This document shows positions 1-40,983 of a DNA stretch of 40,983 bases, piece after piece. Positions within the stretch are counted from its first letter, which is position 1, and the number at the start of each line of letters is the position of its first letter. The position numbers and the translations under genes are program-made. The stretch is from an uncultured Eubacteriales bacterium. GTDB lineage: Bacteria; Bacillota; Clostridia; Monoglobales; Monoglobaceae. Under the pieces are notes generated by a model that worked only from the letters and a program-made list of their open reading frames with translations, was not told the origin of the DNA and ran no database searches. Where the stretch lies: the NCBI GenBank assembly GCA_948468535.1, contig CAOKIL010000006.1, positions 1 through 40,983 on the forward strand, in the 5' to 3' direction.

Positions 1-943
1 TGATGTAAGAGAACCGGGTGAGGTTGTTATCAAGGCTAAAATGTTTGGAAGCATCCTGACATCGCTCGGTGACAGTACAGTGTCTGTCGAGACCGATGCT
101 AATAACCTAACTTTGGTTAAAAGCGGAAAGGCAAAGTTTGAAATTCCCGGCATTTCAGCCGATGAGTTCCCTGACTTGCCTCGTATTGATGAAGAATATT
201 CAGTCAGCCTGCCGGGAAACGTCCTGAGAGAAATGATAGAAAAGACTATATTTGCGGCAGCAAAGACGGATAATGACCCGACGCGTATGGGTGCGCTTTT
301 CAGAATTCAAAAGACAGGTCTTACTATGGTTGCGCTGGACGGATTCAGAATCGCGCTGCGCAGGGCCAATCTGTCAAATGATTTTGAAGAACGCGAGATG
401 ATTATACCCGAAAAATCACTCTCGGAGATTGCTAAGATTATAGGAGATTCTGAGGAGGATATCAGAATCATCGCTACACCTGGACACGCGATTTTTATGT
501 TTGAAAGCTGTAGGTTGGTTACGCGTTTGATTGAGGGAAGCTATACGAACTACGAGAGGATTCTGCCGACATCGTTTGATTTGGAGCTTGTATGTTCAAG
601 ACATCAGATTGCGGATTCGGTAAAAAGAGCATCTCTTATAATTCTGAACGATGTTGTAAAAGGTCCGATAAAGTTCCATATAACGGACGGAAACATAAAT
701 GTATCATGTACCACATCGGCAGGTTCGGTTGACGATAATATTGCCATCGACACACCGCCCGATACCTCTTTGGAGATTGGATTCTTCAATAAGTACCTTC
801 AGGATGTTTTTGGTGCGGTGAGAGACGATGAAATCTTAATGAAGTTTAACAAGAGTGTCAATCCGCTGATTATTACACCTGTGGAGGGCGATGAATATAT
901 GTACATGGTTCTGCCGATAAGACTGCGTAGGTCTGAAAATTAA
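1..943 (+). CDS. dnaN: DNA polymerase III beta subunit (sliding clamp), 5'-truncated by the window edge
   Basis: This is the C-terminal part of the replication sliding clamp, the ring that tethers DNA polymerase III to DNA. The frame is open from base 2, before the first internal ATG at 41, so the true start lies upstream of the window. About 313 residues are visible of a usual 365-380. Family landmarks seen are EPGEVVIKAK at the visible start, GISADEFPDLP, the DPTRMGALF/VALDGFRIALRR stretch and the terminal MYMVLPIRLR, which carries the protein-binding end of the clamp. recF follows after 16 bases, and the order dnaN-recF-remB-gyrB is the standard origin-proximal cluster of Bacillota. dnaA and oriC are therefore expected just upstream. 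The identification is firm. Confidence 0.97.
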   Translation, partial: DVREPGEVVIKAKMFGSILTSLGDSTVSVETDANNLTLVKSGKAKFEIPGISADEFPDLPRIDEEYSVSLPGNVLREMIEKTIFAAAKTDNDPTRMGALFRIQKTGLTMVALDGFRIALRRANLSNDFEEREMIIPEKSLSEIAKIIGDSEEDIRIIATPGHAIFMFESCRLVTRLIEGSYTNYERILPTSFDLELVCSRHQIADSVKRASLIILNDVVKGPIKFHITDGNINVSCTTSAGSVDDNIAIDTPPDTSLEIGFFNKYLQDVFGAVRDDEILMKFNKSVNPLIITPVEGDEYMYMVLPIRLRRSEN

Positions 944-959
944 CAGCGGCTGATAATAT

Positions 960-2066
960 ATGAAAATCAATACTCTAAGTCTTTCGGATTTCAGAAATTA
1001 TCATGAAGAATCAGTTGAGTTCGGCAGCGGTGTGAATATAATTTGCGGCGACAATGCTCAGGGCAAGACCAATATTTTAGAAGCGGTACATATGTTCTCT
1101 ATGGGCAAGTCTAATCGAACGCCGAGGGATTCAGAGCTTATTCGTCACGGCTGCTCCGGCGCTGAAATTTTTATGGAATATACCGCGTTTGACAGAGACT
1201 GTGGGCTTAAAATAAGGCTCGACAGAGGAAAGCGAAAGTCGATATTATATAATGAAATCCCGCTTAAAAAGATAAGCGAACTGCTCGGAAAGTTCAATGC
1301 GGTATACTTTGGTCCTGAACTTTTGGGACTAGTGAGGAACGGACCGGGAGGACGGCGCAGGAATTTAGATATGGTGATAAGCCAGCTCAGACCGAATTAT
1401 TTTTCAGCGGTCAGTGAGCTGCGTAAGATAGTTGATAGCAAGAATGCCTTGCTTAAAATGCAGAGTCCGAACAAGACGATGCTTGAAATAATGAATAAGA
1501 AGCTGACCGATATATCCTCAGAGATTATTGTGTACCGGTGCGAATTTGCAAAACGCCTCATGGCGGAGGCAAGGGAAATCCAGTATGACATATCGGGCGG
1601 CAGAGAGGAACTAAGCTATCGCTACATGTCGTCAGTCGGACGAATCAGCATGGAAGAAATACCGACAAAGCAGGAAATCCGGGAAATGTTCATGGCACGT
1701 TTGAGCAAAAACGAAAAGCGAGAACTTGAATATCATGAAACTCTGATAAGTCCGCACCGCGAGGACGTGTGCTTTGACATAAACGGCAAGGACGCGCGCG
1801 CCTTTGCGTCGCAGGGACAGCAGAAAACAGTTGTGCTTGTCGAGAAGCTTGCTGAGGCGAGATTGATAAAAAATGAGACGGGCGAAACTCCGTTGCTTCT
1901 GCTTGACGATATAATGAGTGAGCTTGACAGAAAGCGTCAGGCGTTTGTTCTCGGCAATATCAGCGGAATGCAGATTATTATAACCTGTACGGATATTGAC
2001 GACATGACCGAAGCAATAACCGACGATAGCAATATTGTTCATATCGATAATGGGAGTATAGTTTAA
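960..2066 (+). CDS. recF: DNA replication and repair protein RecF
   Basis: RecF is an SMC-like ATPase that helps load RecA at gapped DNA with RecO and RecR. The protein has 368 residues, the normal family length. It shows the N-terminal KINTLSLSDFRNY motif, a Walker A at residues 30-38 (GDNAQGKTN), an ABC signature SQGQQKT near 284-290 and a Walker B ending in DD at 316-317 (LLLLDDIMSELD). The start ATG lies 16 bases after the dnaN stop, which suggests co-transcription and probable translational coupling. The small S4-like gene yaaA/rlbA, which sits between dnaN and recF in Bacillus, is absent here. Confidence 0.97.
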   Translation: MKINTLSLSDFRNYHEESVEFGSGVNIICGDNAQGKTNILEAVHMFSMGKSNRTPRDSELIRHGCSGAEIFMEYTAFDRDCGLKIRLDRGKRKSILYNEIPLKKISELLGKFNAVYFGPELLGLVRNGPGGRRRNLDMVISQLRPNYFSAVSELRKIVDSKNALLKMQSPNKTMLEIMNKKLTDISSEIIVYRCEFAKRLMAEAREIQYDISGGREELSYRYMSSVGRISMEEIPTKQEIREMFMARLSKNEKRELEYHETLISPHREDVCFDINGKDARAFASQGQQKTVVLVEKLAEARLIKNETGETPLLLLDDIMSELDRKRQAFVLGNISGMQIIITCTDIDDMTEAITDDSNIVHIDNGSIV

Positions 2067-2078
2067 AGGAGAATTATT

Positions 2079-2363
2079 ATGTACCTGCATCTTGGCAAGA
2101 ATACATCGGTTGATACAAAAGATATTATCGCGATACTAGACTTGGACAAAATTTCTATCGCTAAACATTCAAGGGAATTCCTGCGGATAGCAGAAGAGGA
2201 GGGCTTTGTAAAAAGCGTCACCGGCGATATTCCTAAGTCGGTTGTGATTTGCGAGACCGACAATCAAAGTGTGGTTTATATAACAAATATTTCATCAAAG
2301 GCTCTGGCAGGCAGAGTAAAACGCAGATACCTGCAGCACGGAAGCATTTCTGCTGCGGATTAA
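2079..2363 (+). CDS. remB: RemB/YaaB-type extracellular matrix regulatory protein (DUF370)
   Basis: A small 94-residue protein that starts MYLHLGKNTSVDTKDIIAI, typical of the DUF370 family, in which RemA and RemB control biofilm matrix genes in Bacillus subtilis. Its place between recF and gyrB is the conserved yaaB/remB position. A Shine-Dalgarno AAAGGAGA lies just upstream and the gap to recF is only 12 bases. RemA-type proteins form DNA-binding rings; RemB is less well understood. Control of surface polysaccharide or exoprotein genes in this organism would be an inference only. Confidence 0.9.
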   Translation: MYLHLGKNTSVDTKDIIAILDLDKISIAKHSREFLRIAEEEGFVKSVTGDIPKSVVICETDNQSVVYITNISSKALAGRVKRRYLQHGSISAAD

Positions 2364-2376
2364 CATATTACCGTGA

Positions 2377-4374
<1,998 letters not shown>

Positions 4375-4389
4375 TTTTGGGAGAAAGCT

Positions 4390-5007
4390 ATGATAAAGAT
4401 GGAAAACACAAAGGTAATGAATCTTGAAGGCGCAATGCGCGGCGCAAGGAATCCGCTTAATAGCTGGGAAAGAAGCGACAGCTATTATGATGAAAACGGA
4501 GATTACGTTTTAGGCAATAACGATTTGGATCTTGCAAAGCGTTTATGTAAAGCCGGCAGTGACCACCGCAAGTTCATCAGGCAAATTTTGGTGAGTGTTG
4601 ATATCACTGCGCCGATGTATTGGTGGAAGGAATTTGACACATATAAGGTCGGCACGGTTGCGAATTCGACAAGCACAATGCACAAGATACATTCAAAGCC
4701 GTTTGAGGTATCTGACTTTTCGCATGACCATATGAGCAAGTCGGCGCTTGAAGCTCTCACGGCGTATATTGAGTTTATGGAGGTTAAGCGCGAGCATTAT
4801 ATTGAGACAAAGGATAAGGCGGACTGGTATGATATAATCCAGCTTCTGCCGTCCAGCTATAACCAAAAGCGCACGCTTACGATGAACTATGAGAATTTGA
4901 TTAATATGTACTATGCACGCAGGAATCATAAGCTTAGCGAATGGCATGAATATTGCTGCTGGGTGCTGAGCCTGCCATACACTAAGGATTTGTTTATTAA
5001 TGTATAA
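4390..5007 (+). CDS. Remote ThyX-like protein of unknown function
   Basis: A soluble protein of 205 residues, or 202 from the second ATG at 4399. I do not recognise it with certainty. Two stretches resemble flavin-dependent thymidylate synthase (ThyX) in spacing. Residues 77-100 (YWWKEFDTYKVGTVANSTS) align in register with the ThyX 'W-RHR-x-SVNE-S' region. Residues about 151-190 (a LPSSY motif, then YENLINMYYARRNHKLSEW) resemble the later LxNLxxFxxxR-AQxEIR helix. The catalytic RHR triplet is not present; TYK stands in its place. Thymidylate synthase activity is therefore doubtful, and a fold relative with another role is more likely. It starts 15 bases after gyrB and its stop overlaps the next gene by 8 bases, so the pair is probably translationally coupled. 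Confidence 0.5.
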   Translation: MIKMENTKVMNLEGAMRGARNPLNSWERSDSYYDENGDYVLGNNDLDLAKRLCKAGSDHRKFIRQILVSVDITAPMYWWKEFDTYKVGTVANSTSTMHKIHSKPFEVSDFSHDHMSKSALEALTAYIEFMEVKREHYIETKDKADWYDIIQLLPSSYNQKRTLTMNYENLINMYYARRNHKLSEWHEYCCWVLSLPYTKDLFINV

Positions 5008-7072
5008 AATAAAAATCAACAGTATCAAAATATGCGGCAGGATTTCGACAAAGTTCGGCTGTACAATGACTCATACTTTTGAGTTCACTGCCGAAAACTC
5101 AAACGAATTTGAGTTCGAATTTTCACTGCCTGATGGTACGGTTATAACGAATTTTGGAATCAAGTCGGACAATGAGTATTATAAGGCGCGTATGATTGAT
5201 ATAGCGTCAGACTTATGCGGCGGTTTTAAGATATCACAAAGCAGCGACGGAAGGTGCAGAGTTAAATATTCAGGCGTTTCGGACGGTGTTGATACTGCTG
5301 TCAGCTATATTTTAGAAGTCTCGTCAGTTGTCATGATGTCTTTGGGTGCGGAGTTTGCGGAAGTTGTGCTTCCGCTTGTTACAGAAGGCGATAAAAAAGT
5401 GCGCGGCAAGCATGAGAGAAAAAATACATCGTGTGTTGACAGCAGTGTTTCTGTTGATTTTGTCATAGACAGCGAGTTTGTCAGCCGTATTAGTTCGCCG
5501 ACCCATTATGCAGAAGTTAGGAACTGTGACGATGGTTTGCATATACATGCTGACGCTGTTACACGCGGCGACTTTGTTTTGCGGTTGGATTATAATAGTT
5601 TAAAACATCCGGGCTGTTTTGATAATACGGCATATTTGACAGGCGGCAGCGGCAGGGACTGGACAGGCGTGTACTTGTTTTCTGTGCCCGGAAGCGAATA
5701 TGCTGCAAAAGATGTGCTGTACATACTCGACTCGGACGGACTTAAAAACAGATCGGGGTTGATTGCCGCAGAATGTCTTTATGAGCTTGTCGAAAAATAT
5801 GTTGAAAATTTCGGTTGTATGATTGCCATGATTGACGGTCAGACTTTCTGTGACGAATTGCTTAATAAATCGGAGATTGATTTAAGAGAACTCAGAAAGT
5901 GGATTAATAATATTGAAGCTTTTGCTGCAAACAGTGCCAATATGAATATAAAACATGTAATTGACGAATTTAATTGTCGCAGCAGAAGTCCGGTGCGTGA
6001 AGCCGTGCTTGTGACGTGTTCGGGGCGTGCTTTTGATTGCTGTGATGCGGAGGCTGACGGCTTGCACATTAATGTTTTGTCGGTCTCTGAGAATTGCTTT
6101 GAGCGGGAACTGCAAAAACTTGCGGATGACAGCGGCGGATTTTATGCTCGGATGAGCAGAAACTGTGACTATACAGGATTTGTCGATGGCTTTGCCAAAA
6201 GACTTAGTTCCGGATTTCTTAATAATTTGAAAATTTTGGAATACGCGCTGGGAACGTACTTCAACCTGCCGAATAAAATAAGAAGTTATCGTTTTGGTGA
6301 TATAATCGCCTATACTTTCCGTTCAGCGACTGATTATCCCGAACAGTTGTTTCTTGAAGCTGACGGCGGTTTTTCAGACATAGTAAGGTTTGACAAGATA
6401 AATATCCTGCCTGACAGTGAGGAAAGCAATGCGGTTTTCGCTCAAAAAGTGTTTTCAGAGCTATACGGTTATATAGCGCGGGGAGATATTGCTCCGGAGT
6501 CGGTTGCGGAGTTTAAGGCTCAGGCAGTTAATCTCTCTCGTGAGCTCAATGTACTGTGTCCCGAAACGGCGTATTATTCAGAGCTGTCTGATGACGTGGT
6601 TAATATTAAGGTCAGATCAAGTTCTTCGGATATTATAATCAGACTGGGTTCAAAGCCGGTTTCAGGTTACGCGGCAGTGTTCGGAGACGATACGGTTCTT
6701 GTTCCGGAACTGAGAAAAGAGGTAGTATACTTTTGTGTTCATGCCCTGCTTGTCTGTATGCGTGCGGATTTCAGATTTACTTCACCGTATCAGTCGCAGA
6801 ACGCGGACATGGAGACAATGTATGCTGCGGCTGCCATATACCGTGCGGCGGACTGCGGATATTTGCCCGAAAGTGCAGCGTACAGAACGATTGCGGATAA
6901 AGCAGTTGAGGCGGCAGGCGGAAAAAAGCGGTTTGATAGTACTATTATAGCTTTCGGCGGCAGAGAAGATTTGGCGCTGAGTGATGTGAGGACGATTTTG
7001 GACAGAAACGATGTTATAGAAATATCAAGATTTGTTTTGCGACTGTGCCGTGACGGCAATAGGTTTTGCTAA
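5000..7072 (+). CDS. VIT-like plus von Willebrand A-like domain protein with degenerate MIDAS
   Basis: A 690-residue protein without signal peptide or obvious membrane segment, so probably cytoplasmic. Residues about 1-130 look like a VIT domain (FEFEFSLPDGTVITNFGIK, then a beta-rich stretch ending in VVLPLV). Residues about 235-400 have the alternating hydrophobic strands and helices of a von Willebrand A domain (DVLYILDSDGL from 238, IAMIDG, EAVLVTCSG, LADDSGGFYARM). The metal-binding DxSxS motif is degraded: D244-S-D-G-L. The last 250 residues are unassigned. VIT-vWA proteins usually take part in protein-protein assemblies, in some families depending on a metal-bridged ligand; here the metal site appears lost. 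The ATG overlaps the end of the ThyX-like gene, so they are likely expressed together. Substrate and partner are unknown. Confidence 0.55.
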   Translation: MYKIKINSIKICGRISTKFGCTMTHTFEFTAENSNEFEFEFSLPDGTVITNFGIKSDNEYYKARMIDIASDLCGGFKISQSSDGRCRVKYSGVSDGVDTAVSYILEVSSVVMMSLGAEFAEVVLPLVTEGDKKVRGKHERKNTSCVDSSVSVDFVIDSEFVSRISSPTHYAEVRNCDDGLHIHADAVTRGDFVLRLDYNSLKHPGCFDNTAYLTGGSGRDWTGVYLFSVPGSEYAAKDVLYILDSDGLKNRSGLIAAECLYELVEKYVENFGCMIAMIDGQTFCDELLNKSEIDLRELRKWINNIEAFAANSANMNIKHVIDEFNCRSRSPVREAVLVTCSGRAFDCCDAEADGLHINVLSVSENCFERELQKLADDSGGFYARMSRNCDYTGFVDGFAKRLSSGFLNNLKILEYALGTYFNLPNKIRSYRFGDIIAYTFRSATDYPEQLFLEADGGFSDIVRFDKINILPDSEESNAVFAQKVFSELYGYIARGDIAPESVAEFKAQAVNLSRELNVLCPETAYYSELSDDVVNIKVRSSSSDIIIRLGSKPVSGYAAVFGDDTVLVPELRKEVVYFCVHALLVCMRADFRFTSPYQSQNADMETMYAAAAIYRAADCGYLPESAAYRTIADKAVEAAGGKKRFDSTIIAFGGREDLALSDVRTILDRNDVIEISRFVLRLCRDGNRFC

Positions 7073-7093
7073 TATTAACATGTAAAATAATTG

Positions 7094-7122
7094 TTGCAAC
7101 TTGTACTTTGTTATGGTATAAT
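7094..7122 (+). promoter_or_regulatory. SigmaA-type promoter for the CuAO-N gene
   Basis: TTGCAA at 7094-7099, a 17-base spacer and TATAAT at 7117-7122, with an extended -10 TG at 7114-7115. It begins 21 bases after the stop of the VIT/vWA gene and 55 bases before the next start codon, so the following gene can be transcribed alone. Confidence 0.75.
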
Positions 7123-7176
7123 TATCAGCAGGGATGTTTTTATGAAACAAGAAATGTTAATTGGAAGGAGCTTTGT

Positions 7177-7644
7177 ATGAAAAGACTGATTGGTATAATT
7201 GCGGCGGTATGCGTAATGTGCAGTTTTTCACAGGCGGCATTTGCGGCAGCTCAACGTATTGTGATAAACGGTGTTGTGCAGGATATCCCTGCAGATATGG
7301 GTGAAATTATTGAAGAAAATGACAGAACGTTTGTTCCGATAAGATTTGTGTCAGAGAAGATGAACAAGACCGTTAAGTATGACGAGAACTTAAAAGGTGC
7401 ATATATTCTCGATAAGAGTGATATGTATATTATTCAGGAAGGCAAAAATTTTATCAGTAAGATAGAAAACTTTGGAGCTACCACAGTAACAACAATGGAC
7501 GTAGCGGCTTTTACAAAACAGTATGATGTCGGCGGACGTATGTATATTCCGATTAGGTTTATGGCAGAGGCATTCGGCTATACGGTTGGCTGGGACGAAG
7601 CAACAGAGACTGTCACGATTGACAGCGCATCAAAATCAGAATAA
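7177..7644 (+). CDS. Secreted copper-amine-oxidase-N-domain protein
   Basis: A 155-residue exported protein. An N-terminal signal peptide (KRLIGIIAAVCVMC, cleavage near AFAAA) precedes one domain of the copper amine oxidase N-terminal-like family (CuAO-N). The repeated markers are RTFVPIRFVSEKM and YIPIRFMAEAFGYTVGWDEATETVTI. These domains occur alone or as attachments on Bacillota surface proteins and are thought to bind ligands or cell wall; no amine oxidase activity is implied. The frame is open from 7066, but the ATG at 7177 is preferred because GGAAGGAG precedes it by 6 bases, a signal peptide follows at once, and the promoter at 7094-7122 lies downstream of 7066. It is monocistronic: own promoter upstream, strong terminator downstream. 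Confidence 0.85.
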   Translation: MKRLIGIIAAVCVMCSFSQAAFAAAQRIVINGVVQDIPADMGEIIEENDRTFVPIRFVSEKMNKTVKYDENLKGAYILDKSDMYIIQEGKNFISKIENFGATTVTTMDVAAFTKQYDVGGRMYIPIRFMAEAFGYTVGWDEATETVTIDSASKSE

Positions 7645-7656
7645 TTAATTCAGTCA

Positions 7657-7702
7657 AGGGTTTTAAAGGGGATTTCGTCCCCTTTAAAACCCTAATTTTT
7701 TT
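7657..7702 (+). terminator. Intrinsic terminator after the CuAO-N gene
   Basis: A perfect 15-bp stem (AGGGTTTTAAAGGGG at 7657-7671 with CCCCTTTAAAACCCT at 7679-7693), a 7-base loop, then AATTTTTTT. It lies 2 bases from the eno stop codon, between two converging genes. In the eno direction the hairpin lacks a good U tract. Confidence 0.9.
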
Positions 7703-7704
7703 GG

Positions 7705-8976
7705 TTATACTCCGATTTCTTCTTCTATTTTAATCAGTCTGTTATATTTTGCCACTCTTTCGCCGCGTGACGGAGCGCCGGATTTGATAAGTCCTGCGTT
7801 CACAGCAACAGCAATATCCGCTATTGTTGTATCGTCTGTCTCGCCGCTGCGGTGTGAGATTATTGTTGAATATCCGTTTGACTTTGCAAGCTCTATTGTT
7901 TCAAGTGTTTCGGACAGTGTTCCTATCTGGTTTGGCTTTATCAGAATTGCATTTGCGATGTCAAGTTCAAAACCCTTTTTCAGTCGCTCTTTGTTAGTCA
8001 CAAACAAGTCATCGCCAACGAGCTTTATTTTATTGCCGAGACGATCGGTGAGCATCTTCCAGCCTTCAAAATCGTCCTCCGCCATGCCGTCCTCAATTGA
8101 GACAATCGGATATTTTTCGCAGTAGTCGCTCCACATATCGACCAGTTCCTCGCGGCTGAGCATTTTGTCTTGCTTCCAAAAATAATATTTTCCGTCCTCA
8201 CCGGCTTTCTGAGCCTCGTTGTACATTTCGCTTGTTGCGGGGTCAAGCGCAAGCGCAAAATGTTCGCCCGGCTTAAAGCCTGCCTTTTCTATCGCGCTGA
8301 CTATCAGCTTTAGTGCGTCCTCATCGCCGGGCAGATTTGGCGCAAATCCGCCCTCGTCGCCGACGGAGGTGGAATATCCATGTTCTTTTAAAATACCCTT
8401 TAGGGTATGGAACACCTGTGAACACCACATAAGGCTTTGCTTAAATGTGTTGGTGCCGACAGGAATAATCATAAATTCCTGTATGCTTAGCGAGTTGTCG
8501 GCATGACGTCCGCCGTTTATTATATTCATCATCGGTTTGGGACGTTTTTGACCGCTGACACCGCCGATATACTGATACAGACCGACACCGAGTGCGTTTG
8601 CCGCTGCGTGAGCACAGGCGAGTGATACGCCTAAGATTGCATTTGCACCGAATTTTGACTTGTTTGGTGTACCGTCAAGTTTAATCAGTTTTTTGTCTAT
8701 TGCCGCCTGGTCGATTACGTTCATACCGATGAGGTTTTCGGATATACAGTCGTTTATCGCTTTGACAGCTTTTTGTACTCCCATTCCAAAGTAACGTTCT
8801 TTGTCGCCGTCACGGAGTTCGTGAGCTTCATACTGACCGGTTGACGCTCCTGAAGGAACGGCCGCCCTGCCTGCGTTGCCGTCATCGGTATAGACCTCAA
8901 CTTCTACTGTAGGGTTGCCTCTTGAATCAAGTATTTCACGCGCATAGATGTCCTCAATCCCAATATACGATTTCAT
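7705..8976 (-). CDS. eno: Enolase (phosphopyruvate hydratase)
   Basis: Enolase converts 2-phosphoglycerate to phosphoenolpyruvate in glycolysis and needs Mg2+. The 423-residue length is normal. The N-terminal [18 protein letters not shown] and [15 protein letters not shown], the [10 protein letters not shown] segment, the [10 protein letters not shown] segment, the family signature [14 protein letters not shown] and the SHRSGETDD active-site loop are all intact. A GGAGG lies 7 bases before the ATG. It is transcribed alone, converging on the CuAO-N gene. I could not settle on one clear promoter in the upstream region. Confidence 0.98.
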
Positions 8977-9134
8977 TAAATTTCCTCCATGTTAAAATTT
9001 TGTATTTTATTTTTTATAGTGATATTATTGCACAAATTTGTCTCAATATGTATTTGTTTAAAAACATAGCATCTGGTATTTAGATCTTTAAAAATCAAAC
9101 ATTATGTGTTGATTTCATATATGCTAAGTGTAAG

Positions 9135-9149
9135 TTTTTATGTTATAAT
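9135..9149 (+). promoter_or_regulatory. Extended -10 element shared with the second giant exoprotein gene
   Basis: TTTTTATGTTATAAT contains TGnTATAAT. The same 15-mer occurs at 16453-16467 before the Kelch-RCC1 gene. No good -35 is visible at either place, as extended -10 promoters allow. Use as a second, distal promoter is an inference. Confidence 0.4.
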
Positions 9150-9423
9150 GAACTTAAATTTGAAAACATATTAATTGTGATTGGGTGGTTTTGTACAATT
9201 TGAGGTAATATGACCGAAAGTTTTGAATATGTTTTTTATAACTTTCACATAAGGAGATTAATAAAAAATCAAAAATATAGCTGTGTTTGATATATAATAC
9301 TGTGTTTGAGATTGATGGATATTTGCTGTATATTAAAAAATTTCTTTTAAATATAGCAAGATAACAGTTGTGAATAACGGCATATTGTGAACTGGTATCT
9401 AAAAATTAGTTTGTTTTTGGCTA

Positions 9424-9452
9424 TTGAATACATATATTTCTTTATATATAAT
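9424..9452 (+). promoter_or_regulatory. SigmaA-type promoter for the pectin esterase gene
   Basis: TTGAAT at 9424-9429, a 17-base spacer and TATAAT at 9447-9452. The predicted transcript start is about 45 bases before the ATG, which is preceded by GGAGG at 9491-9495. Confidence 0.7.
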
Positions 9453-9502
9453 AAATACATAGAATATAAATTAAGTCTAATAAATTATTAGGAGGAAATC
9501 AA

Positions 9503-12500
9503 ATGTTAAAAAGACGTTGGTTAAGTTTGATTCTTGCAATTGCAATGGTTTTGACGGTATTTACCGGAACTATGATTGTATCGGCAGAGCAAACGGAGGG
9601 AACAGAAATGGTTATTGATTCACAGTCCGGAGATGTAGTTGCAGCAGCAGACGCAGTTAATGTTGACTTTACAAAGATGTCGGTTGTGCCTGTATACAGT
9701 GCGTCAAACGGTCAGGGCTTTGTTTCGGTTTCAGGTGCTATTATGCCCACGGTTGATGGCAAGGACTACAGACGTGAGGTTGCTCCGACAGATAAGATAA
9801 CTGTTTCAGCAGAAGGTGCAAAGGTTACAGAAAGTAATGGTTCATATCTGCACAAGAAGAACAACAGCAATGATGGTGATGACTTTAACCATGGCGGTCT
9901 TATTTACAGAGTAGATACAGGCGCTGCCGGTGCATATCATCTTGAGGTTGAAATCACAGGTACATCAGCAGATACAAGAGTTGCACCCACAGGCATGGAT
10001 GCGGGCGGTCTTACTAAGACATCTAACTGGGATAACTGTAACCATGTTCTGAGAACTGTAAGCGCAGTTTGGGAAGACAGCAAGTGGTCATATGATTTTG
10101 CTACGGGTGAGAATTTTATTGAAATCGAAATCGAGCCTTCAACACTGCCGACAGCTGATAAGCCGCAGACGGTTGGCGTAAAGTCAATCAAGATTACACC
10201 GCTTGATGTTAATGCTGCCGGTGCCAAGCCGACCATTCATATCTTGGGTGACTCAACACAAAAGACATATTCATTTAATGAAACAATCAGCGCATGGGGA
10301 CAGACACTGAAGAACTACTTTGATTTAAACAAAGTAAACGTAGTTAACTACTCAATGGGCGGACGTGCAATGAAGAGTAATTATTGCGAAGGAAGAGCCA
10401 ATGAAGCGTTAATACGCGGCAAGCAGGGTGACTTCGTATTTATTCACTCAGCGCATAACGATGAGACTGTCAGCACCAACAGATTTTCAAGAGGCGCAGG
10501 CAGTAAGAGTAATGATTTAACCGTAAACAATGCAAACTACAATAAGTGGCTTGATATGTATGTTTCGGCAATCAAGGCAAGGGGTATGACTCCTGTACTT
10601 GTTACGGCGATGCCCAGAGTAAACGGCAGCACAGGCGCGCCTAATTCGGGCTTCAATCCTGATTCACCGGCAAACATGAAAGCTAAAGCAAAAGCTGATT
10701 CAGATGTTGCGGTAGCTGACTTGTATGAAGGCGCAAAGGCATATATAAAGAAGCTTGACGGTAAGGAAGTTGCGTATATTTATAATAACACAGAGGCGGG
10801 AGAAACTCCGGCTGCCAACGCTGCAAACGGCGCAAACGGTGACGGAACTCACTACAGAGAAGCCGCTTCAAAGCAGTGGTGCAGAATTATACTTCAGAGT
10901 ATATACGACCAGTCAGTTGCTTCAACTGATACATATACAGACAAAGCTATCTGTCAGGAGCTTGTAAGCTTAATGCCGAGCAGTGTCGTAAATGCAGCAA
11001 GCACAGGCAACTGGTCAGCAGTATTCCCGGAAATGGCAAGCGACGTAAGTGCGGTTGATGTAGTTCCGGGAGCAACAAAGCAGACAGTTAATAATTTCTA
11101 TTACAGAAATAACATAGAAAAGGCGCTGCAGCTTGGTTTGCTTCACAAGGACAGCAATAATTTGTTCAAGCCTACACAGACAATCACGGTAGGCGAATAT
11201 GCAAGAGGAATCGAGAAGGCTTTTGGTCTTGCTGAAAATTCTCTTACAAATTATACAAAAACATATGATGAGCTGAAGGCATCTAATATTACAAACGTTT
11301 TGGCGGCTGCGGGTGAAGAAGAGGCGGTAGTAGAAGCTGCTTCAGAGGATGTACCTGTTATTGCAGAAGCTGACGGCTATACTGTAACAGTTAATCAAGC
11401 TGAAGGCGGTACCGTTACTGTTTACAACAACAGCGCGTTTAAAACAGCAACAGCTGATATTCCGGCGGGCGTAACCGCAAAGAAGGTAGTATCGGATAAT
11501 GCTTACTTTACACTTACAGCGCCTGAGACTATAACAGCGGGATCTGATAAAAGCGGTGCTTTGGCGGATGGCATAAGTGCAAACTATGTTGAATTCAGAA
11601 ATGACAGCGAAGGTAAGGATTTTGCATATACAGCAAAGGCTGACGGAGTTCTTACAGTATATGCGCGTACCGGCAACAACAAGGCAATCGAATTGAAGGG
11701 CGCGGATAACACACTGTCGGCATCTATTAACCCGGAAGGCTCGGGTAATGTATACGGATTTGTTACATTTAATGTAAAGAGCGGTGAAACATATCAGCTG
11801 TATACTCGTGGAGGAACAGGCAGATTATTCGGTGTTAAGTACGAGTCAACCGACTATCCGCAGAGTACAGAGTCACTAGCTGTAAACAGCGGCGACGAAA
11901 TCAGAGTTGTTGCAATTCCTACCGAAAATCACGTAAATGGCTCAATCCTTGTAAACGGCGAGGAAAAGGCAACGGCTAAGGAATATACATTTAAGGCTAC
12001 GGGCAATACAATTGTTTCGGCTACATTCGTGGCAGAACCCGCACTTGTAGACGGAGCTATTGCCACAGATGCAGCACTCACAAGAGAGGCAATGGGCGCA
12101 ATACTCTATGACGCATATCAGGAGTTCCAAAAGAGCGGAAGCGATGATGCCAAGAAGAATATGCAGACCTATATGGGCAATAACGGCGGAGTTCCGTCAC
12201 CTGACGACCCGAACTATGACCCGAACATTCAGTATGAAGGTACACCGTATATTCCGCTTACAGGCTGGGGCGCATTAACAGATACAAGCGCTCTTAGCGA
12301 CTCTTTATATGCAAAGGTTAAGGCGGCATATAATTTAGGTCTTATCAGAACTGAAAAAGGAATTGCAAGGGCTTCAATTTCAAATGGTACAGAACTTGAA
12401 CCGAAAGCGGAGGTAACTCGTGCGAAGGCTGCTAAATCTTTGGTATTTGCGTTTATATTAACACAGCTGCCGAGTGAAGAGAGCCAGATGATTCCGAATA

Positions 12501-15500
12501 ATGAGAATCTTGCAGCTCAGACAGTAGCAGAAATCACTGCACCTAATCCGGCTGCTCCGTCTGTACCGCTGACAAAAGATGCAAAATACGATTATGAGAT
12601 AACAAAGGCAGAGTTTGACACAAATGGCAATCTTTCCGTTGAGTTAAGCTACAGCGGTACAGAAGCAAACCCGACAGCTAAATTGCTTGTTGCGGCATAT
12701 GATAAGAACGACAGTAAGGTTATGACAAGTTCAGCCGTTTTTGATGTTGAAGGTACAACGGTAAAAGATTTGTTCTTTGTAAATCCCGGCAGCGGTGAAA
12801 CGGTTAAACTTTATGTATGGGACGGAACAGACAGCTTAAAGCCGCTCAGCGAGGTAGCAACGGCTTTCGGTTCGGCAGAGTCCGACTCGACGCCGCTGCC
12901 GACTGATTCATGTACTACGCCGGGACCTGTGCAGACATTGGTTCCGACTCAAACACCAAAGCCTGACGTCAATAAGGTAACGGTAGTAACTGCAGCAGGT
13001 GAAACCTTTGAATTTGACACAATCAGAGAAGCAGTTGCAAAGGCTAAGGATCTTAACCCTCAGACAGAGGCGGACAGAGTTACAATCAACGTTAATCCGG
13101 GCAACTATGAGGAGCAGGTCAGAATTGACGGTATGAAGTACTTAACCATTCAGCAGACGCCGAACACAAGCGGAAGGGTAAATTTAAGCTGGTATTTCTG
13201 TACGGGCTATTGCACGTCAAACACTGACCTTACCGGTCTTTATGACCCGACAATCGACTGGTCACGCGAAGAGACATGGAACGGATATAAAGAGGGTGAC
13301 GAAAAGTTCACAAAATATAAAATAGGACAAAAACTTGACGGTATTTCCACGATTTCGTATTATGACATAAATGGCGTGGCACATAAGGATGTGGCTGTAA
13401 ATTCACAGCTCAAAAATCTCGGCGGTCTCGGATGGTCATATGATAAGATGGCGGCTCTGATAGTGACGCAGTCTTCAAGTGATATAACAATAAAAGACTT
13501 TAATATAGTAAATAGTGTACCGGTTATGAAAATAGAGGCGGAATTAGACGGTCACTTAACTCCGGAGGAAGGCTCAACTTTGCTTGACCACAGTGCGCTT
13601 TCGATATGCTCTGAGGATACACCGATGGTTAAGCCGAGTGATGACATATACGATAGTAACGGCGCTGTAAATAAAGATAAATACAAAAAGGTAGTTGCGG
13701 CAGGTCGTACCTTTAATGCAGGTGAGAGCGCATGGCTGTTAAAATCATCAATATTTAACGAGCGCGGACACGCAATCGCTACATTAGGTGACAGAGTAAT
13801 ATTTGAAAACGTCCGTGCGAGAGGTAACCAGGACTCAATATGGGCATCGGACGGCAGGGTTTACTTTAAAAATTGTACTCTTATAGGCGGAACTGATTAT
13901 ATTTACGGCAGTGCGGCGGCTGTGTTTGACAGCTGTAAGCTCGGATTTGCGGGATTCACCGATTATTCATATGGCAACCCACTCGGAACTCCGAACACTC
14001 CGGTTGCGAGAAAGTACGGCTATCTGTTCTGGAACTGCACAGTATATAACGAGTGTGACAACGGCGGCGTATCAAACTTCGGCGGACCGTGGGGAGATGC
14101 AGGTCAGTCAACTTTCTATAATACATTGATTGACGATAATGGCACAGTGGGTAATTCAGGTGTAAAGATTGATCCCAAAGGCTGGGGCAGATTCGGTGCA
14201 GAAAACGGTCTGAGCCGTATGTACGAATACGGAACAAAAAATACAAGCGGCAAGGCGGTTGACTTTTCACAGCGTGTCGTAAACAAGTCTGTAGAAGAAG
14301 GCGGACCGGGAATGGGTACCGTGCTTGATCAGTGGCAGATACTTGAGTTTAATCCGAGAAACTATTTCTCAAAGGACAGCAACGACAGTAAATGGGCTGA
14401 GAATTGGGATCCGATGAACTTTGGCGAGAGTATGGCAAAGGTTGACGCTGCAATAGCAGGTGTAACAGTTAATATTCCGTCTAATGAAGAAACAACGATT
14501 GCACTTCCTATAGCTCCTAACGGTGTGACGTTTAAGTGGGAATCTGCTTCAACAAACGCTATTGTATCAGCAGACGGAAAGAATATTACTGTTGTCCGTC
14601 CTGCGGCAGGTGGAGAAAACGTTGAGACAACAGTTACGCTCTATGCTATGGATAACGAGAATAAGTTTGGTGATAAGAAGGAAATTCCTGTTATAATCAC
14701 ACCGACTACAAATACAACTGATGTGTTTAATATCCCGGTAAGTATTGAGCAGTCGGCAAACGCTCAAAATACTTATATCGTTACAATATCCAAAGACGGC
14801 GCATTGATAAAGCAGCAGGAAATTGAAGTTGTGGGTGCAGATAACACGGTATCAGCAGTTATTGAGAATATCCCTGCAAGCGCAGCAGGTATTGATTATG
14901 ATGTAAAAATCGTATCAAAGAGCGATGAATTTACCGTAACTGCTCCTGAGGAAGGAATAACTGCTGTAAAGGGTATTACAGGCAGAGATGTGGAACTTAA
15001 AATAACATCACAGAAGATAGTAGACAAATATGTTAATCTTAACATAAGCACAAAAGCGTCAGACGGAAACAAGACTTATGATCTTATAGCTCTTGCAAAG
15101 GAAAACGGCGCGACTGAAGATATTATGACATCAGAGATAATCAGCGTTGAGTTTGACGTTGATTTAAAGGCAAAACCAAGCAAGACAAGTTATATTGATA
15201 TTTCATCTGGAGCTCCTAGTAATGCAAATTCTGCTACAGCACAGAGATTTACTATGTTTAAGATTAACGATTCGTGGACACAGATTGATACGGTCGATAA
15301 TACTCAGGGATTCAGCGGTTCATCAAACAGTGGTCACCAGTGCCTGAATATAACAGGTAAGTTTGATTACAGCAAGACAAACACTGTCAAGGCTACGATA
15401 AATTATAAGGACAAGATCGTAACGATTGACGGAAACAGTGTAGGAAGCGGTAAGACTGCTACCCCGTATACATTTGAATCGTTCCCCAATAATGCCGAAA

Positions 15501-15613
15501 AAGGCAAGTTTAATATGGGGGTATTTGTTGGCAGCACTGCTGATAATTATACAATTTCAAATGTAATTCTCACCTATAAGCATATTGTAACTGACGATGA
15601 CCTGGAGGAGTAA
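9503..15613 (+). CDS. Secreted multidomain pectin esterase: CE12-like acetylesterase plus CE8-like methylesterase
   Basis: A 2036-residue exported protein with a signal peptide (residues 1-28). Residues about 245-470 form a GDSL/SGNH hydrolase like rhamnogalacturonan acetylesterases: GDST at 249-252 (Ser251), GGR at 286-288, HND at 318-320 and DGTH at 447-450. Residues about 530-580 and 910-990 resemble S-layer homology units. A beta-rich domain lies between them. A domain ending in VKLYVWDGTDSLKPLSE and a Pro/Thr-rich linker (about 1128-1157) lead to a pectinesterase domain (about 1159-1640) with QD at 1443-1444 and GTDYIYG with Asp1465. The usual GRPW arginine is replaced: GGPWG at 1527-1531. 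An atrophied Ig-like domain follows. Together these would remove acetyl and methyl groups from pectin outside the cell. The frame ends early: a 1-base shift at 15601-15613 splits off the C-terminal tail. Confidence 0.85.
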   Translation: MLKRRWLSLILAIAMVLTVFTGTMIVSAEQTEGTEMVIDSQSGDVVAAADAVNVDFTKMSVVPVYSASNGQGFVSVSGAIMPTVDGKDYRREVAPTDKITVSAEGAKVTESNGSYLHKKNNSNDGDDFNHGGLIYRVDTGAAGAYHLEVEITGTSADTRVAPTGMDAGGLTKTSNWDNCNHVLRTVSAVWEDSKWSYDFATGENFIEIEIEPSTLPTADKPQTVGVKSIKITPLDVNAAGAKPTIHILGDSTQKTYSFNETISAWGQTLKNYFDLNKVNVVNYSMGGRAMKSNYCEGRANEALIRGKQGDFVFIHSAHNDETVSTNRFSRGAGSKSNDLTVNNANYNKWLDMYVSAIKARGMTPVLVTAMPRVNGSTGAPNSGFNPDSPANMKAKAKADSDVAVADLYEGAKAYIKKLDGKEVAYIYNNTEAGETPAANAANGANGDGTHYREAASKQWCRIILQSIYDQSVASTDTYTDKAICQELVSLMPSSVVNAASTGNWSAVFPEMASDVSAVDVVPGATKQTVNNFYYRNNIEKALQLGLLHKDSNNLFKPTQTITVGEYARGIEKAFGLAENSLTNYTKTYDELKASNITNVLAAAGEEEAVVEAASEDVPVIAEADGYTVTVNQAEGGTVTVYNNSAFKTATADIPAGVTAKKVVSDNAYFTLTAPETITAGSDKSGALADGISANYVEFRNDSEGKDFAYTAKADGVLTVYARTGNNKAIELKGADNTLSASINPEGSGNVYGFVTFNVKSGETYQLYTRGGTGRLFGVKYESTDYPQSTESLAVNSGDEIRVVAIPTENHVNGSILVNGEEKATAKEYTFKATGNTIVSATFVAEPALVDGAIATDAALTREAMGAILYDAYQEFQKSGSDDAKKNMQTYMGNNGGVPSPDDPNYDPNIQYEGTPYIPLTGWGALTDTSALSDSLYAKVKAAYNLGLIRTEKGIARASISNGTELEPKAEVTRAKAAKSLVFAFILTQLPSEESQMIPNNENLAAQTVAEITAPNPAAPSVPLTKDAKYDYEITKAEFDTNGNLSVELSYSGTEANPTAKLLVAAYDKNDSKVMTSSAVFDVEGTTVKDLFFVNPGSGETVKLYVWDGTDSLKPLSEVATAFGSAESDSTPLPTDSCTTPGPVQTLVPTQTPKPDVNKVTVVTAAGETFEFDTIREAVAKAKDLNPQTEADRVTINVNPGNYEEQVRIDGMKYLTIQQTPNTSGRVNLSWYFCTGYCTSNTDLTGLYDPTIDWSREETWNGYKEGDEKFTKYKIGQKLDGISTISYYDINGVAHKDVAVNSQLKNLGGLGWSYDKMAALIVTQSSSDITIKDFNIVNSVPVMKIEAELDGHLTPEEGSTLLDHSALSICSEDTPMVKPSDDIYDSNGAVNKDKYKKVVAAGRTFNAGESAWLLKSSIFNERGHAIATLGDRVIFENVRARGNQDSIWASDGRVYFKNCTLIGGTDYIYGSAAAVFDSCKLGFAGFTDYSYGNPLGTPNTPVARKYGYLFWNCTVYNECDNGGVSNFGGPWGDAGQSTFYNTLIDDNGTVGNSGVKIDPKGWGRFGAENGLSRMYEYGTKNTSGKAVDFSQRVVNKSVEEGGPGMGTVLDQWQILEFNPRNYFSKDSNDSKWAENWDPMNFGESMAKVDAAIAGVTVNIPSNEETTIALPIAPNGVTFKWESASTNAIVSADGKNITVVRPAAGGENVETTVTLYAMDNENKFGDKKEIPVIITPTTNTTDVFNIPVSIEQSANAQNTYIVTISKDGALIKQQEIEVVGADNTVSAVIENIPASAAGIDYDVKIVSKSDEFTVTAPEEGITAVKGITGRDVELKITSQKIVDKYVNLNISTKASDGNKTYDLIALAKENGATEDIMTSEIISVEFDVDLKAKPSKTSYIDISSGAPSNANSATAQRFTMFKINDSWTQIDTVDNTQGFSGSSNSGHQCLNITGKFDYSKTNTVKATINYKDKIVTIDGNSVGSGKTATPYTFESFPNNAEKGKFNMGVFVGSTADNYTISNVILTYKHIVTDDDLEE

Positions 15614-16101
15614 TTCCTGAGGGAACAGGAACATATAATTTCGCCGATGTTGACGGCGTAAATCAGTGTAATGGCGAAGAGTTTGTTTTTGTTGATGGTG
15701 CTGACGAGAAAGTTGCGGCATTATTTGCAGATTCGTCTGACAAAACAAAAATGAACGTATCATATACTGCTCATTATAAGAACTATCTTGCAGGTACAGG
15801 CAACGGCACACATCCTACAATTAAGATTGAAGCGCCGGAAGGCAAGTACAGAATATACTATGTCGGATATAATCATGGCAGCAACATCACTGCAACGGTA
15901 AACGGCAAGAATTTTACAGCAGAACCGGGTGTAAACTTTGCGGCAAAGTCATCAGATGCAAGCTATGTGCTTAAATGTTATGCAATTGATATTGAAATGA
16001 GTATTGATAACAGCCTTATCACATTTGACTCATCAGAACAGTGGCTGCCTGATACATATACGGTTGCTGTAATAGGCAGCAGTGAGTTATCATCAAATTA
16101 A
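15601..16101 (+). pseudogene. Frameshifted C-terminal tail of the pectin esterase protein
   Basis: The next frame is open from 15601 to 16101 and continues the upstream protein without its own ribosome-binding site or start. The upstream frame reads CTG GAG GAG TAA. One extra G would give L-E-E-V-I-P-E-G-T-G-T-Y-N-F and join the frames seamlessly, so a single-base loss (mutation or sequencing error) is the simplest explanation. The tail of about 165 residues is beta-rich with YNFADVDG, KYRIYYVGYNHGSN and ITATVNGKNFTAEPG, like a carbohydrate-binding or galactose-binding-like fold. The intact protein would have about 2200 residues. The first ATG in this frame is at 15751. Confidence 0.7.
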
Positions 16102-16225
16102 CGATAATAATTCAGAGTTTTGAAATTGGCATAAGATTATAAATAAAGTCGATAAATTGCGCATAACTGCGCGGTAAATGTTTAGCTTAATAATTTTAAA
16201 AATTATTAATAAATTTCTTCCCAAT

Positions 16226-16259
16226 TGCCCTGAAGGTAGCAAACGCACCCTTCAGGGCA
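16226..16259 (+). other. Hairpin of unknown role after the pectin esterase gene
   Basis: Inverted arms TGCCCTGAAGG and CCTTCAGGGCA around a 12-base loop. It is followed by CATTAATATTT rather than a T run, so it is a weak terminator at best; an mRNA 3'-end stabiliser is possible. Confidence 0.45.
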
Positions 16260-16356
16260 CATTAATATTTATAAATAATTTCAACTTTTCTGATACAAAT
16301 TCGTCTATAACAGCGGACATAAAAGTTCTGCAAATATAGCGAAAATATGTTTTAAG

Positions 16357-16385
16357 ACGACTCTGTTCGCGCAGAGTCGTTTTTG
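16357..16385 (+). terminator. Intrinsic terminator
   Basis: A 9-bp stem ACGACTCTG (16357-16365) with CAGAGTCGT (16372-16380) and a 6-base loop, followed by a short T run and then GATTTT. It should end transcription from the pectin esterase gene. Confidence 0.75.
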
Positions 16386-16452
16386 ATTTTCGTGATTTGT
16401 GCATTATAGGGTTCTAAAACGACCTGTTAGGAAGTTTCGCATTTTTTAGATT

Positions 16453-16467
16453 TTTTTATGTTATAAT
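16453..16467 (+). promoter_or_regulatory. Extended -10 promoter element for the Kelch-RCC1 gene
   Basis: TTTTTATGTTATAAT, identical to 9135-9149, lies 131 bases before the start codon. It contains TGnTATAAT; no convincing -35 is present. It lies after the terminator and is the only good candidate in this gap. Confidence 0.5.
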
Positions 16468-16598
16468 AAAATTGTAAATTTTTGGAGAATATTACTTACA
16501 AAATTATTTCAAATTGGAGGGATTTTAATATTTAGCTAAAGAAAATTTAGTAATATAAATCAAAAGATTTAAAATTTTAGAATCAGAGGTGATAATTT

Positions 16599-19500
16599 AT
16601 GTGCCAAAAGAAAATTTTTTGCTTAATACTTGCATGTTTAATGCTTATAGGTATGTTTGATTTTGGAATTGTATTCGCAGAAGATCAAACAGATTATATG
16701 GCAGATAGCAGTGATGGGCATTTAATACAAGAGGTAGTGTCTGAACAAATAAATGAAGGCAATCAAACAAATGAATTGGTAGAGGGAACGGAAACAAATG
16801 TTCCGGGGGAGCAGAATTCTTCTATTGATGATAGTTCAATGAATAATGAGGATATCAGCATTGCTGAAGGGACGCGGCCTGTTGAGATTACAGTCATAGA
16901 CAATTACGGACAGGCGATTAGCGGAGCGGAGCTGTGTATAGGTGCAAGTTATGCTATGTCAGATGATAACGGTGTTGCATATTTTGATGAAGTGGAAATT
17001 GGTAAATATTTGATTAAAGCTGTTGCTTACGGTTATAACAATAAGGCAACTGCGATTGTTGTTCCTGAAAGTTCAAATGATGTATATAACTTTTATGTGG
17101 TGCTGCAGCCGAATGAAAGTGAAATTGAAACATATATGAGCGTTCACCCCGATGATGTTGAACTAAGTGAAAAAGCACAGTATTATCTTGACTTGTTTAA
17201 TAATACAGAAAGCGGATTTTCAACAACCATGTCGCCAAGCATATCAGAAAGTTGTGAAGCAGGAACGGTTATTACGGAATGTATGGGCTCAATTTATTAT
17301 TTTGCAGAAAACGGAACATATAAGTATAATCCTGGCAGTTCTGTATGGGATGAAACGGTTTATGAAGCAATGCCCGATTGGCGAACATATGCAGGGGCAG
17401 TTGGCGTTGGCTCAAAGATATATGTGATGGGTGGAATACAAAATGATGTGTATTCTGACCTTGTAGATATATTTGATACGGCAACCGGAACGTGGTCAGA
17501 CGGCAGGAATATGCCCACAGTAGGAGCATACTTCAATGCTCATTACATAAACGGACGCATATTTGTCGGCGGTGGAACAACGCAGGGAGACCCGCGGGAT
17601 CAATATCCGTCATCAGGCGGAGTTGCAGACTCAGGCTATGTATTCGCTGAGTATAATCTTGATATGAACAGTTGGATAAATAGAATTAACAGCGGTACTC
17701 CAAATTTGTGTGGAGCGACATCAGCGGCATGCGGAAATAAAATTTATTTTACAGGATTCTTGTCGCCGCATAGCGAGCATACAAATCTCGTTAGAACATA
17801 TAATGTGCAATCGTATGATTGGGAGTATACTCAAGGACGCCCGTTTGCCGATTCCGATGGCAGAGGAATATTTGGCGGTATATTTGTTAATTTAAATGAT
17901 TGTCTTTACTACCAAGGCGGTTCATCATATGCGGATGATGAAAACTATGATACAGCTTTGGAAGATAATCCGTATTTATTCATTCCGGGTACAGATGAAT
18001 GGATATATATAAATCAAAGTGATATCTATGAAGATTTTAAAATGCGTATAGGTTCCTATCAGCCGGTTGCTGTTCATGAAAATACAATATACAGTGCGGA
18101 GAGTTCCTATGACGATAATGGTGATGAAAACGCATACTTAATTGGATTTGATATATTCAAGAGCAGTATATTGAAGTATGCCGAAAACACTGTTGCGGTA
18201 GGTCAGAACCACGTTGTGTATATAGATGACGGCATAGTAAAAGTCCGCGGTGACAATACATATGGTCAGCTTGGTACAGGTGATAATACTTCGCGCAATG
18301 AATTTGTAAGCATCACCAGACCATGGGGAGACAAGAAAATTGTTAAGGTCGCCGCGCGTGGCTACACAACGTATGCAATGAGTGAAGATAATATTTTATA
18401 CGCCTGGGGTGACAACAGTAGGGGTCAGATAGGTGACCGTACAACTGTCAGCAAAAACATTCCGGTTGAGGTTATGCAAAATGTCACGGATATTTCGGCA
18501 GGCATGGAGCATGCTATGGCAATATCAGGCGGTTTGGCATACGTTTGGGGAAGTAACGAATATCGACAGGTTGACGATGAGTCATCGCTGCCGATAAAGT
18601 CAACGCCATATTATTTAGAGAAGTCAGATGTAATCTCTGCAGGAGATTATCATACGCTTTCCAACATGTCTGCAAGCAAAGGTTTTTATGCTTTCGGTAA
18701 AAATGACAGAGGTCAGCTTGGAATAAGTACAGCAAGGAACTTTATTATGGATTCAAGTATTACGCCTGTAAATATGTTGGCGGGCGGCACAAATCATTCC
18801 GCAATAATGCTTGGTAATTTGTTATATGTATTTGGCGATAATACTTACGGTCAGCTTGGTCAAACACTGCCTGATAATGCAACATATGCTGATTATATGA
18901 TAAACACAGGCAGAACGGCAGAAAAGGTGTTTGCAGGCGCAAACCGTACTGAGTATATCTCAGGAGGCAATGTATACCGCGCAGGACAAGGGTATGCCAA
19001 AAACTATACAGCATTTGAGAAGATAGAAAATACAGACAGTATCTCTGAACTGAGCATAGGCGATGATTATACGCTTGGCGTAGACGGATACGGAGATATA
19101 TGGCGCTGGGGCGTGATGACGGACGACAGTAATTTTGACAGTCAAAAGAGCAGCTTCAGCACGCCGATAAAATCATGCTATGAGGATGGTTTTGTTGATA
19201 TAGATTCGCGCCGTACACAGACGATAGGTATAACCGATTCAAATAAGTTGGTTGCGTGGGGAAAAGGTTATTACGGTGACGGAACGGATAAAGAAACAAT
19301 ACATTATTATCCCAAAGAAATAGAACTGAACTATGGAGCTGTGCCAAAGTCTGTAGTTCGCGGAAAGAATTTAAATCTTGTTATAGACCAAAACGGTGAT
19401 GTTTGGGGATTTGGCAGCAACACAAATAATCCTATGGGTAATTTGGGAGGCAAAGTGAAAACGCCCACTTGTCTTAGCGGAATAGATGACGTCAAGTCAG

Positions 19501-22500
19501 CGGCGGCAGGAGATGGATTCAGTATATTCCTCAAAAATGACGGAACACTTTGGGGAATGGGACTGAACAGCTCAGGTCAGCTGGGGCAGGGCAATACAAT
19601 TGATACAACAACCCCTGTGCAAATAACGGATAAGGATGACTTTTTGGAGGTAGATGCCGGAGACGGATTTGTTGTCGCAATAGCAGAGGACGGAATATAT
19701 ACGTTTGGAGCAAACGAGAACGGACAATTGGGAATAGGAAGTACGGAAAATGCGCTTAGCCCGCAGAAGCTTAATGTAGAGTTTGATATACTGTATGAAA
19801 AGTTTATAGATGTAAGCGCAAGCACAAACTACTGTCTTGCTCTCACAAACAAGGGAAACGTGTATGCGTGGGGCAGAAACGGTTCGGGTCAGCTGGGAAT
19901 AGGAAACAAGACCAACCAAACCACACCGCAGAAAGTGAGTGCGCTAAGCGATATAGTGTATATCAATGCCGAGAACGTGCAGAGCTTTGCGATAAAGAAG
20001 GATGGAACAGTTTATGGCTGGGGACACGGTTCAAATTATCAGCTTGCAAGTGAAAATACAGGCACATGCCAGTCACCGAGACAGATAACAAGCCTTAAAG
20101 ATAAGGACATAAAGAAGATAGTGTGCGGAGACGGCTACGGAATAGCAGTAAGCCGAAACGGAAATATGTATACGTTTGGCTCAAATGTAAACGGCGCATT
20201 GGCGATATATACAGAAGAAGCACAGGAGTATATATCAGACAAGCTTGACGCGCTGCATTGGTTGAGGAATTACATGGATGGTATAGGCAATAACATAACA
20301 GAAAATATAACATTGCCGACATCAGCGCCAAACGGAGCAGCGATAAAGTGGACAAGCAGCCGCCCGGGGTATATAAGTGAAACAGGAGAAGTAAACAGAC
20401 CGACAGCGTATGAAGAAGACTCCGAAGTAAAGTTGACAGCGGAAATTGTATGTGAAAACGACAGTATTTTCAAGAACTTTGAACTGACAGTTCTTAAAGA
20501 TGAAAATAATGCAGTAATTCCGGAAATCCCGGAAAGAGTAAGGCAGAACCGTTATGATACAGATTCAAATAATAAAAACGAAAACTATTATTTTGATGAA
20601 GATGATGGAGAAGATACCGGAGGTGACATAGAAGCTGCAGGAGGTGTTGACTTATCATACTCGCCGGTGGAAAAAGCAAGATATAATAATATACCCTCAG
20701 GGCAAAGAAAAATACCAGTTTATTTAGATAAAAGAAAAAAGATAACAGGTATTATAGCAAATGATAGCGGAAGTAATTGGGGAGTAAATGTAATATCAGA
20801 CAGAGTGTTTGAAGGCTGGTGTGTATCGTCGGAGATTATAGAACCGGCAGGAGCAGAGGATCCGTTTTATAACAAAAATGTATGGGTGACAAATAAGGTG
20901 TGCAGCGGAAATCAAGATATATTGCTATATACAACAGACGGAAAGCAAGGGACCTTTGGACTATCATATTTTGCGACGGAACCTGATGCTTATGAACCGA
21001 ACCAGTATGAGATGGAAGCAGGAATGTTCTGGCAGTTTGACAATGAAAGCACGCCGACAGAGTATAACAGTGATAAAGTAAAAAAATTTAAAGCCAACCT
21101 TGGTTCACGTGATAAATTAGCGACAAAAATAGAAAACTTAAGTTTTGACAGCTATGCAGATGTAGATGTATATGCAGTAGATGTAAATGTCGGGGATAAG
21201 ATAACAGTATGTATGGAAATGGAATGTGCCCAGGAAGAAGCGAGTAAATATGTAATAGGTATAGCTGACAATATGAGTGATCAAGAGAATTATGAAGACG
21301 AATATCAAAAATCAATTTCATATCTAACAGATTTCTACTATTGCAAGAGTTTTAGCTATACAAATTTGGATAACACGAAACAGACACTGTTTGCGACATG
21401 GGTAGCGAATAAAACAGAAAGATGTTATATACATCTGGGACGTCGAGGAATAGACGGAAGTAAAGGAGAGCCGGTAAAGTATAATTTAACAACAACAAAG
21501 ACGGCAAATGTTAAGTCAGACCCAAGAGAAGTAAAGAATAACAGCTGGTATACAAATGATTTTATATGGATAAATAACAAAGAGATAGCAGAGGATATAA
21601 CAGTAAGCGGCGGCGGTAACGGAATGCTGGATAACCAGCTTGACGTAGACTGGTTTAAGTATGTTGCACCGGAGACAGGCAAGAAGAAAATAACCCTTAA
21701 CGGAGCCGGCTGTTTTGCGGTGGTACGCGGAGATAAAATGAGTAATGGAGGCAAAAGCCGTGAATACGATATGGTAAAGGGACAAACATATTATATCGGC
21801 GTATATTGCCCTGACGGAATGTATGACGGAATAATTAAAAATAACAATCCCGATTATACATTCAGTGTTGAGAATAGCGAATCAAGTGATAGTAAGCAAA
21901 CAGCATATATGGTTTTGTATGATTCAGGATATGTTTATGAAAGCCTGGAACATGTTGATAGATATTTCAATGAGAATGGTGAAAAGTTCGTATACACGGT
22001 CGATTTCTTTAAGAACTATCTTCAGCTTATAAAGGACGCTAATGTGGAATTTGTTATCTCTGTTCGAGAATTAGACTTTGACTGTAACCCTAACACATCG
22101 GCTGATGCGCTTGTTGATCCCATTGCATATTACTATATGAGCATCATTGAAGGTGACAATAGATTAGCTGTGTTGGCTGATAAGACAGCGCGGCAAATTA
22201 TGTTTATTATGGATAGAATGTATCAGGCATATGAAGAACTTGACGTATACAACAGACCAAAAACTATGCCTAAAATATATATAGGCTCACCGCATTTTTA
22301 TGGTAATGAAATACAAAATTACGAAGCCGATGCGTTTGCTGAACTTTATAAAAATATATTTGATGATATATATTATAAAATAACAACAGACGGTGGTGTA
22401 ATCGATCCCGAAAATAGCAGTAGATGTCTCAGAACAATAAATGAATATGATATAGCAGGTATATATTACGGAAGAGAAGATCCGAGATTTGCAGCAACGG

Positions 22501-23258
22501 AAGGACAAATTGAACCTGACCAAAACAGCGTATGGTATAAAACAATAGTCAAAATGTCAGATTATGCTGATAGCAAAGGTAAAAAGCTAATGTGGGTGCC
22601 TTATACAAGTGGTTTGAGAGATAATTTGAGAAAAATTGGGTATGTTGTTAATGCCGGCGTCAACAGCTATGGTAATTCTCTTTGTGACATTGTAGTATTA
22701 CAGCCTAATTATTACTATTATGAAATTGTGCATGACGTACCGGGAAATGATGCTCCATTTGTTGAAACATTTTATGATATTTATATGAGCACAGCAAATC
22801 ATGCTATATATGTTGATAATGAATTAATTGGTGGGAATATACCGAACAATACTTTGGTTACGTTTCAGATAGAATATGATAATTCTTTAATCACAGGCAG
22901 ATATCATAAAGGACAGGCAACTCCAAAACAAAAGGCATATAAGTTTAAAAGTACATATGAATATTTTAAGCCTCTTATTGACTCAGGAATTTCATTTTCT
23001 ATATATGCCGGAGGACCAAATGAACAAGCGTTTGATACATTTACGTTAAACAACCGTCACAGCAATCGTAATTATAATACGTTGTTATATCCAAGTAATG
23101 GACATAATATGCTATATAAGGATTTTTATAATGTGTTGCAAAATATACCTGCTGAAATTAACTATTTTAATGGGTACTTAATACATGATATAACATATAT
23201 GCTTTTGTATGGTGAAGATCCCGATAATATATTGGGGCAACTAAGCTATCCGGATTAA
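16599..23258 (+). CDS. Giant secreted Kelch-RCC1 double-propeller protein with DUF4855-like C terminus
   Basis: A 2219-residue exported protein; AGAGGTGAT precedes the ATG and a signal peptide covers about residues 1-27. Domains in order: a carboxypeptidase-regulatory-like fold (about 93-170; EITVIDNYGQAISGAEL), Kelch repeats (about 230-525; KIYVMGG and similar), a run of about twelve RCC1 repeats (about 530-1206; DNTYGQLGTGDNTSRN and GQLGIGN variants), an atrophied bacterial Ig-like domain (about 1208-1300), two prepeptidase-C-terminal-like beta domains (about 1460-1758; DAYEPNQYE, DWFKYVAPETG) and a C-terminal domain (about 1766-2219) with KLMWVPYTSG and CDIVVLQPNYYYY, like DUF4855, a putative glycosidase-type fold. 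Two beta propellers suggest ligand or glycan binding at the surface. Residues about 729-1758 are encoded in the 3.09-kb repeat shared with the gene at 26422. The function is inferred from domains only. Confidence 0.8.
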   Translation: MCQKKIFCLILACLMLIGMFDFGIVFAEDQTDYMADSSDGHLIQEVVSEQINEGNQTNELVEGTETNVPGEQNSSIDDSSMNNEDISIAEGTRPVEITVIDNYGQAISGAELCIGASYAMSDDNGVAYFDEVEIGKYLIKAVAYGYNNKATAIVVPESSNDVYNFYVVLQPNESEIETYMSVHPDDVELSEKAQYYLDLFNNTESGFSTTMSPSISESCEAGTVITECMGSIYYFAENGTYKYNPGSSVWDETVYEAMPDWRTYAGAVGVGSKIYVMGGIQNDVYSDLVDIFDTATGTWSDGRNMPTVGAYFNAHYINGRIFVGGGTTQGDPRDQYPSSGGVADSGYVFAEYNLDMNSWINRINSGTPNLCGATSAACGNKIYFTGFLSPHSEHTNLVRTYNVQSYDWEYTQGRPFADSDGRGIFGGIFVNLNDCLYYQGGSSYADDENYDTALEDNPYLFIPGTDEWIYINQSDIYEDFKMRIGSYQPVAVHENTIYSAESSYDDNGDENAYLIGFDIFKSSILKYAENTVAVGQNHVVYIDDGIVKVRGDNTYGQLGTGDNTSRNEFVSITRPWGDKKIVKVAARGYTTYAMSEDNILYAWGDNSRGQIGDRTTVSKNIPVEVMQNVTDISAGMEHAMAISGGLAYVWGSNEYRQVDDESSLPIKSTPYYLEKSDVISAGDYHTLSNMSASKGFYAFGKNDRGQLGISTARNFIMDSSITPVNMLAGGTNHSAIMLGNLLYVFGDNTYGQLGQTLPDNATYADYMINTGRTAEKVFAGANRTEYISGGNVYRAGQGYAKNYTAFEKIENTDSISELSIGDDYTLGVDGYGDIWRWGVMTDDSNFDSQKSSFSTPIKSCYEDGFVDIDSRRTQTIGITDSNKLVAWGKGYYGDGTDKETIHYYPKEIELNYGAVPKSVVRGKNLNLVIDQNGDVWGFGSNTNNPMGNLGGKVKTPTCLSGIDDVKSAAAGDGFSIFLKNDGTLWGMGLNSSGQLGQGNTIDTTTPVQITDKDDFLEVDAGDGFVVAIAEDGIYTFGANENGQLGIGSTENALSPQKLNVEFDILYEKFIDVSASTNYCLALTNKGNVYAWGRNGSGQLGIGNKTNQTTPQKVSALSDIVYINAENVQSFAIKKDGTVYGWGHGSNYQLASENTGTCQSPRQITSLKDKDIKKIVCGDGYGIAVSRNGNMYTFGSNVNGALAIYTEEAQEYISDKLDALHWLRNYMDGIGNNITENITLPTSAPNGAAIKWTSSRPGYISETGEVNRPTAYEEDSEVKLTAEIVCENDSIFKNFELTVLKDENNAVIPEIPERVRQNRYDTDSNNKNENYYFDEDDGEDTGGDIEAAGGVDLSYSPVEKARYNNIPSGQRKIPVYLDKRKKITGIIANDSGSNWGVNVISDRVFEGWCVSSEIIEPAGAEDPFYNKNVWVTNKVCSGNQDILLYTTDGKQGTFGLSYFATEPDAYEPNQYEMEAGMFWQFDNESTPTEYNSDKVKKFKANLGSRDKLATKIENLSFDSYADVDVYAVDVNVGDKITVCMEMECAQEEASKYVIGIADNMSDQENYEDEYQKSISYLTDFYYCKSFSYTNLDNTKQTLFATWVANKTERCYIHLGRRGIDGSKGEPVKYNLTTTKTANVKSDPREVKNNSWYTNDFIWINNKEIAEDITVSGGGNGMLDNQLDVDWFKYVAPETGKKKITLNGAGCFAVVRGDKMSNGGKSREYDMVKGQTYYIGVYCPDGMYDGIIKNNNPDYTFSVENSESSDSKQTAYMVLYDSGYVYESLEHVDRYFNENGEKFVYTVDFFKNYLQLIKDANVEFVISVRELDFDCNPNTSADALVDPIAYYYMSIIEGDNRLAVLADKTARQIMFIMDRMYQAYEELDVYNRPKTMPKIYIGSPHFYGNEIQNYEADAFAELYKNIFDDIYYKITTDGGVIDPENSSRCLRTINEYDIAGIYYGREDPRFAATEGQIEPDQNSVWYKTIVKMSDYADSKGKKLMWVPYTSGLRDNLRKIGYVVNAGVNSYGNSLCDIVVLQPNYYYYEIVHDVPGNDAPFVETFYDIYMSTANHAIYVDNELIGGNIPNNTLVTFQIEYDNSLITGRYHKGQATPKQKAYKFKSTYEYFKPLIDSGISFSIYAGGPNEQAFDTFTLNNRHSNRNYNTLLYPSNGHNMLYKDFYNVLQNIPAEINYFNGYLIHDITYMLLYGEDPDNILGQLSYPD
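18784..21870 (+). repeat. Direct repeat copy A, about 3.09 kb, inside the Kelch-RCC1 gene
   Basis: This matches 26399-29485 at a constant offset of 7615 bases with no insertion or deletion. The one substitution I noticed is C at 21851 against T at 29466. Identity starts abruptly within an RCC1 repeat (the preceding bases differ) and ends at GTGTTG; a weakly matching tail extends to 21894/29509. The edges do not fall on domain borders, which points to recombination or gene conversion rather than domain shuffling. I did not align every base. Confidence 0.93.
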
Positions 23259-23283
23259 AAAATAAGATAAGGAGAAATGAATC

Positions 23284-24741
23284 ATGAAAAAGATAATAAC
23301 AATATTATTAATACTTGTAGTGCAGTTAAGCGCAGTGTGTATTACAGCATGTGCTAACGAGGCTGCTGATTTAATACAGCCGGATGTATACATACAATTA
23401 GGCAGATATAACGATGAGCCGATAGTATGGAAGTGTGTAGACATTGAGGATGAAAACGGAAAGCTGATACTAAGCGATAAAATATTATGTTATAAGGCAT
23501 TTGATACAGTGTATAGCACAACAAATTATCCCAGAGAATATACTTCGGGAACATGGGAGAATTCACTGTTAAGATACTGGCTCAATTCCACGGAAAATGC
23601 AGGTGAAGTAAATTGGCCGCATCCTAACCCACCGAGTGAAGAAAATGTGCGCAGAGAGCCGTATGCAGATGAAGCTGGTTTTTTAAATGCGAATAATTTT
23701 ACTGAAAGTGAGAAGTCATTAATGAAAACGGCTTCATATTGGCAGATAATGGATTCATCAGAAAAGAAGAAACCGGAAAATGGAATATACTGTTGGTTTG
23801 GGTATAATATTGAGACTAACGGGATGGGATTTCCCCCTTATTGGAAACATGTTTCTTATCGGTATGTTTCGGAGTTTTCCCATGTTGAAGGTGCGATGTA
23901 TCGACTTAAGGACACAGCGTTTCTACTTGATCAAAAACAACTATATAATGTTAATGATAGATATGGTTCAGTTAAGGCAGAACCAACAGAAAAGGTAAGA
24001 CGGTCAATTATTGAAAAGTATGAAGGCACATATAATTATGGATTAGATTCATATTGGTTAAGATTCGGACGCAGTTATGTTGCGGATTTTGTAATGGGAG
24101 ATGGTTCTCAGCCCAGTGATGTGTCATACGTTAGATTAACAGGCGTAAGACCTGCGTTTTACTTAAATGATAATAACGTGAATATTATATCAGGAAGCGG
24201 AACAGAAGCAGACCCATATATAGTTGACGGAACTGAACAGAATAATGCGGTTGTATTCTGCAACGGAAGTGAAGTGATTTTTGACCAGCAGCCGATAGAA
24301 GAAAACGACAGATTGCTTGTGCCTGTAAGAGCGATATTTGAATCATTGGGAGCAGAAGTCACATATGATGATGGAGACGGAGTTATAACGGCAAACAATG
24401 GCGAGCGCACAGTGGTAATGCAGATAGATAATCACGAAATGGGCAACGGAACAGAAGTATTCACGCTTGATGTTGCGCCGAAATTAGTAGGAGACAGAAC
24501 AATGGTGCCGCTAAGAGCTGTATCAGAAGCATTTGATTGCAAAGTAGAATATATAGAAAATCTTAATAGGGTGGTAATAGACAAGCCCAAACTTCCAATG
24601 GACTTTGGTGAAGGAATCGGAAAAGAAAACTGGCAGGATCCTGAATATGTAAAACATATGAAAGAGAAGTTTGACATAGATTTAGATCCGACCAACCCGG
24701 AACTTTTGGATTATGGTTTTTATGTATCTTCATTCCATTAA
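23284..24741 (+). CDS. Secreted DUF6273-like plus CuAO-N protein
   Basis: A 485-residue exported protein. A signal peptide (KKIITILLILVVQLSAVC) precedes a domain of about 270 residues that resembles DUF6273: EPIVWKCVDIEDENGKLIL, SGTWENSLLRYWLN, FLNANNFTESEKSLM and a late SYWLRFGRSYV with VRLTGVRPAFYL. This fold is a distant relative of formylglycine-generating-enzyme-like domains and is common in secreted Clostridia proteins. Residues about 321-435 are a CuAO-N domain (RLLVPVRAIFESLGAEV, RTMVPLRAVSEAFDCKV). A short unassigned tail follows. It starts 25 bases after the Kelch-RCC1 gene with an AAGGAG upstream and is probably in the same operon. Substrate or ligand is unknown. Confidence 0.75.
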   Translation: MKKIITILLILVVQLSAVCITACANEAADLIQPDVYIQLGRYNDEPIVWKCVDIEDENGKLILSDKILCYKAFDTVYSTTNYPREYTSGTWENSLLRYWLNSTENAGEVNWPHPNPPSEENVRREPYADEAGFLNANNFTESEKSLMKTASYWQIMDSSEKKKPENGIYCWFGYNIETNGMGFPPYWKHVSYRYVSEFSHVEGAMYRLKDTAFLLDQKQLYNVNDRYGSVKAEPTEKVRRSIIEKYEGTYNYGLDSYWLRFGRSYVADFVMGDGSQPSDVSYVRLTGVRPAFYLNDNNVNIISGSGTEADPYIVDGTEQNNAVVFCNGSEVIFDQQPIEENDRLLVPVRAIFESLGAEVTYDDGDGVITANNGERTVVMQIDNHEMGNGTEVFTLDVAPKLVGDRTMVPLRAVSEAFDCKVEYIENLNRVVIDKPKLPMDFGEGIGKENWQDPEYVKHMKEKFDIDLDPTNPELLDYGFYVSSFH

Positions 24742-24751
24742 TTTTGTTTTA

Positions 24752-24777
24752 TCCGGTTACCCGGATGGGTAACCGGA
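24752..24777 (+). other. Perfect intergenic hairpin without U tract
   Basis: TCCGGTTACCC (24752-24762) pairs with GGGTAACCGGA (24767-24777) around a 4-base loop. The following bases are CAAGCGG, so it is not a standard terminator in either direction. It sits between two co-oriented genes and could stabilise or process the operon mRNA. Confidence 0.6.
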
Positions 24778-24803
24778 CAAGCGGTTATTAAGGAGAAATG
24801 AAT

Positions 24804-25328
24804 ATGAAAAAGAAAATATGTATTGTATTATGTTTGTGTTTGATGTGTGCTAACTTAGTTTCCGCATATCCAAATGAATCAATTTATCAGGTAAAGGAGC
24901 GTATAATTAAATCAAATGTGCGTCAAATTGATTCATTAATAGGAAGAGCGAAAAGCAATGGAGTTGTAGATGCATATACCGCATTGACTTTAAAATCTGA
25001 GTATGTGGCAAGTTTGGACTTGGAGAACACAGCATATACATTGCAAAGCGGTGAAACAGTTAAAGAAAAAATTAATAGGGTAAAATCAGCAGCATCAAAC
25101 GAGGATAAAACATCGAAAGTTTTTGTTAAATTAGAAGAAGGAATAGAATATAGTACATTAGAAAAAGCATTAAGTAATTTTGAATATGAATATGAATATC
25201 AAATGGAATTAACGGGATTACATGTATTAAAATTCCTTGATGTTACTGATGCAGATAGGGCTATCGACGTATTAAACAGCAAAGATTATGTTAACTATGC
25301 AGAACCTGATTATATTTTTAGAGATTAA
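24804..25328 (+). CDS. Secreted stand-alone subtilase-propeptide (I9)-like protein
   Basis: A 174-residue exported protein. The ATG at 24804 is preferred over one at 24798 because AGGAG at 24791-24795 is 8 bases from the former and only 2 from the latter. A signal peptide (about residues 1-21) precedes a charged helical stretch. From about residue 105 the sequence reads like the N-terminal propeptide of S8 serine proteases: KVFVKLEEGIEYSTLEKAL, then LHVLKFLDVTDADRAIDVL and NYAEPDYIF. In subtilases that last motif directly precedes the protease domain, but here a stop codon follows at once. It could be a free protease inhibitor of I9 type, a folding helper, or the relic of a lost protease. No subtilase is in this window. 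Confidence 0.6.
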   Translation: MKKKICIVLCLCLMCANLVSAYPNESIYQVKERIIKSNVRQIDSLIGRAKSNGVVDAYTALTLKSEYVASLDLENTAYTLQSGETVKEKINRVKSAASNEDKTSKVFVKLEEGIEYSTLEKALSNFEYEYEYQMELTGLHVLKFLDVTDADRAIDVLNSKDYVNYAEPDYIFRD

Positions 25329-25363
25329 ATAAATTATATACATTTAGTAGGAGGAAATATATC

Positions 25364-26312
25364 GTGAAAAAAACACTATTTTCAATAATTTTAGTATTAT
25401 CGGTACTGGCTAATACAATATTCGGATTTGCAGAATCAGAATACACAGAAGAAACATTGCGCAACATTAAATTCACAGTCGGAAGTGACATATGCTATGT
25501 AAACGGAGAAGCACAAAAACTTGAGAAGGCTATATATCTTGATGAAGCAACAGGGAAAGCGATGCTGATGATAAAATCTTTTTGTGATATTTATGGCTGT
25601 GAGTTCAGAGAGAGCAGGTGGTATAATAACGCAGGTATAGAATATGATATTGCAAGTGTTAGATGCGATGAATCATATTTGGAATTGTATTTAACAGATA
25701 ATGTATCTGAGGAAAGAGTGGAAGCTGATGCTTCGGTGAAGGATTGGATTATGAGCTCAAGTAAATATTCTACCGAAATATATATACACGCAAAAACTTA
25801 ATGATTGCAGATTTGTGTCACTCAGGTTTCTCGCAGAGTTATTTGGTTTTGAAGTGATATGGGATGATTCAGAGCAGACCATTACATTAAACGAAAAAGC
25901 AGATGAGGAACTTTTTGAATATAGTATAGAAGTGAATTACAGGCAATATGACGGAACATTGACGATAAACAGAGAGCTGCTAAACCACACTCCGTATTAT
26001 CTCAGTCATTGGAGAGGTTCGAGACCTTTTGTATATATTTATGAAGATGTAAATGGTGAAAAAGGAAATTGCGTTTACCCAATCAAAGGTGTTTCCTACA
26101 CTACTGTGGTAGACGGAAAGATAATTTCTCCAAACTCTACTGAGAGGGAAACAACAAACTATACAAATTTAAACTTGCCAAAGGGTAAGTATATCTGTGA
26201 AATCAGCGGATATGAGAGGATTATGTATGCAGGACTCAGGCTTGCTGAAATTAGAGGTCCGGAATATAGATTTGAAGTGAGCCGGGACAAGGAATACGCC
26301 GAGTACAATTAA
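25364..26312 (+). pseudogene. Secreted CuAO-N protein gene, frameshifted
   Basis: Reading starts at a GTG at 25364, 9 bases after GGAGG, with a signal peptide (KKTLFSIILVLSVLANTIFG). The first frame stops at 25799-25801; a second frame is then open to 26312. The break lies at a run of five A (25792-25796). Removing one A gives H-A-K-L-N-D-C-R-F-V-S-L-R-F-L-A-E, which restores the CuAO-N motif SLRFLAELFGFEVIWDDSEQTITL. A homopolymer insertion or sequencing error is therefore likely. The N-terminal half carries the first CuAO-N strands (ICYVNGEAQKLEKAIYL). The last 130 residues are a beta-rich, Ig-like domain of unknown role. The restored protein would have about 315 residues. Confidence 0.7.
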
Positions 26313-26316
26313 ATGA

Positions 26317-26398
26317 AAAGTTGTAAGCACTGCGTCACAGATTAATGAAAGCTTTATCACAGAGGTTAAACTTAATAAAATCAAGGACGATGATTTAA
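26317..26398 (+). pseudogene. Short coding remnant fused to the truncated Kelch-RCC1 copy
   Basis: 27 codons, open in the frame of copy B from 26317, after a TGA at 26314. They encode VVSTASQINESFITEVK and then LNKIKDDDL, which has no counterpart in copy A. It lacks a start and ribosome-binding site. It looks like the end of another exoprotein domain joined to the RCC1 block at the GCGGC junction (26399). Confidence 0.45.
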
Positions 26399-29300
26399 GC
26401 GGCACAAATCATTCCGCAATAATGCTTGGTAATTTGTTATATGTATTTGGCGATAATACTTACGGTCAGCTTGGTCAAACACTGCCTGATAATGCAACAT
26501 ATGCTGATTATATGATAAACACAGGCAGAACGGCAGAAAAGGTGTTTGCAGGCGCAAACCGTACTGAGTATATCTCAGGAGGCAATGTATACCGCGCAGG
26601 ACAAGGGTATGCCAAAAACTATACAGCATTTGAGAAGATAGAAAATACAGACAGTATCTCTGAACTGAGCATAGGCGATGATTATACGCTTGGCGTAGAC
26701 GGATACGGAGATATATGGCGCTGGGGCGTGATGACGGACGACAGTAATTTTGACAGTCAAAAGAGCAGCTTCAGCACGCCGATAAAATCATGCTATGAGG
26801 ATGGTTTTGTTGATATAGATTCGCGCCGTACACAGACGATAGGTATAACCGATTCAAATAAGTTGGTTGCGTGGGGAAAAGGTTATTACGGTGACGGAAC
26901 GGATAAAGAAACAATACATTATTATCCCAAAGAAATAGAACTGAACTATGGAGCTGTGCCAAAGTCTGTAGTTCGCGGAAAGAATTTAAATCTTGTTATA
27001 GACCAAAACGGTGATGTTTGGGGATTTGGCAGCAACACAAATAATCCTATGGGTAATTTGGGAGGCAAAGTGAAAACGCCCACTTGTCTTAGCGGAATAG
27101 ATGACGTCAAGTCAGCGGCGGCAGGAGATGGATTCAGTATATTCCTCAAAAATGACGGAACACTTTGGGGAATGGGACTGAACAGCTCAGGTCAGCTGGG
27201 GCAGGGCAATACAATTGATACAACAACCCCTGTGCAAATAACGGATAAGGATGACTTTTTGGAGGTAGATGCCGGAGACGGATTTGTTGTCGCAATAGCA
27301 GAGGACGGAATATATACGTTTGGAGCAAACGAGAACGGACAATTGGGAATAGGAAGTACGGAAAATGCGCTTAGCCCGCAGAAGCTTAATGTAGAGTTTG
27401 ATATACTGTATGAAAAGTTTATAGATGTAAGCGCAAGCACAAACTACTGTCTTGCTCTCACAAACAAGGGAAACGTGTATGCGTGGGGCAGAAACGGTTC
27501 GGGTCAGCTGGGAATAGGAAACAAGACCAACCAAACCACACCGCAGAAAGTGAGTGCGCTAAGCGATATAGTGTATATCAATGCCGAGAACGTGCAGAGC
27601 TTTGCGATAAAGAAGGATGGAACAGTTTATGGCTGGGGACACGGTTCAAATTATCAGCTTGCAAGTGAAAATACAGGCACATGCCAGTCACCGAGACAGA
27701 TAACAAGCCTTAAAGATAAGGACATAAAGAAGATAGTGTGCGGAGACGGCTACGGAATAGCAGTAAGCCGAAACGGAAATATGTATACGTTTGGCTCAAA
27801 TGTAAACGGCGCATTGGCGATATATACAGAAGAAGCACAGGAGTATATATCAGACAAGCTTGACGCGCTGCATTGGTTGAGGAATTACATGGATGGTATA
27901 GGCAATAACATAACAGAAAATATAACATTGCCGACATCAGCGCCAAACGGAGCAGCGATAAAGTGGACAAGCAGCCGCCCGGGGTATATAAGTGAAACAG
28001 GAGAAGTAAACAGACCGACAGCGTATGAAGAAGACTCCGAAGTAAAGTTGACAGCGGAAATTGTATGTGAAAACGACAGTATTTTCAAGAACTTTGAACT
28101 GACAGTTCTTAAAGATGAAAATAATGCAGTAATTCCGGAAATCCCGGAAAGAGTAAGGCAGAACCGTTATGATACAGATTCAAATAATAAAAACGAAAAC
28201 TATTATTTTGATGAAGATGATGGAGAAGATACCGGAGGTGACATAGAAGCTGCAGGAGGTGTTGACTTATCATACTCGCCGGTGGAAAAAGCAAGATATA
28301 ATAATATACCCTCAGGGCAAAGAAAAATACCAGTTTATTTAGATAAAAGAAAAAAGATAACAGGTATTATAGCAAATGATAGCGGAAGTAATTGGGGAGT
28401 AAATGTAATATCAGACAGAGTGTTTGAAGGCTGGTGTGTATCGTCGGAGATTATAGAACCGGCAGGAGCAGAGGATCCGTTTTATAACAAAAATGTATGG
28501 GTGACAAATAAGGTGTGCAGCGGAAATCAAGATATATTGCTATATACAACAGACGGAAAGCAAGGGACCTTTGGACTATCATATTTTGCGACGGAACCTG
28601 ATGCTTATGAACCGAACCAGTATGAGATGGAAGCAGGAATGTTCTGGCAGTTTGACAATGAAAGCACGCCGACAGAGTATAACAGTGATAAAGTAAAAAA
28701 ATTTAAAGCCAACCTTGGTTCACGTGATAAATTAGCGACAAAAATAGAAAACTTAAGTTTTGACAGCTATGCAGATGTAGATGTATATGCAGTAGATGTA
28801 AATGTCGGGGATAAGATAACAGTATGTATGGAAATGGAATGTGCCCAGGAAGAAGCGAGTAAATATGTAATAGGTATAGCTGACAATATGAGTGATCAAG
28901 AGAATTATGAAGACGAATATCAAAAATCAATTTCATATCTAACAGATTTCTACTATTGCAAGAGTTTTAGCTATACAAATTTGGATAACACGAAACAGAC
29001 ACTGTTTGCGACATGGGTAGCGAATAAAACAGAAAGATGTTATATACATCTGGGACGTCGAGGAATAGACGGAAGTAAAGGAGAGCCGGTAAAGTATAAT
29101 TTAACAACAACAAAGACGGCAAATGTTAAGTCAGACCCAAGAGAAGTAAAGAATAACAGCTGGTATACAAATGATTTTATATGGATAAATAACAAAGAGA
29201 TAGCAGAGGATATAACAGTAAGCGGCGGCGGTAACGGAATGCTGGATAACCAGCTTGACGTAGACTGGTTTAAGTATGTTGCACCGGAGACAGGCAAGAA

Positions 29301-29485
29301 GAAAATAACCCTTAACGGAGCCGGCTGTTTTGCGGTGGTACGCGGAGATAAAATGAGTAATGGAGGCAAAAGCCGTGAATACGATATGGTAAAGGGACAA
29401 ACATATTATATCGGCGTATATTGCCCTGACGGAATGTATGACGGAATAATTAAAAATAACAATCCTGATTATACATTCAGTGTTG
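26399..29485 (+). repeat. Direct repeat copy B, about 3.09 kb
   Basis: Second copy of 18784-21870, offset 7615 bases, same orientation. It begins within an RCC1 repeat directly after unrelated sequence. The coding frame is preserved through the whole block, and both copies join to different downstream coding sequence. Confidence 0.93.
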
Positions 29486-30849
29486 TCAATGGCGGATCAA
29501 GTGATAGTAACGTATTAGATTTTACACCTAAGTCCGGAGGTAAGTTTATATACTCAAGTAATCCGGAGAAGATAGAAGAAGCCCATCTTGCTGAAAGCGG
29601 AAATATGCTTGATAATTATGAAAATTTGTCTCCGGGTAAATATACATATATGGCATGGTATCATAATGGAACGTCATCGCCGATACATACCGATGTACTA
29701 TTTAACTCAAACAATGCACAAATCAGGATAAACAAATTAGGCTTGCAAGTTTTCCCATGCATAGATGCTCCACAGTGGACAGGAATACAGGCATATTCTG
29801 ATTTTATAGGGAAGACCATTGACAATTCTTTAGAAATACACCCTTGTAATCCATCTGTTTGTTATCCGGCGGCATTAGATTTGCCAAAGACATATGATAT
29901 AAACTCAAATGTTCAATCAAGATGGTTGAGTGATATTTATTATAATGCTTATGGGAAACATTATCCCAATATGGCAAATTACAATGAACCAATATATATA
30001 ATAATGGAATTTGAAGTATTAAGCGGATCAACGAGCCTAAGTACAATTGCATACAAGACAACATCGGACAAAACTAAGTTTATACTGTATGATGCTCCGT
30101 ATGTTCAGGATGTTACTGTGGCGACATATACCAGCGGTTCTCCGACATGGAAGGGTATTACGGGCTTTAAACCAATTGTTGAAACAAATTTGTCACATAC
30201 AATAGAATCTTCTGTTAATACAGACGGATATTCGATACCTATGGTTGTTAAAAATGCCTTTGGAACAGTGACCACAGGCAAGTGGGTAACTAATCTGAAT
30301 CCACAGAATGATGCAAGCGCCTATAAGTATATAGCGGAATCAAGTATGTTGGATTTTGATTACAGTGACGAGCATGATTGGAAGTTTGATACAAAACATA
30401 CCTCAATGAAAAACATACCGGAAGGTTATGCGGGAAGCAACTTTATACCTAATGACACTCTTCCATATCTGACATTACCTCCCGGAGATATTATACCCGA
30501 CGGAGAATATGTAGGATTTAAGAAGCAACAGATATCCATAAGTCAGGGAAATTACAGTGTTGAAAACATATATAATATAACAGTGACAAATAATACAAAT
30601 TCAGCGTGGAAGTTTAATTATAGGACTGATTCAAAGTCCGGTGTGGTAGTCGGCATAAGCGCTGATGGTGATGAAATGCAGTACAGTTGTTCCGGCTCCT
30701 TTGGAGATAATGATAAATATGCTCGGTTCGTAGGGCGTACTGTAAACGTTCCGTCAAAAGCAACAGTCAATATAACAGTAAGCGTTGTATTAACGACCGG
30801 AGATGCCGGATGGGTAAACAATGAATTCTATGTAAGTAAAGAGTATTAG
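26422..30849 (+). CDS. 5'-truncated Kelch-RCC1 paralogue with an alternative C terminus
   Basis: From the first ATG this frame gives 1475 residues; it is open from 26317. It has no signal peptide, no Kelch propeller and no Shine-Dalgarno before the ATG, which lies inside an RCC1 repeat, so it is probably not expressed as it stands. Most of the RCC1 run, the Ig-like domain and the two prepeptidase-like domains match the gene at 16599. After 29485 the sequence diverges: about 450 different residues replace the DUF4855-like part. They start NGGSSDSNVLDFTPKSGGKF and show beta-rich stretches such as GKYTYMAWYHNGTSSP, IIMEFEVLSGSTS and, at the end, YSVENIYNITVTNNTNSAWK. I do not recognise this C terminus. 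It may be a silent donor cassette or an ordinary truncated pseudogene. Confidence 0.7.
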   Translation: MLGNLLYVFGDNTYGQLGQTLPDNATYADYMINTGRTAEKVFAGANRTEYISGGNVYRAGQGYAKNYTAFEKIENTDSISELSIGDDYTLGVDGYGDIWRWGVMTDDSNFDSQKSSFSTPIKSCYEDGFVDIDSRRTQTIGITDSNKLVAWGKGYYGDGTDKETIHYYPKEIELNYGAVPKSVVRGKNLNLVIDQNGDVWGFGSNTNNPMGNLGGKVKTPTCLSGIDDVKSAAAGDGFSIFLKNDGTLWGMGLNSSGQLGQGNTIDTTTPVQITDKDDFLEVDAGDGFVVAIAEDGIYTFGANENGQLGIGSTENALSPQKLNVEFDILYEKFIDVSASTNYCLALTNKGNVYAWGRNGSGQLGIGNKTNQTTPQKVSALSDIVYINAENVQSFAIKKDGTVYGWGHGSNYQLASENTGTCQSPRQITSLKDKDIKKIVCGDGYGIAVSRNGNMYTFGSNVNGALAIYTEEAQEYISDKLDALHWLRNYMDGIGNNITENITLPTSAPNGAAIKWTSSRPGYISETGEVNRPTAYEEDSEVKLTAEIVCENDSIFKNFELTVLKDENNAVIPEIPERVRQNRYDTDSNNKNENYYFDEDDGEDTGGDIEAAGGVDLSYSPVEKARYNNIPSGQRKIPVYLDKRKKITGIIANDSGSNWGVNVISDRVFEGWCVSSEIIEPAGAEDPFYNKNVWVTNKVCSGNQDILLYTTDGKQGTFGLSYFATEPDAYEPNQYEMEAGMFWQFDNESTPTEYNSDKVKKFKANLGSRDKLATKIENLSFDSYADVDVYAVDVNVGDKITVCMEMECAQEEASKYVIGIADNMSDQENYEDEYQKSISYLTDFYYCKSFSYTNLDNTKQTLFATWVANKTERCYIHLGRRGIDGSKGEPVKYNLTTTKTANVKSDPREVKNNSWYTNDFIWINNKEIAEDITVSGGGNGMLDNQLDVDWFKYVAPETGKKKITLNGAGCFAVVRGDKMSNGGKSREYDMVKGQTYYIGVYCPDGMYDGIIKNNNPDYTFSVVNGGSSDSNVLDFTPKSGGKFIYSSNPEKIEEAHLAESGNMLDNYENLSPGKYTYMAWYHNGTSSPIHTDVLFNSNNAQIRINKLGLQVFPCIDAPQWTGIQAYSDFIGKTIDNSLEIHPCNPSVCYPAALDLPKTYDINSNVQSRWLSDIYYNAYGKHYPNMANYNEPIYIIMEFEVLSGSTSLSTIAYKTTSDKTKFILYDAPYVQDVTVATYTSGSPTWKGITGFKPIVETNLSHTIESSVNTDGYSIPMVVKNAFGTVTTGKWVTNLNPQNDASAYKYIAESSMLDFDYSDEHDWKFDTKHTSMKNIPEGYAGSNFIPNDTLPYLTLPPGDIIPDGEYVGFKKQQISISQGNYSVENIYNITVTNNTNSAWKFNYRTDSKSGVVVGISADGDEMQYSCSGSFGDNDKYARFVGRTVNVPSKATVNITVSVVLTTGDAGWVNNEFYVSKEY

Positions 30850-30862
30850 GAGGTAGTCATTT

Positions 30863-32242
30863 ATGAAAAGGATAATAAGTATATTAACAATAATAAGTGT
30901 TGTATTAAGCAGCGGTTTAGCTTATGCCATCACTGTAGATGAAAGCATAATTAATGTGCTAAATGAGGGAGAAACATATATAAACGGTGAAATAAGAACA
31001 GATATAAGCGATATAATGGATGTTGGAAACGGATATTTGGTTTATAAGGAGGAAAACGGAGTTAAAGAGAGATGCTTCACTGAAGATTTTATAAATTTCA
31101 AACCTGTAGAAGTGTTTGACGCCCATGGTAATAGGGATTTCTATGTGCAAGCCGAATGGACAAGAGCAGGACACATGGATGAAATAAAATGGGCGAACGG
31201 AGTTTATATGGCACGTTCAAATGTGTATGATAACGAAATGTATCCGGGATGGGTATTGGAAAGTGAAGGTTATTTGTATATACTTGACAAAGATTTTCAG
31301 TATATTAAAAGAATAACATTTGCAAGTTATGTAAGAGAAATATCGTATATAGACGGTATATATTATGTAAGAATAACAAACAGAGGATATCTGAGAGCGA
31401 TGGTGTGGGGTTCAACATCTGAAGATGTGATAGAAGGAGTGTACTCATCAACTGATTTAGAAAATTGGAAGGAAGAACCTGATTTACAGCGCGTTCCTGT
31501 GACAAACGGGAAAACTGTATTAACTATGAGTAATGATAATGTTTATACTTTTAAAGACGGAAGGTTAGATAATCAAATTATTTATGAAGAGGTAAAAACA
31601 AATTATATCGCAGGGAATGATGTTTATTCGCAACAAATACTAAATACTACGGGAGAGTATTTTTATATTTATGATTCTTCAAGAAAATATGGAGATCCAA
31701 TGGCAATTTGGTTATCGAATGATGGCATTTACATGACAAAATATCAAGTTGATACGCTGAATTTAAAATCTATAAATGGTTCCCTATTAGATGGTTATGA
31801 AGAATCATATATGTCCAAAAATGATATAGATAGGTATCTACAAACAAGCGATATATACGTCCGTCTCAATGATAAAATCCTCGGCTTCGCACAGCCGCCG
31901 GTTATGGAAAATGACCGCACACTTGTGCCTATGAGATTTTTGTTTGAGCAAATGGGCGCAGATGTAAATTGGAATGACAGCACCCAAACCGCCACAGCAA
32001 CAATAAACAGCGCTCGGGGCGGAGGCGGCGAGCGCAACAGGGCGGGCGAGATACAAAATAGCGTCACATTCGCAATAGACAACACTACTGCCGCAGTCAA
32101 TGGCAAAGAAGCAACAATGGACGTACCTGCACGTTTAATAAACGACCAAACCTTCGTCCCCCTCCGCTTCCTTTCAGAAAACCTTGGCTATAACGTCGAG
32201 TGGGACGAATCCGCTAATACTGCAATAATCACAACAGATTAA
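30863..32242 (+). CDS. Secreted protein with beta-rich N-terminal part and C-terminal CuAO-N domain
   Basis: A 459-residue exported protein with AGGAGGT before the ATG and a signal peptide (KRIISILTIISVVLSSG, cleavage near AYA). Residues about 30-320 are beta-rich with repeated aromatic strands (GYLVYKEENGVKE, YIDGIYYVRITNRGYL, GVYSSTDLENWKEE) and may form a propeller-like fold. Residues about 328-459 are a CuAO-N domain (RTLVPMRFLFEQMGADVNW, QTFVPLRFLSENLGYNVEWDE) with a glycine-rich insert SARGGGGERNRAGE. The base composition changes sharply near 31850: I counted 16 G+C of 60 at 31561-31620 but 39 of 60 at 31981-32040. The CuAO-N module therefore seems to come from a different source. The gene starts 13 bases after copy B and is probably in the same operon. 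Confidence 0.75.
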   Translation: MKRIISILTIISVVLSSGLAYAITVDESIINVLNEGETYINGEIRTDISDIMDVGNGYLVYKEENGVKERCFTEDFINFKPVEVFDAHGNRDFYVQAEWTRAGHMDEIKWANGVYMARSNVYDNEMYPGWVLESEGYLYILDKDFQYIKRITFASYVREISYIDGIYYVRITNRGYLRAMVWGSTSEDVIEGVYSSTDLENWKEEPDLQRVPVTNGKTVLTMSNDNVYTFKDGRLDNQIIYEEVKTNYIAGNDVYSQQILNTTGEYFYIYDSSRKYGDPMAIWLSNDGIYMTKYQVDTLNLKSINGSLLDGYEESYMSKNDIDRYLQTSDIYVRLNDKILGFAQPPVMENDRTLVPMRFLFEQMGADVNWNDSTQTATATINSARGGGGERNRAGEIQNSVTFAIDNTTAAVNGKEATMDVPARLINDQTFVPLRFLSENLGYNVEWDESANTAIITTD

Positions 32243-32244
32243 AA

Positions 32245-32319
32245 GCATTTATCTGGGATGACTTTAACTCAATGAATCCACTTGCGGAAGTGAAAATAAT
32301 CAATTTTGACATAAGATAA
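32245..32319 (+). pseudogene. Remnant of an exoprotein C-terminal domain
   Basis: This short frame encodes AFIWDDFNSMNPLAEVK and ends at a TAA. The pattern matches VKLYVWDGTDSLKPLSE in the pectin esterase protein (about residues 1100-1117) and is a common C-terminal motif of clostridial exoproteins. It follows the stop of the CuAO-N gene in another frame and has no start of its own. It is probably a leftover of a larger gene. Confidence 0.5.
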
Positions 32320-32335
32320 TAAAAAGATTTCTTCC

Positions 32336-32377
32336 CAACGACAAAAGGACGAGGTTCTTCTCGTCCTTTTGTCGTTG
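32336..32377 (-). terminator. Bidirectional terminator between exoprotein island and ABC operon
   Basis: An 18-bp perfect stem (32336-32353 with 32360-32377; CAACGACAAAAGGACGAG) and a 6-base loop. On the - strand a CTTTTTATT tract follows after about 10 bases. On the + strand only GTTAAAT follows. It most likely ends the ABC exporter transcript and may also stop + strand transcription. Confidence 0.75.
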
Positions 32378-32388
32378 TTAAATCCCGC

Positions 32389-34308
32389 TTATGAGAGTTC
32401 AAACGCTCCGGTATAGAGCTGATAGTATCTGCCCTTTTTGTCTATAAGGTCGTTATGACTTCCGCGTTCTATAATTTCGCCGTTTTCAAGTACCATTATC
32501 GCGTCTGCGTTACGCACGGTTGATAATCTGTGAGCTATCACAAACGTTGTTCTTCCCTTCATCAGTCCGTCCATACCCTTTTCTATCAGCGATTCTGTTC
32601 TTGTATCAATCGAGCTTGTCGCTTCGTCCAGAATCAGCACAGGCGGGTCAGCAACTGCGGCGCGCGCTATTGCAATAAGCTGTCTTTGTCCCTGGCTGAG
32701 ATTTGCTCCGTCAGCGGTCAGCCATGTATTATAACCGTCAGGCAAATGCGATATGAACCAGTGAGCGTTTGCAATCTTTGCCGCGTTTATTACTTCCTCA
32801 TCAGTTGCGTCCAGTTTCCCGAACCTGATATTATCCATAACCGTGCCGGTAAACAAATGCGTATCCTGAAGCACTATGCCAAGTGAGCGGCGTAGGTCGT
32901 CCTTTTTAATCTTGTTTATGTTGATTCCGTCATACTTAATCTTTCCGTCAGGCACGTCATAGAAGCGGTTTATCAGATTTGTTATCGTGGTCTTTCCTGC
33001 ACCTGTTGAGCCGACAAACGCTATCTTCTGTCCCGGCTCGGCATACAGTGATATATCGTTAAGCACCGTTTTCTTGCCGTCATAGCTGAAGGTCACATTC
33101 TCAAAGTCTACCTCGCCGCGCAGCGGTGAATATGAAACCGAACCGTTTTTGTGAACCTGTCTCCATGCCCACTGCCCTGTTCGGTGTGCAACCTCGTGGA
33201 CTGTTCCGTCATCATCGATTACCGCATTTATAAGCGTTGTTTTGCCGTCGTCAGTCTCGATATTCTCGTCAAGCAGCTCGAATATTCTCTCGGCTCCTGC
33301 CATGGCATTGAGTATTGAGTTAACCTGCTGTGAAACCTGAGTTATCGGATGCGAAAACGAACGCGTGTATTGCAGAAAAGCAATAAGTGCACCTATGCTC
33401 AGTGCAAATAAACCTCCGTTGGTGTTGCCGCTGATAATTGTCAGATACGCTCCTACTATTGCGGTAGCCGCATAGTGAATGTTTGAGAGGTTACCCATGA
33501 TAGGCATGAGTATACTTGCAAATGTGTTAGCATTTGAAGCCGCGCCTGCAAGCGCACCGTTAATCTGACTGAACTTCTGCTTTGACTTATCCTCATAGCA
33601 GAAAACCTTGACTACCTTTACCCCCTCGACCATCTCCTCGGTATATCCGTTGACGGCTCCGAGAGCGTTTTGCTGCTTCCTGAAATACATTGCCGAACGC
33701 TTGCCGATAAACTTGATAACCACAAGCATAACTATCAGCATCGCAATCACAAGCAACGTCAGAATCGGACTGATAACAATCATCATCACAAATACCGACA
33801 CGACAGTGATAGCTGATGATATGAGCTGAGGTATACTTTGTGACAGCATCTGACGCAGTGAGTCGGCATCGTTTGTGTAACGGCTCATTATATCGCCGTT
33901 TGCATGTGTGTCAAAATACTTTATCGGCAGCTTCTGCATATGCTCAAACATCTGATTTCGTATAGTGTACAGAGTTCCGCATGATATGCCGACCATTATT
34001 CGGTTGTACAGCCATGTGGAGACGGCTCCGATTATATAAATTCCGAGCATAATCAGTATCTGCATTATAAACGGAGCTAAATTCACATGCTCCTGACCGA
34101 TAAACGGAACGATATAATCATCAATAATCGGCTTCAGTAAATATGTTCCGTAGACGTTTGCTCCGCTTGAAAATATAACACATATAACAACCAGAAGCAA
34201 TCTGAGTTTATACTGCTTGAAGTATGAGAACAGTCTCGCCGCGGTCTTTTTTGTGTCCTTTGGCTTTTTCATCATTCCCTGTTTTCTTCCGGGTCCCATT
34301 GGCGGCAT
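32389..34308 (-). CDS. ABC exporter subunit, permease plus ATPase, canonical catalytic site
   Basis: A 639-residue half-transporter of the type IV exporter class: an N-terminal six-helix membrane domain (first helix LRLLLVVICVIFSSGANVYG) and a C-terminal ATPase with Walker A GSTGAGKTT (near residue 432), signature LSQGQRQ (near 535) and Walker B LILDEATSSID with the catalytic Glu. The ATG at 34308 (protein start MPPMGPGRKQ) is chosen because AAAGGAG lies 9 bases before it; a longer frame from 34347 would overlap the partner gene by 38 bases. It starts 1 base after the partner gene's stop. With the next gene it forms a heterodimeric exporter of the LmrCD/TM287-288 type. Drugs, lipids or peptides are possible substrates; none is shown. 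Confidence 0.9.
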   Translation of the reverse strand: MPPMGPGRKQGMMKKPKDTKKTAARLFSYFKQYKLRLLLVVICVIFSSGANVYGTYLLKPIIDDYIVPFIGQEHVNLAPFIMQILIMLGIYIIGAVSTWLYNRIMVGISCGTLYTIRNQMFEHMQKLPIKYFDTHANGDIMSRYTNDADSLRQMLSQSIPQLISSAITVVSVFVMMIVISPILTLLVIAMLIVMLVVIKFIGKRSAMYFRKQQNALGAVNGYTEEMVEGVKVVKVFCYEDKSKQKFSQINGALAGAASNANTFASILMPIMGNLSNIHYAATAIVGAYLTIISGNTNGGLFALSIGALIAFLQYTRSFSHPITQVSQQVNSILNAMAGAERIFELLDENIETDDGKTTLINAVIDDDGTVHEVAHRTGQWAWRQVHKNGSVSYSPLRGEVDFENVTFSYDGKKTVLNDISLYAEPGQKIAFVGSTGAGKTTITNLINRFYDVPDGKIKYDGININKIKKDDLRRSLGIVLQDTHLFTGTVMDNIRFGKLDATDEEVINAAKIANAHWFISHLPDGYNTWLTADGANLSQGQRQLIAIARAAVADPPVLILDEATSSIDTRTESLIEKGMDGLMKGRTTFVIAHRLSTVRNADAIMVLENGEIIERGSHNDLIDKKGRYYQLYTGAFELS

Positions 34309-34309
34309 A

Positions 34310-36040
34310 TTATTCAGCTCCTTTCTGCTGTGATTCATATACTTCACGGTATATGTCGTTTATTTTGAGCAGTTCCTCGTGAGTTCCCGCTCCGTTGATA
34401 CGTCCGTTGTCCATGACTACAATTTTGTCTGCGTGTTCAATAGAGCTGACGCGCTGTGCAATAATTATTGTTGTGGTATCTGCCAGCTTTTTTGCAAACG
34501 CATCGCGAATGCTCGCGTCAGTTGCGGTATCAACCGCGCTTGTGCTGTCGTCAAGAATTATTATTTTGGGCTTTCCCAGCAGTGCGCGTGCGATACAAAG
34601 TCTTTGCTTCTGACCGCCTGAAACATTAACGCCACCCTGACCTAAGTTGGTGTTATATCCGTCAGGGAATGACATGATAAAGTCGTGTGCCTGAGCGTCC
34701 TTGCACGCTTCGATTATTTCTTCTTCAGTCGCGTTCTCATCGCCCCAGCGCAGATTGTCGATAATCGTTCCGCTGAACAATACGTTCTTTTGGAGTACCA
34801 TAGAGACTTCGCTTCTCAAATGGTCAAGCTTATACTCACGCACATCGTGTCCGCCGACAATAACTCTGCCCTGAATAACATCATAGAGGCGCGGTATAAG
34901 CTGGACAAGCGACGTTTTTGCCGAACCCGTACCGCCGATGATTCCGACAGTCTCGCCCGATTTGATGTCAAGATTAATATGGCGCACGGCGCAGTTCATT
35001 ATGTCATTATGATAGCTGAATGCAGCGTCCTCAAACTTGACTGAGCCGTCCTCCAACTTTAGATTTTCGTTTGCGCCGTCATCGGTTATGTCAATTTCTT
35101 CGGTTAATACTTCGACTATTCTGTCACCGCTTGCCTTTGAGTTGACAAGCATGATAAATACCATAGAAACCATCATGAGCGACATAAGAATCTGGGTTAC
35201 ATATGTAATAAAACTTGTGAGCTGACCGGTCTGCATATCGCCGACGATAATCATGTTTCCGCCGAACCATAAAATAGCCACAATACAAGCATATATGACA
35301 AGCTGCATAATAGGCATGTTGACAATAATCAGCTTCTCCGCCGAGAGCTGTGCATCCCATACGTCGTGGGTAGTGTTTTTAAATGTCTCGTTTTCGTGCT
35401 TCTCGCGTACAAAGGCTTTGACAACCCTAACCCCTGACAAGTTCTCTTGTATAACGCGGTTTAAGTCGTCTATTTTCCTTAGCATAAGCCTGAACTTTGG
35501 CATCGCAAACTTCGATACAAAAAACAGCATAACACCGATTACAGGAATGGCAAACATGAACACAACAGAGAGTTTAGCGTTAATCGAAACTGACATAATC
35601 AGCGCCATGATAAACATAAGCGGTGCGCGGACACACATACGCAGAACCATCATTGTGGAGTTCTGGATATTTGTCACGTCCGTCGTCATTCTTGTTACAA
35701 GTGACGAGGTGCTGAATTTGTCAATATTGCTGAATGAAAAGTCCTGTATCTTATAGAACATAGCTTGCCTGATGCTTGCAGCAAAGCCTGTAGCGGCAAC
35801 CGATGCGGTTCTTGCCGCGCCTGCGCCGAACAGAAGCGAAAGCATAGCCATAACAACCATCAGTCCGCCCATCCTGAACACATATCCGATATCAGAATTT
35901 TGTATGCCGACATCAACTAATTTTGCCATTATCATCGGTATGGTGGTCTCCATGACCACCTCGCCTACGATGAGCAACGGTGTGGCAATGGCGTACCTGC
36001 GGTCTTTGCCGCTCATGAGTTTTACTAATGTTTTTAGCAT
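34310..36040 (-). CDS. ABC exporter subunit, permease plus ATPase, degenerate catalytic site
   Basis: A 576-residue partner half-transporter. The membrane domain covers residues about 15-300. The ATPase shows Walker A GGTGSAKTS (near residue 366-374), in which Ala replaces the Gly before Lys, signature VSGGQKQR, and Walker B IIILDDSTSAVD, in which Asp replaces the catalytic Glu. This asymmetry is typical of heterodimeric exporters, in which one subunit has a weak catalytic site. AAAAAGGAG stands 7 bases before the ATG at 36040. The MarR gene overlaps the 5' end by 128 bases, so the three genes form one operon, probably induced when the MarR protein binds a toxic ligand. Confidence 0.9.
   Translation of the reverse strand: MLKTLVKLMSGKDRRYAIATPLLIVGEVVMETTIPMIMAKLVDVGIQNSDIGYVFRMGGLMVVMAMLSLLFGAGAARTASVAATGFAASIRQAMFYKIQDFSFSNIDKFSTSSLVTRMTTDVTNIQNSTMMVLRMCVRAPLMFIMALIMSVSINAKLSVVFMFAIPVIGVMLFFVSKFAMPKFRLMLRKIDDLNRVIQENLSGVRVVKAFVREKHENETFKNTTHDVWDAQLSAEKLIIVNMPIMQLVIYACIVAILWFGGNMIIVGDMQTGQLTSFITYVTQILMSLMMVSMVFIMLVNSKASGDRIVEVLTEEIDITDDGANENLKLEDGSVKFEDAAFSYHNDIMNCAVRHINLDIKSGETVGIIGGTGSAKTSLVQLIPRLYDVIQGRVIVGGHDVREYKLDHLRSEVSMVLQKNVLFSGTIIDNLRWGDENATEEEIIEACKDAQAHDFIMSFPDGYNTNLGQGGVNVSGGQKQRLCIARALLGKPKIIILDDSTSAVDTATDASIRDAFAKKLADTTTIIIAQRVSSIEHADKIVVMDNGRINGAGTHEELLKINDIYREVYESQQKGAE
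34318..34324 (-). promoter_or_regulatory. Shine-Dalgarno site that decides the downstream ABC gene start
   Basis: AAAGGAG on the - strand, 9 bases before the ATG at 34308 and inside the end of the upstream ABC gene. It favours this ATG over the in-frame one at 34347. Confidence 0.65.
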
Positions 36041-36470
36041 ATAATTTCTCCTTTTTGATATTCATTAAGATTTTCTCAAGCACGTTTTGCAGAAGGTCAA
36101 GCTCTTCAAAGGAAATCCCTGCATACATCTGCTCATCAAACCGGTCAAAGATAGACTTGCATTCATTGACTGCTTCTGTTCCCTTGTCGGTGATAAACAA
36201 ATTTTTTTGGCGCAGATTGTTTTTGTCCTCGCGTTTTTCAATAAGTCCCGCTCTTTCCATGCGTTTGGTCGAAACCGCAACGCTCGCAGGCGTGACGTAT
36301 AAAAACTCGGCGAGTTCAACCTGAGTGCAGCCGTCGTGCTCAATTATAAATTTCAAAGCCGGAAACTGCGCGACATGCAGCTTTTCATCCTCCAATAATC
36401 CGATGAGCTGTCTGCGCTTAAAAGCTGCCAGCTTTTCAAAACATTTGTTGATTTCGCAGTACTCAGACAT
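35913..36470 (-). CDS. MarR-family transcriptional regulator of the ABC exporter
   Basis: A winged helix-turn-helix regulator. Residues about 30-105 show the MarR core: FPALKFIIEHDGCTQVELA, YVTPASVAVSTKRMERAGLI and the wing EKREDKNNLRQKNLFITDKG. AGAGGTG precedes the ATG. The protein has 185 residues, about 40 more than usual. The extra tail (RQRPQVRHCHTVAHRRRGGH) is read from the start of the ABC gene in another frame and looks like non-selected sequence. A normal MarR would end near residue 145, so a stop codon may have been lost or a frameshift introduced. The palindrome at 36520-36531 next to its promoter is the likely autoregulatory operator. Confidence 0.88.
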   Translation of the reverse strand: MSEYCEINKCFEKLAAFKRRQLIGLLEDEKLHVAQFPALKFIIEHDGCTQVELAEFLYVTPASVAVSTKRMERAGLIEKREDKNNLRQKNLFITDKGTEAVNECKSIFDRFDEQMYAGISFEELDLLQNVLEKILMNIKKEKLYAKNISKTHERQRPQVRHCHTVAHRRRGGHGDHHTDDNGKIS

Positions 36471-36519
36471 ATTTCACCTCTGGTTAAATATAGTACTTAA
36501 ACTGTTTTATAACTAACAA

Positions 36520-36561
36520 TTAAACGTTTAACTATTATATCATAATAATTTAAAATGTCAA
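36520..36561 (-). promoter_or_regulatory. MarR-ABC operon promoter with palindromic operator
   Basis: On the - strand TTGACA (36561-36556), a 16-base spacer and TATAAT (36539-36534). Two bases downstream lies the 12-bp perfect palindrome TTAAACGTTTAA (36520-36531), which would cover the transcription start. MarR proteins bind such palindromes and repress their own operon, so this is a strong operator candidate. Confidence 0.8.
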
Positions 36562-36629
36562 GAGAAATATATGAATAAAATGTTAAAAATATAGGAAAAT
36601 TTTTTAGAAAAAGAAAAAACTTTTTATTA

Positions 36630-36833
36630 CTAAAACCCGTTTTTTTCTTTAAAATTATCCATATCAGAGTGAATTAGGTTAACAACATAGGCATTGAGTG
36701 ATTTGCCTTGTTTTTTTGCATATTCTTTAATAATTGCTTTTTCGCCTTTAGGAACACGGATTTTAAACTCATCAACTTTTTCAGTTTGATATTTGCTGAT
36801 TGCTTTACGCATAGCTTCACTGGTTTTTGGCAT
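36630..36833 (-). CDS. Small ribbon-helix-helix (Arc-type) DNA-binding protein
   Basis: A 67-residue basic protein (PKTSEAMRKAISKYQTEKV, then DEFKIRVPKGEKAIIKEYAKKQGKSLNAYV) with the beta strand and two helices of Arc/MetJ-type regulators. A longer frame exists from 36923, but the ATG at 36833 has GGAG 8 bases upstream and begins where the family fold begins. Such proteins are antitoxins or plasmid/phage repressors. No toxin gene is adjacent, so it may be a solitary regulator. Inverted GCACCC/GGGTGC sites lie upstream (36874-36923) and are plausible binding sites. Confidence 0.7.
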   Translation of the reverse strand: MPKTSEAMRKAISKYQTEKVDEFKIRVPKGEKAIIKEYAKKQGKSLNAYVVNLIHSDMDNFKEKNGF

Positions 36834-36873
36834 TGAGGTCACTCCTATATAAAATATATACAAGTTGTACATA

Positions 36874-36923
36874 TAAGCACCCATATATTTAGATAAAACG
36901 CCAGTTGATATATAAGGGTGCAT
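36874..36923. promoter_or_regulatory. Inverted repeat, candidate RHH operator
   Basis: TATAAGCACCCATATAT (36872-36888 region, GCACCC at 36877-36882) faces TATATAAGGGTGCATATA (GGGTGC at 36916-36921). The half-sites are 33 bases apart. They lie just upstream of the RHH gene, and one sits within the spacer of a + strand promoter. Binding by the RHH protein is inferred. Confidence 0.5.
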
Positions 36924-36933
36924 ATACTATAAT
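36905..36933 (+). promoter_or_regulatory. Consensus-like + strand promoter with no gene behind it
   Basis: TTGATA (36905-36910), 17 bases, TATAAT (36928-36933). It points away from the RHH gene. A small hairpin AGTTATT/AATAACT (36941-36957) follows. No open frame on the + strand follows before the end of the yitT-family gene. Confidence 0.55.
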
Positions 36934-37044
36934 GCTTATAAGTTATTAAAAATAACTCGGACAAAAACAAAATTCACCGCAAAAAACAGTAAATTAGTTA
37001 TAGAGTTATTTCAGCAAAATTATTATATAACAATTTACCGTAAT

Positions 37045-37084
37045 TTGCAATAGTTTTTGTTTAAACTTCTAATATAGTTTAAAC
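37045..37084 (+). promoter_or_regulatory. Candidate regulated promoter bracketed by GTTTAAAC palindromes
   Basis: TTGCAA (37045-37050), 17 bases, TCTAAT (37068-37073). Identical 8-bp palindromes GTTTAAAC at 37059-37066 and 37077-37084 lie on each side of the -10, 18 bases apart. This spacing suits a repressor; its identity is unknown. Confidence 0.45.
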
Positions 37085-37165
37085 GATGAAATTGAAGGAG
37101 TGATATTAATGTAGACAAATAAAAATACATAGCTCTTGTTGTCGCGAAGCAAATATTTTAGCAAA

Positions 37166-37186
37166 GCCTCTCCTTTTGGGAGAGGC
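37166..37186 (-). other. Small hairpin downstream of the YitT-family gene
   Basis: GCCTCTCC and GGAGAGGC pair around a 5-base loop. On the - strand TTTGCTAAAATATTT follows, so it may be a weak terminator for the YitT-family gene; on the + strand no T run follows. Confidence 0.4.
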
Positions 37187-37215
37187 ATAACTGCGATTAT
37201 GAATTTTTATTTAAA

Positions 37216-38100
37216 TTATGTATTGCTTCCAAACACATCTGCGGTTTCTGTGATTGAAATAAACGCCGACTTGTCGTTTTTATGCACAATACGTCTTAGC
37301 TTTCCTATCTGGAAGCGGTTAACCACAAAGTATATTACAGTCTTAGGCGATGAAGAATAATATCCGTGTGCATCAATAATGGTAATTCCGCTGCCGAACT
37401 GCTCAGACAGCTCACTGCATATTTCTTCGGCTTTAGTAGTTATTATAAGCGCCGCCTTTGCCTTGTCGATACCTTCAACGATAAAGTCGATTGTTTTCAG
37501 CGCCGCAACATATGTAATGATTGAGTACAGCGGCAATATCCAACTGTTTAAAATTATGCCGATTATTATATATAATATTATGTTATAGAACATAATAAAG
37601 GTTCCGACAGTTATACCGATTTTCTTTGCGAATATAACGGCCAGAACTTCAATACCGTCTATAGCCGCGTCAAATCTAAGCGCAATACCGCTGCCGACGC
37701 CTGCTATTATACCGCCGAATATAGCGCACAAAAATAAATCCTGTTTAGCAAGGGGGGAGGCGAATTCAACATCAATAGGCAAAACGTATGTGATTAAGTG
37801 TGATACAAAAGAGTATACAAAAACGGCGTATATTGAGTAGATGGTAAAGACTGCGCCCTGCTTTTTAAGTCCGTAAAGAAACAGCGGAATGTTAAGAACA
37901 ACCAAAAATACCGACAGAGTTAAATAATCAGGCGTAATCTGCCACAGTAGCATAGACGTGCCTGAAATTCCGCTGTCATAGAGATGCACAGGCGCGAGAA
38001 ACATTGTGACGCCTATCGCACTGATGATACCTGCGGCAGTCAGCACGATAAAGTTAATCGGACTCAGCTCCGATAAGAGATTTTTAATATAATTTTTCAT
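37216..38100 (-). CDS. YitT-family membrane protein with C-terminal DUF2179 domain
   Basis: A 294-residue integral membrane protein. About five or six hydrophobic helices fill residues 15-205 (for example NFIVLTAAGIISAIGVTMFL and FIMFYNIILYIIIGIIL). The conserved motif FDAAIDGIEVLAV is typical of the YitT family. The C-terminal soluble domain (about 215-290; AALIITTKAEEICSELSEQF, GSGITIIDAHGYYSSSPKTVIYFVV) is DUF2179, which resembles regulatory ACT/PII-like folds. Transport substrates for this family are not established. It has its own promoter at 38175-38204. GGAG stands 13 bases before the ATG, a rather long spacing. Confidence 0.9.
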   Translation of the reverse strand: MKNYIKNLLSELSPINFIVLTAAGIISAIGVTMFLAPVHLYDSGISGTSMLLWQITPDYLTLSVFLVVLNIPLFLYGLKKQGAVFTIYSIYAVFVYSFVSHLITYVLPIDVEFASPLAKQDLFLCAIFGGIIAGVGSGIALRFDAAIDGIEVLAVIFAKKIGITVGTFIMFYNIILYIIIGIILNSWILPLYSIITYVAALKTIDFIVEGIDKAKAALIITTKAEEICSELSEQFGSGITIIDAHGYYSSSPKTVIYFVVNRFQIGKLRRIVHKNDKSAFISITETADVFGSNT

Positions 38101-38174
38101 GTTGATACAATCACTCCTTTTAATTTCGATTGACTTTTTATTTCATTTTGATTAACAAAACTTATTATAACAAT

Positions 38175-38204
38175 AATATAGCATATTTGCACAGATTGCG
38201 TCAA
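38175..38204 (-). promoter_or_regulatory. Promoter for the YitT-family gene
   Basis: On the - strand TTGACG (38204-38199), an 18-base spacer and TATATT (38180-38175), with an extended TG before the -10. The predicted leader is about 70 bases. Confidence 0.65.
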
Positions 38205-38263
38205 CACAATTTATGCGATATAGGAATTAAAAAAATAATATTAGCAAAAACTACAAATTGTGA

Positions 38264-38292
38264 TTGAAATTTACCTTAATTTGGTGTATAAT
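38264..38292 (+). promoter_or_regulatory. SigmaA-type promoter for the DUF4330-like gene
   Basis: TTGAAA (38264-38269), 17 bases, TATAAT (38287-38292). The transcript would start near 38299, so upstream GTG starts such as 38260 are excluded. Confidence 0.75.
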
Positions 38293-38346
38293 AAAATACA
38301 TAAAGTTTTGTACATGAGAAATAAAGTCAGAAAAGGGCGAGGAACT

Positions 38347-38862
38347 ATGCTTTCAAAAAAAATTGTCTGGAAACTAAATATCATAGATATACTTTTGCTT
38401 GCAATAATAGTTTTGAGTGTCTGTGCACTAATATATAAAGCCACATGGGGCGGAGATGATGAATCGAGAACATATGAGGTGTCATATGTCTGTGAAAACA
38501 TACCAATTGAGCTGCTCGGCAGCCTTCAAAGTGATATGGAATGTTCTGACTATGACAGCGGCTCTGATTTGGGAAGGTTAAAATATGTGACATCACAGCC
38601 GATAACAGAGCAGGCAGCATTTGATGGAAATATCAAAACCCAAAACGACGATTTAGATGAGGACGATGCAGACAGTGAAAGCTTAACCGTTCCTAAGACA
38701 AAAGAACCGACTCGCGCAAGAGCTATGCTTGTGACAGAGGTTGACGGAGCAAAGGCAGAACACGGAGTTAAGGCCGGCGGAATTGTTTTGCTTAAGGCGC
38801 TTAAACTCGACCTGATTGTCGGAGACACGGTTCTTAATGTTTATGTAAGTGAGATTAAATAG
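38347..38862 (+). CDS. DUF4330-like single-pass membrane protein
   Basis: A 171-residue protein. The ATG at 38347 (LSKKIVWKLNIIDILLLAII) is preferred because a purine-rich GGGCGAGGA precedes it and it begins at the membrane segment; an in-frame ATG at 38314 is possible. One N-terminal helix is followed by an outside domain that resembles DUF4330: NIIDILLL, then YEVSYVCENIPIELLGSL, and a late GIVLLKALKLDLIVGDTVL. An acidic loop (DDLDEDDADSES) splits the domain. Proteins of this family often sit next to polysaccharide polymerase or ligase genes, as here, which suggests a role in cell-surface polymer synthesis. That role is an inference. Confidence 0.65.
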   Translation: MLSKKIVWKLNIIDILLLAIIVLSVCALIYKATWGGDDESRTYEVSYVCENIPIELLGSLQSDMECSDYDSGSDLGRLKYVTSQPITEQAAFDGNIKTQNDDLDEDDADSESLTVPKTKEPTRARAMLVTEVDGAKAEHGVKAGGIVLLKALKLDLIVGDTVLNVYVSEIK

Positions 38863-38917
38863 TTTTTAGCGTACAGAATTCTCTGATAACCCTGATAACA
38901 GAATAGGAGGAACACGC

Positions 38918-40336
38918 ATGAAGAATATGATTGTCAGTGCATATCGAAACAGTTTTGTTTGCAGTATTATCAGTTATATTCTCGGCGTTATTGTTCCGCG
39001 TCTTAAAATTGATTTTTTGCACAGCCGCACTATAAAGATTATCTCGTGGTGTGAGCGAAATGTCTTAAATAACAAGTATCTTGAGATATTTTTTGATACC
39101 AAAAAGGTTGCTGAAGCATGGTATGCCAGTGCATTTTACCAATACACCACATTCGGTATACGCCGTTTGGCATTCTATATTCCGCGGTCAAAGGTTAAGT
39201 TTAGATCATATTTCCTTGGTATATTTTTATTAATAGTGCTTTTGTTTCCTGAAAGTTTATGGGATAACTTTTATATGGTTCCGGCATTTGCGATGGTTGC
39301 GCTGTTGTTTGTTTCGAGGCATGCGACCGAGCGGATTGGTGTTATATTTATCTTTATAAATATAATAATTGCACTGTTCACAGGGCTGATGACGATGTCT
39401 ATACCGATTGCTGCGTGCAAGACGATTTCGTATTTTTTGCTTGCGGTTGATCTTTTCTTCTTGATTTCGTTCGCAATCCGAACCCAAACTGACCTTGAGA
39501 TAATACTTCTTTTTATGTTTGTCGCACAAGTTGTACTTTGCGGTATAGGGGCAGTTCAGGCGTTTAATCAGGGCATGCATGGTATAACGGGCGTATATGA
39601 AAACACACTTGTATTTGCTGAGATTCTTTTGCTTTTATTTCCGTTTGCCTTTGTATATCCGATAACGCTAAAGTCAAAAATCCGCAGTCTTATATATTCC
39701 GTACTTGTTATGTCGGCTACATTTGTCGTGATTACAGCAACTCAGTCGAGGGCGGCGTTTGTCGGATTCCTTGTAGAGCTGATTATTGTTATAGTTATGA
39801 TTGACAGGCGTTATATCCCGATAATATTGGCTCTTGCACCGACTTTCTTAACAGGTGTTATAAAAAACATCATTGCTATGTGGAACCGTGAAAGCGTGTA
39901 CGGTAACTTCTTTCAAAATATTGTGTTTGCTCTCAGAAATATCTGGACCAACGGTTTTGGCGTCAGTACAAGCAATTTTGTGAACATGTACAATCAGGCG
40001 GCGTTTCAGTACAATGACCAGAAGGCGCTGATAAGTGTTCCGGGTGTGCATATAAGCGCGCTGTATTTTAATTTGCTTGTGGACTTGGGCGCGATATTTA
40101 TGTTTGGATTTATGTATTATATACTGCGTATAGCACATTCGTCAGTTACATGTATGTTCCGCGCAACGTTTAAGCAAAAGATAATTTTTGCCGCAGGTCT
40201 TGCGGCGCTTGTCGGAATCTCGCTTTCATCATTGTTCGAGTCAAACTTGTTTGAGCCGAGGGTTCTCATTATGTATTGGGCAATGCTCGGGCTTCTGCGT
40301 TCAGGCAGGATTATCAAACTCGGAGTATTGGACTGA
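38918..40336 (+). CDS. O-antigen ligase/polymerase-like membrane protein
   Basis: A 472-residue integral membrane protein with about ten hydrophobic segments. AGGAGG precedes the ATG by 8 bases. The family pattern of Wzy/WaaL proteins is visible: paired hydrophobic helices, then TATQSRAAFVGFLVELIIVI around residue 275 with the conserved S-R-x-x, and a large outside loop (FGVSTSNFVNMYNQAAFQYN, later GVHISALYFNLLVDLGAIFM) before the final helices. Such enzymes join or polymerise lipid-linked glycans at the outer face of the membrane. In a Gram-positive cell the likely product is a capsule, teichoic acid or exopolysaccharide. It lies 55 bases after the DUF4330-like gene and is probably co-transcribed. 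Confidence 0.8.
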   Translation: MKNMIVSAYRNSFVCSIISYILGVIVPRLKIDFLHSRTIKIISWCERNVLNNKYLEIFFDTKKVAEAWYASAFYQYTTFGIRRLAFYIPRSKVKFRSYFLGIFLLIVLLFPESLWDNFYMVPAFAMVALLFVSRHATERIGVIFIFINIIIALFTGLMTMSIPIAACKTISYFLLAVDLFFLISFAIRTQTDLEIILLFMFVAQVVLCGIGAVQAFNQGMHGITGVYENTLVFAEILLLLFPFAFVYPITLKSKIRSLIYSVLVMSATFVVITATQSRAAFVGFLVELIIVIVMIDRRYIPIILALAPTFLTGVIKNIIAMWNRESVYGNFFQNIVFALRNIWTNGFGVSTSNFVNMYNQAAFQYNDQKALISVPGVHISALYFNLLVDLGAIFMFGFMYYILRIAHSSVTCMFRATFKQKIIFAAGLAALVGISLSSLFESNLFEPRVLIMYWAMLGLLRSGRIIKLGVLD

Positions 40337-40381
40337 TGTGCGGATATCTTATTTAATACGACAAATTCCGCTCATTCATAC

Positions 40382-40410
40382 TTGACTAAACAAGTGATTT
40401 GGATTATAAT
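40382..40410 (+). promoter_or_regulatory. Consensus-like promoter for the last gene
   Basis: TTGACT (40382-40387), 17 bases, TATAAT (40405-40410). A strong AAGGAGGG ribosome-binding site follows at 40427-40434, 5 bases before the ATG at 40440. Confidence 0.85.
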
Positions 40411-40439
40411 ACTAAGGTAATTAGGCAAGGAGGGTACAT

Positions 40440-40963
40440 ATGGAGATAAAAAAGCTTTATATAAAATCCATACAAAAACTTAGCTTTAAGGCGTTTGCGA
40501 TACTCGCATTTGTCTTGCTGTTTATATCCCAGAGACTTCATTTTTTGAAGATTACAGAGCTTGAACTTAATGATGTCAGTGATACTTTTGGGTTATCCGG
40601 AATTGCCTTTGGAAGAACGGTTAAATTTTTTGACTACTTCGGCGTAGCATTGCCGACTGAGTTTGAGATAGGCATGTATATTGGCTTATTTCTTGTTGTT
40701 CTCGGTCTTGCCGTGCTTGTTATGTCGTTTTTCGGTTACAGAACTGTTCAGGTAGTTAATTTTGTCGCTTCATTTGTCGGATTTGCTGTCAGCATAGTGT
40801 TTGGAGTTCTGCTCACTGTGTTTTCTGTGCAGAGCTATGATGCCGAGGTTGGCGAAATCATGTCGGTTAGCGTTAACTTTTTGGTGTGGCTGCCTGCCGT
40901 TTTCTTCCTGATAGGCGCGCTGTTTACATATGCGTATGCCAAAATGCCCGGATACTGTTTGGC
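40440..40963 (+). CDS. Multi-pass membrane protein of unknown function, 3'-truncated
   Basis: 174 codons are visible without a stop. The protein starts MEIKKLYIKSIQKLSFKAFA and has about four hydrophobic segments (AILAFVLLFIS; IGMYIGLFLVVLGLAVLVM; VVNFVASFVGFAVSIVFGVLL; NFLVWLPAVFFLIGALF). The charged N terminus suggests an inside start. I recognise no family. It has its own promoter and follows the ligase-like gene. The genuine sequence ends at 40963, where adapter sequence begins; any codons read from 40964 onward are not real. Confidence 0.6.
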
Positions 40964-40983
40964 AGATCGGAAGAGCGTCGTGT
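40964..40983. other. Illumina adapter sequence at the contig end
   Basis: The final 20 bases, AGATCGGAAGAGCGTCGTGT, match the start of the standard Illumina TruSeq adapter read-through sequence. They are not biological. The contig therefore ends at untrimmed read-through. Confidence 0.93.

Follow-up and report, generated by a model that had tools for sequence, protein, structure and literature searches.

Putative displacement of a C-terminal tip, as at Rhs loci, in a non-Rhs surface-protein gene of an uncultured Clostridia-type gut anaerobe

The stretch of DNA analysed here (the window, 40,983 nt) is an entire contig, C6, of a metagenome-assembled genome (MAG) of 1.80 Mb in 129 contigs, 79% complete. 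It carries a gene for a large secreted protein and, downstream, a fragment of the same core attached to a different C-terminal end. On balance, the reading we lean towards is a displacement of the C-terminal tip as in Rhs loci, here in a surface protein that is not an Rhs protein, with switching between the two tails as a prediction. The locus is best explained as one conserved secreted core (kelch, RCC1, aBig, PPC) with interchangeable C-terminal tips. Its features are the following.

16599..23258, + strand: main gene, 2219 aa, an open frame with Pfam matches and a AGAGGTGA ribosome-binding site before its ATG
18784..21870, + strand: core segment R, copy 1, about aa 729-1757 of the main protein
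21871..21895, + strand: diverged shared linker, NSESSDS (NGGSSDS in copy 2, at 29486-29510)
21896..23258, + strand: tip1, a C-terminal module of ~450 aa without a Pfam family
23284..24741, + strand: g3, a secreted DUF6273 + CuAO_N1 protein (Pfam), found after tip1 in 8/8 copies
24798..25328, + strand: g4, a signal peptide and a homologue of the last ~170 aa of a relative's core-subtilase protein
25365..26312, + strand: g5, a CuAO_N1 gene interrupted near 25790 by a frameshift
26317..26398, + strand: 82 bp in the frame of copy 2, without recognisable similarity to RCC1, abrupt left junction
26399..29485, + strand: core segment R, copy 2, from the base-by-base match
29486..30849, + strand: linker and tip2, the latter a stand-alone secreted protein in five relatives
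30863..32242, + strand: g7, a secreted CuAO_N1 protein, found after tip2 in all copies found

The order is thus the main gene with tip1, g3 and, downstream, an in-frame R-tip2 orphan that lacks a start, followed by g7. Elsewhere, the contig begins inside dnaN and continues with recF and gyrB, the usual origin neighbourhood (1-7072). Between 9503 and 16101 lies a gene for a 2036-aa pectinesterase/SLH protein that ends at 15613; coding runs on in another frame to about 16101, which points to a frameshift or a base error.

A base-by-base comparison within the window places R at 18784-21870 and 26399-29485, at a constant offset of 7615 and without indel. As printed in the assembly, the copies agree at 3086 of 3087 bases and differ at 21851/29466 alone (C/T, synonymous for Pro), with a longest exact run of 3067 bp. 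The coordinates, offset, absence of indels and single substitution near the right edge reported in the earlier note are thereby confirmed. A search of the bacterium's own genome found R at just these two places. Past its right edge homology reaches 21895, with four further mismatches; over 18784-21895 all five mismatches fall within the last 45 of 3112 bp (p ~5e-10 under random placement), and this rules out a simple duplication with uniform divergence. Chance is ruled out by the 3087-bp size, and a multi-copy mobile element by the presence of two copies in the genome and by the lack of tRNA and other known RNA genes there. The left edge of the match is abrupt, and RCC1 similarity in the 82 bp before copy 2 does not rise above that of shuffled peptides.

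The main protein starts with a signal peptide, after which Pfam matches place CarboxypepD_reg-like and kelch parts, an RCC1 propeller and aBig_2; PPC-like domains and tip1 complete it, the PPC-like assignment coming from the earlier note and inspection and having no Pfam match. No RHS_repeat was found by Pfam in the main or the copy-2 protein (P0001, P0002), and searches for a toxin or immunity family gave no significant Pfam, NCBIfam, PADLOC or PDB-sequence match. A single-sequence fold model of tip1, with a pLDDT of 32, is too poor to be informative. Tip1 and tip2 are unrelated in sequence, and the core is higher in G+C (R, 41.1%) than the tips (tip1, 33.4%; tip2, 37.4%).

Is the right edge of R placed at random? 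Sequence comparison indicates that it is not, and that the shared core yields to unrelated tips there. A 2338-aa protein of a relative (G017) is matched to the main protein at 41% over aa 78-1760, and this homology ends at aa 1760, where R ends at 1757; beyond the core, PPC-like sequence and a subtilase take the place of tip1, and the last 170 aa match g4. Because the relative's homology stops at this point, the right edge marks the boundary between core and exchangeable tail. The former statement that the repeat is not domain shuffling is therefore wrong at this edge.

Copy 2, as far as its sequence tells, is a core fragment that has no start of its own and runs in frame into tip2. The frame is open from 26317 to 30849 and is kept for 4.4 kb, and the right junction lies in the linker common to both tips and meets tip2 at its mature start. 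Copy 2 has neither a ribosome-binding site nor a signal peptide, and no start codon precedes the repeat; the first common start codon, an ATG at 26422, lies inside R and lacks both of these signals. Of the two surface-protein genes described earlier, two copies of the core do exist, but the second does not have the signals of a gene.

Both g3 and g7 encode a signal peptide and CuAO_N1, a domain found widely in the relatives' genomes. All six long g3 homologues of one relative (G008) stand in tip1 loci, and g3 homologues without tip1 occur in G002 and G017. In G018 (C26:2442-13863, part of it in L034) the g3 family forms a tandem array of nine copies directly behind a tip1-tailed protein, and the four copies compared are 90-96% alike in DNA. 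The g4 gene has its signal peptide directly on the region that follows the subtilase domain in the relative, a secreted remnant without the protease; by its sequence it looks like the leftover of another tail.

Those relatives that bear names are uncultured Monoglobus MAGs. Tip1 turned up in four genomes, all from one family. It sits behind RCC1/kelch and subtilase-kelch-PPC cores, and a more distantly related tip1-like module sits behind an RHS-repeat core. An RHS-repeat protein encoded at L059/L203 (G008:C1, ~836-838 kb) has a tip1-like module as its C-terminus, and two g3-like genes come after it. In five relatives tip2 is encoded on its own, as a secreted protein, and a g7 homologue always follows. 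The locus L032/L197 (L197 equals G009:C29, both 24,214 bp with the same matches) has the order core-tip1, g3, 5'-truncated tip2 and g7, with flanking genes that differ from those of the window. In G008, assembled as one contig, g3 and then an ATG-less orphan tip1 follow the main core-tip1 gene; the first 38 bp of the orphan exactly repeat part of that gene's core, and another g3 lies after it. RCC1-core paralogues in this genome share ~65-77% DNA identity. A multi-kb identical core fragment was found in no other relative examined. A main-gene pattern search of genome and viral contigs returned no relatives, and papers about surface proteins of Monoglobus or about the rabbit MAG set yielded nothing useful. 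As a separate observation, two congeneric species, G002 and G009, have in common 8.5 kb of 99.9% identity that include an RCC1 surface gene (L029 229-8719, L030 1-8491), in an order inverted relative to an adjacent shared 251 bp; this suggests a recent transfer, a DNA inversion or bin contamination.

How might the order in the window have come about? A 7615-bp circle carrying R-tip1-g3-g4-g5 would integrate through a single crossover within R into an older gene whose tail was tip2, displace tip2-g7 into a silent downstream place and leave R as a direct repeat. One such crossover between the circle and an older R-tip2-g7 gene would yield exactly the order of the window. The reverse event, recombination of one R copy with the other, would remove 7615 bp and put tip2 in frame behind the main N-terminus, with a predicted product of 2211 aa by arithmetic; for this reason the orphan R-tip2 may be a stored alternative tail. 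The displacement reading draws support from the recurrence of the order tip1-g3-tip2-g7 in L032/L197 and from the independent start-less orphan with a core stub in G008, as well as from the end of the G017 homology at the edge of R, the separate tip2 proteins of five relatives, the variety of cores in front of tip1, the missing start and export signals of copy 2 and the higher G+C of the core. Points against it are that the core is not an RHS core, that a toxin/immunity family was not found in the searches above, that the comparator locus L032/L197 has different flanks, and that an identical core fragment of several kb was seen in none of the other relatives examined.

The event may be older than the split between species, as judged from sequence order, since tip1-g3 lies upstream of tip2-g7 in two of them. 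If the displacement is that old, something else must account for the identity of R, whether gene conversion, a renewed acquisition of the core or an assembler consensus. More tentatively, and with some doubt, Monoglobus-type gut bacteria might practise Rhs-like tail switching, whereby RCC1/kelch, subtilase-kelch and RHS cores would share a pool of tips with their partners (tip1-g3, tip2-g7), and the 3-kb repeat would let the silent tip2 replace tip1 via a 7.6-kb deletion.

What can the identity of the copies tell? The assembly was checked on the first <=20 kb of each of 116 unmasked contigs, the window among them (211 contig ends and 1,293,187 bases in all; five very small masked contigs and C42-C49 were left out), counting exact matches of at least 30 bp at contig ends. 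Eleven overlaps measure exactly 55 bp, and every other length occurs at most three times, hence the contig was built by a k=55 short-read de Bruijn assembly; these overlaps also rule out a long-read assembly. The metaSPAdes default is k=55, and SPAdes-style NODE names are borne by related MAGs. Simple A-R-B-R-D loops may be resolved by SPAdes through loop traversal, and truly identical R copies may possibly have been resolved in this manner. In the 1.29 Mb examined, the longest exact repeats within a contig are 3067 bp (R) and then 108, 106 and 92 bp. A 16S rRNA gene, sought in the MAG as an assembly control, was not found. According to a review, metaSPAdes collapses most strain differences, more aggressively than SPAdes; bulges are projected into a consensus graph, and repeats are resolved with strain paths made before the collapse (PMC8021871). 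Two differing R copies could thus be told apart by the assembler and still be written out with a shared consensus. A bulge cannot close where differences lie next to a fork, and it is beside the right fork alone that differences between the copies survive. Since a metaSPAdes-type consensus or loop traversal could both give it, the identity of R does not date the event. The inference of a very recent duplication or ongoing gene conversion in the earlier note is accordingly not shown by a k=55 short-read contig, as metaSPAdes merges variants. Exact multi-kb repeats in metaSPAdes-type contigs should, more generally, not be taken as recent duplications, because consensus building can impose identity.

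Both copies may exist and differ by perhaps a few percent, the assembler having merged them and written one consensus twice. This is a serious possibility, if short of a probable one, and it is compatible with displacement as the origin of the arrangement. The 11 overlaps of exactly 55 bp, the status of R as the sole exact repeat above 108 bp, the making of consensus from bulges with repeats resolved along earlier-built paths, and the confinement of differences to the right fork, where no bulge closes, all speak for it. But truly identical copies in a simple loop are also resolvable by traversal, the divergence at the edge (5/45) is too dense for bulge closure throughout, so that uneven divergence would be required, and the assembler is itself deduced. 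A neutral, recent segmental copy of R beside a tip2 gene, debris without a role in tail exchange, seems unlikely to us. The broken g5 next to it, the missing start signals of copy 2 and the non-homologous left edge fit such debris; a right junction in the linker common to both tips, at the mature start of tip2 and with the frame kept for 4.4 kb, does not, nor does the independent orphan with a core stub in G008.

Could it be that the two copies never occur on one chromosome? Two arrangements with a single R in common, or a chromosome and an excised circle, might have been strung together, as the MAG derives from a community and a k-mer de Bruijn assembly cannot bridge 3 kb with short-read pairs (the next longest exact repeat resolved is 108 bp). 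Such a chimera is improbable: each of the four junctions would still require reads of its own, R is in frame at both places, no other contig among those taken ends at an R edge, and an excised circle has a direct repeat as its precondition. Still harder to credit is ongoing gene conversion that holds two working paralogues identical. The identity does stop inside diverged homology, as a conversion tract would, at the right edge only, and the gene order common to another species means that copy 2 may be old; but copy 2 as written is not a working gene, and the paralogous RCC1 cores of G008, at ~65-77% in DNA, are not homogenised, so that homogenisation is not general.

Returning to tip displacement, how close is the likeness to known systems? 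In Rhs loci the main gene is followed by core fragments of different lengths, which are near-identical to it and form large direct repeats; these orphans carry unrelated tips that are lower in G+C, mostly lack starts and are in some cases decaying (Jackson et al., 2009; PMC2935791). The window likewise holds one conserved core with non-homologous C-terminal tips, a full core gene and a downstream near-identical partial core with an unrelated tip (an identity that assembly may have inflated), an orphan without a translation start or export signal, of which G008 supplies a second case, and a core with G+C above that of its tips. It differs in that the core consists of kelch, RCC1, aBig and PPC domains with a Sec signal peptide rather than RHS (YD) repeats, the host is a Clostridia-type gut anaerobe, the tips have no known toxin family and the partner genes encode secreted proteins. 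Without RHS repeats and with no toxin/immunity family found, the locus is not filed as Rhs, although its layout is Rhs-like. If the displacement reading is true, C-terminal displacement is not peculiar to Rhs/CDI toxins and also diversifies large secreted proteins of gut Clostridia, and the locus offers a testable switch.

In Salmonella an orphan rhs-CT is reported to be activated by recombination that fuses it with the main gene (Koskiniemi et al., 2014; PMC3967940). That recombination and its phenotype were shown, whereas here they are predicted; in both, the orphan lacks translation initiation and export signals, and recombination with the main gene would express it. Set against polymorphic toxin systems (Zhang et al., 2012; PMC3482391), the locus shows no recognised toxin or immunity domain, and its g3 and g7 encode signal peptides and CuAO_N1. 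The likeness to these systems lies in the organization: one tip family stands behind several N-terminal cores, and the tip also occurs by itself or in an orphan cassette, with a conserved gene following it.
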